NCBI GenBank assembly: GCA_030424975.1
Contig: JAUHVY010000001.1
Location: 1,237,093 to 1,301,092, forward strand
DNA length: 64,000 nucleotides
Direction of reading: 5' to 3'
DNA from: Alphaproteobacteria bacterium
GTDB taxonomy: Bacteria; Pseudomonadota; Alphaproteobacteria; Micavibrionales; Micavibrionaceae
A program made the position numbers and the translations under genes. Below, one piece after another: positions 1 through 64,000 of this stretch. The first letter of the stretch is position 1; every line of letters begins with the position of its first letter. The notes below the pieces were generated by a model. The model was given only the letters and a program-made list of their open reading frames with translations. It made no database searches and was not told the origin of the DNA.

Positions 1-1210
1 CGAAGAACTTCAGGGTCAAATCTGGGCAACAGCCCTTGAAAAAGGCAAGATTGAAGGGATTGAGATCGACCCCATTAACGAAACGGTTCGTTACGGCTCC
101 ATATACTGGGCGCGAGTTGAAAGCATTGATTCATCCCTAGATGCGGCTTATTTGGATTTGGATGGTTACAACAAGGCCATCCTGTTCAACCGAGACACGC
201 GTTATCGCGATGCGGACGGCAACATAACAAAGGGCGGTGAAAAAGCCATCGGCAAGTCCCTCTCCCCCGGTGATATGATAGCCGTGCAGGCCAAAACCTC
301 TTATATCGAAGTCGAAACACCCAAAGCATGGGAAGATGATCACAAAAAACCCATCGTCAGTATGGATATCACCCTACAGGGACGGTATTTGATTTTTTGC
401 GATATGATGAATACAAACCGCATATCAAAACGCATTCGCGGCAAAAAGATCCGTGAACAGTTAGAGGATATGCTTTGCTCTCTCGAAGATATGCGCGGTT
501 TTATCCTCCGCTCCTCCGCGCTTGATATGCAAACCGAAATTTTACGCCGCGAAGCAGGTTTGTTGCGTGAGATATGGGGCAATATTACGGCGCATTTTGA
601 TGGGGACGAGGCAGCACTCATCTACGAAGGACCTGATTCTATTCAAAGAATCTTGAGTGATAACGCAACGAACCCGATTGAACGTATTGAAGTTGTCACC
701 ATGGATCACTTCGCACAAGTCGAGGATTGGTGTTCCTATTTCGCACCTGATTTAATGACAAAAATCATGCCCGTAGAACTTGATGACGGCGCAGTTGACC
801 TTGCACTATTCGATCATCGCGATGTTTTGCCACAAATCTCGGCATTATTGCAAAATTACGTCATGCTCAAACAAGGCAGCAGCATCATTATACAGGAAAC
901 CGCCGCCATGACCGTCATCGATGTAAATAAGGGCAGCGATAAGCGAGGCGCTCTGGCGATCAACACAGACGCCGCACATGAAATCGGCCGTCAAATCAGA
1001 TTGCGCAATATTGGCGGCATTATCGTTGTGGACTTCATGAAAATGAATGCGAAAGACCAAAAATCATTACTGAAAGCGCTGGACTACGAAACATATCAAG
1101 ACCCCTGCACTGTGCAGATTCACGGAATAACAAAACTTGGACTGGTTGAGATAACCCGTAAACGCCGTACGGCATCACTAAACAAGCGCATAAGCCACAA
1201 TAACTTTTAG
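1..1210 (+). CDS. Ribonuclease E/G family protein (5' end outside window)
   Basis: Endoribonuclease of the RNase E/G family, acting on rRNA precursors and mRNA in the cytoplasm. The reading frame is open from base 2, so the N-terminus lies outside the window. The visible part begins inside the S1-like domain (VRYGSIYWARV). The DNase I-like catalytic subdomain shows both expected metal-binding Asp motifs, VIDVNKGS and VVDFMKM, and the family signature GLVEITRKR lies close to the end. The protein stops about 13 residues after that signature, exactly where longer RNase E/G proteins carry the Zn-link cysteines (CPxCxG), so the Zn-link and any degradosome scaffold are absent. A short RNase E/G paralogue of this kind is common in alphaproteobacteria. 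The family is clear; whether it is called rng or rne is not decidable here. Confidence 0.9.
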   Translation, partial: EELQGQIWATALEKGKIEGIEIDPINETVRYGSIYWARVESIDSSLDAAYLDLDGYNKAILFNRDTRYRDADGNITKGGEKAIGKSLSPGDMIAVQAKTSYIEVETPKAWEDDHKKPIVSMDITLQGRYLIFCDMMNTNRISKRIRGKKIREQLEDMLCSLEDMRGFILRSSALDMQTEILRREAGLLREIWGNITAHFDGDEAALIYEGPDSIQRILSDNATNPIERIEVVTMDHFAQVEDWCSYFAPDLMTKIMPVELDDGAVDLALFDHRDVLPQISALLQNYVMLKQGSSIIIQETAAMTVIDVNKGSDKRGALAINTDAAHEIGRQIRLRNIGGIIVVDFMKMNAKDQKSLLKALDYETYQDPCTVQIHGITKLGLVEITRKRRTASLNKRISHNNF

Positions 1211-1302
1211 TAATTTATACAGCACCTTAGGTTTCTATAAAATTTGCCCTATACTAAATAGTTGTGATAGTATGATTTGATATAAAAATATTGGGTGAAT
1301 TT

Positions 1303-1935
1303 ATGGGTAAACATAAGCAAAATTTCCTGCAAAGTACTGCACTTCCTGTGATGCTGAGCTTCGCTCTTGTGTCATGCGGCGGCGACGGAGATGCCCAGAA
1401 AGACGCACAGCAGAAAAATGCACAAACACAAGAGGTTGTCATTGAGATCAATGATAGCGTCATTGCGAATGATGTGGCAGCACCAAAAAATCCTGAAGCA
1501 ATAGAGATTACAAAACCCATTTCGGAAAAAACAGATTCAGGCGCACAATATTTACAAGAAACATATAACACCCCTGCCCCCTTCGTTCCGGGCACGGAAA
1601 CAGGCGCATCAGATATGAGTGACGGCATAAAAGATACACAGAACAGCACCTCAGGGAGCAGCGCGCTATCAGAAATAAGAGAGCGCATTGAAAATGGCGA
1701 AACATCGGAGCATTTAAAAAAACAACACATGTTCCCCCCGCCCTTTATTCCCGGCACGCCATCACTAGATGAGCGCATAGATACGACAGACAGCATAAAC
1801 AGCGCGCAGGATTCCACATTAAGTAAAGCGATGCAAAATATTTTAAAACGCATCGAGACGGACGGACATAAATATTTAGAAGATAAACACCAGTATCCGC
1901 CGCCTTTTGTACCAAAAGGCAATGAACCGGAATAA
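1303..1935 (+). CDS. Lipoprotein with PPPF(V/I)P repeats
   Basis: Predicted lipoprotein of unknown function. The N-terminus has a positively charged start, a hydrophobic segment and a lipobox (FALVSC, then GGDGD), so the mature protein begins at Cys and is probably membrane-anchored; the Gly/Asp after the Cys is compatible with inner-membrane retention. The mature part is acidic and low in hydrophobics. It carries three copies of a proline motif: TPAPFVPG, FPPPFIPG and YPPPFVPK. The last two are each preceded by a related helix (IRERIENGE... and ILKRIETDG...), giving a unit of roughly 55-60 residues repeated twice. ATG 1303 is chosen over the in-frame TTG 1291. The next gene starts 26 bases downstream, so the two are probably co-transcribed. 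Confidence 0.7.
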   Translation: MGKHKQNFLQSTALPVMLSFALVSCGGDGDAQKDAQQKNAQTQEVVIEINDSVIANDVAAPKNPEAIEITKPISEKTDSGAQYLQETYNTPAPFVPGTETGASDMSDGIKDTQNSTSGSSALSEIRERIENGETSEHLKKQHMFPPPFIPGTPSLDERIDTTDSINSAQDSTLSKAMQNILKRIETDGHKYLEDKHQYPPPFVPKGNEPE

Positions 1936-1961
1936 AAAGACCAAAGGGATTGATATAAAAT

Positions 1962-4079
1962 ATGGGTATGTCGGGTATTACAAATATAGCACCAGAAGAG
2001 CATAAAGAGAGCGAGCTGTTAAACGCAGATCATACACAAGCCTCGGCTGCTGCAGAGTTACCTATAGATGAATTGGGAAAACCAGGGTCACCGGAAAACA
2101 TCAGGGATCGTATGGAACGCATCCGTGAAGTGGGACGCGAAAACGCCTATAAACGTGGTGTAAATGAAGTATCAGACGACCCTGTCATCTTTGTTGACCC
2201 CGACAAATTAGATGGTAAAACCCCTGCTGAGCTTGGGCAACAATTATCCGAAATTCTAGATGACTTTCATCCTGATGCAAAAGCTTCACTCCTTGAAACG
2301 ATGAATTCAGACCCGTCTTCGCCACGGACATACACCATTGATGACATCGCCGAAAATCTGTCAACACTTGGGCCGTCGGCATTACCGGAAGTGATTACAA
2401 TTGATGGCGAAACTCATGGTTTGGCGATTGTTCCAAATAATGATTTGGATACAAAAGAAGAGCTTGTCCATGCGTTTTTGGACGATCGTTTTTTTAATGA
2501 AGACCAAGTCAAGGCAATCGTAGATAACATGCCCGGTAGCGATAGGGAGTGGATGCGCATTGTCGGCAACCACGAAGGTGAGCACATGAACACCGGCCGG
2601 CTATATCGTGATACAATTGAAACACTGCAAAATGAAGCTGTTGCAGATGAGGTGGCGATTGAAACAGCGAACGCCAGAAACGATGGCGATGTCGCAGACG
2701 CATTCGAAGATTTACGCGCATTATCGGCCGATCAGCTTGATGTTGAACACTCTACAGGTGCACTCCTACATAGTGGCGATCAAGCTTCGATTGTACATGC
2801 CGAAGTAGCAGAAAGTTATCTCGATATTATGATGGATATTGTCGATAACGACCCCAGTGTTTTAATTTCATCAGATTACGCGCAAGATGTCCTTGAAAAC
2901 GACCCGGAACAATTCTTTGCCATTATCAACAATCACATAGAGACAGAAACAGCAAAAACCTTAGCCGCCTATCAGGCTGATCCGACATCGAACGAAGCTA
3001 TAGGTAATGCTGTTGTTCTGCAAACCTTCACAAACTATGCCAATGATTTCGAAGGTGCATACAGACGCCGTGCCCTTGGTCAAGAAGATTTCCCGAAAAG
3101 CGAACCGACACAATTGGTTCCGCAGGATGTCGAAACGGCATATCATGAATTTGCCAACAAAGAAGCACGCATAGAGCAAGAGCTTACAGAGATTGAATTC
3201 GAGGCCAATCAAGAATTTAAAACAGGCGAACACTTTAACAGTTTTGACTGGGAATCATATGAAGGTGATGCAACTGTATCATATCAATTATATATGAAGG
3301 ACCCGGAAGCATATTATGCACATGTGGAAAACGTATTAGATGATATCCAAGAAGACTTGGTAAAGGCATATAACGAAGATCCATCCTATGAGAACGCAGA
3401 AAATCTCATAAAACTTGAAGCGATATACCAGCAACAGTTTTCTAATAGAGACTATAAGTTAGGGCCTACGTTAGATGGAGAGGTAAGGTCAGAAGCGCCG
3501 GATCTGATTTCAGATGAAGCCACGCGTGCGCACATCGAAGAGCGCATTGCGCGTGAGGATTATGTTCCGGATCCTAATGACCCTAAGGCCTCCACAACAA
3601 CAGTGACCTATGAGAAAGTAGACCCGAATGCTCGCGGCCCGTTTGATCCTAAACCCGTAGAACATGAAGCTCAGCAGGCGAAACCGACAGAATCAGCGAA
3701 TGATCCTGTGCAGAGCCCCCCCGCTCCTGCGGAAAATACACCGCAAAACCCTGGAACACAACAGGGCACGCCGGAACCCGTAGAAGATCAATTATTACAA
3801 CAAGACCTTGATCGCTCATACACGCCAGGCGTTGACGGCACCGCCTATACAACGCAGGTAAATGGGCTGGAGACAGGCGAGCCGAATGTCGATTTCGATA
3901 ACGGCGTAACCGTAGGTGGCATGTCAATGGGTAGTGTTTTTGAACAATCCGCGAATCCAGACCCTGAAAACGTGACCATGGTAAATGCCAAAGTTGATAC
4001 GGCGCCTGAAGTTGACCCTGCCCTATTGGCTGCGCAACAGCAACTGCCGGAAATGAACACTCAAACACTTGGCCGATAA
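1962..4079 (+). CDS. Large acidic protein with gluzincin-like HExxH motif
   Basis: A 705-residue protein with no family I recognise. Residues 204-208 read HEGEH, a zinc-metallopeptidase HExxH motif. Seventeen residues later comes NEAVADE (E225), which looks like the third-ligand motif NEAxSD of thermolysin-type gluzincins. A metallopeptidase role for the first 250 residues is therefore plausible but not proven. The remainder is very acidic and mostly helical. From about residue 560 it becomes a proline-, glutamine- and threonine-rich, low-complexity tail. No signal peptide or membrane segment is seen. It follows the lipoprotein gene by 26 bases and ends at a strong terminator-like hairpin. 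The PENIRDRMERIREV segment near residue 45 resembles the repeat helices of the upstream lipoprotein, which hints that the two products are related or interact. Confidence 0.6.
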   Translation: MGMSGITNIAPEEHKESELLNADHTQASAAAELPIDELGKPGSPENIRDRMERIREVGRENAYKRGVNEVSDDPVIFVDPDKLDGKTPAELGQQLSEILDDFHPDAKASLLETMNSDPSSPRTYTIDDIAENLSTLGPSALPEVITIDGETHGLAIVPNNDLDTKEELVHAFLDDRFFNEDQVKAIVDNMPGSDREWMRIVGNHEGEHMNTGRLYRDTIETLQNEAVADEVAIETANARNDGDVADAFEDLRALSADQLDVEHSTGALLHSGDQASIVHAEVAESYLDIMMDIVDNDPSVLISSDYAQDVLENDPEQFFAIINNHIETETAKTLAAYQADPTSNEAIGNAVVLQTFTNYANDFEGAYRRRALGQEDFPKSEPTQLVPQDVETAYHEFANKEARIEQELTEIEFEANQEFKTGEHFNSFDWESYEGDATVSYQLYMKDPEAYYAHVENVLDDIQEDLVKAYNEDPSYENAENLIKLEAIYQQQFSNRDYKLGPTLDGEVRSEAPDLISDEATRAHIEERIAREDYVPDPNDPKASTTTVTYEKVDPNARGPFDPKPVEHEAQQAKPTESANDPVQSPPAPAENTPQNPGTQQGTPEPVEDQLLQQDLDRSYTPGVDGTAYTTQVNGLETGEPNVDFDNGVTVGGMSMGSVFEQSANPDPENVTMVNAKVDTAPEVDPALLAAQQQLPEMNTQTLGR

Positions 4080-4109
4080 GCTGTTTATCCGAAAAACAGC
4101 ATTATTTTT
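4080..4109 (+). terminator. Rho-independent terminator
   Basis: Stem GCTGTTT / AAACAGC with a 7-base loop, followed by ATTATTTTT. It begins at the last base of the stop codon of the preceding gene and would end the lipoprotein/HExxH operon before tRNA-Phe. Confidence 0.7.
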
Positions 4110-4188
4110 CATGAAAGTGCAAACTAACACTAGACAGTGCTGACTCATTCTTTTATAAGCTTTTGTACCCTTTTAGAGGAACAAGCCC

Positions 4189-4263
4189 GCCCGGGTAGCT
4201 CAGGGGTAGAGCAAGGGATTGAAAATCCCTGTGTCGGTGGTTCGATTCCGCCCCCGGGCACCA
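4189..4263 (+). tRNA. tRNA-Phe (GAA)
   Basis: A full cloverleaf of 75 bases with encoded CCA. The acceptor stem is GCCCGGG/CCCGGGC, the D arm GCTC...GAGC, the anticodon stem AGGGA/TCCCT with loop TTGAAAA (anticodon GAA), and the T arm GGTGG-TTCGATT-CCGCC. Confidence 0.97.
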
Positions 4264-4359
4264 TTTTATTCTCAAAAAAAACGCTATCCAATTGATCGGT
4301 TTTTTCGAATACATTTTCGGGAAAAGTCGCAAACGGGGACTAACGAAAATAAATCCTGT

Positions 4360-5478
4360 TTATGCAACACCATCCGGTTCGTGATCATCCTCACTTTCAT
4401 CTTCTTTGAATCCGGGAACTTGCCCTGACAAGATGCCTGCATTTATGCCCATATCAATGTTCTTGGCCTGATCATCATAAAATTCAATGGATTGCCCCTG
4501 CTCCAATGCCATAAAGGCCAATACCTCCAGCACAGGCTGCTTGGGCGCCCCCGCCAGAAAATGGGCAGAGCCGGAAATATCTTCATCCCACTGATACAGC
4601 GTTTCAATTGCGCGCAAGGCGGGGTTATTTCCGCGCGCCGTCACAATTGAAATGGCATATGGTTTATCATCACCGCCATAGCGGTTATTAACGCCATTGT
4701 AATGGTGGAACAACCCATATGCCGGGCCATGATTCATAGGCACATTATGCAGGTTGCGTTCATAGGCATCATATTCTTGCAAACCGTGTTTTTGGAAAAA
4801 CTCTTCTGATGTGCTGTCGAAAACGACGCCGTCCAGATCAAAAACATGATGACCGATAATTTTACCATTAAAGTCTGGACGAATGCTTTGCGGTAAGTTG
4901 CGTTGTATGGCAATAACATCCGCGCCACCGGCGTCTACTTGCACACGCTGAGTTTCTTCTTCTGCTCTGTACAGGGCGACTATATTCCCTGTTGCCGCGT
5001 TCTTACGTTTACCACCCATTTCCGGGTTATTAATAGTCTTGTTTTTCTCCAGATCATAATAGGTAGAAAAGATACCTGCTTTATTTCCTGCCGCTGCGTC
5101 TTTTAGGCTGGCTGTATAGAAATGCTTGATGCCATATGCCTCCAGAAACGGTACGGGCGATTGACCGTTTGTAAAAAACATACGCCCCGGTGTTATCCCT
5201 TCGTTTTGCATTGTAATGATTGCACGGCGTGCCGTAATGGGGCTGTTTTTAGAGCATAAAACGACCTCTTCAAATTCCGGGTTTTCAAAAGCCTGCTTTA
5301 AATGCTTGAACCCGCGCCCTAACGGCAGAGGCTCATCGGCATGTTCACGCATATGCGCAATATAGGCATCTTTGCCCTGCTCGCGGAAAATACGATCGGG
5401 TTCCGACATATCAAACAAGACGCTTGTCGAAATCCCCTTAATCATTTTACCGTGTTCACCATCTATTTTCTTTGCCAT
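4360..5478 (-). CDS. Cytosolic 5'-nucleotidase, cN-I family
   Basis: A nucleoside 5'-monophosphate phosphohydrolase of the NT5C1 (cN-I) type, which releases nucleosides from (d)NMPs in the cytosol. Family features in order: LFDMSEPDRIF near residue 20, the DEPLPLG segment near 48, the SKNSPITARR and FFTNGQSP blocks near 75-110, and a HAD-like nucleophile motif FDLDGVVFD near 213-221. These are followed by IVTARG, FLAGAPK and FYDDQ. The protein has 372 residues, typical for the family. ATG 5478 is chosen because GGAGAG precedes it; an in-frame ATG nine codons upstream has no comparable site. It lies 29 bases after the stop of the giant nuclease gene on the same strand. The pair looks like an operon in which one product makes nucleotides from nucleic acid and the other dephosphorylates them. 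Confidence 0.88.
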   Translation of the reverse strand: MAKKIDGEHGKMIKGISTSVLFDMSEPDRIFREQGKDAYIAHMREHADEPLPLGRGFKHLKQAFENPEFEEVVLCSKNSPITARRAIITMQNEGITPGRMFFTNGQSPVPFLEAYGIKHFYTASLKDAAAGNKAGIFSTYYDLEKNKTINNPEMGGKRKNAATGNIVALYRAEEETQRVQVDAGGADVIAIQRNLPQSIRPDFNGKIIGHHVFDLDGVVFDSTSEEFFQKHGLQEYDAYERNLHNVPMNHGPAYGLFHHYNGVNNRYGGDDKPYAISIVTARGNNPALRAIETLYQWDEDISGSAHFLAGAPKQPVLEVLAFMALEQGQSIEFYDDQAKNIDMGINAGILSGQVPGFKEDESEDDHEPDGVA

Positions 5479-5507
5479 GTTCCGTTCTCTCCATCTCATG
5501 TGCATTC

Positions 5508-8500
5508 TTATGAAACTGTATCCAATTCGGTGACCGGGTCGTCATCAAATGGCTTGCCCGCGCGGCTATATTTACGAATTGGATTCATGAAAAGCTTTGT
5601 TTTCTCTGACAAGGTGGCAAAGTCTTCATGCTCTTTCGTCCATTGCTTAATGGCTTTGAACAATTTCTTTTTCTTCGGATCATCGCCTATATAATGTGCA
5701 AATAATGCGGGATCGCGCTCCAAAGATTCAATCTCTGCTCTGGCTTCAATAAAATGTTGATACGCCAAAAAGGCGCGCATGGCTTCTGTACGCTCAATAT
5801 CGGCTTCATACATATGGTCAGAATCCAGGTCGTATTGAACCTGATTAATCGTGTCCATGGTATCCTCCAGAACATTACGTTCTTTCAGAAGGTCATCATA
5901 AAATTGATTGGCAGATAACGTATCGCCCGCGCGCACAGATTCAACATAATCACGCACAATTTTCGTGACATGACGATAGGCCGAATTCATGCCGACTTTT
6001 GCCCGCATGCGCAAAAGGTTTTGAGCACCGTGCTCAGGACGTGCTGCACGCCCTCCGCCGCTATCGAGCTGTCTTTCCAAATCAGGATATTCATCAGGAC
6101 GACGATAATCATTGTAATATTTCGGTTCATCGCCATCTTTTTCATTTTGTGCGATGCGACCGCTCAGAATGCGCATATCCCTATCGTTCTGCCATGCTTC
6201 GCCGACTTTTTGTGCGATGGTTTTCCATTCATTATGCGGATCAACATAGTTCAAATGGCGTTTAATCAGACCGGCACGACGATCGAGAGTTTCCTTTGGC
6301 ACGCTGCCGTTTGCTTTCACCCTCAGGCCATATCTGGCAGGTACGACAATCGGATTTTGTCGTAAATCTAAAACTTCGAAAACGTCATTATCATAATCAG
6401 CCAGCATTTCGGCTATTTTTGTTGCTGGCAGGTGCAAATAATCATTCGGGTCGTATTTCAGATTAAAAACAACGGCGTAGCGTTCAGAATCCATTGTGCC
6501 GATAAAGGATCCCATTTGTGCCTTTGGGCGTTTGGCCGATGGGCTGACATAGGAAAAGATCGGGTGTGGCCCGTTGAAGCCCATATCCATGCCCATAATA
6601 TCATTGAGCAAATGGCTCGTTGATGAATCGGCATTGATAATCATCTGCTCAACCAAATCAGGCGCGATATCATATTGCTTCCAGAACAAATCCATACATA
6701 AATTTGTATCGTATTGCCCGCCATGCGCCTTCTTCTCATCATAGGCCAGCCCGTTTTCACGCGATAAGCTTTCTAATGTATGGTCCATGAAATCAGAATC
6801 GGTTTTTTTTGCAACACGATATGCCCCCGGGGCATATGCGGCCAAGGCACGTGAAATCGCACGTGTATCAACGGATATTGTTTTATAGGTCTGGTGCAAG
6901 CGTGTATTCGTATCAAGGTTTCGTGCGGATTCCTTTGCAATAAATTTGGAATCAAAACGTTCATTGTGCCAAACAATCAACGCTTTGATATCGTGTCGGC
7001 TAACTTTTCCGCTCTCTGATTTCTTTTCCGCCAAAGCATGTGAGTGTTTTTTCACCTGCGTTAGCGCCGTATTCATGTCATCGACGAATTGTGCTGCGGG
7101 CAGACCGTCACTTAAATCATCCGGATGTGTATTTGTCACAAGCATCGCAATGGGTGATGGCATGCGATAGTTCGGAATTTTTTGAAACAGCTGAACATTT
7201 TCAATTGTTTCTCGTGTATCTACATCTTTGATAGTCAGGGCAAATTCACGCATCAAATGGCGCATAGGTGAAAGCCCGCCCGTCTCCGTATCGGCCGCAC
7301 CAATTGCGTGAATGCCTTTATCAGTGAAGACACCTTGCTTGTATTTATCAATACCAAACGCAATGTCTTGTTTTAAAAAGCCCTGCAGATTTTCAGCATT
7401 AAACGATTTTGATATAGAAACAGGCAAAGAGCGCCCCATTTCAAAATCAGAATTCACTCCCGCAATATCGCGCGCGGTGTTTTCGAATGTATCAACCAGC
7501 TGCGCAACCGCCGACGTAGACACGGGTTTAATCGGCATGACAGATGTTGAAAAGCGCCCTTTCAGATAAAACTTATCACGGGACGGTGTATGGTTGGTCA
7601 CCCCGATAAATTCAGATGGTACGGTACGAAAGAACGAAACTTTTTTACCCCGCTCAATTTTCATCTCCATTGATCCGGTAACCACAGCTGTTTCTGCACC
7701 GAGGTTCTCTGCTATGTCGAGATGGCTCTTTAATTGGTGCGGGCCACCATGCACAGGCAAGATAAACGGAATGCCGGATTCGATAATGCCCCGCTCTACG
7801 CCTTTTGCATTATTATGGCCGGAGCTATGACGAATCATCGGCGGACCGTACGTTTCTTTCTCGGCAAGGTCCTCCATCGCCGCGGCTTCTTTATTGATGG
7901 CTTCTGGCAATATGACATGCGCACCATGGAACATTTCGACATAATCTTTTAATGCCATGCGGCGGAAATAGTTTTCACCTGTAGGGATCACTCCCTGTAG
8001 AGGGGCAATAATATCGTTATTACGGATATTCCAACGATGAGGCGGCAAAGCATCGCGCGCAGCACGATTTAGCGAAGAAAACGCCTCATCCTGTGTTCCG
8101 GTAACGAGCAGCGCATATTCCCCATCACGCGCAGGGTCAGATAATAAAGGTTCGGCTTTAGTCTTCTGAGATTGCATAATAATCTCAACGCCATGGAAAT
8201 CCTTTGCCCATTTTTTCAGGTCATACACTTTATCTGCATCACGAACCAAATCCTCTACGGCCTTACCGTCAATGATTAGCGTTTTCCTGTCCGTTTCCCC
8301 CAACGCAGCAATAAGCGTCCCTAATCGTGTGACATTTGAACCGAGCATGGGGAAGATAAAACGATTATCAGCATAATCGGTGACTGTTTTTACGATATCT
8401 TCGCGCACATCGCCTTCAAGGGTATTTTCCCCTTCGCGAATGGCACCGGTGGAATCCGCACTCATGGAATCGGGTTGATGTCCGCGCATCCAAATATGCA

Positions 8501-10250
8501 GCGGCGGAATACCAAGCTGTATTGTGTCATCCCATTTATAATCTCCGGTATGACGATGTGAACCGGCAGCGGTGATAATGTCATACATTAGCCCCGGGTC
8601 AGAGTGCGGCATCGGTCCGACACGTACATCAAAAACATCATTAATGCGCAAGCGCGGGAAATATTCATATGCCCCCATTTTCTCGCCCGGTTGCACTTCG
8701 GTCCATTGTTCGATTTTTGTGCCCGCAATTTCTGTTTCCTTGGTGGATTCAGGGTTTTGCGGATTTATATCGGTTAATAAATTGATCGGATAACATTTTT
8801 CAAGGATCTCTTCTTTGACGGTGCTTTCTATATCAAGCTCTGACATGTCACGTTTGAGCTGTAACATCGTCATTTCATTCATAATCAGAGGGGGAAGCTC
8901 ATACCCTTTTTTTACAAGGTATGCCAGTTGCCCTAAATGGTCTTTGTGACGGTGGGTAAATAATATGGCACCGACAGGCTCCTCGGGTTTATGTGCTTTG
9001 TCGTATTTGTGATGTAAATATCTGCCGGCATTGAAAAAGGCAACATCAAAGACATCATGGAACAACACCCCTGCATCAATCATCAGTGAGGCGTTTTGCC
9101 GTTCCCCTGCCTCATTAAGGTGTTCATATCCGATGATATATTGGTTTGCACCGATGTTTTGATCTGCTTCGGATACATAAGGCGTTTGATTATTACCGCC
9201 AATAGCAGAAAACGTCATAATGCCCTGTTTGGGGATCGTATGCTTTTCGTTTAAATGCGGGTAAATGCCCGTATAAAGGTTAATGTCAGTCGGCAGCATA
9301 TAACGCCTGTCATGCGGCGGTTTTTTCAAATCATCGATTAATGCCCGATCGCCTGCACGAACCATACGGTTGATATTCCTTACGGCTTTGATCACTGAAC
9401 CGACCGCGCGACTATCGCTCAGATCAATTGCCGCGCCCATATAACGAAGGGATTTAATGCCGGCCTCTTCTTTTGGATTACCTTTATGCGGACGCACCGC
9501 GATATTATAAAGCTCCTCTTCGCGTTGGCCGTCATCATTCTTGATCGTTACCGTACCACTTATATCCAGATGGTTTTCGCTGCTGCCACGCTTGTAGTTA
9601 TAACGAATGATAGAGTTCTGATGCTCTGCGCCTTGGCCAAACAATGTCAAAACACGCGATTGCGGATTTTCATCATTATATTTATGCGGGCCGACACCAA
9701 GAATTGCATGCAAAAATAAAGCCGGATAAACCGGCTCAGAATCAGGAATAGCAATTTTTTCAACAGACGTCTTTATGTCACCGTTTACATACAGCCCCGG
9801 CCAGGCACGCTTGCCGAAATGGCTCCCGTATCCCGCATCCGATATTAACCGCACGGGGTTCACCCACTCATTCTTCGCCATGATTGCTTCGGATAACGGT
9901 TTCGTAATACGCGGCAATGAAACATGGTGTTTATGCTCGCTCATATCTAATTGGCGTCCGTCAATCACGGTGTCTATAATGGTGATTTCTTGATCATTTT
10001 CAACGCAAGACATCGTCAAAAAAGGTACAGTTTCATTCTGTCCGTTGTTTTTATGATGAGAATAAGTAAAGGCCAAATCAAAGCCTTCTGCCGTTTTTTC
10101 GGCCTCAATCATCAATGTTCGGATTTCTCCGGTTTCCAGATCAGTCGTAACTGTGGCAAAGCTCGACTCCGTTGAATTGCGTAGGTGCTCGTGTAAACCG
10201 CGCACACCAAAAGAAGAGAAAAACTCCTCCTTATCGTAGGGTTTTGTCAT
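5508..10250 (-). CDS. RNase J-like MBL/beta-CASP nuclease fused to ExoI-like DEDDh exonuclease
   Basis: A 1580-residue, two-nuclease polypeptide. Residues 1 to about 340 are unassigned. About 340-890 match RNase J: metal motif HRHKDH (433-438), PHS (H549), HTGDYKWD (D570), then the beta-CASP blocks GSNVTR (637-642), TGTQDE (717-722), SGHNN (810-814) and PVHGGPH (832-838). All expected zinc-ligand motifs are present. About 980-1310 match exonuclease I (SbcB): ExoI motif DTET (D987, E989), ExoII HNERFD (1095-1100), ExoIII H1176...D1181, and the SH3-like part around FSYVSP...MGSFIGT and DLRQNPIVVP. The tail (1310-1580) is helical and charged, including a poly-Lys stretch. There is no signal peptide, so it is probably cytoplasmic. 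Known families predict RNA 5'-exo/endonuclease plus 3'-5' ssDNA exonuclease activity; the combined role is inference. Confidence 0.88.
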   Translation of the reverse strand: MTKPYDKEEFFSSFGVRGLHEHLRNSTESSFATVTTDLETGEIRTLMIEAEKTAEGFDLAFTYSHHKNNGQNETVPFLTMSCVENDQEITIIDTVIDGRQLDMSEHKHHVSLPRITKPLSEAIMAKNEWVNPVRLISDAGYGSHFGKRAWPGLYVNGDIKTSVEKIAIPDSEPVYPALFLHAILGVGPHKYNDENPQSRVLTLFGQGAEHQNSIIRYNYKRGSSENHLDISGTVTIKNDDGQREEELYNIAVRPHKGNPKEEAGIKSLRYMGAAIDLSDSRAVGSVIKAVRNINRMVRAGDRALIDDLKKPPHDRRYMLPTDINLYTGIYPHLNEKHTIPKQGIMTFSAIGGNNQTPYVSEADQNIGANQYIIGYEHLNEAGERQNASLMIDAGVLFHDVFDVAFFNAGRYLHHKYDKAHKPEEPVGAILFTHRHKDHLGQLAYLVKKGYELPPLIMNEMTMLQLKRDMSELDIESTVKEEILEKCYPINLLTDINPQNPESTKETEIAGTKIEQWTEVQPGEKMGAYEYFPRLRINDVFDVRVGPMPHSDPGLMYDIITAAGSHRHTGDYKWDDTIQLGIPPLHIWMRGHQPDSMSADSTGAIREGENTLEGDVREDIVKTVTDYADNRFIFPMLGSNVTRLGTLIAALGETDRKTLIIDGKAVEDLVRDADKVYDLKKWAKDFHGVEIIMQSQKTKAEPLLSDPARDGEYALLVTGTQDEAFSSLNRAARDALPPHRWNIRNNDIIAPLQGVIPTGENYFRRMALKDYVEMFHGAHVILPEAINKEAAAMEDLAEKETYGPPMIRHSSGHNNAKGVERGIIESGIPFILPVHGGPHQLKSHLDIAENLGAETAVVTGSMEMKIERGKKVSFFRTVPSEFIGVTNHTPSRDKFYLKGRFSTSVMPIKPVSTSAVAQLVDTFENTARDIAGVNSDFEMGRSLPVSISKSFNAENLQGFLKQDIAFGIDKYKQGVFTDKGIHAIGAADTETGGLSPMRHLMREFALTIKDVDTRETIENVQLFQKIPNYRMPSPIAMLVTNTHPDDLSDGLPAAQFVDDMNTALTQVKKHSHALAEKKSESGKVSRHDIKALIVWHNERFDSKFIAKESARNLDTNTRLHQTYKTISVDTRAISRALAAYAPGAYRVAKKTDSDFMDHTLESLSRENGLAYDEKKAHGGQYDTNLCMDLFWKQYDIAPDLVEQMIINADSSTSHLLNDIMGMDMGFNGPHPIFSYVSPSAKRPKAQMGSFIGTMDSERYAVVFNLKYDPNDYLHLPATKIAEMLADYDNDVFEVLDLRQNPIVVPARYGLRVKANGSVPKETLDRRAGLIKRHLNYVDPHNEWKTIAQKVGEAWQNDRDMRILSGRIAQNEKDGDEPKYYNDYRRPDEYPDLERQLDSGGGRAARPEHGAQNLLRMRAKVGMNSAYRHVTKIVRDYVESVRAGDTLSANQFYDDLLKERNVLEDTMDTINQVQYDLDSDHMYEADIERTEAMRAFLAYQHFIEARAEIESLERDPALFAHYIGDDPKKKKLFKAIKQWTKEHEDFATLSEKTKLFMNPIRKYSRAGKPFDDDPVTELDTVS

Positions 10251-10389
10251 GGTAAATCTCTAAATTTCTAAATCGTTCTCTATTATCAGTAGTAGGAAAT
10301 ATAATATTGCTATGCAACAAATTTTTTACAAAAATTTTTTGTGATTTATTTTTTTGCAAAATTTTGACGAACTGGATATACATCGAGTT
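10251..10389. promoter_or_regulatory. Divergent AT-rich promoter region
   Basis: About 139 very AT-rich bases separate the nuclease-fusion gene (minus strand) from the cyclase-like gene (plus strand). It has long T and A runs and no clear -10/-35 pair I would defend. By position it must hold promoters for both directions, so the two genes may share control. Confidence 0.4.
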
Positions 10390-11463
10390 ATGGAGAACGC
10401 AGCACAATTTCTTAGAAAGCTTGAGGATACGTCAACCGGTTTAGGCAAGACGTTTCAAGGGGTCGGTCTGAACGGGTATATAGCCTCCGCTGTTTTTGTG
10501 GCATCCGATACTACGCCGGGCAGTGTTTTTGCACTTACACATGCAGGCGGAAGCCCCGAACATTTTGCCAGAACGGATAAGCATGTCTATTTACGTCGTT
10601 TCGATTCGCATGACAGCATTGCCGCGCAGGTTTTTGATGAAAACGGTATTTCCATGCACCCGAGCCGTATGTTCCCAAACGAACATTTATGTGTGAACAT
10701 TCCGATAATCCCCAATGGGAAACCTGACGCAGATATTTATTCGCGCGGTATGTTGCAAGTTGTTTTTGGCGCGGATTCAGGCATTGCTTTGCAGGATATC
10801 AAATCACATATCAAAAGCCAGCCGACCTATAAGGCCATGTCAGGAATTCTTGTTCCGATGCTTGAAGACGTTGACGGGAAACGAGATTCATTCTTCAAAG
10901 TACGTGACCCGTATGAAGCAAATGCCGTTGTCATGTATTTTGATATTTCCGACTTTTCCGGACACTCAAGAACATTAGGCGCGTATAGGGCGCAAGATTT
11001 TGCCGATAAATTTTGTCAGGAATATATGAAGCCGTTAAGCGATGAATATGGCGCAAACTTATTAAGATACGAAGGCGATGGCCTATGGCTGGAAATGCCC
11101 TTGGATCAGTATGAAACGCAGGCCGCACGTCAGACGCAAATGGAAAACGCGATAGATATGGCACAACACGCCATTGATGATTTTTCGGACTTCGCGGTTG
11201 ATCAGGATTACGGGTTTAAAGACGCAAAGCTAAAAGTTTCATTGGAGCTTGGGGAAGTAAGAGATTACTTCTGGGATCGGCATAACATACTGCAAAATAA
11301 AGCAAACGATCGTTCCGGACCGGTTTTTTCTAATATTCGCAAGGCGGATAAGACAATCGCGCGCCGTGATCGCCATGATATTATTTTGGGGCCTGAACTA
11401 CGTGCAGTCCTAAATCAATCCGGGATCTATGACATCAGGCCCGATGAATTTAATCACGGGTAG
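10390..11463 (+). CDS. Class III nucleotidyl cyclase-like protein with N-terminal sensor region
   Basis: The C-terminal half resembles the class III adenylate/guanylate cyclase catalytic domain. It has YFDISDF (about residues 183-189) with the first metal Asp, and LLRYEGDG (about 224-231) with the second. A segment GPVFSNIRKADKT sits where the nucleotide-binding Asn/Arg region is expected. The N-terminal 150 residues look like a GAF-type sensor fold, but this is a weak call. The protein has 357 residues from ATG 10390. An in-frame TTG at 10354 would add 12 residues; neither start has a convincing ribosome-binding site. It is divergent from the nuclease/nucleotidase operon across a short AT-rich gap, so a signalling link is possible. 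Which nucleotide it would cyclise, or whether it is active, cannot be told. Confidence 0.65.
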   Translation: MENAAQFLRKLEDTSTGLGKTFQGVGLNGYIASAVFVASDTTPGSVFALTHAGGSPEHFARTDKHVYLRRFDSHDSIAAQVFDENGISMHPSRMFPNEHLCVNIPIIPNGKPDADIYSRGMLQVVFGADSGIALQDIKSHIKSQPTYKAMSGILVPMLEDVDGKRDSFFKVRDPYEANAVVMYFDISDFSGHSRTLGAYRAQDFADKFCQEYMKPLSDEYGANLLRYEGDGLWLEMPLDQYETQAARQTQMENAIDMAQHAIDDFSDFAVDQDYGFKDAKLKVSLELGEVRDYFWDRHNILQNKANDRSGPVFSNIRKADKTIARRDRHDIILGPELRAVLNQSGIYDIRPDEFNHG

Positions 11464-11520
11464 ATTTATACCCTTGGTTGCATTATTACTATATAATTAC
11501 GATGCAAATATGGGGGTGTA

Positions 11521-12399
11521 ATGATGCAGCAAGGTACAAAACATCTGATTATCGGCGTAGTAGCCTTTTTGATTTTATGCCCATCCTTTTATTTATTGTT
11601 AGAGCATTTCATGCATCCGCCTCAGGCCATTGAGCGAGGAGCGACAAAGGACGTTGCCGCAAATGATGCCGCGTATTCAGTAATCCGAGAGCAAACCCCG
11701 ATCACAGATGCCCCCGTCATGGAGGCAACAAACAGATTCCAGAAGAAATACGAAGTTTTACAACAGCCCGATAACACAGGCCTGCGTGTTCCATATTACT
11801 TCTTTGCGCCGGATATGCATGGTGATGATGCGCGTTTGCCTCTGGTTGTTGTTTTGCATGGCGGGCCGGGGCGCGCTTATGCGGCAAAGTTTTTGAGCGA
11901 CCCTGTTATTAATGATCGTTTTAAATCATTCATATTGGTACCGGTTACGCCCAAAGGGAGCGTTTGGAGTAACTATAAGGATCGCCTTTTATTCTCGCGC
12001 CCGGAGGAATTAGCAAATGCCGTCACATTGGTAAAGCGCGCCTTACAACAATACCCGATTAATGAAAACAGGGTTTATATTATTGGATGCTCTCTGGGGG
12101 GTGAAGGTGTCTTCGGAGCGTCAACATATTATGATGACATATTTGCCGCAGGCGTGGCCATCAGCGGTGCATGGCCTGTTTCACGCGCAGAAAACATGAC
12201 GCGCATGCCATTATATATTATGGGCGGAACGAATGACACGGTTATCCCGATTGAGCAAACAAAAGCAATCGCCGAAGCCATAGAAGATGCCGGTGTTGAA
12301 GTGATCTATGAAGAATATGATATGGGACATAATTGCCCATCATATAAATATTATACGAATGACATTTTGGAATGGTTGTTTAGTCATTCTTTAAATTAA
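11521..12399 (+). CDS. Membrane-anchored alpha/beta hydrolase (esterase-like)
   Basis: Serine hydrolase of the alpha/beta fold, in the group that includes feruloyl-esterase and PHB-depolymerase-like enzymes. It starts with a membrane segment (IIGVVAFLILCPSFYLLL), so the enzyme probably faces the periplasm. Catalytic features: oxyanion motif VLHGGPG, nucleophile elbow GCSLGG, acid GGTNDTV, and His in MGHNCPS. A G-rich ribosome-binding stretch (GGGGGTGTA) lies directly before ATGATG; either ATG could be used. The substrate is unknown. It converges with a related hydrolase gene immediately downstream. Confidence 0.78.
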   Translation: MMQQGTKHLIIGVVAFLILCPSFYLLLEHFMHPPQAIERGATKDVAANDAAYSVIREQTPITDAPVMEATNRFQKKYEVLQQPDNTGLRVPYYFFAPDMHGDDARLPLVVVLHGGPGRAYAAKFLSDPVINDRFKSFILVPVTPKGSVWSNYKDRLLFSRPEELANAVTLVKRALQQYPINENRVYIIGCSLGGEGVFGASTYYDDIFAAGVAISGAWPVSRAENMTRMPLYIMGGTNDTVIPIEQTKAIAEAIEDAGVEVIYEEYDMGHNCPSYKYYTNDILEWLFSHSLN

Positions 12400-12431
12400 A
12401 TATAGAAATACCATTCCAAACAGAGCCTCCC

Positions 12432-13247
12432 TCACATCTCCGTTCCCATTAAAACTTTATCCCAGACGCTTGCTTGGGAATATAAAAGATTACCAATGCC
12501 ATGGCCGCGCCCCTTCAGGAATGTCACGGTGATCGGTAAATTCTGCGCTTTCGCAGAAGCCCGTAAACCCGCCGAAAAAGAAGCCGGTACCGCGCCATCA
12601 TTTGTGCCGTGATAAACAAATAACGGTGATTTAATTGATGCAATTTCATTTGGTGACCATGCTCCCGCAGAGGCAATGCCCGCACTGAAAATATCAGAGT
12701 AATTCTGCATGGCGCCAATCACACCTGATCCGCCCATAGAATGCCCTGCAAGAATGATTTTACCGCTATCGATGCTGTAACTTTTTTGAATGTCGTTAAT
12801 CCCCGCGATCACCTGAGGCATATGATCAGGATACGGTATATTGCGCGGCATGCGATACGCCTCGTCCTTTGGGCTCATCCAAAATGCCCGTTTGGGTGCA
12901 ATCGGCACCATCACGAAAAACGGATATACATTACGAAACTTTTCACGCGCCAACTCTTCTGCAGCGTAGCTATGGCTGCTCACGCCGTGCAGGGAAACAA
13001 CCAACGGGTATTTATATTTCGGATTATAATCCTTTGGCACCATCAGAAAATACCGCCCGACAAACGGAAAAGTTGATGACACAGAATAATGCGGCTCATA
13101 CAGATCGGGCGCTTGTTTAATTGTATCGAAACCACGATAGAGATGGGAAAATTCAGAAATGACAAAATAGATCACAATCAAATAAGAAAAGGCAGTTATG
13201 CCCCTATCCATGATACTCGGTTTTTTCTTTTGTTCTTCTTTTGCCAT
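12432..13247 (-). CDS. Membrane-anchored alpha/beta hydrolase, paralogue of the preceding gene
   Basis: Same architecture as the facing gene: a single N-terminal membrane segment (YLIVIYFVISEF), then a hydrolase domain with VSLHGVSS, nucleophile elbow AGHSMGG, acid YHGTNDG, and His in GRGHGIG. It has 271 residues. The two genes are convergent, with about 30 bases between their stops. Shared segment order (HG..., SYAAE/AYAAK, FVMVPIAPK/FILVPVTPK) indicates a duplication followed by inversion. The substrate is unknown; an exported esterase is likely. Confidence 0.75.
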   Translation of the reverse strand: MAKEEQKKKPSIMDRGITAFSYLIVIYFVISEFSHLYRGFDTIKQAPDLYEPHYSVSSTFPFVGRYFLMVPKDYNPKYKYPLVVSLHGVSSHSYAAEELAREKFRNVYPFFVMVPIAPKRAFWMSPKDEAYRMPRNIPYPDHMPQVIAGINDIQKSYSIDSGKIILAGHSMGGSGVIGAMQNYSDIFSAGIASAGAWSPNEIASIKSPLFVYHGTNDGAVPASFSAGLRASAKAQNLPITVTFLKGRGHGIGNLLYSQASVWDKVLMGTEM

Positions 13248-13410
13248 TTAACATTCCTTCCGCAAAGGCGGTACAACCTTAGGGAGATTAGATGACAATC
13301 ACGCCGACGTTAAGTAAAAACAGAACCGACACATTAAAATCCCCTCGCCCGCTTGACCGACTCGAATCCCATGTGCAACAACAAAATGGATGAAAAGGAG
13401 TATTGGTATT

Positions 13411-14241
13411 ATGAAATTCGTGAAATTTTTCTTATTTACAATGTTTATAGGCTTAGCACTCGTCTCATCAGCCCCAACAAATGCAAAAGACATCATGGAT
13501 GAAGAAGAGCTGAACGCGATTCACTTCCCGATTAAAGATTGGAACCAGAACCTTTTACAAATTATCGATGTCGGCCCCAGTGTTTTATCGCGCGACGAAG
13601 AACTTGTCCTGCAGCCATACCCGCAAAACAGCAGTGAAACAACAAAAAAAGAACTAGAATATCTGCTGCACATCGCGAAAACAGAGAGATCAGAAGAAAA
13701 TCTAAAACGTATCGTTTATGAAGATAGTGGCGTGCGCGTTTATACCATTTTCGAAAATGAAGGCCTTATTCCATCTGAAAATTATAAGACGATCAAATTC
13801 CTCAACATGGTTGATAATGACTTCTTGTATTTCACCCTTGCCCTAAAACAACATTTTCAGCGCCCACGCCCAACGCAATTAGCCGTTCCGGTAACAGGTA
13901 CCGAATTAACACGCGTCATTCCCGTTCCCGGGCATGCGGCCTATCCGTCAGGACATGCCGGCCAAACCTATATGGTTGCCCTGGTTCTATCTGAGATCGA
14001 TCCTGAAAACGCAGAAATTTATAAGCAATTTTCAGTTGATGTTGCGCATCGCCGTGAAATCGCAGGCGTCCACTACCCCAGTGACAGTGACGCCGGAAGA
14101 CAACTTGCAAAAGATGTTTTTGCTATTTTCAAAAAAGTGCCGACATTTAATAAAAAACTCGAAGACGTGAAAGCCACATTCGTGAAGCCTGATGCAAAAG
14201 TTATTGAATCAGTAAAAGCATATAAAAGATTGTATGAATAA
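13411..14241 (+). CDS. Secreted PAP2-family (class A acid) phosphatase
   Basis: A periplasmic phosphatase of the PAP2/vanadium-haloperoxidase fold. The signal peptide is MKFVKFFLFTMFIGLALVSS with cleavage near ANA/TNA-KD. The three PAP2 motifs are present: KQHFQRPRP, PSGHAG and RREIAGVHYPSD (catalytic His and Asp). Its length of 276 residues fits bacterial class A non-specific acid phosphatases. ATG 13411 is chosen because AAAAGGAG lies 10 bases upstream; the in-frame ATG 13390 overlaps that site and would add seven charged residues before the signal peptide. Likely substrates are organic phosphate esters or lipid phosphates. Confidence 0.85.
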   Translation: MKFVKFFLFTMFIGLALVSSAPTNAKDIMDEEELNAIHFPIKDWNQNLLQIIDVGPSVLSRDEELVLQPYPQNSSETTKKELEYLLHIAKTERSEENLKRIVYEDSGVRVYTIFENEGLIPSENYKTIKFLNMVDNDFLYFTLALKQHFQRPRPTQLAVPVTGTELTRVIPVPGHAAYPSGHAGQTYMVALVLSEIDPENAEIYKQFSVDVAHRREIAGVHYPSDSDAGRQLAKDVFAIFKKVPTFNKKLEDVKATFVKPDAKVIESVKAYKRLYE

Positions 14242-14244
14242 AAT

Positions 14245-14766
14245 CTATGCAATAACGAGCTGTGGGCGCTGATTTGCTCCTAAATATCCATCTAATCGAC
14301 GCGAGAAATCACGTAAGAAAAGCGCTCCAACCAAATTATGGGTATATGACACTCCCTCTGAAATAACATTGGCTGCTTCGTTAAAATGTTTGCTGTTATA
14401 TTCGCGTAGTTGCCAACCGATACCGTCATTGGCCGCCTCGTCAAATGTTTCTGCGTTTTCACGCACGGCATCCGCAAATGACGCCATATAGTCATCACCA
14501 TCATTTTCAATGCACGATGCCGCCAAATATAATTGCATGTCCGCAATGGTTAATCTGGTGATATCAAGCGACTCATTCAGCGCCGTATCGGCATCTTTAT
14601 CGTATCCGTCAATATATTGCTTAAGGAATGAAGCTTGCGTTTTCTTGCTCTCAATCATTGCATCTTCCAAAATATTTTGCACATCAGCAAAAAACATTTG
14701 GATATGCGCAGGCTGCTGATCCAGGTCATCTACATATTTTTGAAATTTTTCAAACGGATTATCCAT
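14245..14766 (-). CDS. Acidic helical protein of unknown function
   Basis: A 173-residue, acidic, predominantly helical protein with no family I recognise. It has no signal peptide or membrane segment and a single Cys. The start is supported by GCGAGGTAGTGG just upstream of the ATG. It converges on the PAP2 gene with only three bases between the stop codons, and its start faces the CDF transporter gene across about 100 bases. Confidence 0.55.
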   Translation of the reverse strand: MDNPFEKFQKYVDDLDQQPAHIQMFFADVQNILEDAMIESKKTQASFLKQYIDGYDKDADTALNESLDITRLTIADMQLYLAASCIENDGDDYMASFADAVRENAETFDEAANDGIGWQLREYNSKHFNEAANVISEGVSYTHNLVGALFLRDFSRRLDGYLGANQRPQLVIA

Positions 14767-14868
14767 CCACTACCTCGCTAAGCTCTGAGCTATTTAACAT
14801 ATAGCACCTTAGGGGAATGAACAAGTTTTTCGATTTCTATCTCATGTGAAATAACGTATATAAAGAAT

Positions 14869-15804
14869 ATGGCTTCAGGATCTAAAAAAGTAATTATAGC
14901 CGCATTAATCGGCAATTCATTAATTTCGGTGACAAAATTTATTGCCGCCGCCATGACGGGCAGCGCAGCAATGATGTCGGAAGGTATCCACTCTGTCGTG
15001 GATACGGGTAACCAAATTTTACTCCTCTATGGGCTTAAACGCGCGCAAAAGCCACCAAGCGCGAACTTCCCCTTTGGGCACGGCAAGGAAATTTATTTCT
15101 GGAGCTTTGTTGTCGCGATCCTCATTTTTGCCGTTGGGGCCGGGATTTCTATTTATGAGGGTATTAACCATATCATTCATCCCTCAGAGGTGCATCACGA
15201 CCCGACGATTAACTATATCGTTTTAGGCTTAGCGATGATTTTCGAAGGCGGTGCGCTATACTTTGCAATAAAGGAATTTAACAAAGTACGCGGCGCGATG
15301 AGCTATTTTGAAGCCGTAAAAAACGGTAAAGATCCGTCCATGTTTGTTGTCCTGTTCGAAGATAGTGCGGCGATGCTCGGCCTTGTCATTGCATTCATAG
15401 GCGTTACCCTCTCGCAAATCACCCATAATCCGTTTTGGGATGGCATGGCGTCTGTTGTTATTGGCTTGATTTTGGCATTTACCGCCGCATGGCTCGCGCG
15501 CGAAACAAAGGGGCTGCTGATTGGTGAGGGCGCAGCCACTAAAACCGTCGAGCAAATCAAAGACATCGCAGCAAGTAATACTAATGTCGAAAAAATCAAT
15601 GAGGTACTGACCCTTTATATGGGGCCAGAATATTTGCTGGTGACAATCAGTATTGAATTCAAAGACCAATTACCAACGGGCGAAATTGAAAAATCTATTG
15701 CGGATATCACTTTGGGTATAAAAACCGCCCTACCGCAGGCCAAGAAAGTTTTCATCGAGGCAGAAGATAATTCCCGCCCCCTTGTTGATATACAACCTGC
15801 CTAA
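14869..15804 (+). CDS. Cation diffusion facilitator (CDF) family transporter
   Basis: A proton-coupled divalent-metal exporter of the inner membrane. The 311-residue protein shows the CDF order: membrane helices with the motif SEGIHSVVDTGNQ (H and D of the metal site), a second FPFGHGKE signature, further membrane segments ending AAWLARETKG, and a cytoplasmic ferredoxin-like C-terminal domain (ISIEFKDQLP...KKVFIEAED). The metal-site helix has His/Asp as in Zn or Fe transporters, but specificity is not decidable. It stands alone on its strand, between two minus-strand genes. Confidence 0.88.
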   Translation: MASGSKKVIIAALIGNSLISVTKFIAAAMTGSAAMMSEGIHSVVDTGNQILLLYGLKRAQKPPSANFPFGHGKEIYFWSFVVAILIFAVGAGISIYEGINHIIHPSEVHHDPTINYIVLGLAMIFEGGALYFAIKEFNKVRGAMSYFEAVKNGKDPSMFVVLFEDSAAMLGLVIAFIGVTLSQITHNPFWDGMASVVIGLILAFTAAWLARETKGLLIGEGAATKTVEQIKDIAASNTNVEKINEVLTLYMGPEYLLVTISIEFKDQLPTGEIEKSIADITLGIKTALPQAKKVFIEAEDNSRPLVDIQPA

Positions 15805-15813
15805 TGGCGCAAA

Positions 15814-16536
15814 TTAATCAGATAAGTAATATTCCACCGTTGAAACAACGCGAACATTTTTGATCTGCGGGTTATTACGATCACGCGGAGAAATAGAAAA
15901 CGTCCCCTGGTAAGCACGCTTGATCTTGCCAAGCTTACTGTTTGAATCCTCTGCAAATTTCTGTGCAACCTCACGGGCTTTCTTTGTGGCCTCCTCGATC
16001 ATTCCGGGCTTCACCTCATTCAAACGCGTAAACATAAATTCAGGCCGCGCATCATAGGATGCATTCCCGGTAACAACGACGCCCGCCTTGCCCAATTCCG
16101 ACATGCGCTGCATCACGGATTGCACGGTTTTTATATCAGATGAATAAACCGTCACATTTTGCAAGGCCGTGTAACGAAACGGCGCGCCGTTATTTCCACC
16201 ATAACTTTGTGCGGATTTATCGGTAATACTTGGCGGTGTTGTTGTAATCTCATCAGGCTTAATCCCGTTTTTCTCAAGGAAGGTTCTGATCTTACCTGCA
16301 CTGGCATCCAAATTCGCATAAAGCTGCGTTAACTCATTACTTGCTTCTGTATACTCAATCGGCCAGATAACAATATCGGCATCATACTCACGCTCGGATA
16401 AACCCTTTACGGTCACTGTACGTTCATATTCTTTATATGTGATTGCGGCATGCCCAAGAACAACACCCAGACCAATTAAGCCAGCGCATAAAAAGATACC
16501 AAGGATAAACGCACCCGATTTGGTAGTAGAGGACAT
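15814..16536 (-). CDS. SIMPL (DUF541) domain periplasmic protein
   Basis: Periplasmic SIMPL/DUF541 protein. Residues 10-30 form a signal anchor (FILGIFLCAGLIGLGVVLG). The domain starts with TVTVKGLSEREYDAD and includes the family blocks LEKNGIKPDEITT, a TDKSAQSY stretch, and KKAREVAQKFAEDSNSKLGKI. It has 240 residues, standard for the family. The family has been linked to envelope stress, but molecular function is unknown. The start is supported by AGGAAGGAAAG immediately before the ATG; that site lies inside an inverted repeat described separately. Confidence 0.85.
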   Translation of the reverse strand: MSSTTKSGAFILGIFLCAGLIGLGVVLGHAAITYKEYERTVTVKGLSEREYDADIVIWPIEYTEASNELTQLYANLDASAGKIRTFLEKNGIKPDEITTTPPSITDKSAQSYGGNNGAPFRYTALQNVTVYSSDIKTVQSVMQRMSELGKAGVVVTGNASYDARPEFMFTRLNEVKPGMIEEATKKAREVAQKFAEDSNSKLGKIKRAYQGTFSISPRDRNNPQIKNVRVVSTVEYYLSD

Positions 16537-16545
16537 AAGCTTTCC

Positions 16546-16591
16546 TTCCTGCTTTTAAATGATGTGAAAATCATAATCACCCAAGCAGGAA
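16546..16591 (-). promoter_or_regulatory. Nested hairpin covering the ribosome-binding site of the SIMPL gene
   Basis: A perfect 9-base inverted repeat (TTCCTGCTT / AAGCAGGAA) with a 28-base spacer that holds a second hairpin (ATGAT-gtgaaa-ATCAT). Read on the minus strand, the 3' arm contributes to the purine-rich site just before the SIMPL start. The structure could mask translation initiation, or it could simply be a terminator remnant without a U-tract. Confidence 0.4.
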
Positions 16592-16695
16592 AAGTCCATC
16601 ACACATAATATTCAAAACACGTACACTGCAAATAAAACATCAAAACAAATCATGTTTTATGAAGGCAAACGGGTTTGTATAAAAATATGGATATC

Positions 16696-18177
16696 TTATG
16701 AATAAGTTTTTTCCACAGCCTTACGCCATTGCGTATAATATTTATCCACAACGGCTTTTTCACGTGATGGCTCATATCTTTTACCCAAAGACCAGCGGGA
16801 AACGGCATCATTTATGTCAGAAAACAGGCCGCCATGCACCCCTGCGAGGCATGCAGCGCCCCATGCCGTACTCTCGAAAACGCGCGGAACCTCAATTGCT
16901 GCGCCTAATGTATCGGCCATGAATTGGCACATAAATTCATTGGCAACAAGCCCGCCATCGACGCGCAATACCGCCACATCAAGATCACCGTCTTTCTCCA
17001 TGGTCTCCAGCAGATCTCTGGTTTGATAGGCCTGCGCCTCCAGGGCGGCACGAACGATGTGATCCTTCGTTGTATCCCTCCCTATACCACAGATTACGCC
17101 ACGCGCATCCGGATCCCAATATGGCGCCCCAAGACCGGTAAAAGCCGGAACGAAATACACGCCGTTATTATCCTCCACATTCCGTGCCATGCCTGCGGTA
17201 TCAGATGCATGATCAAACAGGCCGATATTATCGCGTAAAAACTGTATTGCCGTACCTGCATTAAAGATTGACCCCTCTAATGCGTAAGAAACCTTATTGT
17301 CAATTTTGTACGCTATGGTTGTTAGCAACTTGTTCTTTGAAAGGGTTAATTCCTCCCCTGTATTCACAAGAGCAAAACACCCTGTGCCATAGGTCGACTT
17401 TAACATGCCCGGCGATAAGCACCCCTGCCCGATTGATGCGGCCTGTTGGTCACCGGCCACACCACCAATGTTTAAAATTGCGCCATCGCCCACATTTAAT
17501 TGGCCAAAATCAGATATATTGGCATGTACTTGCGGCATCATTGATTCGGGTATATTAAATAGCTTTAACAAGTCCTTATCCCAATTATGGCCATTTATAT
17601 TAAACAGCATTGTTCGGGATGCATTGGTAATGTCCGTTGCGTGTACCTTTCCGTTCGTCAAATGCCACAGAAGGTAACAATCAACAGTACCGAAAAGCAG
17701 ATCTCCGTTCTCAGCTTGCGTACGCGCCCCATCCACATTTTCCAAAATCCAGTATATTTTTGTTGCCGAAAAATACGGATCCAGCAGCAGGCCCGTCTTT
17801 TTATTAACCTCAAACTCCAGACCATCATGCGCCTTTAAGGTTGCACAAAAATCTGCGGTTCGACGGTCTTGCCAGACGATGGCATTATAGACAGGCTGCC
17901 CCGTATTTTTGTTCCAAACGATTGTCGTTTCCCGTTGATTTGATATTCCGACCCCGACAATATCCGCAGATGGAACACTCGATTTCTGAATAACATCATT
18001 CACAGCATATACAGAACTATCCACAAGCTCCTGTGGATTTTGTTCAACCCACCCCTGATGTGGATAAGTGAGCTTTATCTCCTTTTGGGATACCGCATGT
18101 ACGTCTCCTTGATCATTGAATAAAATTGCACGAGAGGAACTCGTCCCCTGATCAATGGAGAGAATAAATTTAGACAT
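16696..18177 (-). CDS. glpK: Glycerol kinase
   Basis: Phosphorylates glycerol to sn-glycerol 3-phosphate with ATP in the cytoplasm. It is a 493-residue FGGY-family kinase with the N-terminal phosphate loop SIDQGTSSSRAILF, the glycerol-site segment SNQRETTIVWNK, VWQDRRTAD, the GVAGDQQAA block and C-terminal GLVANEFMCQF. Its length equals the family norm. It starts three bases after the glpD stop, so the two are translationally close and certainly co-transcribed. No glycerol facilitator gene is present in this window. Confidence 0.97.
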   Translation of the reverse strand: MSKFILSIDQGTSSSRAILFNDQGDVHAVSQKEIKLTYPHQGWVEQNPQELVDSSVYAVNDVIQKSSVPSADIVGVGISNQRETTIVWNKNTGQPVYNAIVWQDRRTADFCATLKAHDGLEFEVNKKTGLLLDPYFSATKIYWILENVDGARTQAENGDLLFGTVDCYLLWHLTNGKVHATDITNASRTMLFNINGHNWDKDLLKLFNIPESMMPQVHANISDFGQLNVGDGAILNIGGVAGDQQAASIGQGCLSPGMLKSTYGTGCFALVNTGEELTLSKNKLLTTIAYKIDNKVSYALEGSIFNAGTAIQFLRDNIGLFDHASDTAGMARNVEDNNGVYFVPAFTGLGAPYWDPDARGVICGIGRDTTKDHIVRAALEAQAYQTRDLLETMEKDGDLDVAVLRVDGGLVANEFMCQFMADTLGAAIEVPRVFESTAWGAACLAGVHGGLFSDINDAVSRWSLGKRYEPSREKAVVDKYYTQWRKAVEKTYS

Positions 18178-18179
18178 AA

Positions 18180-19694
18180 TTACTCTTCTTCAGTTTTTGA
18201 ATTGATGTATTCTTCGATGTTGCGAATGGTCTCCTCGGTGATATGAAGCCCCATTTTTGAACGACGCCAAATGATATCCTCGACATCACTCGCCCACTCA
18301 AATGTCAAAAGATAGTCAATCTCGACCTGATAAATATCATCGCCGAAGTGAATCCCCAGATCATGCAATCCATCTGCTTGCGAGAGGAAATAATCCATCC
18401 GCGTCCCATAGGCGCGCGCATAACGATAAACAACATCATGCATCAACCAACTGTAACGACGGATTTGCTTTTTGACAAAAACATCAAAATTATCTTCTTC
18501 GAAATCACCACCGACCAAGGGGGTCGTTGCCGTCCACCCCGGCTCATTTCGCCCTGATAAGCGCATCAAGCGATTAACGACATCCTCACTGAGGGCGCGA
18601 TATGTCGTGAGCTTGCCGCCATAAACAGATAAAAACGGCGGATCATATCGCTTGTGATGATAAATACGATAACCGCGTGTGACCTCACTGTTATTTGCGG
18701 TACCGTCATCAAGCAACGGTCGCACACCGCTATAGGCAAAGATAACGTCAGAGCGGCTGATCTGCTTATCGAATGACGCATTAAATGCATCAATCAAATA
18801 CGCCATCTCATCATCGGAAATGCGCGCATTACGCGGATCATCATCAAAATCCTCTTCTGTCGTACCGACAAGCGTGTATTCCCCCTGATAATTCGCGACA
18901 AATATAATGCGCTTATCAGGTTGCTGCAGAACATAGGCGTGATCACCTTCAAACATTTTCGGCAGAATAATGTGGCTGCCCTTCACAAGGCGCACATGCG
19001 GTAAATCGGGGTCCGCGCCCGATATGCCGACGCCCTCAAGGAAACGCCCGACCCACGGCCCCGTGGCATTCACAACCATGCCCGCCGTCACCGCGAGCGT
19101 ATCATGGCTACGTGTATCACGAATTGTCACACGCCAACGATTATTAACAACCTCAAGCTTTTCACAGGCCGCATGCGTTAAAACCTTGGCATCGCGTGCG
19201 GCGGCATCAACCGCATTTAAAATCACAAGGCGCGTATCATCCGCCCAACAATCGGAATAAATCAACGCATCCTCATACCCCTTATTCAGAGGCGCGCCAT
19301 ATTCGGTATCGCGCAAGCCGATAAAACGAGATCCCGGCAAGGAACGCCCCGCCGCCAAAATATCATACAGCCACACACCCAAACGGATGAGCCATTGCGG
19401 ACGTTGGTTTTCATCATGCGGCAAAACGCACTCAATCGGCCAGATCAGATGCCCCGCATTTTTATACAGAACCTCACGCTCCTTCAGGGCCTTACGCACC
19501 ATCGAAAATTCTTTATGTTCCAGATATCTGATACCGCCATGAATGAGCTTGGTACTGGCGGATGATGTCGCGCCGGCCAAATCCTCTGCCTCGATCAGAA
19601 GCACAGACAAGCCACGCCCCGCCGCATCTCTGGCAATGCCTGCGCCGTTAATTCCACCACCAATGACACATAGATCGTAATGAAGAGCTTCCAT
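18180..19694 (-). CDS. glpD: Aerobic glycerol-3-phosphate dehydrogenase
   Basis: FAD-dependent enzyme that oxidises glycerol-3-phosphate to DHAP and feeds electrons to quinones at the inner membrane. The FAD-binding motif VIGGGINGAGIARDAAGRG follows the start. Further blocks are SSASTKLIHGGIRYLE, NATGPWVGRF and SGVRPL. The C-terminal DAO domain contains GKLTTYR. ATG 19694 (MEALHYDL) is chosen because it aligns with the short N-terminus usual for GlpD; a GTG three codons upstream is possible. First gene of the glpD-glpK operon. Confidence 0.96.
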   Translation of the reverse strand: MEALHYDLCVIGGGINGAGIARDAAGRGLSVLLIEAEDLAGATSSASTKLIHGGIRYLEHKEFSMVRKALKEREVLYKNAGHLIWPIECVLPHDENQRPQWLIRLGVWLYDILAAGRSLPGSRFIGLRDTEYGAPLNKGYEDALIYSDCWADDTRLVILNAVDAAARDAKVLTHAACEKLEVVNNRWRVTIRDTRSHDTLAVTAGMVVNATGPWVGRFLEGVGISGADPDLPHVRLVKGSHIILPKMFEGDHAYVLQQPDKRIIFVANYQGEYTLVGTTEEDFDDDPRNARISDDEMAYLIDAFNASFDKQISRSDVIFAYSGVRPLLDDGTANNSEVTRGYRIYHHKRYDPPFLSVYGGKLTTYRALSEDVVNRLMRLSGRNEPGWTATTPLVGGDFEEDNFDVFVKKQIRRYSWLMHDVVYRYARAYGTRMDYFLSQADGLHDLGIHFGDDIYQVEIDYLLTFEWASDVEDIIWRRSKMGLHITEETIRNIEEYINSKTEEE

Positions 19695-19794
19695 CTTATC
19701 CACAAGGATACAGGATTATCCCCAGGATGAAAAGCCTTGAATGAAAAGGGTTATACTGTGATATTATGGAACGAATAAAAAATCAGGTTAAAAT

Positions 19795-20151
19795 ATGAAA
19801 GCGTCCAAAACTGAGATAGATTCCGCAATTTTAAAAGCTTACGGATCATATGATAATCCTGACCTAAGCTTTATAAACAAGGCGTTTACCAAGAAGCCAT
19901 ATCAAGAACTGATAGAAAAATTAAGCGACCAATATTCAATAAAAGATTATACAGACCTTAATTACGATAGATCATTTGACTATGACCTTAGTAAAGGAGA
20001 CCACGGATATGGGTTAAAATTATCAATGGTTGGGAAATTTGCGCTTCTTTTCAAACTTAATGAACACAATAAATGGGATGTTTTGACGGAGGGACGTAAA
20101 GAGGCTTCCGATATCATTTCCATCTTAAAAAGCATGATTTTAAAATTATGA
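19795..20151 (+). CDS. Small AT-rich orphan protein
   Basis: A 118-residue protein of unknown function, clearly more AT-rich in codon use than the neighbouring glpD or YjbH genes, which suggests acquisition. No signal peptide or membrane segment; the composition is Lys/Asp-rich with a beta-rich core (YGLKLSMVGKFALLFKL). Size and style recall small immunity-type proteins, but no family is recognised. Its stop codon overlaps the ATG of a second small frame (ATGA). Confidence 0.5.
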   Translation: MKASKTEIDSAILKAYGSYDNPDLSFINKAFTKKPYQELIEKLSDQYSIKDYTDLNYDRSFDYDLSKGDHGYGLKLSMVGKFALLFKLNEHNKWDVLTEGRKEASDIISILKSMILKL

Positions 20152-20282
20152 GAAAAGAAGATTTACTCCGCCCGATAGATATTAAAATTCCCGGAGATGA
20201 AACTTCTTTGGCATATTGCGTTTTGTTTCATGAGCTAGACGACACAGATTTATTGGCTCCAACAATAACCTCGGCAGTTTAA
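20148..20282 (+). CDS. Short coupled open frame (44 residues)
   Basis: The ATG overlaps the stop of the preceding gene as ATGA, an arrangement typical of translational coupling. The product (MRKEDLLRPIDIKIPGDETS...) is acidic and ends soon after LLAPTITSAV. It may be a real small protein or the 5' remnant of a longer gene cut off before the YjbH gene. No family is recognised. Confidence 0.35.
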   Translation: MRKEDLLRPIDIKIPGDETSLAYCVLFHELDDTDLLAPTITSAV

Positions 20283-20321
20283 GCAACATCTGCATTTCGT
20301 TTTGACATATAACGGAAATTG

Positions 20322-22382
20322 ATGGAAAATGGCCTTAGCCGCTCATCTTGCGACTCTCGCCCCTTCACTCACCCATTCACAATGCTTTTTGCCGCGAAAA
20401 AACGTCATAAAATATTATTGCTGATTTGCGCCGTAATGCCTGCGTGCCCTATGGGGGCGGAGCATGCATATGCGAGCGAGAGCGTGAATACAAGCGGCCT
20501 GATCGGGTTAAACACCACCCCTACGGCGCGCATGGCTGATGCGGGGGATGTACGCATGGGAACGGGGTTTAACAACCCATACCTGCATGGTTTTGCAGGG
20601 GTGCAGATTTCGGATACGTTGTATATAGGGGTCAGGCAAAGCGCCGATACATTGCAACCGCCAAATACGCCAACAACCTTCACACCGGGGATTGATACGA
20701 AAATCCGCCTTCTGCAAGAGGGGCAATACAGCCCGCAAATCGCGATCGGCATGCAATCAGCCATCGGCGACAGCGGCAGCGCGCGAGAGTTCATAACCCT
20801 ATCCAAACGATATAAAAACGCAGACTTTACACTTGGCCTTGGCTGGGGGCGTATGGGAAGCGCTGCGCACCTTGATAATCCGCTTAAAATTTTTGGCGAT
20901 CATTTTGATCAGCGGCGCACACACGATGCCGCGCAAAGAAACAACCCGTCACAATGGTTTACGGGCGAAGATATCGGCATCTTCGGTGGCGTTGAATATT
21001 TCCTGCCCTATCAGGGGCTATCGCTAAAGCTCGATTACGGGGCAGATCGGTATATTTTGGAGCGCAAGAACAGCGAATACACGTCGCGCGCGCCATGGGC
21101 CGTTGGTTTATCATATTCCCCGCGCGATTGGATAAATACCGGTGTCGGGATGCAGGGGCTTGATCATATTATGGCGACACTTACCTTGCGCGGAAACCCT
21201 AAATCCCTACCCTTGCGCAAGGGGCGAACGCATGATGCGATGATTAGCTATGACGACAATATTGCACATATCACCGCCCCGATTGACGCGCATAACAGCG
21301 CCCCACATGCCGCGAGCAACACAATATATGAGGTCATTCAACACGCGCCGCAGGAAGTGAAAACCGTTGATATACATTTTGATAAGGGCTTTATCACAAC
21401 GCCGCGCCTAACCGTTTTGCGCAAGGATTTAGACGCTGCCGTCACCACAAAACAAGGCAGCCCGCAGGAGATCTGGCAGAATATGACCATTAGCGCAGAG
21501 CGCGCACATTATGCATCCATCAGCCCCATTGAGACATCACTCACACTCGAAAACACAATCGATTTTAGCGGCCATCGCAAAGGCATTTCACACCATAGCG
21601 CCCTGATCGGCGGTATTAAACATCGCATTTTCCGTGGCATTAACCTCGGTGCGGCGGCGCGTTTTGATCTGGGCGGTAACGCCAACCAAACACAAAGCAT
21701 CACGAATGCAAAATCACCATTTCACAATAACGAAGCTTTTCGTGAGAAACGTTTCGGCATAGAAAATGCGTATCTTTCCATACCATATAGCCTGAATGAA
21801 AATACGCATATCCTGCTACAGGGGGGATATCTTGAGCAACGTTTTACTGGGTATTCCGGCGAAATTTTATACCGTCCGTTTGAATCGCGCTTGGCGCTTG
21901 GCGCGCAAATCGCATCCCTTTATAAACGCGATCCGCATACAACAATGGAAAGCGGCATTCACAAGGATGAGCGCTATGACAGCGGGTTTGCAAATCTTTG
22001 GTATGATATGCCCCATCACGATATGACATTAAACCTTCGTGCAGGGCGTTTTATTGCCGGTGATTACGGCGGCGAAATAGGCGTAAGCAAAATCTTCATG
22101 AACGGAGCTAAAATCAATGCCTCCATCGCTATCAGCAACAATCATGAGCAAGACACACTGACAGGCCATCAAACAAATACAAGCCATATGCTGGCATTGT
22201 CGATACCACTGGGCGCGGTGAAATACACCCCCGATCAGAACATCATCAGGACAACAATCATGCCCCTAGATCTAAATATCGCGCAACGCATAGATATGCC
22301 GAACAACCTCTATGCGATAACAAATAACATATCAATGAAACACATTGCCGATCATTGGGAAGAAATCGAGCCACAACCATAA
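20322..22382 (+). CDS. YjbH-like outer-membrane protein
   Basis: Predicted beta-barrel-type protein of the YjbH/DUF940 group, which is linked to exopolysaccharide export. After a long N-terminal leader (hydrophobic ILLLICAVMPACPMG, cleavage near AYA-SES) comes the family signature GLIGLNTTPTARMADAGDV. Then follow alternating amphipathic strands typical of barrels, with many aromatic and Gly residues to the C-terminus. It has 686 residues, the usual length. The yjbEFG partners are not present, so it stands alone. ATG 20322 is the first likely start; an ATG about 20 codons later (MLFAAKKRH) would give a more usual signal peptide. Confidence 0.75.
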   Translation: MENGLSRSSCDSRPFTHPFTMLFAAKKRHKILLLICAVMPACPMGAEHAYASESVNTSGLIGLNTTPTARMADAGDVRMGTGFNNPYLHGFAGVQISDTLYIGVRQSADTLQPPNTPTTFTPGIDTKIRLLQEGQYSPQIAIGMQSAIGDSGSAREFITLSKRYKNADFTLGLGWGRMGSAAHLDNPLKIFGDHFDQRRTHDAAQRNNPSQWFTGEDIGIFGGVEYFLPYQGLSLKLDYGADRYILERKNSEYTSRAPWAVGLSYSPRDWINTGVGMQGLDHIMATLTLRGNPKSLPLRKGRTHDAMISYDDNIAHITAPIDAHNSAPHAASNTIYEVIQHAPQEVKTVDIHFDKGFITTPRLTVLRKDLDAAVTTKQGSPQEIWQNMTISAERAHYASISPIETSLTLENTIDFSGHRKGISHHSALIGGIKHRIFRGINLGAAARFDLGGNANQTQSITNAKSPFHNNEAFREKRFGIENAYLSIPYSLNENTHILLQGGYLEQRFTGYSGEILYRPFESRLALGAQIASLYKRDPHTTMESGIHKDERYDSGFANLWYDMPHHDMTLNLRAGRFIAGDYGGEIGVSKIFMNGAKINASIAISNNHEQDTLTGHQTNTSHMLALSIPLGAVKYTPDQNIIRTTIMPLDLNIAQRIDMPNNLYAITNNISMKHIADHWEEIEPQP

Positions 22383-22412
22383 GATGCCCGGCCATAATTA
22401 AAGCAAAAAAAG

Positions 22413-22433
22413 AACCACCCGAAGGTGGTTTTA
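22413..22433 (+). terminator. Terminator after the YjbH gene
   Basis: Stem AACCACC / GGTGGTT with loop CGAA, followed by a short T stretch (TTTTA). It lies 31 bases after the stop codon. The U-tract is short, so strength is uncertain. Confidence 0.55.
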
Positions 22434-22659
22434 GGATATATCAGAAACCATCATATCAATCGCTAAAGGAGTATTGGGTTTTTCGTTCGCGATTTTGCAG
22501 TTTAAATTTACACTTCAATTATAGAAACAATGTGTTTCGTTTATTTTTATTTAACATTCAACTTTTCACAAACTTTCACAAGGTATTCTCAAAAATCCAT
22601 CCGCTTACCGATTAATTCTTCATTCACACCCTATTTACATTTCCAGAATACATAAAATT

Positions 22660-23670
22660 TTATGTAAATACAAACTTTTCTATTTTTTCGAGCATTTTCA
22701 ATACGTTAACAAGATCAGCCGGGGCATCAACCTCAAAAAACATCTCCTCTTCAGTCACAGGATGAATAAATTTAATGGCCTGCGCGTGCAGCATTTGACG
22801 ACCAAGGTTACAAATATGCTTTATTATATCAGTAGTATAATCGCTTTTCTTGAGATTTGAAATTAACGCTGTGCGTTGCGGACCGTATAATTGATCACCA
22901 ATAAGGGGATGGCCGATTGCCTCCATATGCACACGAATCTGATGCGTACGACCGGTTTCCAGGCGACATTCCACGAGTGAGCAAGCTTCTCCGAACTTTT
23001 CCAAAACCTTATAATGTGTACGCGCATCACGGGGGGCATTGCTCATCACACTCATCTTTAAGCGGTTATGCCTGTGCCGCCCTATCGCACGATCAACACT
23101 CCCGATAACAGGCATCGGAACACCCAACACTAAGGCATGGTAAACACGGCTCAACGACCTGTCTGCCAACTGCTCGGAAAGGTGCTGATGGGCATAATCA
23201 TTCTTTGCCACCATCATTAAACCACTCGTATCCTTATCAAGACGGTGAACGATACCGGGGCGCAGAACTCCGCCAATTCCAGACAAAGAATCACCACAAT
23301 GATGCAATAACGCATTCACCAAAGTACCATCCCAATTCCCGGCCCCCGGGTGAACAACCATTCCCACGGCCTTATTCAAAACCAAGACATGCTCATCCTC
23401 AAAAACCACATCGAGGGGAATATCCTGCGCGACGGCTTCTGATGGTGCAGGCGGCGGAATATTTACGGTAAAAACATCGCCTTCTTCGGTTTTATAGGAT
23501 CCCGCTTTCAATGCCTCGCCATTCAATAAAACTTCATTATCTGAGATCAATTTTTGCAGCTGAGAGCGTGATAATTCATCACACATCACACTTAAAAACT
23601 TATCTGCGCGTTGACCGACATCAACATCCTCAACGGTAAAACTTAATTTATTTTCTAAAATATTACTCAT
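22660..23670 (-). CDS. rluD: Ribosomal large subunit pseudouridine synthase, RluD type
   Basis: Pseudouridine synthase acting on 23S rRNA. An N-terminal S4-like RNA-binding domain (residues 10-80, QRADKFLSVMCDELSRSQLQKL) precedes the RluA-family catalytic domain with the signature GIVHRLDKDTSGLMM (catalytic Asp). Later blocks GRTHQIRVHM and GDQLYG match RluD. Its length of 336 residues fits. The choice of RluD over RluC rests on the S4 domain plus overall order, so the exact target uridines are inferred. Confidence 0.9.
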   Translation of the reverse strand: MSNILENKLSFTVEDVDVGQRADKFLSVMCDELSRSQLQKLISDNEVLLNGEALKAGSYKTEEGDVFTVNIPPPAPSEAVAQDIPLDVVFEDEHVLVLNKAVGMVVHPGAGNWDGTLVNALLHHCGDSLSGIGGVLRPGIVHRLDKDTSGLMMVAKNDYAHQHLSEQLADRSLSRVYHALVLGVPMPVIGSVDRAIGRHRHNRLKMSVMSNAPRDARTHYKVLEKFGEACSLVECRLETGRTHQIRVHMEAIGHPLIGDQLYGPQRTALISNLKKSDYTTDIIKHICNLGRQMLHAQAIKFIHPVTEEEMFFEVDAPADLVNVLKMLEKIEKFVFT

Positions 23671-23695
23671 AAGTCACTATTTACACTTCGTTTAT

Positions 23696-25282
23696 TTAAT
23701 CACACGGGTCTTCGTACGTGTCCGGACCGTCACCAATCATCACCCAACCATTTTGTGTAATCATACTCTTTGATTCGGCCGATTCTTTTGGTTCCTGTCC
23801 TTGCGCATCCTCACCATGCTTCTCTGCTGCCTGCTCTTTAAGCTTTTTCTGCAGCAAGGTCAAACCTTTATGATGCTCAGCTGTTGAATCAAAGCGCTCA
23901 GTTTCAATTAGGGGCTCTGTGGCACTATCACTTTCATGGATTGTTTCGTGTTCATCTTTATACTCGGCCGGGTCTATAAAAACATCACCGACAAGAACAC
24001 GATGTCCGCCCGGGCTTTTAAACATTTGGTTGACATTTACCCCCCGCCCGTAAAAATAAACATCCCCCGAAAGGGTTATACCGCGCGGAGAAAGCGTCAA
24101 AACTTGTGCAAAAGTCATATCATCTGGAATTGTTGGCGGAATACTGCTCGCTTCTTTTTCTTCACGATAATCATTCAAGCGATCACCATCAGGACGGGCC
24201 ATAATCATAACGTGAATTAAACCGTCATCACTAACATACATATCACCAGCACTGTAATTGTAATATGATCGTTCGCCGTAATAATAACGTTGCCAAAGGA
24301 TATCACCATCGGCGACATCCATCATCATCACCCACGTTCCCCTGACCTCTTCTTTGCCGCCTTGCACATCTCCCATGGCAACAATATACCGTTTCCCGTA
24401 GGCACGTACATGCGTTAAATTAGCCAAAAGGCCACGGCTCAGCTCTTTTTGCCAAACAAGAGAACCATCCGAATTCAGCCGTAAAATCCACCCGATCCTC
24501 TTATTGTAATCATTACTGAAACTACCTGTAGCAAAATACCCGGGCTGCTCCGCCCCAATATATGAAACACCCATGCTCGAAATATTCGTATCACCACCTA
24601 AAATGAATGCGCGACTGGCTACCTCTTCCCCCTTGTCGTTCAGGAAATAAATAGCAGCAGTTTCATATGTTTTTTTACCTTCTCCCGCGCCGATTGATTT
24701 TACAGAACGCACCGGAATAGCATACCCGCGACCCGCAACCGATGGTGTAATATCATTTGCATATAAATCAAAGTTATTGTCCGCCACAATTTTGGCACTT
24801 TTTAATTTTGCATCTTGATCAAAAAAACCGACCCAAACAGACGGACGTTTTCCCGGCACCTGCCGATTGGCGACGACAACGTGACCATCGCCATTGGGAA
24901 GCATCTTTACAATTTCACGAAGACCGTTAACAGGCACGAACCGATCCCACACCTTTCGCCCGCGCCGATCAAAATAAACAAAAACCATAGACGGGCGTGC
25001 GCCCCTGAGGGAAACGACCTCACCAACGGCCAGAACCTCGCCCTCCTCACCACGGTTTATTGCTGAAATAAATTTTTCATCGCGGCGGTCTTCGCCATAT
25101 ACCGCATCCCATACCGTGAATGAACCGGGTTCCGGATGATGCAGGCGTGTCACCATTTCATACGGCATATCACAATCTTGCGCATAGGCGAACGACGCCC
25201 CGCCACATATGCCAAGCACAGCCAGTGCCAAGAAGGATGCATTGTGTGTAAACTTTCGGTGTTTAAAAAAATGATTGAGCAT
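23696..25282 (-). CDS. Secreted repeat protein, beta-propeller-like
   Basis: A secreted protein of about 528 residues with unknown function. The signal peptide (FLALAVLGICGGASFAYAQ) is followed by an early Cys. The body has recurring strand-rich blocks of the kind MVFVYFDRRGRKVWDRF, VWVGFFDQDAKLKSAKI and GWILRLNSDGSLVWQKEL. These are typical of a beta-propeller in which each blade ends with a Trp/Phe-rich strand. The C-terminal 90 residues are acidic and low-complexity. ATG 25282 is preferred over an earlier in-frame ATG because it places the signal peptide at the usual distance. It is divergent from the glycosyltransferase gene across about 80 bases. Confidence 0.6.
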   Translation of the reverse strand: MLNHFFKHRKFTHNASFLALAVLGICGGASFAYAQDCDMPYEMVTRLHHPEPGSFTVWDAVYGEDRRDEKFISAINRGEEGEVLAVGEVVSLRGARPSMVFVYFDRRGRKVWDRFVPVNGLREIVKMLPNGDGHVVVANRQVPGKRPSVWVGFFDQDAKLKSAKIVADNNFDLYANDITPSVAGRGYAIPVRSVKSIGAGEGKKTYETAAIYFLNDKGEEVASRAFILGGDTNISSMGVSYIGAEQPGYFATGSFSNDYNKRIGWILRLNSDGSLVWQKELSRGLLANLTHVRAYGKRYIVAMGDVQGGKEEVRGTWVMMMDVADGDILWQRYYYGERSYYNYSAGDMYVSDDGLIHVMIMARPDGDRLNDYREEKEASSIPPTIPDDMTFAQVLTLSPRGITLSGDVYFYGRGVNVNQMFKSPGGHRVLVGDVFIDPAEYKDEHETIHESDSATEPLIETERFDSTAEHHKGLTLLQKKLKEQAAEKHGEDAQGQEPKESAESKSMITQNGWVMIGDGPDTYEDPCD

Positions 25283-25362
25283 GACACAGATGGTGTTTAG
25301 GGTGGGAATGCGAAGGTAAGATATTGTTTCGCATAACAATAGTTTAAAGCCGAATACGAAAA

Positions 25363-26394
25363 ATGTCCATGAAAGTTCTCATCATAAGCGATGCTTGGCA
25401 CCCACAAGTTAACGGTGTCGTACGCACTTATGAATATTTATGCAAAGAAATCAAAGCATTGGGGCACAAAGTAGAGGTCATCGGCCCTGCCTATTTCGCG
25501 GCCAGCGTGCCCATGCCGTTTTACCCTGAAATCAAACTGGTCATCCGCCCGTATCGCAGATTAAAACGACTAATCAATGATTTTAAGCCCGATCGCATTC
25601 ATATCGCCACCGAGGGGCCTTTGGGTTGGGCGGCGCGAAAATATTGTATCAAGAACAATATTGAGTTCAGCACATCATACCACACACAATTCCCCGATTA
25701 CGTTGCCAAGCGTTTTGCATGGCTTATTCCCCCGCTTTACTCTGCCGTACATCGTCAGGCCATTAAAGTCGTGCGCTCCTTTCACGCGCCATCAAACGCC
25801 CTGCTCATCGCAACGCAAAGCCTGGAGGAGCAATTACAAAGCTGGGGCTTCACTACGCCTATGCACAGGTTATCACGTGGGGTGAATTTCGATGTTTTTC
25901 ACCCCGGTGAAAAAACCGTAATGCAGGATTTGAAAAAACCCGTTGCCCTGTATGTCGGGCGCATAGCCATTGAAAAAAACCTTGAGGCCTTCCTCGATAT
26001 GCCATGGGATGGTACGAAAGTTATGGTTGGTGACGGGCCCGTACGGGCAGAGCTGGAGCTAAAATACCCGGACGCTATATTCGTCGGTAAAAAAACAGGC
26101 CATGAGCTTGCAGATTATTATCGCTCCTCCGACCTTTTTGTTTTTCCGTCAAAAACCGACACATTCGGCATTGTCCTGATCGAGGCATTAGCCTGTGGCC
26201 TGCCCGTTGCGGCCTATAACGTTATGGGGCCAAAGGACATTATCATTGATGATAAATATGGCGCGCTGGATAACGATCTGGGAGCCGCCGCCACTCGCGC
26301 CATGCAAAATTGTGATGCAAATGCATGCGCACAATATGTGAAGGAAAATTATAGCTGGGAGGCCGCAGGAAAAGAATTCCTCGCCGCGATTTAA
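25363..26394 (+). CDS. GT4-family glycosyltransferase
   Basis: A retaining glycosyltransferase of the GT-B fold, family 4, probably building a glycolipid or envelope glycan at the cytoplasmic face. The N-terminal domain shows SDAWHPQVNGVVRTYE and the HIATEGPLGWAAR and SYHTQFPDY segments, as in bacterial alpha-mannosyl/sulfoquinovosyl transferases. The C-terminal nucleotide-sugar domain has VALYVGRIAIEKNL, VGDGPVRAEL and FVFPSKTDTFGIVLIEALACGLPVAA split by short loops; the E(x7)E motif is present. It has 343 residues. The sugar donor cannot be read from sequence alone. Confidence 0.85.
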   Translation: MSMKVLIISDAWHPQVNGVVRTYEYLCKEIKALGHKVEVIGPAYFAASVPMPFYPEIKLVIRPYRRLKRLINDFKPDRIHIATEGPLGWAARKYCIKNNIEFSTSYHTQFPDYVAKRFAWLIPPLYSAVHRQAIKVVRSFHAPSNALLIATQSLEEQLQSWGFTTPMHRLSRGVNFDVFHPGEKTVMQDLKKPVALYVGRIAIEKNLEAFLDMPWDGTKVMVGDGPVRAELELKYPDAIFVGKKTGHELADYYRSSDLFVFPSKTDTFGIVLIEALACGLPVAAYNVMGPKDIIIDDKYGALDNDLGAAATRAMQNCDANACAQYVKENYSWEAAGKEFLAAI

Positions 26395-26496
26395 GCTGTT
26401 TAAAAACAACGCTTAAGAAAATATTTTTCATTTATTATTTGCGTTACGATTACTGTTTTATCTAAAGTGATAAATCCACATTAATTCGGTTGGTTT

Positions 26497-26862
26497 ATGG
26501 CACATATATTATTGGCAGAAGACGATGAATCGATGCTCAATTTCCTGGTGATCGCACTTGAGCGCGCCGGCCATAATGTCGTGTCCACGCGAAACGGCAT
26601 GGACGCCCTTAACCTCCTCAGTGAGAATCAGGGGTTTGAATTGCTCCTCACCGATATTGTCATGCCCGGCCTTGACGGGATTGAGCTTGCGAACAAGGCA
26701 ACCGATCTTTGCCCGAACCTAAAGGTGATGTTTATCACCGGTTTTGCGGCGATGGCAATGAAAAGCCAGAAACAAGAGGAAGGCCCGAAGCCGCAAGTCC
26801 TCTCAAAACCCTTTCACCTCAACGATCTTGTGGTGCAGGTCGAAGCCCTCCTCTCCGCTTAA
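26497..26862 (+). CDS. cpdR: CpdR-type single-domain response regulator
   Basis: Receiver-only response regulator. In alphaproteobacteria CpdR acts as a phosphorylation-controlled adaptor for ClpXP and thereby controls CtrA turnover. The sequence starts ILLAEDDESML (acidic pocket), has the phospho-acceptor Asp in LLLTDIVMPGLDGIELA, then VMFITGFAAMA (Thr/Ala switch) and VLSKPFHLNDLV (Lys). The 121-residue length and the GFAAMA...LSKPFHL signature match CpdR rather than a generic receiver. Just upstream, ATAA-N7-TTAA at 26470-26484 is a near but imperfect match to a CtrA box. Confidence 0.9.
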   Translation: MAHILLAEDDESMLNFLVIALERAGHNVVSTRNGMDALNLLSENQGFELLLTDIVMPGLDGIELANKATDLCPNLKVMFITGFAAMAMKSQKQEEGPKPQVLSKPFHLNDLVVQVEALLSA

Positions 26863-26947
26863 CATTAATTTTTATCGTTTTTATGCATTTGGGGCTTGAT
26901 ATTTTTGCGGCAAGTGCGTAATTCTATGCCTTCTACACGTAAAGTGT

Positions 26948-27022
26948 GGGCGGTTAGCTCAGGGGTAGAGCACTTGCTCGACACGCAAGGGGTCACTGGT
27001 TCAATCCCAGTACCGCCCACCA
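26948..27022 (+). tRNA. tRNA-Val (GAC)
   Basis: A 75-base cloverleaf with encoded CCA. The acceptor stem is GGGCGGT/ACCGCCC, the D arm GCTC...GAGC, the anticodon stem CTTGC/GCAAG with loop TCGACAC (anticodon GAC), and the T arm ACTGG-TTCAATC-CCAGT. Position 33 is C rather than the near-universal T. This gene marks the left edge of the AT-rich island. Confidence 0.93.
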
Positions 27023-27054
27023 TTTCACTATTTACCCCCTTCAACTCCTCTAAA

Positions 27055-27090
27055 AGCAAGAATGGCTGCGAGAAAGCGGCGGTTCTAAAA
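27055..27090 (+). repeat. 36-bp direct repeat, left copy
   Basis: AGCAAGAATGG, then CTGCGAGAAAGCGGCGGTTC and TAAAA. It matches 31482-31517 in 35 of 36 bases (C/A difference at 27066/31493). It lies 32 bases after tRNA-Val. Confidence 0.85.
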
Positions 27091-27188
27091 GTATTCTCAA
27101 AGCTCTCTATCGGGCGACCACAATTTTTGATCTTTTCATCCATAATCAGCTTCTCTTCCTGCTGGCTCCTGATCTTTCATCGTAAGTA

Positions 27189-27263
27189 TCAATCAAAATC
27201 GTTCATCCACGTCTCAAGTAATACAACCATCCCATTATAATCTGTATTATTTTCTTCACTCAT
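27189..27263 (-). CDS. Very short open frame with strong ribosome-binding site
   Basis: A 24-codon frame (MSEENNTDYNGMVVLLETW...) beginning 14 bases after the stop of the membrane-protein gene. It is preceded by AGAGAGGGGTGATAT, an excellent ribosome-binding site. The quality of that site suggests a true gene start whose body has been lost to an early stop. A longer frame continues in phase after two stops towards the tRNA. Confidence 0.3.
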   Translation of the reverse strand: MSEENNTDYNGMVVLLETWMNDFD

Positions 27264-27276
27264 ATATCACCCCTCT

Positions 27277-28035
27277 CTAAGATAAATTTTTCCACCTGAC
27301 CTCTCGAATTTTTTCTGTAGCAAAAAACAAACACACTTGGCCAAAAATCAGATATGCAACAAAAACAATTTTAAATATCTCATGGGTTACATCATCGCTA
27401 AAGGCGCTCGTAAACAAAAGACTGGCCAGATACATAAAAATGAAAACCAAACTTAAAAATCTATTTAAATCCCCTGCTGTCGAAAACTTAACTTGCAAAA
27501 ATTTGTAAGATTCTTTGTGAAATAAAACATCAAAAAGACGCTTAATATTTTGTCTCGCAAACGCAAATAATGAAACCGTACATATCATCATAAAAAAGAA
27601 CGCAGACAGCACAATTTGAGGCACTGCAAGATCCACCAGCGCAATACGACTGCTGCTTTTCAAAACCCAAAGACACCAAACCCATATGGCTCTGTCGGCT
27701 TCACTCATATGCATTTTATCGATGTAACCATGATCCAAAAGAAATAATGTGGCAATAAACGGAAATGACATCAAGATTGTCATCTTCACATTCATCATTA
27801 AAAATTCGGGGATCATGGCCTTGGCCTGCGCGGCCTCATCACCTTTTTTGGAGACGCGTTCGATCGACGTATCAATCATTGATCTTACAAATAAAATACT
27901 TATGGCTGTAAACGCAAAAACCCAAAGCCAGAAATAACCATACATGAATGCGGGGATATAGAGAAAGCCAAAGATGACTGTCAGGACAGAAATTATAAAT
28001 GAATTAAGAAAAAATAGACGAATGGCATACAGCAT
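27277..28035 (-). CDS. Multi-pass membrane protein of unknown function
   Basis: A 252-residue protein with about six hydrophobic helices: around residues 10-30, 35-50, 85-105, 135-160, 195-215 and 220-240. No catalytic motif or family is recognised. There is a charged cytoplasmic-type loop at 55-75 (ERVSKKGDEAAQAK). AT-rich codon use fits the surrounding island. A very short frame with a strong ribosome-binding site follows it. Confidence 0.55.
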   Translation of the reverse strand: MLYAIRLFFLNSFIISVLTVIFGFLYIPAFMYGYFWLWVFAFTAISILFVRSMIDTSIERVSKKGDEAAQAKAMIPEFLMMNVKMTILMSFPFIATLFLLDHGYIDKMHMSEADRAIWVWCLWVLKSSSRIALVDLAVPQIVLSAFFFMMICTVSLFAFARQNIKRLFDVLFHKESYKFLQVKFSTAGDLNRFLSLVFIFMYLASLLFTSAFSDDVTHEIFKIVFVAYLIFGQVCLFFATEKIREVRWKNLS

Positions 28036-28439
28036 AAATTTCTCCTAGCTCAGAATAATGGAAGCATATCTTTTGGCTGCTTGTAAATCCCTACATTCCA
28101 ATTCTTATGTATGAATAGATTTATTCAATCATTTTATTAAACTTATGCAGACAGCTTTCAGTTACATGTATTTCGCTCCTGTTCGTTTGTGCATTCGACA
28201 GAATCAACATTATCATCGCGTGCATAGGCGTACGGGCGAAGCCCATCTTGCTAGAGGGATGAAACGGGAGAGCGCAGCATCTCCCTTTCCAAGCGTATTG
28301 TATTACAATACACAGCTTGCGGACGGGGTTAACAACGTTTGATTAAAATAATTGTACTTAAAATATTCTTATGTACGATGGGCTGTTATTATAAAAATAA
28401 CGTCGGCTAACGACCTAAAGCAGACAATAAGCAATATAT
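28036..28439. other. Gene-free spacer upstream of the DUF4262 gene
   Basis: About 400 bases between the membrane-protein gene and the DUF4262 gene. Apart from the left arm of the long inverted repeat (28253-28321) no gene is supported. A 31-codon frame (TTG 28352 to stop 28445-28447) runs into the DUF4262 start, but its length is within chance for AT-rich DNA. Confidence 0.5.
28253..28321 (+). repeat. Inverted repeat, left arm (flanks DUF4262 gene)
   Basis: Begins AGAGGGATGAAACGGGAGAG and ends CACAGCTTGCG. It matches the reverse complement of 28977-29064; the first 43 bases differ at only three positions. It contains its own small hairpin GGGAGA...TCTCCC. Confidence 0.85.
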
Positions 28440-28895
28440 ATGTTTAAACTATTTAAAAAGCAAAACCTGATTAAATCTAATCTTAAATCTTATGGATGGC
28501 ATTGTTGTAATGCATTCGATCCTGAGGGGATTAACTCGAATTTTAGTTATTCTATTGGATTTGAAAGCACGTTTAATCACCCAGAAATTATTATTTTCGG
28601 TTTAGAGGCTGATGTGTCCCATCAAATTCTTAGTGATCTCGCTATTGATATACAAAATGGTGTGACATTTGAAATCGATGCAAAATTGAAAAATGTGATT
28701 GGTGGGGACTACGAAGTGATGTTTAAGGAAGTTAAGGCTGAACATTTCAGTAATTATTTAGGACAGGCGGTTGACCATTACAACAAACCCTTTAGAGCTT
28801 GGGCTCTTCTGTGGCCAGATAAAAACAACACGCTTCCTATTGAAGATAATTGCCTTATAGATGATCAAAATGAAGCACTCAAAATTATTAAATAA
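28440..28895 (+). CDS. DUF4262 domain protein
   Basis: A 151-residue protein matching the DUF4262 pattern: GWHCCNAF near the start, FSYSIGFESTFNHPEIIIFGLE, the helical ADVSHQILSDLAIDIQNG, then YEVMFKEV and the family motif WALLWPDKNN near the C-terminus. No signal peptide; presumably cytoplasmic. Biochemical role is unknown; small DUF proteins of this kind often sit in accessory islands with toxin-immunity genes. It is bracketed by a long inverted repeat, which suggests it can move as a cassette. Confidence 0.8.
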   Translation: MFKLFKKQNLIKSNLKSYGWHCCNAFDPEGINSNFSYSIGFESTFNHPEIIIFGLEADVSHQILSDLAIDIQNGVTFEIDAKLKNVIGGDYEVMFKEVKAEHFSNYLGQAVDHYNKPFRAWALLWPDKNNTLPIEDNCLIDDQNEALKIIK

Positions 28896-28976
28896 TAGAT
28901 ATAATTCTAGGTATGTATAAAACAGCATGTCCGCTTATGGCAGCAAGCAGAATCAAAAAACATAGTTTCTACTGAA

Positions 28977-29064
28977 CGCAAGCTGTGTGTTGTACTACAA
29001 ATCTTCGATTTTTCGTCAACACGCTTGGCAAGGGAGACGCTGCGCTCTCCCGTTTCATCCCTCT
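28977..29064 (-). repeat. Inverted repeat, right arm (flanks DUF4262 gene)
   Basis: Reverse-complement partner of 28253-28321. It differs by an insertion of about 18 bases in the middle (around CTTCGATTTTTCGTC). The outer part is CCCGTTTCATCCCTCT. Confidence 0.85.
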
Positions 29065-29236
29065 GGCCTGATGGTGTGATACGGGAACCAATCCGTTCCA
29101 AACTTTCACCCCATCAAAACGCAAAGCAAAGACCATTTAATCTTCCATCTGCTAAGAACATAATTTCGCGTAGTTATAAATTAATGAATTAAAAATTTTA
29201 TGGTTGTATAGTGTTCATTCAAAATAAGGTTTCTTC

Positions 29237-30742
29237 ATGCCATCAAAAACCAATCAGTATAAAAAAGTATTCTTTTTCATAGCTATTCTTTTTGGCGGTA
29301 CTTTTTTTTATGCTCAAGCCAAAAACTCGATATCCAATAAAACTGGCATTGTTTACCAAGGCGAAAAGTATTCTATCGCGGGTGAGGATACACAAGGATT
29401 TTGCCAACTCATTAATAATCAGCCTTGTAAGAAACATCCCGAACGGGAACTCACTGAATTTGAACTAACGCTTTGCGAAATTAATCAGAATTGCACAGCG
29501 AGCAAAAAAGCATTGCACGCGGTACTTTCAGGTTCTGTCGATTTGGCCAGCGTAGAATCAAAAGATGTGACCCTTGATATGGACGTTAAGGCGCTCATGC
29601 ATCTGACGACGGATCAAAAAATGCTCTTGGTTTCCAGAAAAGATTTCCCGTATGAAGACGGGCTTCAAGTCGTCAAAACCGTGCATGACTTTATTAGCTC
29701 AATCAGGAATAATAAAAACTCGTTTAAAAAGGGGAAAGCCCTGAAAATAGCGCCGGTCTATGGCGGGAGTGATGTGCTTGAACGCTATATCAAATTTGAT
29801 AAGGGGTATGTCCTGCATTCGGGATTGGTAGCGTATTACTTGCCGCGCCTTGAAACCCCCTTAACAATTACAAACGACACTGAAGATTGTGATCCAGATT
29901 ATTGCACCTATGCCTCTTATGTATCTGATGTGCCGAAGGAAGATTATCGTGAGGCAAATCGCATTGCTAAAATGGGAAAAGGCCTCATCCCTTATCTGAA
30001 AGAGGCCATAAAAAGTGATAATGATTTTTTGGTGATGAAGGCCGCCCACGTAATGGGGAGAATATGGCCACGCGAACCCGATCTTTTAACAGCGCCTCTT
30101 CTTGAACTTTTAGACCACCCTAATGACGAAGTAAAAGAGCAAGCCATTTATGCGCTATCCGCACAAAAGCCGCTGCACTCTGAAACCATAGACCGACTAA
30201 TTCAATTGGCAGAAAGCAATCCTATAGAAAGGGAAAGTTTTTCTGACGGAAGTCACAGCATGTCGCAAGAAGTGACCATTCTCAGACAAATGCCGAATAG
30301 TGAGTTTGCAGCATATCGTCTGGCAATCATAGACCAAGAGCGTGTTTTGCCCGCCTTATATAAACTTGCAAGTACTGAAGATCAAAAAAAGCAAACTATT
30401 GGAATTAATGCTATCGGGCAATATCTTAAACGAGAAGTGTATAAAATAACGACGGATATGCCCATTAACGAACGGAGTGATGCAAGAGAAAATGGTTATA
30501 ATTTTTCGCAAAGCGCAAGGGACGCGTTGCGGTTTCTTAAAGAAAATCAGACGCATTTTACAGAGGAGAATAAAAAGAATGTAGAGAGGATTTTGACTTA
30601 CCATCCGATTTCCGATGCTAACATCACTAAGATTCCGATACATTCCCCCTCAACGGCTAAAAATATTGATGCAAAGTCTCGAAAACAAGAAGTATATGAC
30701 TTGCTTTATACATTCAATTTGAATTACAAGACGTGGGAATAA
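29237..30742 (+). CDS. Secreted protein with HEAT-like repeats
   Basis: A 501-residue protein with an N-terminal signal peptide (VFFFIAILFGGTFFYAQA) and two Cys-rich pairs (FCQLI...PCKKH, LCEINQNC) that may form disulfides after export. From about residue 235 there are alpha-solenoid units such as GLIPYLKEAIKSDNDFLVM and LLELLDHPNDEVKEQAIYAL, typical of HEAT repeats. No catalytic motif is seen. AAGG lies upstream of the ATG. Function unknown; a periplasmic scaffold is one possibility. Confidence 0.6.
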   Translation: MPSKTNQYKKVFFFIAILFGGTFFYAQAKNSISNKTGIVYQGEKYSIAGEDTQGFCQLINNQPCKKHPERELTEFELTLCEINQNCTASKKALHAVLSGSVDLASVESKDVTLDMDVKALMHLTTDQKMLLVSRKDFPYEDGLQVVKTVHDFISSIRNNKNSFKKGKALKIAPVYGGSDVLERYIKFDKGYVLHSGLVAYYLPRLETPLTITNDTEDCDPDYCTYASYVSDVPKEDYREANRIAKMGKGLIPYLKEAIKSDNDFLVMKAAHVMGRIWPREPDLLTAPLLELLDHPNDEVKEQAIYALSAQKPLHSETIDRLIQLAESNPIERESFSDGSHSMSQEVTILRQMPNSEFAAYRLAIIDQERVLPALYKLASTEDQKKQTIGINAIGQYLKREVYKITTDMPINERSDARENGYNFSQSARDALRFLKENQTHFTEENKKNVERILTYHPISDANITKIPIHSPSTAKNIDAKSRKQEVYDLLYTFNLNYKTWE

Positions 30743-30899
30743 CATTATTTCACGAATTGAAAACCTGTTCCCATCGCTCTAACATCTCAAATAAGCGGTT
30801 CGAGGTGCCTCCTGATACCTGCCTCAATTTATCTTTCTCACCCCCCTCTTTAAATGCTAAATTCTTCTGCAAAGATAAAAGAACAAGGATGATATTCTT

Positions 30900-31451
30900 A
30901 TGAAACGCCACCTACTCTTCTTCTGTGTGGTTTTGGGCACCCTAAACATACACGCTGCTTTCGCCGCTTCGTCAGGAAATTCTGACATCAGCCCGGAAAA
31001 AGCAAAGGAAATTTTTACGTTCCCGATACTCGGTGCATCCATGAGTATGAGCATGGGCGAAATAAAAACCATACTGGAAGGACAAGGCTTCACCGTGCAG
31101 TGCGGATATTCCGATTGTAATATTCGCGCCGGCAATATTCTGTATTCCTTTTCTTATCGCCAAGCACGCTACGACCGAACACCGCTCGATGCATCTCGTT
31201 CACCCGAGAATATATCCTACAGAGTAAGCGGTGATGATCCCGAAAAATGTAAGGATGTTATAAAAGCTATCGCACAATTTTGTACGGAAGGAGCAGATAA
31301 ATTCCCCTGCCAACAAAAAGGGAACACCGTCATGATGGGTGTTCACCCCCGCATGATGAGCAGCGACGGTTGGAAATATACTATGAATTTAAAAAAAGAT
31401 CCGTCAATCCAATGTAATATCAGCGTAAACCGCCAAAAAATGAAGAAATAA
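30900..31451 (+). CDS. Small secreted cysteine-containing protein
   Basis: A 183-residue protein with a clear signal peptide (HLLFFCVVLGTLNIHAAFA). The mature part has several Cys residues (QCGYSDC, KCKD, FCTE, PCQQ, QCNI) that could form disulfides in the periplasm. No family is recognised. An A/G-rich stretch (AGAACAAGG) lies 9-17 bases before the ATG. The preceding and following intergenic stretches (about 157 and 199 bases) hold only short frames and a direct repeat. Confidence 0.6.
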   Translation: MKRHLLFFCVVLGTLNIHAAFAASSGNSDISPEKAKEIFTFPILGASMSMSMGEIKTILEGQGFTVQCGYSDCNIRAGNILYSFSYRQARYDRTPLDASRSPENISYRVSGDDPEKCKDVIKAIAQFCTEGADKFPCQQKGNTVMMGVHPRMMSSDGWKYTMNLKKDPSIQCNISVNRQKMKK

Positions 31452-31481
31452 GCGTTAAAAAATTATAGCCCACCGGCTCGT

Positions 31482-31517
31482 AGCAAGAATGGATGCGAGA
31501 AAGCGGCGGTTCTAAAA
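31482..31517 (+). repeat. 36-bp direct repeat, right copy
   Basis: Second copy of the repeat at 27055-27090 with one mismatch. It is preceded by GCCCACC (31468-31474), the same seven bases that end the tRNA-Val acceptor region, so it may represent a degraded attachment-site copy. Confidence 0.8.
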
Positions 31518-31540
31518 TCACAAAAAGGAAAACCCGCTAA

Positions 31541-31681
31541 ATATCTTACAAGGCATCCCCCCAAGAAAGAAAGTGTACAGAATATTACTCAGACACAACC
31601 TTGCCTACATATGATGGTGGTGGTACAGATTTTAGAAGGTGTTTAGAAAGATGTATAGGGACAAGTGGATGTGCGTTATAA
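31541..31681 (+). pseudogene. Start-less protein tail overlapping the next small gene
   Basis: Open from just after an in-frame stop, with no usable start codon. It encodes about 46 residues that read like a protein C-terminus (YYSDTTLPTYDGGGTD, then FRRCLERC, four Cys in all). Its stop lies 31 bases inside the following gene. This is the layout expected if a toxin C-terminus remained next to its immunity gene, but no toxin family is recognised, and chance cannot be excluded. Confidence 0.3.
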
Positions 31682-31890
31682 AAAACAATGATGTTGCTCA
31701 ATATATTAGCAATGTTTTGAATAGCTGTAATGCAGATTTAGACAAATCTGTAGCATATGTTCAGGAGCATTGCACAGAAGAAGAGTTTATAGCTTATCGA
31801 CGCTTGATAGGTAAGATTATGGGTGAAGTAGTAATAGAGGGACTTATGCCTTTATACAAGCAACATCCGGAAATTGATCCTGATAATTAG
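31651..31890 (+). CDS. Small acidic protein, immunity-like context
   Basis: A 79-residue protein (MYRDKWMCVIKNNDVAQYI...) that is acidic, helical and without signal peptide. ATG 31651 has AGAAGG upstream; an in-frame GTG at 31639 would add four residues. No family is recognised. It precedes the DUF4279 gene by 34 bases on the same strand and begins within a start-less upstream frame, which fits an immunity-gene position. Confidence 0.5.
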   Translation: MYRDKWMCVIKNNDVAQYISNVLNSCNADLDKSVAYVQEHCTEEEFIAYRRLIGKIMGEVVIEGLMPLYKQHPEIDPDN

Positions 31891-31924
31891 TACGGCAGGC
31901 ATACCAGCAGGGGGTTAATTGTTT

Positions 31925-32311
31925 ATGACTGAAAAACATACATATACGGTCGAGTTAAGATTCTTTGGAGACCATCTAAATCCCAATGAAGTCACTCAAT
32001 ATTTAAAACTTAATCCGTTGATACAAAATAAAAAAAATAATTCGCTCCCATGTTGGGGATACAATGGTTTGGGCGCGAAAGATTATAAAGATGAGTGGTT
32101 ATCATTAGAAGAAGGTTTATTTTTTCTTTGTAGAAATTTAGAGCCCATTAAAGGTAAAATCATAAAACTCTCTTCTAAGTTCTCTAGTGTGTGGTGGTGT
32201 GGACATTTTCAGAGTGGTTTTGATGGAGGGCCTACTTTATCCCCAGAATTACTTAAAGAGTTGTCCGATTTTAATGTCCCTCTTTTCATAGATAACTATT
32301 TTTCTTCTTAA
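31925..32311 (+). CDS. DUF4279 domain protein
   Basis: A 128-residue protein matching DUF4279: the N-terminal strand YTVELRFFGDHLNPNEVTQYLKLNP, a central conserved Trp region (DEWLSLEE), and the C-terminal FQSGFDGGPTLSPELLKEL block typical of the family. ATG 31925 is chosen because AGGGGG lies about 10 bases upstream. It is cytoplasmic and of unknown biochemical role. DUF4279 proteins are frequently encoded in clusters of immunity-type genes. Confidence 0.78.
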   Translation: MTEKHTYTVELRFFGDHLNPNEVTQYLKLNPLIQNKKNNSLPCWGYNGLGAKDYKDEWLSLEEGLFFLCRNLEPIKGKIIKLSSKFSSVWWCGHFQSGFDGGPTLSPELLKELSDFNVPLFIDNYFSS

Positions 32312-32477
32312 TAGTAAGTTTTTTTAACCCACTTTGTCGGTTTTTTATGCCTGCGTTTTTCTTTTACCTCAAAGATTAACCAGCCACAACTTGCCCCCAC
32401 CAAATGATCACATTTTTTTGATTTTGCCTGTATTTTGATAGTATCTATATTCTTACAGGTGGCTTAAAAGCATAGTG

Positions 32478-33098
32478 ATGAATATCAAAAACATACTAAA
32501 ATTATTTAAAACAAAAAAAGTGTGTGCAGCCTTTGCAGAAGTTTACTTTACGAAAAAATTACGCGCTACTATTCATAGTTTACGTAAACATGATGATTTA
32601 AATGAGGAAGCCCTGGATAGGCTTATAGGCTACATTAATAAAAAAAATTCTTTAATATTTTTTTATTGTACGATTTTTACCCTACCCTTTTTCTTTGTGC
32701 AGAATAACACCTTCAGTTTAGTTTTTGTTACTATTATGAATTTAGCTCTTATTGCATCTGCACTTTACGATGTGAAAGAAGAAATCAATAAATTCGTTCC
32801 CCTATATAATTGCGGCAATTTTACGCAAGGTTCATATGATTATTGTCATGTTGGAGGAGGAATATATACGCCCAGGCAATTTATTATAAAAATAAAATTC
32901 AAGATTGACGGCTATGAACGGGTATCATCCCTACATCGAAAAAATGCCCCAACTGTTTTGAAATATGTAGAACAGGGCACTCCCACACTAGTTGTTTACG
33001 ATGCCATGAATTTTGACAAAAACTTACCTTTTATTGAACCCTATATAAGTTTATTTTATTTAAGAAAGACACTCCCCCACGAGAAGCATCATCAGTGA
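32478..33098 (+). CDS. Membrane protein of unknown function
   Basis: A 206-residue protein with a basic N-terminus and two adjacent membrane helices around residues 60-100 (SLIFFYCTIFTLPFFF and LVFVTIMNLALIASALY). A C-terminal soluble part contains a Cys/His segment (YDYCHVGGG). No family is recognised. Codon use is AT-rich like its neighbours. The ATG follows directly after a GTG. Confidence 0.55.
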   Translation: MNIKNILKLFKTKKVCAAFAEVYFTKKLRATIHSLRKHDDLNEEALDRLIGYINKKNSLIFFYCTIFTLPFFFVQNNTFSLVFVTIMNLALIASALYDVKEEINKFVPLYNCGNFTQGSYDYCHVGGGIYTPRQFIIKIKFKIDGYERVSSLHRKNAPTVLKYVEQGTPTLVVYDAMNFDKNLPFIEPYISLFYLRKTLPHEKHHQ

Positions 33099-33189
33099 TG
33101 AAAATACAATATTACAAGGTGGGGATTATTGTGGGGAGGGGGTAAATCAAATTCAGCAGGTAGCTAACCGTAAAGGAAAGAAAAAATGA
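33064..33189 (+). pseudogene. Start-less protein tail ending on the DUF4288 start codon
   Basis: A 41-residue open stretch without its own start that runs across the end of the previous gene in another frame. It finishes with a basic tail (NQIQQVANRKGKKK) whose TGA overlaps the DUF4288 ATG (ATGA). It could be a leftover toxin C-terminus next to an immunity gene, or chance. Confidence 0.25.
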
Positions 33190-33614
33190 AAAAATGGTAT
33201 GTGGCTACTCTTATTATGAAGATAAAAGTTGAGGATAATAATGAATTTATAGTCCATAAAAACTTATATCTAATTAATTCAAATAGTGATGAAGAAGCCT
33301 ATACCAAGAGTTTAAAACTCGGGAAAAATAACGAAACCTCCTTCCATAATTCTTCGAATAAATTAGTGTTGATTACTTTTGAAGGGGTAAACGATTTAGA
33401 AGAAGTAATTGATAGTGATATAGAAGACGGTTGTGAACTTCGTTATGATGAATATGCATATACAAGCAACGAGGAAATTTTAAAATTAATAACACCAAAA
33501 GAAAAGTTGGATGTTTTTATAAATGAAAGATTTACTGGTGAAACGGATTATGGCTCTAAAGATATTAGAGATTTAGCTTTACTGAAAAAAAATAAACTTA
33601 TGGGATTGTTTTAA
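33186..33614 (+). CDS. DUF4288 domain protein
   Basis: A 142-residue acidic protein matching DUF4288: the N-terminal WYVATLIMKIKVE strand, LYLINSNSDEEAYTKSLKLGK (the typical SEEEA helix), LVLITFEGVNDL, and a Glu/Asp-rich C-terminal half. AAAGGAAAG precedes the ATG. Function is unknown. With the DUF4262 and DUF4279 genes it makes this island a collection of small immunity-type genes. Confidence 0.75.
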   Translation: MKKWYVATLIMKIKVEDNNEFIVHKNLYLINSNSDEEAYTKSLKLGKNNETSFHNSSNKLVLITFEGVNDLEEVIDSDIEDGCELRYDEYAYTSNEEILKLITPKEKLDVFINERFTGETDYGSKDIRDLALLKKNKLMGLF

Positions 33615-33625
33615 ATTTAATCCGC

Positions 33626-33667
33626 CCCGTAGACGGACGAATAGAGCGGCGCTCCTCCGTGCGGATA
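33626..33667 (-). pseudogene. Fragment of a SCO-like gene 3' end
   Basis: 38 of 42 bases match 34654-34695, the last codons of the SCO-like gene, including 29 identical bases in a row. Translated on the minus strand it gives ERRSIRPSTG, the same tail as the intact gene. It is a leftover of a second copy, truncated at the island boundary. Confidence 0.75.
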
Positions 33668-33710
33668 CTACTTCAAAACATGTACCGCCATCACCTATCT
33701 GATGTCATTT

Positions 33711-34571
33711 TTAATCATGATGAAGTGTTGTTACATTTGGCGCCGCGTCAATGGCGTCTTGTTCCAATTGCGTATGATCTTCCGGAGTTTTTGCCACCAA
33801 CAACTTTTGCTTCAAAGCCTCTGATTGCTCTAAAATACGCTGCTCCAGCGCACTATGACCAAAATTAGGTTTAAGTTCATCATTGATGAAATCAAGGAAT
33901 GTTTGCGCAACATACTGTTCATCTTGCCCCAGACCGACTTCCTCTGAAAGAAATTCTGCGGCTTGCGTCCTCGCGCTTAACTCCTCTGAAACCCGCTGCA
34001 AATACAGAAGCTTAGCCTCCTGATCACTTAGGGTTTTCATGGCCTCGGGCGCAGTATCCAGATCAAAAACAGTTTCTATAATTTGTTTTGAACGCTCATC
34101 CAGCCCATGCGTAAAATCACTTGCCTCTGAGGCATATATGTCATCAAGGCGCGGGGTCAGCAAATTTGCAACATCCAGCGATTTTGAAGGTTTCTGATCC
34201 CCAAGGAAATCTGCACTAAATTCATGGAGCCGGTTTGCTCTTTCTACGGCGCGTGATTTAAAGGCAGATTCTTTTGACGGGATAAGATGCCCCGCCAGCG
34301 CCTGAACAATTGGGTTACTCGCATTGCCGCCCTTCGATGCAGATTGCAACGTTTTGTCTACCCCGTCATATTTCAACGTAAGCGCTCGTTTATATGCTCG
34401 TTCTAATTCAATATCAGGCTCTATCCCTGTGCTTTGAATAAAATCATTATATGAATCATTAACCAAATTGCCGTGACCGAACTTCGCTAACATCCCAAGC
34501 AGCTCTTTTTCTTTTTTCTGCGCAGGGTTGGCGGCATTAAAGGCATAAATATTGCCGGAATTATCAACCAT
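33711..34571 (-). CDS. Acidic helical protein of unknown function
   Basis: A protein of about 286 residues, predicted to be all-helical, without signal peptide, membrane segment or recognised family. ATG 34571 (MVDNSGNIYAFN) is preferred over an ATG 17 codons upstream because AAAGAAATAA precedes it. Base composition is closer to the core genome than to the island on its left. It ends about 40 bases from the SCO fragment. Confidence 0.5.
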   Translation of the reverse strand: MVDNSGNIYAFNAANPAQKKEKELLGMLAKFGHGNLVNDSYNDFIQSTGIEPDIELERAYKRALTLKYDGVDKTLQSASKGGNASNPIVQALAGHLIPSKESAFKSRAVERANRLHEFSADFLGDQKPSKSLDVANLLTPRLDDIYASEASDFTHGLDERSKQIIETVFDLDTAPEAMKTLSDQEAKLLYLQRVSEELSARTQAAEFLSEEVGLGQDEQYVAQTFLDFINDELKPNFGHSALEQRILEQSEALKQKLLVAKTPEDHTQLEQDAIDAAPNVTTLHHD

Positions 34572-34640
34572 CGTTATTTCTTTTTTATTGTTCCAGATTA
34601 ATATTCTAGCCGAAAACATCAAAAAAATACAACACTTCCA

Positions 34641-35279
34641 TTATGGCTCACATCCCGTAGACGGACGAATAGAGCGGCGCTCATACGCACGGATATGTTC
34701 CACCATATCACTGTACATACTGCCTAAATGATTGGGTGCGTATTTTGCAATCAGCTCCCCCTTGGGAGAGATCAAAACCGCCGATCTGTTATGCCCTTCG
34801 ACCCGCCCGGAGTGACGGTCAACCTCATAGGCAGAGCGATAATTTTGCGCCGTATCCAGTACCTTTTGTTTTGGCCCCGTTAAGCCGATAAAATGAAAAT
34901 TACCGCCATCGGGGTTTGTATATGAATCCGCAAAACTTGGTTTCGGGTCCCCCTCTTCCAATGGGCTTAGCACCATAACGGCTTGGATTTTCTTATTGGA
35001 TATCATCTCAGCAAAGTTCTTCGCCTCGAACACATTTAACGCGTCCGTCGCGCAGCCCTGCCCCGGATAAGCATTATAAGGCGTTGCAAAATATGCAATC
35101 GCATAGCCATCTTGTTCAAACGGTTTGCCTGTGCGGTAATCCACCAGTTCATCCAGCTTGTCACAAACATCGCGGTAATATTCGATATATTTTTTATCCT
35201 GTGCCAACGCATCCAGCGGTGCAAACGCAGCCGCCAGCCCCGTTGCCAATCCGCCCTTAATAAAGTCACGTCTTTTCAT
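34641..35279 (-). CDS. Tat-exported SCO-like thioredoxin-fold protein with one conserved Cys
   Basis: A SCO1/SenC-like protein. It has a Tat signal (KRRDFIKGGLATGLAAAFA) and then the SCO order of blocks: AIAYFATPYNAYPGQGC, FHFIGLTGPKQKV, and EGHNRSAVLISPKGEL with the conserved His. SCO proteins bind copper through CxxxC plus His. Here the first Cys is replaced and only one Cys remains (GQGCATD), so classical copper binding or redox cycling may be altered. It has 212 residues. It starts two bases after the stop of the His-rich protein gene on the same strand, so they are co-transcribed. Likely role: metal delivery or redox in the periplasm. Confidence 0.65.
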   Translation of the reverse strand: MKRRDFIKGGLATGLAAAFAPLDALAQDKKYIEYYRDVCDKLDELVDYRTGKPFEQDGYAIAYFATPYNAYPGQGCATDALNVFEAKNFAEMISNKKIQAVMVLSPLEEGDPKPSFADSYTNPDGGNFHFIGLTGPKQKVLDTAQNYRSAYEVDRHSGRVEGHNRSAVLISPKGELIAKYAPNHLGSMYSDMVEHIRAYERRSIRPSTGCEP

Positions 35280-35281
35280 TG

Positions 35282-35890
35282 TTAATGTCCTTCATGTCCA
35301 TATTCATTCATCATATGCTCTTCAAGTGTGATGCCCATCGCCTCTGAATCCTCCAACGCGTACGGCAATTCGCCCGATGCATGTGCATTGCGCAACCACT
35401 CATCAAACGCACCGCTATGCGCGCCTCCTGCCGCATGTTCCGCGACGGCGTGAGTAGCACCTTCGCTCATGGCGTGACCGGCATGGCTTGCGCCCTCTGC
35501 CATCATATGATCACCACCATGTGACATGACAACCGAATCCCATGTTGAAGGCGCCAAATTACCATCAACAACATTGGCCATCACATCACCGCCGATTGAA
35601 AACAAACCGGTGAATGTATCAACAATCATATTGAGCATTTCCCCCGCACCATGAACTGTCTGTACGATTAAATCGCCGACGGTGGGGCCGCCACCCGTAA
35701 AACCGGTAGAGAGAGGATCAAACATCGGGGTGGCCGCAAACGCCGGAGATGCCAAGCCGATCACGCCCATCATCGCCCCCATTACAACAACATGTTTTAC
35801 AACATGCCCTAAAAAATCGCCGAATGAATGTTTGTTATATTCATGCTTCAAACTCGGCATATCCGCCGTGGCAGATGCATTATTTGCCAT
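35282..35890 (-). CDS. His/Met-rich exported or membrane protein
   Basis: A 202-residue protein. A hydrophobic stretch (VVVMGAMMGVIGLASPAFA) at residues 34-52 looks like a signal sequence with an Ala-x-Ala site, although its N-terminal region is unusually long. The C-terminal half is rich in His and Met (SHGGDHMMAEGASHAGH, HEGH at the end), which suggests metal binding, probably copper. Located between the SCO-like gene (2 bases) and the DUF2946-like gene (63 bases) on the same strand. No family is recognised. Confidence 0.5.
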   Translation of the reverse strand: MANNASATADMPSLKHEYNKHSFGDFLGHVVKHVVVMGAMMGVIGLASPAFAATPMFDPLSTGFTGGGPTVGDLIVQTVHGAGEMLNMIVDTFTGLFSIGGDVMANVVDGNLAPSTWDSVVMSHGGDHMMAEGASHAGHAMSEGATHAVAEHAAGGAHSGAFDEWLRNAHASGELPYALEDSEAMGITLEEHMMNEYGHEGH

Positions 35891-35953
35891 TGGAAAAACT
35901 CCTTATTTTTTCAAAAATCATGCAGAGAAAAACTTTCCCCGCTCTATCAAGAT

Positions 35954-36367
35954 TTAGGAAAAATAAGGCGGTGCGCGGGATTGGAAATAAAAGGAAGAAA
36001 CAGACGTAAAGCGAACTGACCCTGCGCCGATTTTTATCACACCGTAATGTGTGCTTTGCGAAATTGTATTCGCACTCATTAACGCTTTGCTGATATGCGC
36101 ATTTGAAAAACAAAATCCGCAATCATCTTTTTTGGCATGTTTTGCGGGCAGATCCGGCTGAGGTTTATCTTTTTCAAGGAATTGATAAATAGCGGCAGCG
36201 GCCTCATCTTCCGAAATTTTAACTTTTTTCAGCGATCCGTCAGCGGCACAAATCTCAATATAACCACCGGATTTACCCGATACAAACGCGCAAGCAGGCG
36301 ATATCCCCGCCAAGATAAAGGCGAAAATAAAAAAGGCCTGTAAGTATGTATGTCGACGCGCAGCCAT
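35954..36367 (-). CDS. DUF2946-like exported protein
   Basis: A 137-residue protein with a signal peptide (FFIFAFILAGISPACA). It carries a CGFC motif (DDCGFCFSNAH) followed by a C-terminus ending SRAPPYFS, the pattern of DUF2946 proteins (a Cys-x-x-Cys block and a terminal RxPP). DUF2946 genes often sit beside copper-uptake or copper-response genes. First gene of the probable three-gene unit with the His-rich and SCO-like proteins. Confidence 0.6.
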   Translation of the reverse strand: MAARRHTYLQAFFIFAFILAGISPACAFVSGKSGGYIEICAADGSLKKVKISEDEAAAAIYQFLEKDKPQPDLPAKHAKKDDCGFCFSNAHISKALMSANTISQSTHYGVIKIGAGSVRFTSVSSFYFQSRAPPYFS

Positions 36368-36476
36368 ATTTCATAAAACCATTTCAGTTCAAATCGGTAT
36401 AACCAAAAGAGAAGCTATTAGCAAATTTTATATTTCATAGCTTTTGCGAAGACATAAAAATTGATACGTTTAAAAC

Positions 36477-36929
36477 ATGAAATTCATAGAAAACTTAGAT
36501 ACTGGTATCACCCAGCTAGTCGTTACATTTGGCTTAAGTTTTTTTGCACTGACAACACTAACATCTCTGACGCCCATCACACTCAGCACGCCTATTGCTC
36601 TATTCATTGGCGTTATTGCGATGATACTCCCAACGAGTATTGCCCTCTATATCTTCATAAAGAAAAATAACAGAGCCCTATCCAAATCAGAATTAAAACA
36701 GGCATCATTTTTATGCATAGTGATGATACACATAATACGCTCTCCGAAATTGTATTACGTATACCCACAACTACCAGGCGATGGCATGATGATGACGTAT
36801 ATGTCATACATTTTTATCACGGCCATCGGTGGCGTATGCATAGCTTTTGTTATGCAGTACTACCTATTTAAGTTTCTTGGAAAACTCATCTACAAGAAAC
36901 TAAAAACTGAGACGACACAACAATATTAG
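36477..36929 (+). CDS. Small four-helix membrane protein
   Basis: A 150-residue protein with four hydrophobic helices near residues 12-30, 38-60, 75-90 and 110-130. No family is recognised. It is AT-rich compared with rimK. It converges with the rimK-type gene, with 11 bases between the stops, and is divergent from the DUF2946-like gene. Confidence 0.5.
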   Translation: MKFIENLDTGITQLVVTFGLSFFALTTLTSLTPITLSTPIALFIGVIAMILPTSIALYIFIKKNNRALSKSELKQASFLCIVMIHIIRSPKLYYVYPQLPGDGMMMTYMSYIFITAIGGVCIAFVMQYYLFKFLGKLIYKKLKTETTQQY

Positions 36930-36940
36930 CTATTATTACC

Positions 36941-38332
36941 CTACGCCGATTTCTTCTTGGCTTTCGGTTTTGCGGGTACGACGTTTTTCTCAATCGCCTG
37001 AATCATTAACCCTGCGATATCCTTGCCTGTCACATCTTCGATCCCTTCCAAACCGGGGGATGAATTGATCTCCAACACTTTTGGCCCGTCTTTTGACCGA
37101 ATAATATCAACACCGGCAACAACTAAGCCCATGGCCTTGGTCGCGTTGATGGCAATGCGGCGCTCCTCTGCGGTGATTTTAACCGCGCTCGCCGTGCCGC
37201 CCAAATGCAAATTCGCACGGAACTCCCCTGCTGCTGCCTTTCGTTGAATTGAGCCCACGACCTTCCCGTCAACTACAAAGCATCGGATATCTTCGCCTTG
37301 CGCTTCTTTGATAAATTCCTGCACCAGAATATTGGCGTTCAAGCTCTTGAAGGCGTTAATCACGCTCTCTGCGGCTTTATTCGTTTCGGCCAAAACAACG
37401 CCGCGCCCCTGTGTACCCTCCAGCAACTTTACAACCAACGGTGCGCCCTTAACCATGCGGATAATTTCCTTTGTATCCACGGGGGAATTGGCAAAGCCCG
37501 TTGTCGGCATCGGAATTTTCTTGTTCGACAATTCCTGAAGCGAGCGGAGCTTGTCACGTGAACGCGTAATCGCCACTGATCCGTTCAAGCAATATGCGCC
37601 GATTGATGCAAATTGACGGGTAATCGCACAGCCGTAAAATGTCATAACCGGTTTAATGCGCGGAATAATCGCATCGACATCTTCTAACAGCTCTCCGCCG
37701 CGATAATGTACTTCGGGGTTAACGGCGCTGATATTCATGTAACACTGGCTGATATTCACAAAACGCATATTGTGGCCACGTTGCTCACCTGCTTCGATCA
37801 GGCGGCGATTGGAATACAGCTCCGGATTACTCGCAAGCAATAAGATATTCAGACCGTTATTCTTATCTTCCTTCACCTTATATTGCTTTTTCACGTCTTC
37901 TTCGGAAATAGCCCCAAGGCAAAATGATGCATCAGGGTCAATCAAGGCACGACCGGCCATCGCTTCACGCCCGATCAGCATGCGATACCCCATTGTGTCA
38001 CGATTAGTCAGCGTGATTTCAATATCCCATGTTTCACCGCCAAGCGTAATAGGCGTACGGATAACAAGACGCTTTTCCTTTTCCCCGCTCGAGCTTTTCA
38101 CATTACGTTGATCAACCACCAACCCGCGACAGCTCTGTACAATTTTGCGGTTATCCTGCACGGGGTGGATATCAAAATGCACATATTTATGACCGTCTTC
38201 TTCGAAGGTATGCAGGTTAAAGGCATGGAGCGAGGATGTCTTTGCCCCTGAGTCGATGCGCGCCTTAATCGCCGGTAAACCCAACATAGGCAGCGAACAC
38301 CATTCCTCTTTCCCGATAACAACTTTTTTCAT
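36941..38332 (-). CDS. rimK: RimK-type ATP-grasp ligase fused to N-terminal RimK-associated protease domain
   Basis: A two-domain protein of 463 residues. Residues 1-150 match the ATP-dependent zinc protease family found with RimK (PF05618), with the retropepsin-like motif [14 protein letters not shown] and [11 protein letters not shown]. Residues 165-455 form an ATP-grasp ligase with [23 protein letters not shown] (ATP Lys/Gly loop), [16 protein letters not shown], and [14 protein letters not shown] (Mg-binding Glu/Asn). RimK adds Glu residues to ribosomal protein S6; the fused form is known in several proteobacteria. A poly-basic tail (KPKAKKKSA) ends the protein. It is divergent from sitA. 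Confidence 0.88.
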
Positions 38333-38469
38333 GGAATTTCCCTTAATAAATTAACGATTCAAATTCGTTCAAAACATCGATTTGGTCAAACATTATTTCA
38401 TCATCACACACATGAAACAATGCTTCACGGAACTATTTATTTTTTCGGCACGTTTAATATTTGCAATTT

Positions 38470-38487
38470 TTTTAGCCTTGGCTAAAA
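38470..38487. promoter_or_regulatory. Candidate MntR operator
   Basis: Palindrome TTTTAGCC-TT-GGCTAAAA, 37 bases before the sitA start. The core TAGC-N4-GCTA equals the core of the enterobacterial MntR box. A wider inverted repeat GTTTAATATTT...AAATATTAAAC brackets it. The operon it precedes ends with mntR, so autoregulation by manganese is likely. Confidence 0.65.
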
Positions 38488-38523
38488 TATTAAACAGGCA
38501 CTAAAATATATAAAGGAATAATA

Positions 38524-39432
38524 ATGAAAAAATTTGCCGTCATTGCATCTGCGTTTTTTTTGACTATCGCATTCGCGGGTGATGCGGTGGCCAAGGAAAA
38601 AATGCGCGTCGTAACCACATTTACCATTATCGCAGATATGGCACGCAATGTTGCCGGCGATGCCGCCATTGTGGAATCCATTACAAAACCGGGGGCAGAG
38701 ATCCATGATTACCAACCCACCCCTAAAGACATTGTACGTGTGCGCAAAGCCGATTTAATTTTATGGAATGGCCTAAATCTTGAGCGATGGTTCGAACGAT
38801 TTACGGCCGACATGACGTATACACCAAAAGTTGTAATAACAGAAGGTATTGAACCGATATCAATATACGAAGGAAGCTATAGCGGGAAACCCAACCCCCA
38901 TGCATGGATGTCAACACGCAATGCCCTGACCTATATCCACAACATAGAGCGCGCCCTGTCGAATCATGACCCTGAAAATGCCGAGATTTATACACGTAAT
39001 GCACAGGCTTATGCACAAAAAATCAAAGACATACGTAAAGAAATGGACGAAAAAATGTCCAAAATTCCCGATGAATATAAATACCTTGTAACAAGCGAAG
39101 GGGCATTTAGCTATTTAGCAGCCGATTTCAATCTACAGGAGGTCTATTTATGGCCGATAAATGCGGACCAACAGGGTACGTCTGCACAAATGCGAGCCTT
39201 AATTGACAAAATGCGTACACACAACATCCCCGTTTTGTTCAGCGAAAGTACGATTTCAGATAAACCCGCCAAACAAATCGCAGCGGAAACAGGCGCACTC
39301 TATGGTGGTGTTTTGTATGTCGATTCACTAAGTGATGAAAACGGGCCCGTGCCCACGTATCTCGATTTATTAAAAGCCACCACCACCACAATTGCAGATG
39401 GTTTTGCCCGTGCATTGCAGGATAAAGATTAA
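38524..39432 (+). CDS. sitA: Periplasmic Mn/Fe-binding protein
   Basis: Substrate-binding protein of the cluster 9 (SitA/MntC) family. It has a signal peptide (FAVIASAFFLTIAFAGDAVA). Metal ligands are expected in VVTTFTIIADMARNVAG, HDYQPTPKDI, NPHAWMS and the C-terminal LYVDSLSDENG; the His, His, Glu, Asp set is intact. SitA-type proteins prefer Mn(II) over Zn(II). It has 302 residues. AAAGGAATAATA leads into the ATG. It is first in a five-gene operon with overlapping or near-overlapping genes. Confidence 0.92.
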   Translation: MKKFAVIASAFFLTIAFAGDAVAKEKMRVVTTFTIIADMARNVAGDAAIVESITKPGAEIHDYQPTPKDIVRVRKADLILWNGLNLERWFERFTADMTYTPKVVITEGIEPISIYEGSYSGKPNPHAWMSTRNALTYIHNIERALSNHDPENAEIYTRNAQAYAQKIKDIRKEMDEKMSKIPDEYKYLVTSEGAFSYLAADFNLQEVYLWPINADQQGTSAQMRALIDKMRTHNIPVLFSESTISDKPAKQIAAETGALYGGVLYVDSLSDENGPVPTYLDLLKATTTTIADGFARALQDKD

Positions 39433-39450
39433 ACAAAAAGACGTACATTC

Positions 39451-40326
39451 ATGATTAAGATTGAACAACTCAGTGTAACATATCCAAATGGCACGCATGC
39501 CCTGGAGGAGATCACACTTGATATCGGCGCAGGCGAAATTTGCGGCTTGGTCGGTGTGAACGGCGCGGGAAAATCCACCCTGTTTAAAAGCATTCTCGGC
39601 TTTATAAAACCGACAACAGGTACAATTTCAATAAACGGGCACAACATCAAAAAAACATTGCGCGACAACCTAATCGCCTATGTTCCGCAATCTGAAAACG
39701 TGGACTGGGATTTTCCCGTGTTGGTCGAAGACGTCGTTATGATGGGGCGATATGGCCATATGGGCATAATGCGTCGCCCGAAAGATGCCGACAAAAAAGC
39801 CGTCACAGAAGCATTGGAGCGCGTCAACCTGATTGATTATCGCAAACGCCAAATCGGCGCCCTTAGCGGTGGTCAAAAAAAGCGCGTTTTTGTAGCACGC
39901 GCTTTGGCGCAAGGCGCAGAAATCATATTGCTGGACGAGCCTTTTACAGGTATCGACATTAAGACCGAAGAAGCCCTCCTCCATTTATTCCAAGATTTGG
40001 CAAAAGACGGAAAACTCATTCTGGTCTCTACCCACAATTTAGGCAGCGTTCCACATTTCTGTGATACCGTTGCCCTGATCAACCAGCGCCTGATCGCCTA
40101 TGGCCCCGTCGAAGATATATTCACATATGAAAACCTGTCAAAAGCTTTTGGCGGTATGTTACGTCATCACCATATGGGCGGCACAGATATTCATGATGAC
40201 GAAGATGCAAGATCCCTTAGTGTTGTGACCGATGATGAACATCCATTGGTATTTTACGGCGAACAAGGCGGCCAACGCATTATGCGCAGACGCGCTAAAA
40301 AGCAGGAAAGCCCCAAACATGATTGA
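39451..40326 (+). CDS. sitB: Manganese/iron ABC transporter ATPase
   Basis: ATP-binding subunit of the SitABCD transporter: Walker A GVNGAGKST, Q-loop YVPQSENVDWDFPV (the VDWDFP signature of Mn/Zn ATPases), ABC signature LSGGQKKR, Walker B IILLDEPFTG, and switch His in VSTHNLG. The 291 residues include an extra acidic/basic C-terminal tail of about 50 residues after the ATPase core. It starts 18 bases after sitA. Confidence 0.93.
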   Translation: MIKIEQLSVTYPNGTHALEEITLDIGAGEICGLVGVNGAGKSTLFKSILGFIKPTTGTISINGHNIKKTLRDNLIAYVPQSENVDWDFPVLVEDVVMMGRYGHMGIMRRPKDADKKAVTEALERVNLIDYRKRQIGALSGGQKKRVFVARALAQGAEIILLDEPFTGIDIKTEEALLHLFQDLAKDGKLILVSTHNLGSVPHFCDTVALINQRLIAYGPVEDIFTYENLSKAFGGMLRHHHMGGTDIHDDEDARSLSVVTDDEHPLVFYGEQGGQRIMRRRAKKQESPKHD

Positions 40327-41161
40327 TATGCTTTCCGATCCGTTTACATATGATTACATGCGCAAGGCCTTATTGGTTTGCGCTATGATTGGCGGCACAT
40401 GCGGATTTTTATCGGCATTCCTGATGCTGAAGGGGTGGTCACTGATGGGGGATGCCCTTTCACACGCCATTGTACCGGGTGTTGCCCTCTCGAGCATCCT
40501 GGGGCTTCCTTACGCGATTGGTGCATTCTTTGCGGGGATGCTGGCGGCCCTGAGCATGTGGCTCGTGAAACAAAAAACAAAACTACGCGAAGATGTAACG
40601 ATCGGCCTCGTCTTTACGACGTTTTTCGCCATCGGTTTGGTGATGATCTCCATTTCGCCCGTTTCGGTTAATTTACAGGCCATCATCTTGGGCAACATAC
40701 TCTCGATTTCTGATTATGATGTGTCACAAATCAGCATTATTTGCGGCATATGCTTTGCTGTTTTAATGTTTATAAAACGCGATCTGACATCTATATTTTT
40801 TGATGAAACACATGCCAAAAGCCTTGGAATTGCAGTTACTGCGCATAAAATCATATTCTTCAGCCTCCTGAGTGCAGCAAGCGTCGCTGCCTTACAAGCG
40901 GTCGGAACCTGCCTTGTTATTGCAACGGTCATTACGCCCGGGGCAACGGCATATTTACTCTGTAATCGTATGGAGCGCTTGATCATGCTTTCCGTTATTC
41001 TCGGAACGCTCACAAGCGTTGCAGGCGCGTACGCCTCCTATTTTATCAATGCGCATCCGGGCGGCCTGATCGTTTTAATACAAACAGCAATATTCTTGCT
41101 TGCCCTTCTGCTTGCACCTGGACATGGCATGATTGGTAAACATAAGGGGCGCAGAACATGA
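40319..41161 (+). CDS. sitC: Manganese/iron ABC transporter permease
   Basis: Inner-membrane permease of the cluster 9 family. The N-terminal YDYMRKALLVCAMIGGTCGFL and LKGWSLMGDALSHAIVPGVALS blocks are diagnostic, followed by about eight membrane helices. ATG 40319 overlaps the end of sitB by 8 bases; it fits the family N-terminus, whereas upstream in-frame starts lie inside sitB. It has 280 residues and is paralogous to the next gene. Confidence 0.92.
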   Translation: MIDMLSDPFTYDYMRKALLVCAMIGGTCGFLSAFLMLKGWSLMGDALSHAIVPGVALSSILGLPYAIGAFFAGMLAALSMWLVKQKTKLREDVTIGLVFTTFFAIGLVMISISPVSVNLQAIILGNILSISDYDVSQISIICGICFAVLMFIKRDLTSIFFDETHAKSLGIAVTAHKIIFFSLLSAASVAALQAVGTCLVIATVITPGATAYLLCNRMERLIMLSVILGTLTSVAGAYASYFINAHPGGLIVLIQTAIFLLALLLAPGHGMIGKHKGRRT

Positions 41162-42012
41162 TCGATTTATTACAGCAATATATTCTGGAACCCATGAGCT
41201 ATGATTTCATGCAACGCGCCCTTATCGCCTCAATCAGTGTCGGCGTAGTCTGTGCGATCTTCTCATGCTTTTTAATCCTAAAAGGATGGGCATTGATTGG
41301 CGATGCTGTTTCTCATGCAGTCCTCCCTGGCTTGGCCATTGCCTATGTGATCGGCTTACCTCTTGTTGTCGGGGCATTTTGCGCGGGGCTGCTGTGTGCA
41401 TGGTCGATCGGGTATATCAAAAATCACAGCCGCGTGAAGGAAGATGCTGTGATGGGCATCGTATTTTCCGGGATGTTTGCTTTGGGTCTGGTCATGCTTA
41501 CTCATATCGAATCGGACATCCATTTGATGCATATTTTATTTGGAAATATTTTGGGCATAACCAAAGCCGATTTAACGCAAACAACTACAATAGCGGGGTT
41601 TTGCACAGCCATCATGATTTTCAAACGCAAGGATTTCATGCTGTATTGCTATGATATCAGCCACGCAAAAGTCATCGGCCTACCCGTGCAGTTTTTACAT
41701 TTCGGACTGCTTGCTCTGCTCTCCCTCACGATCGTATCGGCCATAAAATCGGCCGGTATTATCCTTGTTATCGGGATGCTTATCACTCCCGGTGCGATTG
41801 GCTTCCTTATCGCGCGATCATTCGGCGCCATGATGATCATCGCCATTGCGGCGTCTGTCTTGTCATGCATACTGGGCACCCTCATCAGCTTTCACATAGA
41901 TGCGGCAACCGCGCCGCTCATAATCTGTATCCAATCGGCACTGTGTTTTTGCGCACTGATTTATAATGTCTTGCACCAAAACGCCGCGCCCAAACGAAAG
42001 GAAATCGCATGA
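41158..42012 (+). CDS. sitD: Manganese/iron ABC transporter permease, second subunit
   Basis: Second permease of SitABCD: YDFMQRALIASISVGVVCA, LKGWALIGDAVSHAVLPG, and about eight membrane helices. The start overlaps the stop of sitC as ATGA, and its end overlaps mntR in the same way, so the four proteins should be made in fixed proportion. It has 284 residues. Confidence 0.92.
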   Translation: MIDLLQQYILEPMSYDFMQRALIASISVGVVCAIFSCFLILKGWALIGDAVSHAVLPGLAIAYVIGLPLVVGAFCAGLLCAWSIGYIKNHSRVKEDAVMGIVFSGMFALGLVMLTHIESDIHLMHILFGNILGITKADLTQTTTIAGFCTAIMIFKRKDFMLYCYDISHAKVIGLPVQFLHFGLLALLSLTIVSAIKSAGIILVIGMLITPGAIGFLIARSFGAMMIIAIAASVLSCILGTLISFHIDAATAPLIICIQSALCFCALIYNVLHQNAAPKRKEIA

Positions 42013-42437
42013 GCCATAAAAGCAATACGATGGTTGCCCCCGAAACCCAAGCGCAATGGTTTACCCGCGTGCGCGAAGCACGCCAGACAGAAACCAAAGA
42101 GGATTACGTGGAATTAATCGCGGATTTAATCGCAAACCACCAAGAAGCCCGCCTGAGCGATTTATCCGCACGCATGGGGGTCTCGGGCGCAACCGTCAGT
42201 AAAGTCTTATCCCGCCTGAAAGATGAGGGCTACATCGAAAGCCAGCCATATCGATCGATATTCCTGACGGATAAGGGGGAAACCCTTGCACGTGCGTGTA
42301 AGGAACGCCACCAAATCATCCTCGACTTCCTAATCCGTCTTGGCGTTCCCGCCGATATTGCAGAATTTGATGCCGAAGGTATTGAGCACCATATCAGCGC
42401 CGAAACACTCGATATTTTCAAGAAATTCACTCCATAA
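42009..42437 (+). CDS. mntR: Mn-responsive DtxR-family repressor
   Basis: A DtxR/MntR regulator that represses Mn uptake when Mn(II) is bound. Residues 30-90 form the winged HTH (LSDLSARMGVSGATVSKVLSRLKDEGYI), followed by the dimerisation/metal domain with Glu/His ligands (CKERHQIILDFL, EFDAEGIEHHIS). It has 142 residues and no SH3 domain, as in MntR. It overlaps sitD by ATGA. It probably binds the palindrome upstream of sitA. Confidence 0.92.
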   Translation: MSHKSNTMVAPETQAQWFTRVREARQTETKEDYVELIADLIANHQEARLSDLSARMGVSGATVSKVLSRLKDEGYIESQPYRSIFLTDKGETLARACKERHQIILDFLIRLGVPADIAEFDAEGIEHHISAETLDIFKKFTP

Positions 42438-42492
42438 AAAAAGCCCGCCAAAAGCAGACTTCCTCAAAAATAACTAAAATATGACGAGCGTC

Positions 42493-43575
42493 TTAGCCCG
42501 GCTCCATACCAGCGGTGCCGATCCCATAATCGCGGTCTGCGTCATGATCACGATGCTCCATACCAATTTCAACATCTTCATCACTTTCATCCAAACGGCT
42601 CGAAAAATCAGCTGTTTCATCAAGCTCTTTATCTTCGGGAACATGCCTACTAGTAACACTCATCACCGCAATTTTAGGGTCTGCTTTTTCCTGGAAAGCC
42701 TCAAGCAAAATATCAGTCGGAATAAAACGAGCAACCGCACGCGAATAACCGATATCCTCTCCGCAGTCATAAAACTTCACATCCTGCAATTCCAAAACAG
42801 CAACACCTTTGCCCTCTTCCTGAGCATATGCGCGCACAACAGCAGACATAGAAACCTCTTTTAGGCCTTCAGTATCGATCGAGTTTACCGTGTCAACAAA
42901 ATCACCATCAAAGATATAACGTCCGCAGGTCGCCTGCTTTGACACAGGATCCTCGTCTTTTGGTTTAATCTGAATATGCTTCATGACTGAAACACCATCA
43001 ACCGTTTCCATCTGCACAAATGTAACATTTTGCGGCTTTTCATGGTCATCGGTTTCACGAGAACCCACCGTTGTTTTTCCGGTTTCATTATATGTTTTAG
43101 CCATTTGCCCCATCGCAAGCGTTGCATCATCTTTACCACGCTCAGGCAAAATCAAATCATCCGGTAAGATCACACCAAAAGGCTTTCCCTGAAGGCCGCG
43201 TTCATCAATCAAACGTGCAATCGTCGATGCCGGCCCCGCCTTTTCGTACACAGGCACAACCTCAACTGTGAAACCGTCTTCTCCGTCATTTGCAGACATC
43301 AGCTCATGACGAGCATTTTGATGTATCATTGCATCACGCGCGGCATTACCAAGAAATTGCTTGTTATAAATATCCTCATCTTCTGGGCGGCATGGGATAA
43401 TAATGCGGCTTGCACCCGCTGCCACGGCTTCGTCAACCGCATACGTAATCAAGGGTTTCGGCCCGACAGGTAGCATCGGCTTGCCAATGGCCCGCGTTCG
43501 TTCACCCATACGTGTCCCATACCCACCAACCGGGATAACTACCGTTTCGATAGTTTCGTTATTATTTTCTGACAT
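42493..43575 (-). CDS. GalU-like nucleotidyltransferase with acidic C-terminal extension
   Basis: A sugar-1-phosphate nucleotidyltransferase of the GalU/UGPase type. N-terminal blocks: VIPVGGYGTRMGE (G-x-G-T-R-M nucleotide loop), IGKPMLPVGPKPLITYAVDEAVAAG, PDDLIL (metal Asp), and a C-terminal KFYDCGEDIGYSRAVARF. The last 60 residues are extra, acidic and His/Asp-rich. In GalU the motif reads GLGTRMLP, so this is a divergent member; UTP-glucose-1-P activity is likely but not certain. The start has GGAG upstream. It lies downstream of two GDPD genes on the same strand. Confidence 0.72.
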   Translation of the reverse strand: MSENNNETIETVVIPVGGYGTRMGERTRAIGKPMLPVGPKPLITYAVDEAVAAGASRIIIPCRPEDEDIYNKQFLGNAARDAMIHQNARHELMSANDGEDGFTVEVVPVYEKAGPASTIARLIDERGLQGKPFGVILPDDLILPERGKDDATLAMGQMAKTYNETGKTTVGSRETDDHEKPQNVTFVQMETVDGVSVMKHIQIKPKDEDPVSKQATCGRYIFDGDFVDTVNSIDTEGLKEVSMSAVVRAYAQEEGKGVAVLELQDVKFYDCGEDIGYSRAVARFIPTDILLEAFQEKADPKIAVMSVTSRHVPEDKELDETADFSSRLDESDEDVEIGMEHRDHDADRDYGIGTAGMEPG

Positions 43576-43630
43576 CTAAAAAGTTCTCCGTTCTCTTAAA
43601 CTAATGTCCATTACCGTTCTTTACTCGAGT

Positions 43631-44413
43631 TTATTCCATCAGAAGTTGCTCCGGCTCATCTGATGTGAATCTGTGTACACCAACCGCAATTGCCGCTGCG
43701 GCATCTTCGCGTGTGTTAACCTTAAACGCATTCAACTTGTACCCTTCGCTACGCACTTCATCAGCGAATTTTTCGGTCAAGCGTTCACCGCCTTTAATTG
43801 CACCACCATAAAAGTGTACATAATCAGGGTTAATACTTTGTGCAATTTCAGGCCAATTTTCTAAATCTTCTGTGCGCACCAAATATCCGGTTTCAAACTT
43901 ATCGCCTGTCATTTCATCAATCGCGCGTAAACATTCTGGCTCAAAACTTGTGATCAAAGGCTCCTGCCCCTTGGGAAAGTCAAATTCATCACGTGCCAAA
44001 ACCTCAGCGACGGCCGTAGCCAAGGCACGTGCCTCCTCAGGGTCAGCTCCAGCTGCGTGCGTTTTAAGCTCAATTTGCGTGCGCAAACCGTTATCAATAC
44101 AAAAACGCAAAGCTTCTTCGATGCGCGGCATTCTATGCACTTCGCTGCTTGCGTTAAATGTTTCCGCAACATTGATTTGAGACAACTCCTCGAAGGTTTT
44201 TTCTTCGATATTGATCGGCTGACCATCGATTAAAGGGAGATCTTTATCATTCGCTATCACGATCGCACCATCGGCCGTTAAACGGGCATCAAATTCCACC
44301 CACTCAAGACCAAGGTCTTTTGCTTTTTCCAAAGCCGCCATCGTGCTCGGAGGTGCGCAATTACCGGCACCCCTATGCCCAACGATATGGTCGCGTTGAA
44401 TATTTTGTGACAT
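43631..44413 (-). CDS. GDPD-family protein lacking a catalytic His (probable pseudoenzyme)
   Basis: Belongs to the glycerophosphodiester phosphodiesterase family: GHRGAGN near the N-terminus, EFDARLTADG (metal Glu/Asp) and QIELKTH. Two key positions differ. The PENT motif reads PPST, and the HD of the catalytic His reads ND (VIANDKD). The first His (HRG) and the metal acids remain. Loss of the second His should abolish normal hydrolysis, so it is probably a pseudoenzyme or has changed chemistry. The paralogue 106 bases upstream keeps all residues. Confidence 0.75.
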   Translation of the reverse strand: MSQNIQRDHIVGHRGAGNCAPPSTMAALEKAKDLGLEWVEFDARLTADGAIVIANDKDLPLIDGQPINIEEKTFEELSQINVAETFNASSEVHRMPRIEEALRFCIDNGLRTQIELKTHAAGADPEEARALATAVAEVLARDEFDFPKGQEPLITSFEPECLRAIDEMTGDKFETGYLVRTEDLENWPEIAQSINPDYVHFYGGAIKGGERLTEKFADEVRSEGYKLNAFKVNTREDAAAAIAVGVHRFTSDEPEQLLME

Positions 44414-44519
44414 ATTCTTCTAAACCGCCTATTTATCAGACCCCGTGTGGTCTTATTTTTCTCCGTTCGTCCCTATACATTAGGAACAAGTGTTTGATAC
44501 CCTATATTGTATCAAAGAG

Positions 44520-45260
44520 TCAAACTTTTACCCCAATAAAAGACTCCGGCACATCGCATGTAAATCTTTGACAACCGCGCTTTATCGCTAACTTAGCGGT
44601 TTCCACGTGATTCAAGTGAAATGCGTTAATTTCTTTTCCTGCATTTATAACATCATTTGCGATTTTATCCGTCAGATATAGCGCGTGAATATGCATATAA
44701 TCAGCACCCGATTCGTCGGCAAGTTGCGCCCATTTTGAAGTATCTTCCGGCTTAATCAGAATACCGGTTTTAAACGGACGTGATTTTTTCTGATTAAATA
44801 ATGCCAAACATTTGGTTGAAAAACTCGTGAAGAGCGGCAATTCATCATCAGGTGTATCGGCATAGTGCTTTTCCGACATTTCCGTCATGATATCGACCAA
44901 TTTCTCATGATCGTCCGGATTTGGTTTAAATTCAATCTGCCCTGTTAAGCCAAGACGCTTTGTTTCATCCAAATATTCTTGAAATGTTGGAACGCGCCCG
45001 CTCATATTCTTCAACGCATAATGGGCACCCACGTCGATGTCTTTGATCTCATCATATGTAGATTCTGAAATTTTGCGATCGACATGCGCGCAGCGAATTA
45101 AGCTATCGTCATGCGATACAACCGCAACATCATCCTTTGTCAGGCGAATGTCATATTCCACATATGATAAGCCAAGATCCTTGGCTGCCTGTAATGCCTC
45201 GATAGTATTTTCAGGGGTAAGGACACCTGCGCCGCGGTGACCGACAATACGATTTTTCAT
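44520..45260 (-). CDS. Glycerophosphodiester phosphodiesterase
   Basis: Hydrolyses glycerophosphodiesters to an alcohol and glycerol-3-phosphate. All family motifs are intact: GHRGAG, TPENTIEAL, VEYDIRLTKDD, VVSHDDS (catalytic His) and QIEFKPN. It has 246 residues and no signal peptide, so it is likely cytoplasmic. It is first of a probable three-gene unit with the His-lacking paralogue and the GalU-like gene. The glycerol-3-phosphate made could feed GlpD, encoded elsewhere in the window. Confidence 0.85.
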   Translation of the reverse strand: MKNRIVGHRGAGVLTPENTIEALQAAKDLGLSYVEYDIRLTKDDVAVVSHDDSLIRCAHVDRKISESTYDEIKDIDVGAHYALKNMSGRVPTFQEYLDETKRLGLTGQIEFKPNPDDHEKLVDIMTEMSEKHYADTPDDELPLFTSFSTKCLALFNQKKSRPFKTGILIKPEDTSKWAQLADESGADYMHIHALYLTDKIANDVINAGKEINAFHLNHVETAKLAIKRGCQRFTCDVPESFIGVKV

Positions 45261-45574
45261 GTTCTAAACCTTTTTCCGTATAATTTTCGTTCTCGGTTTC
45301 CTTTGTAGCAAACAAACCCGAAAGCACAAGCCCATAAAACACTCCATTCTTCCAAAAATCGAATTTTATTTTATGTACATTATTTATCTTCGTTCATGAT
45401 TTGTTAACTGCGTTAGTTAATTATGTAAATATACGTCGTTTTTATAAGCCACCCTCCTTTTCTATGCTTCCTTTTTCTATAAATGCGTTTTCGAAAAAAG
45501 TGGTGATCTTTAAATGATTTCGAGTTATACTTTAAACCGCAATTCTTTCTTTCATCCATATTCGGGATGGTTAC
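45261..45574. promoter_or_regulatory. Divergent AT-rich spacer between GDPD and pilus genes
   Basis: About 314 bases with no gene. It contains the inverted repeat TTAACT-GCGTT-AGTTAA at 45404-45420; the TTAA elements are 9 apart, so it is not a standard CtrA box. It must hold the promoter for the plus-strand pilus genes. Confidence 0.4.
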
Positions 45575-46189
45575 ATGATAAATATGATCAAAAATAAAAT
45601 ACCTGCTGCTATGAAAACTTCTGCTCTTTCAATTTGTGCGATTGCATTATTAGCATCCCCTTCCTTCGCTTCGGACAAGTCAGAAGGACAAGCTGTGGAC
45701 ATCTTGCCAAAGACAACAGCCGCCCCTGACGGATCAGGCATTGAAATGACCACGCACGAGCTTATCCGCCTTACTCCTGATAAGTCAGAGCTCATCCATC
45801 TGGATGACGAAGCCGCAAGCATTATTGTCGGTAACCCGGCGCATGTGAACGTAATCGCAGATACCTCAACAACACTGGTCTTGGTACCGCGCGTTCCCGG
45901 TGCAACACACTTCACCGTTCTTGGTAAAAAGGGACAAGTGATAATGCAACGTCATGTCATTGTCGCCAGCCCGAAAGAAGACTATGTCCGTGTGAAACGT
46001 GTATGCCGTGACGATTCCGGTGATGGTTGTGCAAATACAAGTGTATTTTATTGCCCGGACATGTGTCATGAAATCGGTATTGTTTCCGCGGAGCAAGCCG
46101 AAAAGCAGGACAAAAGTGGCAATAGCAATAATGATAAAAACGCAGACGATAGTGAAGATAACGGCGGCACACCTGAAGGCGACGAATAA
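45575..46189 (+). CDS. Pilus-assembly N-domain (CpaC N-terminal-like) protein with Cys cluster
   Basis: A secreted protein of about 200 residues. The signal peptide (ALSICAIALLASPSFAS) is followed by a domain like the N-terminal part of the CpaC/RcpA secretin: LIHLDDEAASIIVGNPAHVNVIADTSTTLVLVPR and VLGKKGQVI. It lacks the secretin barrel. After that domain are four Cys within about 20 residues (VCRDD, GCANT, YCPDMC), probably two disulfides, then an Asn/Asp-rich acidic tail. GGGATGG precedes the ATG. It may work with the full secretin encoded later in the locus. Confidence 0.75.
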   Translation: MINMIKNKIPAAMKTSALSICAIALLASPSFASDKSEGQAVDILPKTTAAPDGSGIEMTTHELIRLTPDKSELIHLDDEAASIIVGNPAHVNVIADTSTTLVLVPRVPGATHFTVLGKKGQVIMQRHVIVASPKEDYVRVKRVCRDDSGDGCANTSVFYCPDMCHEIGIVSAEQAEKQDKSGNSNNDKNADDSEDNGGTPEGDE

Positions 46190-46246
46190 TTCGCCACCGC
46201 CGTACAGAAATAAGAGCAAAAGTTAAACAAGGACATAAATAAGAGC

Positions 46247-46924
46247 ATGAAACCTTACACAAAATACCTTTTCCTGACCGTAGCGGCATTGAGCCTTGGC
46301 GCATGTCAAACAACAAGTGATAAGAATGCAGGTCCGCAGACAAGCAAAAATGAGCGCATTGATGCAGCAATTGAAAAAGCAGCGATTACGGCATCCGGAA
46401 AAGGATCAACATCTGCAACGCTCATCGCGCTGGAAAAGCAATATAAACGCAACACTGATCAGCCCGCTTATGCCCTATCTTATGCGCAAGGCTTGCGTCA
46501 GGCAGGCTTTTTAAACCGTGCAGCGACTGTTTTGTCCCCTTTTGCAAAGGGCGAAGATGCATATGACGGCGTAAAAACAGAAATGTCGATGATTGCCCTT
46601 GGTCTTGGTGATTACGATATGGCCGAAAAATTCGCACAACAAGCGATTATCCAAAACCCGTCGGATCATTTCGCCTACCAAAACCTTGGAATTGCACTTG
46701 ATGCCAAAGAAATGCACCCTGAAGCAGAGCGCGCATTCCGCAAAGGCTTGGAACATTGGCAGGGTGACCCGACAACAGTCATGAACAACCTGGCGCTTAA
46801 CCTTGCCACACAGGGCTATATCGAAGAAGCGATAGAAGTTTTGGAAAAGGCAAAGGCACTTTCGCCTGATCGCATCGAAATTGAGCGTAATTTGCGCATT
46901 ATCCGTACGTTGAATGAGCGCTAG
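46247..46924 (+). CDS. tadD: TadD-like TPR lipoprotein
   Basis: A lipoprotein with tetratricopeptide repeats, the usual partner of Tad secretion. The lipobox is LSLGAC after the hydrophobic stretch YLFLTVAAL. TPR units include ALSYAQGLRQAGFLNRAATV, FAYQNLGIALDAKEMHPEAE and VMNNLALNLATQGYIEEAIE. AAGGAC precedes the ATG. In other Tad systems TadD supports assembly of the secretin at the outer membrane. Confidence 0.82.
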   Translation: MKPYTKYLFLTVAALSLGACQTTSDKNAGPQTSKNERIDAAIEKAAITASGKGSTSATLIALEKQYKRNTDQPAYALSYAQGLRQAGFLNRAATVLSPFAKGEDAYDGVKTEMSMIALGLGDYDMAEKFAQQAIIQNPSDHFAYQNLGIALDAKEMHPEAERAFRKGLEHWQGDPTTVMNNLALNLATQGYIEEAIEVLEKAKALSPDRIEIERNLRIIRTLNER

Positions 46925-46936
46925 GGTTACAGCTCT

Positions 46937-47314
46937 ATGCCGCGTGAGGAATACGAAACATCAAATAACGGATTTAAAGCGCTGAGCGCTCTCGTTGGTA
47001 TCGCCATGATATCAGTTGGCTTAGCTTTAACGTGCCTTATTGGCTATACGGCCTATCAAATCATAGAGACACCGCAAGACGTTGAGTTAATAACATATGT
47101 TTTTGAGAAAATACCACGCAACGTTGACGATATGGTGATTAACATCACGGCGAAAGACGATATGAGCGGAACAACACAAAAACAAAGTGTCAGCCTGCCA
47201 AAAGAGGTTACAATTTTTGGCGTAGCCCTCCTCGCCCTTGTGGCATTCCGTGTGGTCGGATCACTTGCCGTCATTACAACGAAAAGTGGCGCCGATATTT
47301 TACGTGGAAAATAA
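46937..47314 (+). CDS. Small membrane protein in the pilus operon
   Basis: A 125-residue protein with two membrane helices (ALVGIAMISVGLALTCLIGYTAY and VTIFGVALLALVAFRVVG) and a polar segment between them. No family is recognised. AGGG lies before the start, and it follows tadD by 12 bases, so it is co-transcribed and may belong to the pilus machine. Confidence 0.55.
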   Translation: MPREEYETSNNGFKALSALVGIAMISVGLALTCLIGYTAYQIIETPQDVELITYVFEKIPRNVDDMVINITAKDDMSGTTQKQSVSLPKEVTIFGVALLALVAFRVVGSLAVITTKSGADILRGK

Positions 47315-47431
47315 TATCATAGAATTCAACCCTATGAACTCATCCCTCCCCGACATTCTTGATCGGGGATATTTTATGCACAAAACGAAAAGCCACAGAA
47401 ATATAATTCACGAGAAAAATTATTCACAGAC

Positions 47432-48382
47432 TTACCCACCACTGCGCATGCTTGTTACCTCAAGCCCTGCAGGGCCAAGAATGATGATAAACAATGCAGG
47501 CAGGAAGAATAAAATCATTGGCACTGTCAACTTAGGTGGTAGAGAAGCCGCCTTTTGCTCCGCAGTTGCCATACGCATATCACGCAGCTCGTCTGACATC
47601 ACACGCATCGCCTGCGACACAGATGTACCATATTGCTCGGCCTGAATAAGCGCCGTAGAGAAGCTTTTCCCTGCGCCGCTACCAACACGGCGCGCAAAAT
47701 CCTGTAAGGCCTGCCTACGGTCATTTAACATCGCCATTTCGGCGCTCAATATACCAAGCTCTTCGGCCAGAACCTCTGACTGCTCAGCGACCTCTCCGGC
47801 GACACGCTCAATCGTTTGCTCCAGACCAATACCGCCCTGCACACAAATAAGCATCATATCCAGTGCATCAGGAAAAGTTAGGCCAAACTCCTCTTGGCGT
47901 TTCAAAATTTTGTTTTTAATCAAGATATCCGGCAATTTGAAAAAGAAGAATGCGCCACCAAGCAAGATCAAAATAATCATATTGCTATCGAATTTCTTTT
48001 CATCCGGTAATGCGGAAAAATACAGCGACGCCAAAACAACAAAAGCAATAGGCAAAACCACACGTAGCACCAAAAACTTCATGTGTGCCTTAGGATTCCT
48101 GATACCTGCTTGCAGCATTTTATCACGCGCACCTTCACCAACACTCCCCGCCAATTTTTGAAAACGATAGAACATCGCCATATTATCTTTGGCGGACATA
48201 CCGTCTTCTTTTACTAATTGAGGCTCTCGACTTGCCGCAAACAAATCCTTTCGGCGCTTCTCAATTATCGCCTTGTATTTGTCTTTTTGATCAGATTTTT
48301 GCAGGAACGGAAACGCAAATGCCGCAAAAGACATACCAGCAAACAAGGCTGCTAACACTGTGATAATCAGTTCATTCGACAT
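47432..48382 (-). CDS. tadC: Tad pilus inner-membrane platform protein TadC
   Basis: Type II/IV secretion F-domain protein, one of two platform proteins of the Tad machine. Features: membrane helices at both ends, the cytoplasmic F domain EEFGLTFPDALDMMLICVQGGIGLEQTIERVA and FSTALIQAEQYGTSVSQAMRVM. It has 316 residues. AGGGAGATTGAGAT precedes the start. Last gene of the tadZ-A-B-C unit. Confidence 0.9.
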   Translation of the reverse strand: MSNELIITVLAALFAGMSFAAFAFPFLQKSDQKDKYKAIIEKRRKDLFAASREPQLVKEDGMSAKDNMAMFYRFQKLAGSVGEGARDKMLQAGIRNPKAHMKFLVLRVVLPIAFVVLASLYFSALPDEKKFDSNMIILILLGGAFFFFKLPDILIKNKILKRQEEFGLTFPDALDMMLICVQGGIGLEQTIERVAGEVAEQSEVLAEELGILSAEMAMLNDRRQALQDFARRVGSGAGKSFSTALIQAEQYGTSVSQAMRVMSDELRDMRMATAEQKAASLPPKLTVPMILFFLPALFIIILGPAGLEVTSMRSGG

Positions 48383-48407
48383 ATCTCAATCTCCCTACCA
48401 AATCCCG

Positions 48408-49388
48408 TTAAATCTTAAAGTTAATCATTTGTTTCATCACAAGGACGCCCATACTCATCCAGAATAACGCCCCCATCACCAGTTTCTTACCGCCATCCGT
48501 GGTAAATAACGGCTCCAGATATTCGGGGTTCACAGTCCACAGACCAAGCGCAACAACAAGTGGCAAACATCCGATAATACTTGCCGAGGCAATCGCTTCT
48601 GATGATAAAGCCATAATTTTACGTTTCAGCCTAAATCTTGCCCGAATCACATTTGACAAATTCATCAACACCTCTGACAAGCTTGATCCTGTTTGCGCCT
48701 GAATGGCCAGCCCTGCCGCGAACATCTTCATTTCGGGCAACGGCATACGTTTACACCCTTCGAAGGCCGCCTCATGCAATGGCACACCGATTTTCTGCTT
48801 GTCGTAAATAATCGACATTTCCTCACCGACCGGCCCCTCAAACTCACGGCTAATCATAGAAACAGCCTCTGACACTGGCATACCGGCTTTGAGCAAACGC
48901 ACAACGGCATCAAGAGCATCAGCAAACTCTTCAAGGAATTTTTTCTGCCTGCGCTTAATGGCTTGGCGCAAAACAAAACGCGGCACACCAAGTAACCCCG
49001 TTACAAACAGTAATCCAACAACCATCAACTCAAGGCCTGCAGCAAAAGCACCACCGGCAAAGATCACACCAATAACCACAGAAAAAGCCCAAAAGTGAAC
49101 AGAGGTAAAATTAGAGCCGGCCTGCTGTAACTTCAAAGCTATTGACGCCTTACTCGGGTCTTTTTGCTTTTCTTCATCGCGACTGTTTTTTAATTTTTTG
49201 GCTATTTCCGCACGGCGCTTATGCTGCAAATCTTTTTCATTGGCGCCGCCATCACCACCAGCACCACCACGAATAACATCCAGTTTCTTTTGCTTACCAC
49301 TTCCGCCTACGCTTGTAATAACAAACAAAACCACTGCAACCAGCAGAAATACAATTACGGAGATCAGTATTATTTGCGTCGTTTCCAT
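48408..49388 (-). CDS. tadB: Tad pilus inner-membrane platform protein TadB
   Basis: F-domain platform protein paralogous to TadC: FLEEFADALDAVVRLLKAGMPVSEAVSMISREFEGPVGEEM and FAAGLAIQAQTGSSLSEVLMNLSNVIRARF match the family. One N-terminal and three further membrane helices. Its start codon overlaps the last base of the tadA stop (TAATG), implying coupling. Confidence 0.92.
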   Translation of the reverse strand: METTQIILISVIVFLLVAVVLFVITSVGGSGKQKKLDVIRGGAGGDGGANEKDLQHKRRAEIAKKLKNSRDEEKQKDPSKASIALKLQQAGSNFTSVHFWAFSVVIGVIFAGGAFAAGLELMVVGLLFVTGLLGVPRFVLRQAIKRRQKKFLEEFADALDAVVRLLKAGMPVSEAVSMISREFEGPVGEEMSIIYDKQKIGVPLHEAAFEGCKRMPLPEMKMFAAGLAIQAQTGSSLSEVLMNLSNVIRARFRLKRKIMALSSEAIASASIIGCLPLVVALGLWTVNPEYLEPLFTTDGGKKLVMGALFWMSMGVLVMKQMINFKI

Positions 49389-51070
49389 TAGCCGTACGCC
49401 TCCTCCATTGCATCCATAACCATGTCGGCAACGCCGTATTGACGCGCAAGATCAAAGAATTTCGGACGCAACCCTGATGATTTTTGCTTGGTAATCAATT
49501 TACCGTTTTCATCCTCACCCAGCACATCAAGAGAGAACAAATCCTGCATGGTTACAACTTCGCCTTCCATGCCCGTAACCTCTGTCACATGTGTTGTTTT
49601 ACGCGAACCGTCACGCAAACGTTGCACCTGAATAATCACTTGAACAGCGGAGGCAATCTGCTCTCGCACCGCTACGGTCGGCAAATTCAAACCACCCATC
49701 GCAATCATGTTTTCCATACGGGAAATCGCCTCACGCGGGTTGTTGGCGTGAACAGTACCCATTGATCCGTCGTGACCTGTGTTCATCGCCTGAAGCAAGT
49801 CAAATGCCTCGGGGCCACGCACCTCACCAACGATAATACGTTCAGGACGCATACGCAGACAGTTCTTAACCAAATCACGCATCGTAATCTCACCAACCCC
49901 TTCCAGGTTTGGCGGACGCGTTTCCAAACGCACGACGTGCGGCTGCTGTAGCTGCAATTCACAGGCATCTTCGCAAGTTACAATACGTTCACCGGCCTCG
50001 ATATAACGGGTCAAACAGTTGAGCATCGTCGTTTTACCCGAACCCGTACCACCGGATACAAGAACATTCACGCGGCAACGCCCGATCGCCATAATCAATT
50101 TCGCACATGACGGGCTCATCGAGCCGAATTCCAACAAATTCTCAAGTGTAAGCTTATCCTTTTTAAACTTACGAATGGTCATACACGCGCCGTCAACAGC
50201 CAGGGGCGGTATAATCACGTTCACACGAGAGCCATCTGCAAGACGCGCATCACAAATCGGCGATGATTCATCAACGCGACGGCCGATCGCCCCCACGATA
50301 CGCTGACAAATTGTCGTCAAATGCTGGTTATCACGGAATTTAATACTGGTGCGCTCAATTTTACCAGCTACCTCGATATAGGTAATATCGGGGCCGTTAA
50401 TCATAATATCAGCAATATCATCTCGCTCGAGCAATTCCTCAAGCGGACCGAAACCAAGCATGTCATCGGCACATTCCTTACCGATTTGTTGCAATTCAAC
50501 GGGCGTTAAATCAAGGTTACGGAAACGTGCAATCTCTTCCACGGCTGAATAAACTTCATCACGCGCCGCCGCCGATTCCATACGTGCAAGAGCCTTCAAA
50601 TCAATACCATCACGCAAATCGAGCCATATACGATTACGGCAACGTTGCAGGCGTAACGATGTAACGGAATCTTCTTTTTCGCCTTCTTCCTCCGGCATCT
50701 CAGCAAGAAGGTTTTCAGAGTTCATGTCTTTTAATTGTTTCTTTTCCGCGACTGCAGAAGATACATTTTCAGGCGCTGCCGCAGGCGGTAAATCATCCGC
50801 AGCTTTCCCCTCGTTTTCAAGCGCATCTTGTATATCACCAACCATCGCACTGACATCGTCAAGAAACGAGGTTTCAGGCTTTTGTTCACTTTTATTCACA
50901 AGCTCCTTAGATGACACATTTTCAATTACGGGAGCGACTCTTTCTACAGGTTTTTCCACAGGCTTTGTGGCAAGTACATCCTTCTTCTCAACATCCTTTT
51001 TTACCGCCTCTTCCTTCTTGGGGGCAGTAGGTTGTTTTGGTAATGATCCGGCCTGTTTTTTTCCAAACAT
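49388..51070 (-). CDS. cpaF: Tad pilus assembly ATPase CpaF/TadA
   Basis: Hexameric secretion ATPase that powers Flp pilus assembly. The C-terminal 380 residues hold the PulE-like core: Walker [14 protein letters not shown], Asp box region [26 protein letters not shown] (Walker B), and His box [13 protein letters not shown]. The N-terminal 170 residues are a variable, acidic/proline linker. ATG 51070 (MFGKKQAG) is chosen because AGGAAAAGAAAG precedes it; an earlier in-frame start would add 17 residues without a good site. Confidence 0.95.
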
Positions 51071-51124
51071 CTTTCTTTTCCTGTAAACAAATAACGCGAG
51101 AAGAGGCTGGAACCGCCTCAATTA

Positions 51125-52372
51125 TTATTTTGCAGTGATTTTGTTTAACAAACCACCAAGAAGCCCAGAATTTGAGCCTGTTTTTTCAGAATTTCCATCG
51201 TATTTTGCATTAATCGCCTTGCTTATAACCTGCAAAAACGTAGCGAGCACGGAAGAAGCGTCCTTATCTGTAAAGATCGATTTAATTTCACTTTCATGCT
51301 TCATAAAAATATTAGGCAAATGCTCAAGTACAGCCTGCGGTGCATGGTCTATTGCCTCTGAAATATCGCCTGCTGTGACTTCATTTGCTTTTGATACGCC
51401 CGATTGATTCACTATTAAAATAGTATCCGATTTATCGCCGCCTCGAATATCGGTAATTTCCTTAAGCAAAGATCGACTGAAGCGTAAGGACGTTAAAGTC
51501 GGTGTCGTAAATGCAACGATTTTGTGCGCGCGTGATAAAACGATCTTTTTGATCGTTGCGTTTGCGCCTGATAAATCGACCAGTACGACCGGTGATTTCA
51601 CCATAATATTATCTAAAATAGCCTCATATTGATGGGCGGTGATTGGCGGATCCAACATCGCATCTGCACCGGTTGCCAATATCGATAGCTTTTCTGACGC
51701 CTGATAAAACATCCGTTTAAGGGCATCTTCATTTTTAGATTCAACCGCGCGTGCAACCTCATGCAAATTCGTCGACGGATCAAATTCCATCCCGACACTT
51801 AGTGCGGATGTCGCCCCTGCGGCGTCCATCAACACAGTCTTTTGCCCCAGTTTTTCTGAAAGCATCCATGCCGCGATCTGAGCAAATGTCGATGTACCAA
51901 CCCCGCCCTTTGCACCGATAAAGGCGACTAGGCGACTGTCAGATACGCCCAAACGCTCGATCAACGCTTTTGCGACGACCTCGGATAACACATCCGGAAT
52001 TATCGGGCGCACCAAATAATCGCTTACGCCCATATCAATTAATTTTCGATATAAATAAACATCGTTCACAGGCCCGACAATAATGGCGGCGGTTCCCTCT
52101 TCACAATATTGAGATAATTCGCCAAGACGTGCCGTAAACTGATCGTCTATTTCATCCGTTTGAATAATTAATAACTCAGGCGATTTTTGTGTTTTATATG
52201 TTTCAATTGCTGTATCAACATCACCTTCGGCTGCGACCAACTCCACGCGCGCAAAACGCCAATCATCCTTGACGATTGCGGCTGAGTTAAGTGTTTCACT
52301 ATCTTTAGAAAAGATAGAAACACGCGCCCCCGGTAATAAAATATCTGTAGCCTGATGCTCTACTTCGCTCAT
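51125..52372 (-). CDS. cpaE: TadZ/CpaE localisation ATPase
   Basis: ParA/MinD-like protein that places the Tad machine at the cell pole. An N-terminal receiver-like domain (residues 20-130, without an obvious phospho-acceptor) precedes the ATPase domain with the deviant Walker A IGAKGGVGTSTFAQ and VVLVDLSGANATIKK. ATG 52372 (MSEVEHQ) is chosen because ACAGGT lies just upstream; a GTG 11 codons earlier is the alternative. It heads the tadZ-A-B-C unit, separated from cpaD by a terminator. Confidence 0.9.
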   Translation of the reverse strand: MSEVEHQATDILLPGARVSIFSKDSETLNSAAIVKDDWRFARVELVAAEGDVDTAIETYKTQKSPELLIIQTDEIDDQFTARLGELSQYCEEGTAAIIVGPVNDVYLYRKLIDMGVSDYLVRPIIPDVLSEVVAKALIERLGVSDSRLVAFIGAKGGVGTSTFAQIAAWMLSEKLGQKTVLMDAAGATSALSVGMEFDPSTNLHEVARAVESKNEDALKRMFYQASEKLSILATGADAMLDPPITAHQYEAILDNIMVKSPVVLVDLSGANATIKKIVLSRAHKIVAFTTPTLTSLRFSRSLLKEITDIRGGDKSDTILIVNQSGVSKANEVTAGDISEAIDHAPQAVLEHLPNIFMKHESEIKSIFTDKDASSVLATFLQVISKAINAKYDGNSEKTGSNSGLLGGLLNKITAK

Positions 52373-52523
52373 TAAATTTACCTGTACATTGTCCGAAATG
52401 GACACAGAATTTCGCCTTATAACAAAAGCTTATGCCCACATTATCATTCAGCTATTAACAATATCCTAATATCACGGACATTTTTATTCCTATGTAGCCA
52501 AAGAAAAATATACGCAGATAAGA

Positions 52524-52550
52524 AAAACGCCACTGTAAGAGCGGCGTTTT
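52524..52550 (-). terminator. Terminator after cpaD
   Basis: AAAACGCC / GGCGTTTT stem, 11-base loop, followed on the minus strand by a T run. It ends the cpaB-cpaC-cpaD unit and separates it from cpaE. Confidence 0.75.
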
Positions 52551-52566
52551 AAATTTATTCAAATTA

Positions 52567-53220
52567 TTACTCGCCGCTGGCGCTTTCACCATCTAGTGGC
52601 TTATTTAGTGCGCCCGATCTGTAGGCGTCGACTATATTAGACGCCGCACGACCATCTGTTGTTGATGACACATTCCCCTGGCCCAACAAATCTTTAGGTT
52701 TTGAAATTTGCTGCGCTATCAAGCTCTGTGTACCGCAACCAATTTTATAATCCTCATTATAATCCAATGACCGCCCCGTTAAGCCCGGCATTTGTGTTTC
52801 ACAATCCAAGGACGTCTGCGCCGTTTGATAAGAATAGCTAATGATTAATCTGGCGTGATCACCCAAGGCATGGATAGGCAATACGTCCGGCACAACCGTT
52901 GTTACACCGTTTTGTTGTAACGCCTTTTTAATTTCTGCGGCTTTGTTATTCGCAAACATGGCTGTATTTCGATATGATTTCGGATCATATGTGATCAACA
53001 CTTCCATCGGGCCGTCGCCATATTTTTGGTAATGAGATGCAACGGCATTGATATAGCCAACATCAACATCATCAACCAATACATCATCGGAAAATGTTTT
53101 TTCCTCAATTTGAATTTTGCTTTCATTCATTGTAGGCGGAACATATAGCAACTTTTTTTTGCTACAGCCTGTCATAAATATTGCTGAAATGGCTACAGTG
53201 GCCGTAAGTACATATTTCAT
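52567..53220 (-). CDS. cpaD: CpaD-like pilus lipoprotein
   Basis: A small lipoprotein of the Tad system (CpaD family), thought to help the secretin. The lipobox is AIFMTGC after TATVAIS. The family blocks are GDGPMEVLITYDPKS and DHARLIISYSYQTAQ. A conserved Cys pair in the C-terminal half (LDCETQM, IGCGTQS) may form a disulfide. ATG 53220 with AAGAG upstream is preferred over an earlier in-frame start that lacks a signal sequence. Confidence 0.8.
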   Translation of the reverse strand: MKYVLTATVAISAIFMTGCSKKKLLYVPPTMNESKIQIEEKTFSDDVLVDDVDVGYINAVASHYQKYGDGPMEVLITYDPKSYRNTAMFANNKAAEIKKALQQNGVTTVVPDVLPIHALGDHARLIISYSYQTAQTSLDCETQMPGLTGRSLDYNEDYKIGCGTQSLIAQQISKPKDLLGQGNVSSTTDGRAASNIVDAYRSGALNKPLDGESASGE

Positions 53221-53273
53221 TGCAAATCTCTTGTTCTTTTTGCCTGTTTGATCAATCACCAACATATTGCCCC

Positions 53274-54767
53274 CTAATCCACGATGTAACCGAAGGCACC
53301 AACCTGTGCGATTTCATTTTCATTAACGTCATAGTGACGACGAATATTCTTTGCGAAAATCTTTGTCAATTCTGCCTGCTTTTTAAGAGGTCTTTTTTCC
53401 GCTTTTGCCTTGCTTGCAAAAGGCTCTACCTTATATGCAGTAACAATTACGACCAGTTCCGTTTCATTACGGCTAAAGCTTTCGGAAGAGATCAGATCAC
53501 CAAGAACAGGTGTGTTACGAATACCCGGCAAGCCTTTCATATTGTTTGTTGCCTCTGATTGCAGCAAACCGGCAATCATCAAGCTTCCGCCACTCGGGAT
53601 TTCAATTGTTGTTTCCGCGCGGCGAATATCAAGACCCGGCACAGTCAAATCTGCCAGAACAACCGCATTTGATGAATCAAGAGATGAAACCTCAGTATTC
53701 ATTTGAAGGCTGATACGCTCATCCGATAAAACGGTCGGGCGGAAATTCAAAGAAACACCAAATTCACGGAATTCAATCGTGATATTACCAAATTGGTCAC
53801 GGCCGGTCGGTACAGGGAACTCACCGCCTGCCAAGAAGCCTGCTTGTTGTCCTGATACAGCCGTCAGATTGGGTTCTGCCAAAACATTCACCAGGTTTTC
53901 CTCTTCCAATGCCTCAAGCATCAGGCCGATAATACCGATACCGTCAAGGCCGGTATCAAAAAATGTGCGAGAAACACCCACAGGGTCCTGAGAAAGAGAT
54001 AAAGCACCACTACCGCCAAAACGAAGGGCATCAATACCGTTATTATCTAATGTGCTGCCTAGGGGTAATTCACCAAAAATGGTTGATGACGCCAATTCAT
54101 CCGGATCGTTAACATTGAAATCAACGCCTAATTCTTTAATTACACTACGCTCTGCCTCGACAATGCGTACCTGCAGCATCACCTGTTGATCACCCTGCAC
54201 TTCTAATAAATTTGCCACCAGTTGGTCCGTTGCACCCGATTCATCTTGCAGATCGCTTACGTAATGCCCCACAAGAGAGCTCACCTTTGCCGCAACTTCA
54301 GGTGTCGAAACACGCCCCGTTAGCAAAATCTGATCATGCACTGATCCAACCTTGACGCTTTCATTCGGGAATAAACGCTCGATCAGACTCTGGATCGCTT
54401 GCAAATCATATGACACATGCACATCAATACGCTTTACAACGTTACCACCTGCATCCAAAACGATGATATTTGTGTCCCCGATATTTAGGCCAACAGCATA
54501 TAATCTGTTTGATTTTACGGCCTGCACATCAACAATACTCGGGTTTGCAACCAAAACATCAGACACACCTTCGGGCAGAGCGATAATCTCTGCCTTACCC
54601 AACGTAACCACCAATGGTGCTTGCGTCTTATCTGATGGATTTACTGACATCAGATTTCCCTTTGACGCATAGGCCGCCTGCCCCGTTGCCCCAACCGCAA
54701 GGCCACCGAAAGTCAAAGCTCCTGCAATTAAAAGTGTTTTCTTTAGTTTTGTATGTAAACCTGTCAT
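53274..54767 (-). CDS. cpaC: Tad secretin CpaC/RcpA
   Basis: Outer-membrane secretin of the Flp pilus. It has a signal peptide (LLIAGALTFGGLAVGATGQAAYA). The N-domain (residues 50-125, VSDVLVANPSIVDVQAVKS) is followed by a BON-like segment, then the secretin domain with GEFPVPTG, FGVSLNFRPTVL and IPSGGSLMIAGLLQSEATNNMKGLPGI. It has 497 residues, the usual size. Co-transcribed with cpaB (gap 77) and cpaD (gap 53). Confidence 0.94.
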   Translation of the reverse strand: MTGLHTKLKKTLLIAGALTFGGLAVGATGQAAYASKGNLMSVNPSDKTQAPLVVTLGKAEIIALPEGVSDVLVANPSIVDVQAVKSNRLYAVGLNIGDTNIIVLDAGGNVVKRIDVHVSYDLQAIQSLIERLFPNESVKVGSVHDQILLTGRVSTPEVAAKVSSLVGHYVSDLQDESGATDQLVANLLEVQGDQQVMLQVRIVEAERSVIKELGVDFNVNDPDELASSTIFGELPLGSTLDNNGIDALRFGGSGALSLSQDPVGVSRTFFDTGLDGIGIIGLMLEALEEENLVNVLAEPNLTAVSGQQAGFLAGGEFPVPTGRDQFGNITIEFREFGVSLNFRPTVLSDERISLQMNTEVSSLDSSNAVVLADLTVPGLDIRRAETTIEIPSGGSLMIAGLLQSEATNNMKGLPGIRNTPVLGDLISSESFSRNETELVVIVTAYKVEPFASKAKAEKRPLKKQAELTKIFAKNIRRHYDVNENEIAQVGAFGYIVD

Positions 54768-54844
54768 GGTTTCAATCTTTCACTTCAAGTTAATTCTTTC
54801 ATATACGCGAGTAAATCCGGACGCCCCCCGACCGGATAGAAATC

Positions 54845-55732
54845 TTATGGAACTGGAATAGTCTGAACCTGCGCTCCGTTATAAATTTTCAACGTATTGC
54901 TGGCGACACCGCTTTCCTTTTTCATGATCATGTATTCTTCGACAATTTCATCACCGATTGTCGTCAAACGTGCATCAGACATTGCCTTGCCCTTTTCATT
55001 TGGCTTGTCGTCACCAACACCGCGCATAGCCAAGGTGATTTCACCCATTTCAGCAGCCAAAGCCAATTTTTCCGCATCACGGATCGGCACGGCTAGGGTA
55101 ACGGTCTTACCAACCTTAATTTTATCTTCCTTGTCCTGATCTGCTTTTTGGTCAATTGCCAAAACGCGGACATTTTCAAGAATCGTTTCCGTGGCCAATT
55201 TGTCCAAATTCATTTCGACCATCATCTGCACCTTTGGCGGAACATTTTTTCCAAGAGATACACGTTGGTTATATGTCAGGATCACATCAACAAATGAGCC
55301 CGGCGAAATAAACCCGGCAACCATTGCCTCTGCAGAAACTTTAATTGTAACGGCGCGCTCCCCCTGTTGTAAGCGAGCAGCAACATAATTTGCCTTAGAT
55401 TCTTTCAATAATGCTTTGCGTACAACAGCTTCACCTTCCGTAAAGCTGCGCTCCAGACGGCCTTTTAAGACATCATCGGCACTCTCATCACTATCTTTAC
55501 GTGTAATAACACCTTTATAGAGGTTGTCCTCCGGCCATTTTTGCCAACGTAAATCCCCCTCTTCTAATTCATCACCTGTCCGCAGAGCTTTTGCTGCAAC
55601 CAAAACTTCAACACCTTCCCCATCAGGTAGCGTCGATGTTTTTTTGCCTCCCAGCGTAACTTGCACAAGAACGGCCACAAGCACAGCAGCTATGATGGCG
55701 CCTCCTAGTACAATCAAGATATTCTTATTCAT
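54845..55732 (-). CDS. cpaB: Tad pilus assembly protein CpaB/RcpC
   Basis: Periplasmic pilus assembly protein anchored by an N-terminal helix (NILIVLGGAIIAAVLVAVLVQ). An SAF/AFP-like domain (VLVAAKALRTGDELEEGDL) and the RcpC block LQQGERAVTIKVSAEAMVAGFISPGSFVDVILTY identify the family. ATG 55732 (MNKNILIV) gives the normal short N-terminus; an in-frame ATG 12 codons upstream remains possible. Confidence 0.9.
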   Translation of the reverse strand: MNKNILIVLGGAIIAAVLVAVLVQVTLGGKKTSTLPDGEGVEVLVAAKALRTGDELEEGDLRWQKWPEDNLYKGVITRKDSDESADDVLKGRLERSFTEGEAVVRKALLKESKANYVAARLQQGERAVTIKVSAEAMVAGFISPGSFVDVILTYNQRVSLGKNVPPKVQMMVEMNLDKLATETILENVRVLAIDQKADQDKEDKIKVGKTVTLAVPIRDAEKLALAAEMGEITLAMRGVGDDKPNEKGKAMSDARLTTIGDEIVEEYMIMKKESGVASNTLKIYNGAQVQTIPVP

Positions 55733-55878
55733 TTTTTTTGACCCCGTGTCAGGACTTATTACATTCATGATAAAACACTCAGAGTTGGGAGTAGGATTAG
55801 AAAAATAACGAAAGTCATTCAGAATACGAACAACTTGTCTGTCCATAGTATCGACAGATCGTTAATAATTCATGAACC

Positions 55879-56439
55879 TTACCCAGTCGGATTTGCCGCC
55901 ACAAAAAGTGACAATGAACCCGTAGAAAAATACCCAGAATAGATAAACGCAAGTAACATGCCAAAAGTAATGGCGACGCCATAAGGGACCTTCTCTTTGC
56001 CCCCTTGGACCTGATCGACCCAGCTTCCCAGCTTCGGGTTTTCAAACGGTTTTTTCTTCTTTATATAAAGCGCCGCAACGCCAAGAAGACCGCCGAAAAG
56101 GGTCATAAAAAACAAAAATACCGGCACATACCGCGCCCCAATCCACAGAGCGCACGCCGTACCGAATTTTGAGTCTCCCGCTCCGATAATTTTCATCGAA
56201 TACAGAATAGCTGTTACGATAAAAGTCAGACCGGCAGATAATATATGTGACCACAGAGAGGCAAAAACCCCCTCATACCCCGTAAAATATAATGCGCCAT
56301 AGCACACAAAGAACAGAGCAATCACATAAATGCTATAGCTATTGGGGATGGTCATCGAACGCACATCCGATAAACCGGCCAATATCCCGATTGCAAGCGT
56401 CAAAAATACGCAAATCAGAAAAACTACTAACATTGTCAT
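55879..56439 (-). CDS. cpaA: Prepilin peptidase CpaA/TadV
   Basis: Inner-membrane aspartic protease that cleaves the leader of the Flp prepilin. Both catalytic Asp motifs are present: GLSDVRSMTIPN (first Asp) and GAGDSKFG (GxGD). About six membrane helices in 186 residues, as in TadV. It lies between the Flp pilin gene and cpaB on the same strand. Confidence 0.9.
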   Translation of the reverse strand: MTMLVVFLICVFLTLAIGILAGLSDVRSMTIPNSYSIYVIALFFVCYGALYFTGYEGVFASLWSHILSAGLTFIVTAILYSMKIIGAGDSKFGTACALWIGARYVPVFLFFMTLFGGLLGVAALYIKKKKPFENPKLGSWVDQVQGGKEKVPYGVAITFGMLLAFIYSGYFSTGSLSLFVAANPTG

Positions 56440-56550
56440 TATGAGTTCACCTTACATTAATAGTTGGGAAAAAGCGATAGAAAAACTTAAGAAATTTTAT
56501 ATCGGAGGTATTTTTTACAGGCCTCGATATTCGCATAATTGAGACATAAA

Positions 56551-56577
56551 AAAGCCCGCCATCTTGAGGCGGGCTTT
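56551..56577 (-). terminator. Strong terminator after the Flp pilin gene
   Basis: A perfect 10-base stem AAAGCCCGCC / GGCGGGCTTT with a 7-base loop, followed on the minus strand by seven T. It ends the abundant pilin transcript before cpaA. Confidence 0.85.
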
Positions 56578-56614
56578 ATTAAAAAGATTAATCTTTTTTG
56601 ATAACCGCTTATTA

Positions 56615-56797
56615 TTAACGGTCTGCAACTTCTGTCTGAACGTCACCAAACGCACCAGCCAATTCGTCACCAAGTAGACCGACAACAGCAGCGATCGCAA
56701 CCGCGATACCCGCAGCAATCAAGCCATATTCAATAGCTGTCGCGCCGTCTTCATCATTTAGATATGCTTCTTTCCATGCAAATAGTTTGTTAATCAT
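56615..56797 (-). CDS. flp: Flp/Fap-type major pilin
   Basis: The major subunit of the Tad pilus, 60 residues as precursor. The prepilin site and hydrophobic helix are DEDGATAIEYGLIAAGI followed by AVAIAAVVGLLGDEL; cleavage by CpaA should occur after Gly before ATAIEY. The ribosome-binding site AAGGAGATAAAC fixes ATG 56797; an upstream in-frame start would put 16 extra residues before it. It is its own unit between two terminators and has a CtrA-type box about 100 bases upstream. Confidence 0.95.
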   Translation of the reverse strand: MINKLFAWKEAYLNDEDGATAIEYGLIAAGIAVAIAAVVGLLGDELAGAFGDVQTEVADR

Positions 56798-56845
56798 GTT
56801 TATCTCCTTTACAAGATTGTTAAATGTCATATTCCGGTAACCCAT

Positions 56846-57053
56846 ACTTCAAACACATGAAGCTCCTTAACCGATAAACCCAGAATAGCAGTGATGTACT
56901 TAAAAAAAGATTAACAAAAACAAGTAAAAAACATTTTTTTCAAAAAAAATATCACATTATATTTATATAAAATTTTAAATAAATCGAAACAATTGAGTAA
57001 ATAAACAATAATTACTTTATTTTTACTTCACATGCGTTATTTAAAAAAAATAA
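56846..57053 (-). promoter_or_regulatory. AT-rich upstream region of the pilin gene
   Basis: More than 200 bases of extremely AT-rich DNA with long A/T runs between the pilin ribosome-binding site and the terminator of the TadG unit. No gene is supported. It includes the CtrA-type box; such AT-rich DNA could also bind nucleoid proteins. Confidence 0.5.
56900..56915 (+). promoter_or_regulatory. CtrA-binding site (TTAA-N7-TTAAC)
   Basis: TTAA-AAAAAGA-TTAAC matches the full CtrA consensus. It lies about 103 bases upstream of the pilin ATG. In Caulobacter the pilin gene is CtrA-controlled, which supports the call; the AT-rich background raises the chance of a random match. Confidence 0.6.
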
Positions 57054-57094
57054 CCCCACACTATTCAGCTTTTTTAGCTGTGATTAATGCGGGG
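57054..57094 (-). terminator. Terminator after the TadG unit
   Basis: An imperfect long hairpin: outer stem CCCC/GGGG, inner stem CAGCT-ttttt-AGCTG, followed on the minus strand by TTATTTTTTTT. Located 33 bases after the TadG stop. Confidence 0.7.
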
Positions 57095-57126
57095 CTATTT
57101 AAATGTTAAATAAGTAAAATTTATTT

Positions 57127-58527
57127 CTATTCTTTGATGTGCAAGTTGCTAAGCTCCCTACCGATCTGTTCAAACACATCGATCAAATCCTCTTGGTTTG
57201 GCGCATCATAGTAATAATCTTCAGCCGTCGCACATTCCCTATAGAAGTCCTTCGTAGATTCATTCACGCCGGAATAGAAGGTTACAGTATATATAATAAC
57301 CCCCTGCTCCTTTAAGTTTTCGCAAACATCTGCAAAACGATTATTCAAATCAGACGGCCCCAGATTATGATCTTTCGTAGGCCCGTATGCAGAGTAATAA
57401 CTATGCATCGTGTTTTGACCGTCTGTCATCATTACAATAGCTTTTCTCCAATACTGGTTTTCCCAGGGCACGGCCTCTTCGAACGGGAATTCCGGTGAAA
57501 GCACACGATACCCCCATACCATACCGTAATTACCGTATGTATGGCCATTCGCCTGCATTGTATCAATCGAAGCCTTTAAAACACTCGGGCTTGTAGATAA
57601 CGGAGTGACTGGTGTTCTGGGGCAAATTTCATTCGGCTTTTTGCTAACTTGACCATATTTATTTAAGTGACAATATGGATCATCATCTTCATCGCGACAA
57701 TAACGATACATATCCCATGGCCCTTCGTTATCGGTTGTATCAAGCGGATAATCTTGTGCTAACACACACCCCAACCAGTTAGTAGAGGTCCCGGAATTCG
57801 TTGTATATGATAAGTTATGCGGGTTATTTACAAACGCCTCTCCGTAATAATCGCCACTCATATCCTCACCAAGTCCGTATGGCCCGACATTCACAGACGT
57901 ACTGTACGGGACCAAACCGATTTTAATAAAATCACGATCACGCACCGCCATAGTATCCAAAGATGATGTATCTGCGGCCTCGCCCTCATCGGGATCAATA
58001 CCATACATAATATAGACGAAGTTAGACGCAGCAGTCCTTAGCGAACTAATATTATTATTTGTCGACATAGAACCGGTATTATCCATCACCAGAACAACCT
58101 CAATACCCTGTACTTCTCGCAATACTGTTGTACCTGCGGATACATCAATTTTATCAATCCCCAAAACGCGAAGGAAAGAGGTTACATAATATGCATCTGC
58201 CGTTACGATAACCTCATCACCCACTACCTGAACATTTGGTTCAAAGGTAATACCGATGCTTTCTTCAGGATAATTAGCATTAAAGAAATCTTTGACCTTT
58301 TGGGTAATAACATCCTCATCCGTAGAGGACGCCGCACCGGCCAGAGCAGCAGCATCAAGCGCCTGCCCCAACCTTTGCTTAACAAGATATGCCTGCGCGA
58401 GGTCTAAAGACATTCCGACGACACCGATTAACACCGGCGCCATTAACGCAAACATCACGGCAATCGATGCCGATTTATCGTTAAAATATTTTTGGAATTT
58501 TTCCCATAGCTGATCCAAATTTCCCAT
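57127..58527 (-). CDS. tadG: TadG-like pseudopilin/adhesin with VWA domain
   Basis: The N-terminal TadE/TadG-like segment (NDKSASIAVMFALMAPVLIGVVGMSLDLAQAY) is a membrane/pseudopilin helix. From about residue 140 comes a von Willebrand factor A domain with an intact MIDAS start (LVMDNTGSMSTNN) and VMMTDGQNTMHS. It has 466 residues. In Tad loci such proteins are surface or minor pilus components that may act in adhesion. Several Cys in the VWA insert (LGCVLAQ, RYCRDED, PYCHLN, EICPRT) may form disulfides. Confidence 0.88.
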   Translation of the reverse strand: MGNLDQLWEKFQKYFNDKSASIAVMFALMAPVLIGVVGMSLDLAQAYLVKQRLGQALDAAALAGAASSTDEDVITQKVKDFFNANYPEESIGITFEPNVQVVGDEVIVTADAYYVTSFLRVLGIDKIDVSAGTTVLREVQGIEVVLVMDNTGSMSTNNNISSLRTAASNFVYIMYGIDPDEGEAADTSSLDTMAVRDRDFIKIGLVPYSTSVNVGPYGLGEDMSGDYYGEAFVNNPHNLSYTTNSGTSTNWLGCVLAQDYPLDTTDNEGPWDMYRYCRDEDDDPYCHLNKYGQVSKKPNEICPRTPVTPLSTSPSVLKASIDTMQANGHTYGNYGMVWGYRVLSPEFPFEEAVPWENQYWRKAIVMMTDGQNTMHSYYSAYGPTKDHNLGPSDLNNRFADVCENLKEQGVIIYTVTFYSGVNESTKDFYRECATAEDYYYDAPNQEDLIDVFEQIGRELSNLHIKE

Positions 58528-58570
58528 GGCCTATTCCTTTCGGTCTTTTATCTTTGATTGTTTTTATTAT

Positions 58571-59107
58571 TTACGGCACGCGGTTAACAACCGGGGAGCG
58601 CCTGCCGCGACTAAACGCGACTTCTTGCATTGCAAATGAATTCACAGCAAATTTTGCAAAGAGAGGGACATAATCATAATTTACAGAAACCATAACAACC
58701 CCTTCGTTGCTATCCTCAAGCGCCTCTACACGTGTAAGAGGATCTGCAACAGGTGTCATATTTAACGTTTCGCGCCAAACAATTTCACTTTCCCCATCAT
58801 CATCAAAACGAATACTTACGATATCCACCCCGTAACTGGTGTTATTAAGCGGCTCAAACGCCAAGCGGCCTGCCTCTATCGCTTCGTTAAGATCACTATC
58901 CGTAATCATATTTCCTCTGGCAACCAGATCTGCCACAACTTGCGAGGCGCGAATTGTTTTTTGATTTGCTAAAATTGCACTGCCAAGATCATAAACACCG
59001 AGAAGCATCAGTGTCATAATCGGAAAAATCATGGCGGCCTCTACGGCGGCCATGCCATCCTCTTCTGATTTCCATTTTTTTATGAAATTTGAAATTTTTC
59101 TAATCAT
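58571..59107 (-). CDS. TadE/TadF-like pseudopilin
   Basis: A 178-residue minor pseudopilin. The N-terminal signature EEDGMAAVEAAMIFPIMTLMLLGVYDLG is the TadE-like prepilin helix with Glu at the fifth position. The rest forms a beta-rich soluble domain. It lies 2 bases downstream of a second TadE-like gene and upstream of tadG. Confidence 0.85.
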   Translation of the reverse strand: MIRKISNFIKKWKSEEDGMAAVEAAMIFPIMTLMLLGVYDLGSAILANQKTIRASQVVADLVARGNMITDSDLNEAIEAGRLAFEPLNNTSYGVDIVSIRFDDDGESEIVWRETLNMTPVADPLTRVEALEDSNEGVVMVSVNYDYVPLFAKFAVNSFAMQEVAFSRGRRSPVVNRVP

Positions 59108-59109
59108 GT

Positions 59110-59631
59110 TTATGCCCCCTGGAATTCGTATGGCTCGCTTTGGATAACGATTGTTGACACGAAAACCGTACCGCCATCAGGGCCGTTCAATAATGGCCCG
59201 ATAACAGGTGTAATCATTTCATAACGGAAAGAAACACGGATTAAGACTTTGTCATTTGAACCACCGGCATCAAAGCCTGTTGTTTGCATATTACCGTCCG
59301 CATCATAAGCAGCCTCAGTATAATCACCATAGCTATTAAGTGGCATAACCTCCACGACCATATCTTCACATTTTACAAGGAAGGTCGACGCATCACACAA
59401 AGCATCACGAAACATCGTTTCATGATCACTCTCAGATTTTTGAATTTGGCCTGTTTTAATTAATCGGGATGCTTTATTCGTCGCGCCTTCTAACAAAGAG
59501 CCGGTAAGCATCATCAGGGACAGCTCAATAATCCCGAGGCTGATCATGATATAGGGGAAAACCAGCATGCTGAATTCAATCGCAGCTGCGCCGTCATCTC
59601 TTCGAAACCATTTTCTTATCTTGCCTAACAT
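59110..59631 (-). CDS. tadE: TadE-like pseudopilin
   Basis: A 173-residue minor pseudopilin with the prepilin segment DDGAAAIEFSMLVFPYIMISLGIIELSLMM. One Cys pair (LCDASTFLVKC) in the soluble part. First gene of the tadE-tadE/F-tadG unit; the stop and the next start are only 2 bases apart. Confidence 0.87.
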   Translation of the reverse strand: MLGKIRKWFRRDDGAAAIEFSMLVFPYIMISLGIIELSLMMLTGSLLEGATNKASRLIKTGQIQKSESDHETMFRDALCDASTFLVKCEDMVVEVMPLNSYGDYTEAAYDADGNMQTTGFDAGGSNDKVLIRVSFRYEMITPVIGPLLNGPDGGTVFVSTIVIQSEPYEFQGA

Positions 59632-59703
59632 TGTACTGATCCGTTTTTTTTAAGTTACAAATTTAAAAATATTTAAATAAAATTTGTTCTTGTTTTCAGG
59701 CAC

Positions 59704-59727
59704 AAAAAAAGCGGTCATGCCCGCCTT
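59704..59727 (-). terminator. Terminator downstream of the small membrane-protein gene
   Basis: Stem GCGG / CCGC with a 6-base loop, flanked by A/T pairs and followed on the minus strand by seven T. It separates the pseudokinase/membrane-protein unit from the tadE unit. Confidence 0.65.
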
Positions 59728-59815
59728 TCGAGTATTTGCAGAAAAAATTAATACCTTTCCACATTTACATTGTAGATCAACAACTCTAAAGAAATGATTA
59801 ACAATTCCTATAGCG

Positions 59816-60355
59816 TCACTGATCCGCTTTATCTTTCTGGGGTTTCTTTTTATCATCTGAATCTTCATATTGGCTCTGAAGGCCGCCAGCAACATTAGCC
59901 CCCCAATTTTTCACAAGGTTCTGCTGGGAGTTTTTGATTGCCTTCATGCGCGAAACCCCTCTTTGATACAAGTAGGAAGATACGATTCCTGTAACAACCC
60001 AATCAATCATGTACCCAAAAGCGGCCGCCGTATAAATCACAGACATGTAACGCGGATTAGTGACAATTTCGACAGCAGCATCAAAATCATTGCCACCCGA
60101 CCAGAGCTTGATAACAAAAGGTACGCACCCTGCAACATTCATTGCAAAAACAGTAGACGTGCGCGGCCCTTTGCCGCGAATACTAAATAAAAATGAAGCA
60201 ATAGTCGGCAACAAGCCTATAAAAAGAAGCGTCGAGGTCGGTAAAAACACAACCCCTAACAAAATGCCGACAATCAGAAGCAAGCGCCCCTTTGCAGAGA
60301 GCTTTCCGGCTTTTGCTTTCTTTGTCTTTGCTGTTTTTTTACCCTTTTTTGCCAT
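59816..60355 (-). CDS. Membrane protein next to the Tad locus
   Basis: A 179-residue protein with a lysine-rich N-terminus (MAKKGKKTAKTKKAKAGK), two to four membrane helices (LLLIVGILLGVVFLP, LLFIGLLPTIASFLF, YTAAAFGYMIDWVVTGIVSSYLY) and a charged C-terminus. No family is recognised. It follows the pseudokinase gene by 14 bases on the same strand, so they form a unit. Confidence 0.6.
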   Translation of the reverse strand: MAKKGKKTAKTKKAKAGKLSAKGRLLLIVGILLGVVFLPTSTLLFIGLLPTIASFLFSIRGKGPRTSTVFAMNVAGCVPFVIKLWSGGNDFDAAVEIVTNPRYMSVIYTAAAFGYMIDWVVTGIVSSYLYQRGVSRMKAIKNSQQNLVKNWGANVAGGLQSQYEDSDDKKKPQKDKADQ

Positions 60356-60369
60356 ACATCCTGTCTTCC

Positions 60370-62415
60370 TTAAAAAACCTTATACCCTGACAAAAACGCC
60401 ATAACTGTCATAAATGTAATCGCCGTAGATATTGTCCACGCGACGATGGCGGCGGCATCTTTTCCGTTTACAACGCCGTAACTTTTTTTATCGGATAGCT
60501 TGCGATTATATTGATCATATTCACTTTGCAGAATTTGAAACTGCTTTTTTGCGATCTCAAACGCCTTATTATCACGCCTGATGGACATCTCATCATCAAG
60601 AATGGCTGACATTCCTGCCAGATCACCCTTTTTGGCTGCGTCCGTGACCCCTTCTTCGATACGTTTACGCATCTCTAAATTGTTAAAGCGTTTATACAAG
60701 CCCTTTAAAGAGCCTAGCATTACATTCGCAATTTCCGGCATAGGCTTACCTTTTGCGTGTTTCTGCATCAGTGCAAAAAAGCGTAAATTTCCGGCAACTT
60801 GCCTATTTTTATCGGACGAATTTAAATCGTGAACACATTTATCCATTGCCCCGGGGATATGCACTGAGAAGAAAGCCATGGCATGCCTATCCAAAAGCAA
60901 CGCATGTTCCTTGCCTGACTTACACATCGTTTCATAACTCAACAATGCCGACGCGTCCCCGTAAACAAAAAAGTTTTTAAGCTTAGCACTCAGGCACGGT
61001 GCGGATTTACACAACAAATACAGACATTTCTCTAAGCCCATTCCGGCTTTTTGTGATCGCAACGCAGAGCGACAGGATTCAAAAACCTTAACCTGTAACA
61101 TTAAATCATTTTGCCCGACACGTGACGTCGCTACGGCAAAATCAGGAATATTTAAAACTAAAACCTGTCTAAAATAATCAAGGTTTTCATTACCCATCAC
61201 AGCCTGCGCAAACATCGCTCCTAAACCATCATAGGTGAAAGTGCGCCCTTTAAACGTAATAGGTAATTGCGGGAACATAACCAAAGCCATCTGGCACGCC
61301 AGATAATCTTTATTTTCATGAATGCTGCCCAATGAATTTACGCGCTCTACTACCCTTTGATATTCATCATACAGGTTTTTATTATTCATGGATTTTTGGA
61401 TCCACTGCCCCAATTCACCGTTTTCTACGATCTTCACAACTTCATCAGGGTTATTACGCATATCAAGAGCAAGCGTATCTCTGTGTAAATGCTTGTGCCC
61501 GCCAACTGTAATCGGCCTGTTTGCCTTTTTTCGTGCTTTCATTGCCGGTGGGTTCATACGCGCCCCATCCAGCCATGCATGGATATCATCAACCGTCCAT
61601 CGCGATGCGGCATCATCGTGCAAAACACCGCGCAACAGCTCTAGGAATGTTGCCTGAAAACGCTCGGAACCAATCAGAGTGGAGTACGTACCCGACTCCA
61701 TCTTTCGGATCAAAATTTCCTCATCAGACATTTGCGCCAAATGGTTATGTTTACGCAGAATTTCTACCAAACTAACACCGAACGCATAAATATCATCAGC
61801 GATACTTCCTACTCCGCGCCCATATGGCTCTGCCAACGCTCTGTCTATCGTTAAATACACACTTTTTTGCGTGCTGTGAGGAAAAACGGCTAGCGGATCG
61901 CCCAAAACAATGGGTTTTGTTTTATCAGCCGATCCATAAAAAATATTTTGCGCGCGTATAGAGCCGTGAATAAAGTTTTTTTCCTTCATTTCCTTTAACA
62001 TACGCGCCATAGGCGTGATCAATAAGGCAGTGACCTCCGGGTGGCGCCAATGCATATTTGCATTCCCTTTTGCATCGACCAAAGGCTCACCGGCGCCGGA
62101 CTGATACATAAAAACATATTTTTGACGCCCGTCAGCGGGCCACCTGATGACACCTGAGCCGACCAAACGTAAAAATGACGTATCATTGAGATTGTCATAC
62201 ATTGCCGTCGCAGACCATCGCGGCAATACCTCCACACCTGAAATGATTGCAATAAATTTTTTTGTTTTGTTGCGATCATCATACGCATCATACGCAAGCG
62301 AATTACCGTTATCAAAACCTTGCATACGGCGCGAAGTGTCAATTTTGATAAACTGGCCAAAGGGAACAAGGTTTTGGCCTACACCTTTTGCGTCATTTTC
62401 GTCCTGATCATCCAT
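60370..62415 (-). CDS. Membrane-anchored protein pseudokinase
   Basis: Residues about 45-290 have the eukaryote-like protein-kinase fold: FIHGSIRAQNIFY aligns with the HRDxKxxN catalytic loop, VLGDPLAV with the DFG region, and DDIYAFGVSLVEILRKH with subdomain IX. The catalytic Asp of HRD is replaced by Ser (HGS), while the Asn and the DFG Asp remain, so phosphotransfer is unlikely and a pseudokinase role is predicted. The C-terminal half is helical and without known family. A membrane helix (AIVAWTISTAITFMTVMAFL) ends the protein. ATG 62415 (MDDQDEN) is chosen over an in-frame start three codons upstream. It heads a unit with the small membrane-protein gene beside the pilus genes. Confidence 0.68.
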   Translation of the reverse strand: MDDQDENDAKGVGQNLVPFGQFIKIDTSRRMQGFDNGNSLAYDAYDDRNKTKKFIAIISGVEVLPRWSATAMYDNLNDTSFLRLVGSGVIRWPADGRQKYVFMYQSGAGEPLVDAKGNANMHWRHPEVTALLITPMARMLKEMKEKNFIHGSIRAQNIFYGSADKTKPIVLGDPLAVFPHSTQKSVYLTIDRALAEPYGRGVGSIADDIYAFGVSLVEILRKHNHLAQMSDEEILIRKMESGTYSTLIGSERFQATFLELLRGVLHDDAASRWTVDDIHAWLDGARMNPPAMKARKKANRPITVGGHKHLHRDTLALDMRNNPDEVVKIVENGELGQWIQKSMNNKNLYDEYQRVVERVNSLGSIHENKDYLACQMALVMFPQLPITFKGRTFTYDGLGAMFAQAVMGNENLDYFRQVLVLNIPDFAVATSRVGQNDLMLQVKVFESCRSALRSQKAGMGLEKCLYLLCKSAPCLSAKLKNFFVYGDASALLSYETMCKSGKEHALLLDRHAMAFFSVHIPGAMDKCVHDLNSSDKNRQVAGNLRFFALMQKHAKGKPMPEIANVMLGSLKGLYKRFNNLEMRKRIEEGVTDAAKKGDLAGMSAILDDEMSIRRDNKAFEIAKKQFQILQSEYDQYNRKLSDKKSYGVVNGKDAAAIVAWTISTAITFMTVMAFLSGYKVF

Positions 62416-62424
62416 TGCACACAC

Positions 62425-62661
62425 TCACCAACTCTGGCGCGACAAGAAACGAAGCCCCCGTGAAAGAACGGTTGAGCTCTTCGAAATCCATAAAATTCAC
62501 GCGCAACTTCCTGTTACTCATAGATTGATTCTAAATTGGATAGGAAGAAAAGTAAAACAGCTTATCCATTTACGGCCATAATCGCATTGCATAAGTCTAA
62601 TATAAATGGAAAAAGGCGCCGTTTCAGGCGCCTTCATCAGCATTTTTCAATATGTATAAAA
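62425..62661. other. Spacer between purA and the pseudokinase gene
   Basis: About 237 bases without a gene. It holds the purA terminator (62613-62634) and, by position, the promoter of the pseudokinase gene. Confidence 0.6.
62613..62634 (-). terminator. Terminator after purA
   Basis: AAGGCGCC / GGCGCCTT stem with a 6-base loop, followed on the minus strand by TTTTT. About 28 bases after the purA stop. Confidence 0.85.
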
Positions 62662-63954
62662 TTAATCTACGAACGGATCACGCATCAAAATTGTATCATC
62701 ACGCTCGGGACTGGTTGACAACATGCTTACTGGCGCACCGATCAACTCTTCGATATGACGTACATATTTCACCGCAGCCGCAGGCAATTCCGCCCATGAA
62801 CGCGCGCCGTATGTGCTCTCACTCCATCCATCCATTGTTTCATAGATAGGCTCTACTGCGGCTTGATCAACCTGTGATGCAGGGTAATAATCAATCTCTT
62901 CACCGTTCAAACGGTAGCCGACACAGATTTTAATTTCTTCAAGACCATCAAGAACGTCCAATTTGGTCAATGAAATACCGTGAATACCGTTCACACGCAC
63001 TGCCTGACGCACCATCACCGCATCAAACCAACCACAGCGACGCTTACGTCCTGTAACTGTACCGAACTCCTTACCCTTTTCACCAAGGAACTGGCCGATC
63101 TCATTGTCTTGTTCAGTCGGGAAAGGCCCCGTACCAACGCGGGTTGTATATGCTTTGGTGATACCCAACACATATTTCACCGCATCAACGCCCATACCCG
63201 AACCAATCGCCGCCTGCGCAGCCACCGTGTTCGATGATGTAACGTAAGGGTATGTACCGTGATCAACATCAAGCATCGTACCTTGTGCACCTTCGAACAA
63301 AATCTTTTTGCCTTCGGTACGGGCACGATCAAGGTCACGCCAAACAACACCTGCGTAATGCAGAATATCGCCGGCGATTTCCATCAATTTATCATAAGTT
63401 TCATTGGCATCCATTGTGTCCGCACCCATCCCGGCCAACAGGATATTATGGTGGAACATCATTTTACTGATTTTCTCTTTCAAAATTTCAGGATGACGCA
63501 GATCACAAACACGAATACCGCGTCGCGCAACCTTATCCTCATAGGCAGGACCAATACCGCGTTTGGTTGTTCCCAATTTACCTTCGCCGCGTGTCATTTC
63601 CAACGCCGCATCCAAGGCCTGGTGTACAGGCAAAATCAGATTTGCATTTTCTGCAATCACGAAATTCTCAGGTGTAATCTTCACACCCTTTTCTTTGATT
63701 GTCGCGATTTCCTTCAACAATGCCCAAGGACTAATGACAACACCGTTTCCGATCATGGAAATCTTACCCTGCCTGACGACGCCTGACGGCAACAGGTTCA
63801 ATTTATATTCATTGCCATCAATCACAAGTGTATGACCGGCATTGTGACCACCTTGGAAACGCACAACGACATCCGCGCGCGATGACAACCAGTCAACGAT
63901 TTTACCTTTACCTTCATCACCCCATTGTGAGCCGATTACTGCTACATTACTCAT
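62662..63954 (-). CDS. purA: Adenylosuccinate synthetase
   Basis: Catalyses GTP-dependent condensation of IMP with aspartate, the first step from IMP to AMP. Diagnostic motifs are [14 protein letters not shown] (P-loop-like GTP site and catalytic Asp), NAGHTL (catalytic His), [19 protein letters not shown], the [15 protein letters not shown] block and [11 protein letters not shown]. It has 430 residues, the standard length. ATG 63954 is placed at the usual N-terminus ([10 protein letters not shown]). It is followed by a good terminator. Confidence 0.97.
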
Positions 63955-64000
63955 TTTAAAACCTCATCGTTTGAATATTTGAGTATTTCTACTAATCAAT

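Follow-up and report, generated by a model that had tools for sequence, protein, structure and literature searches.

A single protein joining an RNase J-type unit to an Exonuclease I unit, followed by a 5'-nucleotidase gene, in an alphaproteobacterial order

The window analysed in this study is a stretch of 64,000 nucleotides from contig 1 of genome G000 (positions 1237093-1301092). It carries a gene whose product joins a complete RNase J-type unit and a complete Exonuclease I (ExoI), normally separate enzymes, within a single polypeptide. The 1580-codon fusion frame is present in a single copy in the 2.43-Mb genome, and directly behind it lies a gene encoding a 5'-nucleotidase of the PF06189 family, the first ATG of which is 2 nt past the fusion stop codon (the true start may differ). 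By eye, no signal peptide was seen in the fusion protein, and a scan of the genome contigs with P0001 gave no match. The features of the locus are collected in Table 1.

Table 1. Features of the fusion gene and of the adjacent nucleotidase gene (window coordinates).
Feature	Coordinates	Strand	Basis
Fusion protein gene, 1580 aa	5508..10250	(-)	ORF without internal stop; aligned with 18 full-length relatives
N-terminal module repeat 1, residues 24-131	9858..10181	(-)	hhalign vs repeat 2; beta-rich plus helix in model
N-terminal module repeat 2, residues 195-303	9342..9668	(-)	hhalign vs repeat 1; model
RNase J-type MBL/beta-CASP unit, residues 339-904	7539..9236	(-)	VIA-align Z 35.4, rmsd 2.8, 433 aligned to 3zq4_C; Pfam, NCBIfam and profile matches
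MBL motif HRHKDH, residues 433-438	8937..8954	(-)	HxHxDH complete in 16/19 homologues
SGH motif, residues 810-812	7815..7823	(-)	19/19 homologues
Connector, residues 905-978	7317..7538	(-)	~941-958 of low confidence, pLDDT <50 where both models overlap
Exonuclease I unit (DEDDh, SH3-like and helical domains), residues 979-1546	5613..7316	(-)	Structure alignment, Foldseek, profile
DEDDh residues D987 and E989	7284..7292	(-)	19/19 homologues
DEDDh residue D1100	6951..6953	(-)	19/19 homologues
DEDDh residues H1176 and D1181	6708..6725	(-)	19/19 homologues
PF06189 5'-nucleotidase gene	4360..5505	(-)	Pfam 161.4 bits vs gathering 28.2; DxD kept

As a single sequence, the RNase J part was matched by the Pfam family RNase_J_b_CASP (PF22505) with 29.5 bits against a gathering threshold of 27, and 15 of the 19 fusion homologues were matched by this family at an E-value of 0.01. 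The match to NCBIfam TIGR00649 (E-value of 1.6e-17, 63.1 bits) was far under the 400-bit cut-off, and by this score the part is an RNase J-like unit that would not be filed as RNase J. Also as a single sequence, the ExoI part reached 19.4 bits (E-value of 3.3e-4) against the PRK11779 cut-off of 260, which would make it an ExoI-type unit that is not filed as ExoI; a standalone ExoI from the same order is also below this cut-off (135.7 bits vs 260). The original prediction had suggested profile searches with the separate segments, and profiles of 19 relatives run against the PDB recovered both families, i.e. RNase J 1 at 2.4e-43 and Exonuclease I at 2.8e-24. The genome contains a separate RNase J gene (C1:657621-659222; 371.6 bits with TIGR00649, itself below the 400-bit cut-off), and the fusion is its only frame matched by the ExoI model at an E-value of 0.01.

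From the sequence of the 1580-residue product, an RNase J-like MBL/beta-CASP set and a complete DEDDh set with an ExoI SH3-like region had been proposed. All of the motifs named are present, and a structure prediction, set beforehand as a test, yielded both folds in AlphaFold2 models of residues 1-960 (pLDDT 85.7, pTM 0.84) and 940-1580 (pLDDT 82.2, pTM 0.82). The RNase J part was aligned best with RNase J1 (Z of 35.4, Table 1), while the beta-CASP proteins ranked next, of CPSF and FttA type, gave Z of at most 25.1 (CPSF-73, 24.6); the alignments with the long RNase J chains (3zq4, 7wnt, 4xww and 3t3n, 529-550 residues) stop at residues 449-466. The ExoI part was aligned with 4rg8 and 1fxx (Z of 25.8, rmsd of 3.6-3.7, 444 and 447 residues aligned, respectively) at a sequence identity of 16-18%, and its Foldseek match had an E-value of 1.6e-16, whereas other DEDDh enzymes reached Z of at most 16.6 and RNase T 14.4-15.9 across about 170-200 residues. 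Both folds, predicted with good confidence, thus fit RNase J and ExoI, respectively, clearly better than any other family, and the proposed identity of the two enzymes is supported.

Since the ExoI alignments span residues 40-607 in the model (41-607 with 1fxx, which has 459 residues), corresponding to 979-1546 in the protein, only about the last 35 residues fall outside this unit. The original prediction had recognised nothing in the first 340 and the last 270 residues and had supposed that substrate-loading domains may be hidden there. For the C-terminus this was rejected, as the last 270 residues are by structure alignment mostly ExoI itself, mainly its helical domain; at the N-terminus, the module found there may be such a loading domain.

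The first ~330 residues carry a duplicated module of ~100 residues, the two repeats of which were aligned by hhalign with a probability of 89.9 and an E-value of 1.7e-6 (profiles of 9 rows each, all from the window's clade). The profile of the N-terminal module gave no sequence match in the PDB (best E-value of 0.61), and no fold match was obtained with the 960-residue model, whose fold search was filled by RNase J and barely probed residues 1-335. In a draw of genomes from the class, this profile matched 3 out of 385 (G000, G062 and the distant alphaproteobacterium G358), and in a draw from the phylum 1 out of 398 (G000); both draws are samples, and fusions without the module would escape them. 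The duplicated module probably grips the substrate, or gives the dimer contact that is normally made by the C-terminal domain of RNase J.

The same domain order in other genomes had also been named as a check, and 18 further intact frames were found within the order. The fusion is thereby present as a single frame (1542-1636 codons) in 19 of the 142 genomes of the order, and in a twentieth carrier (G114) it is broken across two contig ends; the carriers belong to 13 of 54 genera in families f1, f2 and f7. Homologues within the order are not split near residue 900, given the 19 intact frames and the interruption of G114 by contig ends. The 18 other intact fusions are 20-56% identical to the window protein, and the mean column identity across the 19 homologues is 36%. 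Both active sites are retained at this divergence: H549, D570, S810-G811-H812 and H834-G835 of the RNase J part, as well as the five DEDDh residues of the ExoI part (D987, E989, D1100, H1176 and D1181), are identical in all 19 homologues. The exceptions concern the HxHxDH motif, in which H433 is replaced by E in G113 and G112, and the residue at D437 is undetermined in G042; because H433 is missing, the RNase J site may be changed in G113 and G112.

Phylogenetic trees of the two parts placed all 19 fusions together, with support of 97/98 for the RNase J part and 99/98 for the ExoI part. In both trees the fusions are split into the same two main clades, with inner forks differing in places (G000, G073 and G085), and since both trees hold them together in this way, the fusion probably arose once and its halves probably descended jointly from this event. 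The RNase J part branches apart from canonical RNase J, and the ExoI part forms its own clade, apart from E. coli SbcB and from standalone ExoI proteins of this order. In the class draw of 385 genomes, the matches listed included no fusion beyond the order, only those of G000 and G062, both in-order; the matches were sorted best first and a very diverged fusion could hide below those listed.

No fusion was found in 122 of the 142 genomes of the order (some of them incomplete, down to 62%, which may turn a few absences into gaps), and therefore its function is dispensable. Within genera its occurrence is patchy, e.g. 1 out of 12 genomes in g1, 1 out of 10 in g42, 1 out of 3 in g6 and 1 out of 7 in g8. 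It is present in all five genomes of genus g23 (Micavibrio), which shares family f1 with the window genome and is a different genus. One of these carriers (G082) is taken as Micavibrio aeruginosavorus ARL-13, a cultured predator. By eye, the neighbours of the g23 fusions resemble housekeeping genes, and one was identified as PrmA by Pfam. Searches of plasmids gave one RNase J-like match (query 549-877) and no fusion, no relatives were found in viral contigs or phage records, and matches in PHROGs were to exonuclease and metal-hydrolase families only.

Standalone relatives of both halves were also observed. The standalone ExoI of family f5 adjoins a gene for class II DAHP synthase in two loci (L032 and L034), with gltX and trmJ further along in L032, and in L033 an NAD synthase gene is located two genes off. 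The g50 fusion comes after genes for DAHP synthase and NAD synthase, gltX and trmJ, which is suggestive of a common starting place and is too loose to build on. Standalone RNase J-like paralogues (labelled GGNN), distinct from canonical RNase J, are located at L028 (8576-10195), L029 (4385-5983), L030 (8675-10264), L031 (5509-7107) and L083 (1314-2960). These relatives of the RNase J part (7 rows) come from families f3, f5 and f6 of the order and from two other genomes of the class. In three of the five loci (L030, L031 and L083) the next genes resemble flagellar flgK/flgL by eye, and the SGH motif is PSHA in the three f3 members and PAHA in G046.

In G358, the sole genome of its order in the sample, the parts of the fusion are encoded by two neighbouring genes on the same strand, 58 nt apart. 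The upstream gene (1168 codons) encodes the N-terminal module together with the RNase J part: a one-sequence comparison gave 2e-39, and when every frame of 12 loci was searched, the N-terminal profile matched it at 1.6e-11 and the RNase J profile at 7.2e-18. The downstream gene (1118 codons) was matched by the ExoI profile at 2.1e-30, an assignment that rests on a profile built here, and searching this gene against Pfam gave no match at an E-value of 0.01. Genes that are adjacent in one lineage and fused in another are a common sign of a shared job, which argues for functional linkage of the two units. Just upstream of the split genes, a 142-codon frame (L120, 7508-7936) is weakly similar to repeat 1 (E-value of about 1e-3, two-sequence test) and may be the N-terminal module as a separate small gene.

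The PF06189 gene is located directly downstream of the fusion in six genomes of six genera, i.e. the window's genome, G055 and G073 (4-base overlap), and G062, G093 and G118 (spacing of 12-33 bases). The DxD motif was kept in all 19 aligned nucleotidases. Across the order, 29 of 142 genomes had a PF06189 match. Among the 20 fusion carriers there were 16 (no match in G042, G032, G072 and G112), compared with 13 among the 122 other genomes, the latter comprising 11 genomes of family f3 plus G035 and G089. Fisher tests of this association gave p-values of 4e-10 and, without f3, 1e-14; they ignore kinship, and the within-genus counts are preferred. In the six genera containing both kinds of genome (g1, g6, g8, g15, g32 and g42; 36 genomes, some incomplete), PF06189 is present in 5 of the 6 genomes with the fusion and in none of the 30 without it.

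The nucleotidase tree was built with 19 sequences of 18 genomes among these 29; G082, G089 and nine of the 11 matching f3 genomes were not included. In it, the fusion-adjacent genes group with those of G029 and G047; this part of the tree broadly resembles the window clade in the fusion trees. The nucleotidase genes of the Micavibrio clade, g50 and G037 lie at other genomic sites, away from the fusion, and are part of a different PF06189 branch, which is also present in G035, a genome without the fusion, and therefore the partner link is firm for the window's clade only. The nucleotidase as a universal partner of the fusion was not upheld. Within the window's lineage, its position right behind the fusion suggests that the parts probably form one breakdown line. 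In G055, two nucleotidase genes of the adjacent type were observed (L023, 6163-7236, and L136, 1951-3012), one by the fusion and the other elsewhere.

RNase J starts at 5' ends and ExoI at 3' ends, and the 5'-mononucleotides that both families release are what cytosolic 5'-nucleotidases act on; therefore the likeliest machine is a two-ended exonuclease feeding the nucleotidase. We consider it fairly probable that the fusion protein is a cytosolic, single-chain, two-ended exonuclease, from which, in the window's clade, 5'-mononucleotides pass to the nucleotidase, with nucleic acid recycling as its likeliest role. In such a scheme, the RNase J-type unit would work from the 5' end of a single-stranded nucleic acid, perhaps with internal cuts, and the ExoI unit would start at its 3' end. 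Both would yield 5'-mononucleotides, and the following nucleotidase would convert 5'-NMP/dNMP to nucleosides. We infer in this way the activities, their polarity, the substrate (RNA, ssDNA or both) and the hand-over of products; the ExoI unit would point to ssDNA and the RNase J unit to RNA. Nucleic acid disposal and recycling as an accessory trait is the most likely role, proposed with less certainty than the enzymology, and in Micavibrio prey nucleic acid would be the natural source. A pure feeding role is weakened because strain ARL-13 is reported (PMC3189940) to be without known nucleotide transporters and to have full nucleotide synthesis. A more far-reaching version, which we put forward only tentatively and regard as doubtful, would see here a new enzyme class, namely a two-ended shredder of RNA and ssDNA (5'->3' beta-CASP plus 3'->5' DEDDh) with a duplicated, hitherto undescribed loading module and a dedicated nucleotidase that receives its products, by which Micavibrio-type predators and their relatives would turn incoming prey or phage nucleic acid into nucleosides.

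The recycling nuclease and its alternatives overlap in their enzymology; what sets them apart is the role or the substrate, and their likelihoods need not sum to unity. In an anti-phage module, the fusion would destroy phage nucleic acid and the nucleotidase would drain nucleotides. The patchy occurrence within genera is in keeping with this, as is the position of the window pair next to tRNA-Phe, in an interval reaching to a cation transporter gene (4264-14868) for which the same-genus genome G003 has 4.7 kb of different genes before the transporter (one comparison). Moreover, the PADLOC candidate model PDC-S08 matched the nucleotidase at 1.8e-49, and a DEDDh model and an RT-associated SbcB model matched the ExoI part at 4.6e-7 and 2.3e-5, respectively. 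However, the PDC-S08 match may merely mean PF06189, and according to PMC10855318 the PDC models are unvalidated guilt-by-embedding candidates, with PDC-S08 evenly split between resistant and susceptible strains. Five other neighbour proteins (two in the window and three in L082) had no PADLOC match, and the presence of the fusion in all g23 genomes, in a setting that looks housekeeping-like by eye, together with the finding of no relatives in viral contigs or phage records and no fusion on plasmids, makes an anti-phage function unlikely. An enzyme of RNA-only turnover, i.e. a specialised RNase J whose DEDDh tail is active on RNA, would agree with the stronger of the two profile matches (2.4e-43 for RNase J vs 2.8e-24) and with the inclusion in the DEDDh group of RNase T, which also matches. 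The C-terminal half, however, fits ExoI over its full length with a much higher Z than RNase T, and a separate RNase J gene is already present in the genome; such a restriction to RNA seems quite unlikely.

A role in DNA repair or recombination would make the fusion an equivalent of RecJ plus ExoI, performing 5'->3' and 3'->5' single-strand excision, and its beta-CASP unit would act on DNA. ExoI belongs to the enzymes of DNA repair, and no other frame of G000 is matched by its model at an E-value of 0.01. An archaeal aRNase J is reported to team up with RecJ homologues in survival of DNA damage (PMC10470531). Yet the fusion-free f1 relatives had, among the matches listed, one match each, always to the RNase J part, and no ExoI-type frame at an E-value of 1e-20, and the partner gene encodes a nucleotidase, not a repair protein, so we regard this role as very unlikely. 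As for an assembly or frame artefact joining two genes, the sole point in its favour is the existence of the split relative in G358, against which stand the 18 further intact frames elsewhere, diverged to 20-56% identity with the window protein; with 19 single-frame carriers among 142 genomes, this explanation was refuted and its chance is practically nil.

Compared with known systems, the fusion is similar to RNase J (RNase J1/J2, beta-CASP) in its MBL plus beta-CASP fold, metal-site residues and SGH motif. It differs from it in the duplicated N-terminal module ahead and ExoI behind, in the separate branch of its RNase J part and in the coexistence of a separate RNase J gene; the structure alignments did not extend to the C-terminal domain of RNase J. 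With Exonuclease I (SbcB) it shares the DEDDh residues and the DEDDh, SH3-like and helical domains, but its unit is only 16-18% identical, is C-terminal in a larger chain and forms its own clade. The neighbour gene resembles the PF06189 family in score and DxD motif, and is here genetically tied to a nuclease. A further parallel, the RecJ3/4-aRNase J complex of Haloferax volcanii (PMC10470531), also joins an RNase J-type unit to exonucleases of another type, but is composed of separate polypeptides, contains RecJ instead of ExoI and is archaeal. No published description of an RNase J-ExoI fusion protein was found in the open literature, most subscription journals being outside the search. The parts are known; as far as searched, there is no earlier description of their combination, of the duplicated N-terminal module, of the tied nucleotidase or of the split form. 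Two kinds of exonuclease with opposite expected polarity, one from a family tied to RNA decay and the other from a family tied to DNA repair, have remained joined in a single polypeptide, with both active sites retained, despite deep divergence. A testable pathway is offered by the split version together with the tied nucleotidase, and since the cultured predator M. aeruginosavorus ARL-13 carries the gene, a part in predation is directly testable.

Several further observations were made in the surroundings of the pair. No repeats of the tRNA-Phe 3' end were found in the window with exact ends of 15, 18, 20, 25 and 30 bases. The gene at 10354-11463 has a match in only 1 of the 12 genomes of the genus, its own. 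The region 1962-4079 encodes a fast-evolving 705-aa protein of unassigned function, which gave no PADLOC match and has matches in 8 of the 12 genus genomes including its own, the others being 29-57% identical. The region 28001-34000 is of low G+C content (0.35-0.41 vs about 0.45), contains small unassigned frames and is perhaps foreign DNA. Finally, the convergent genes at 11521-12399 and 12432-13247 appear, by eye, to encode related alpha/beta hydrolases.
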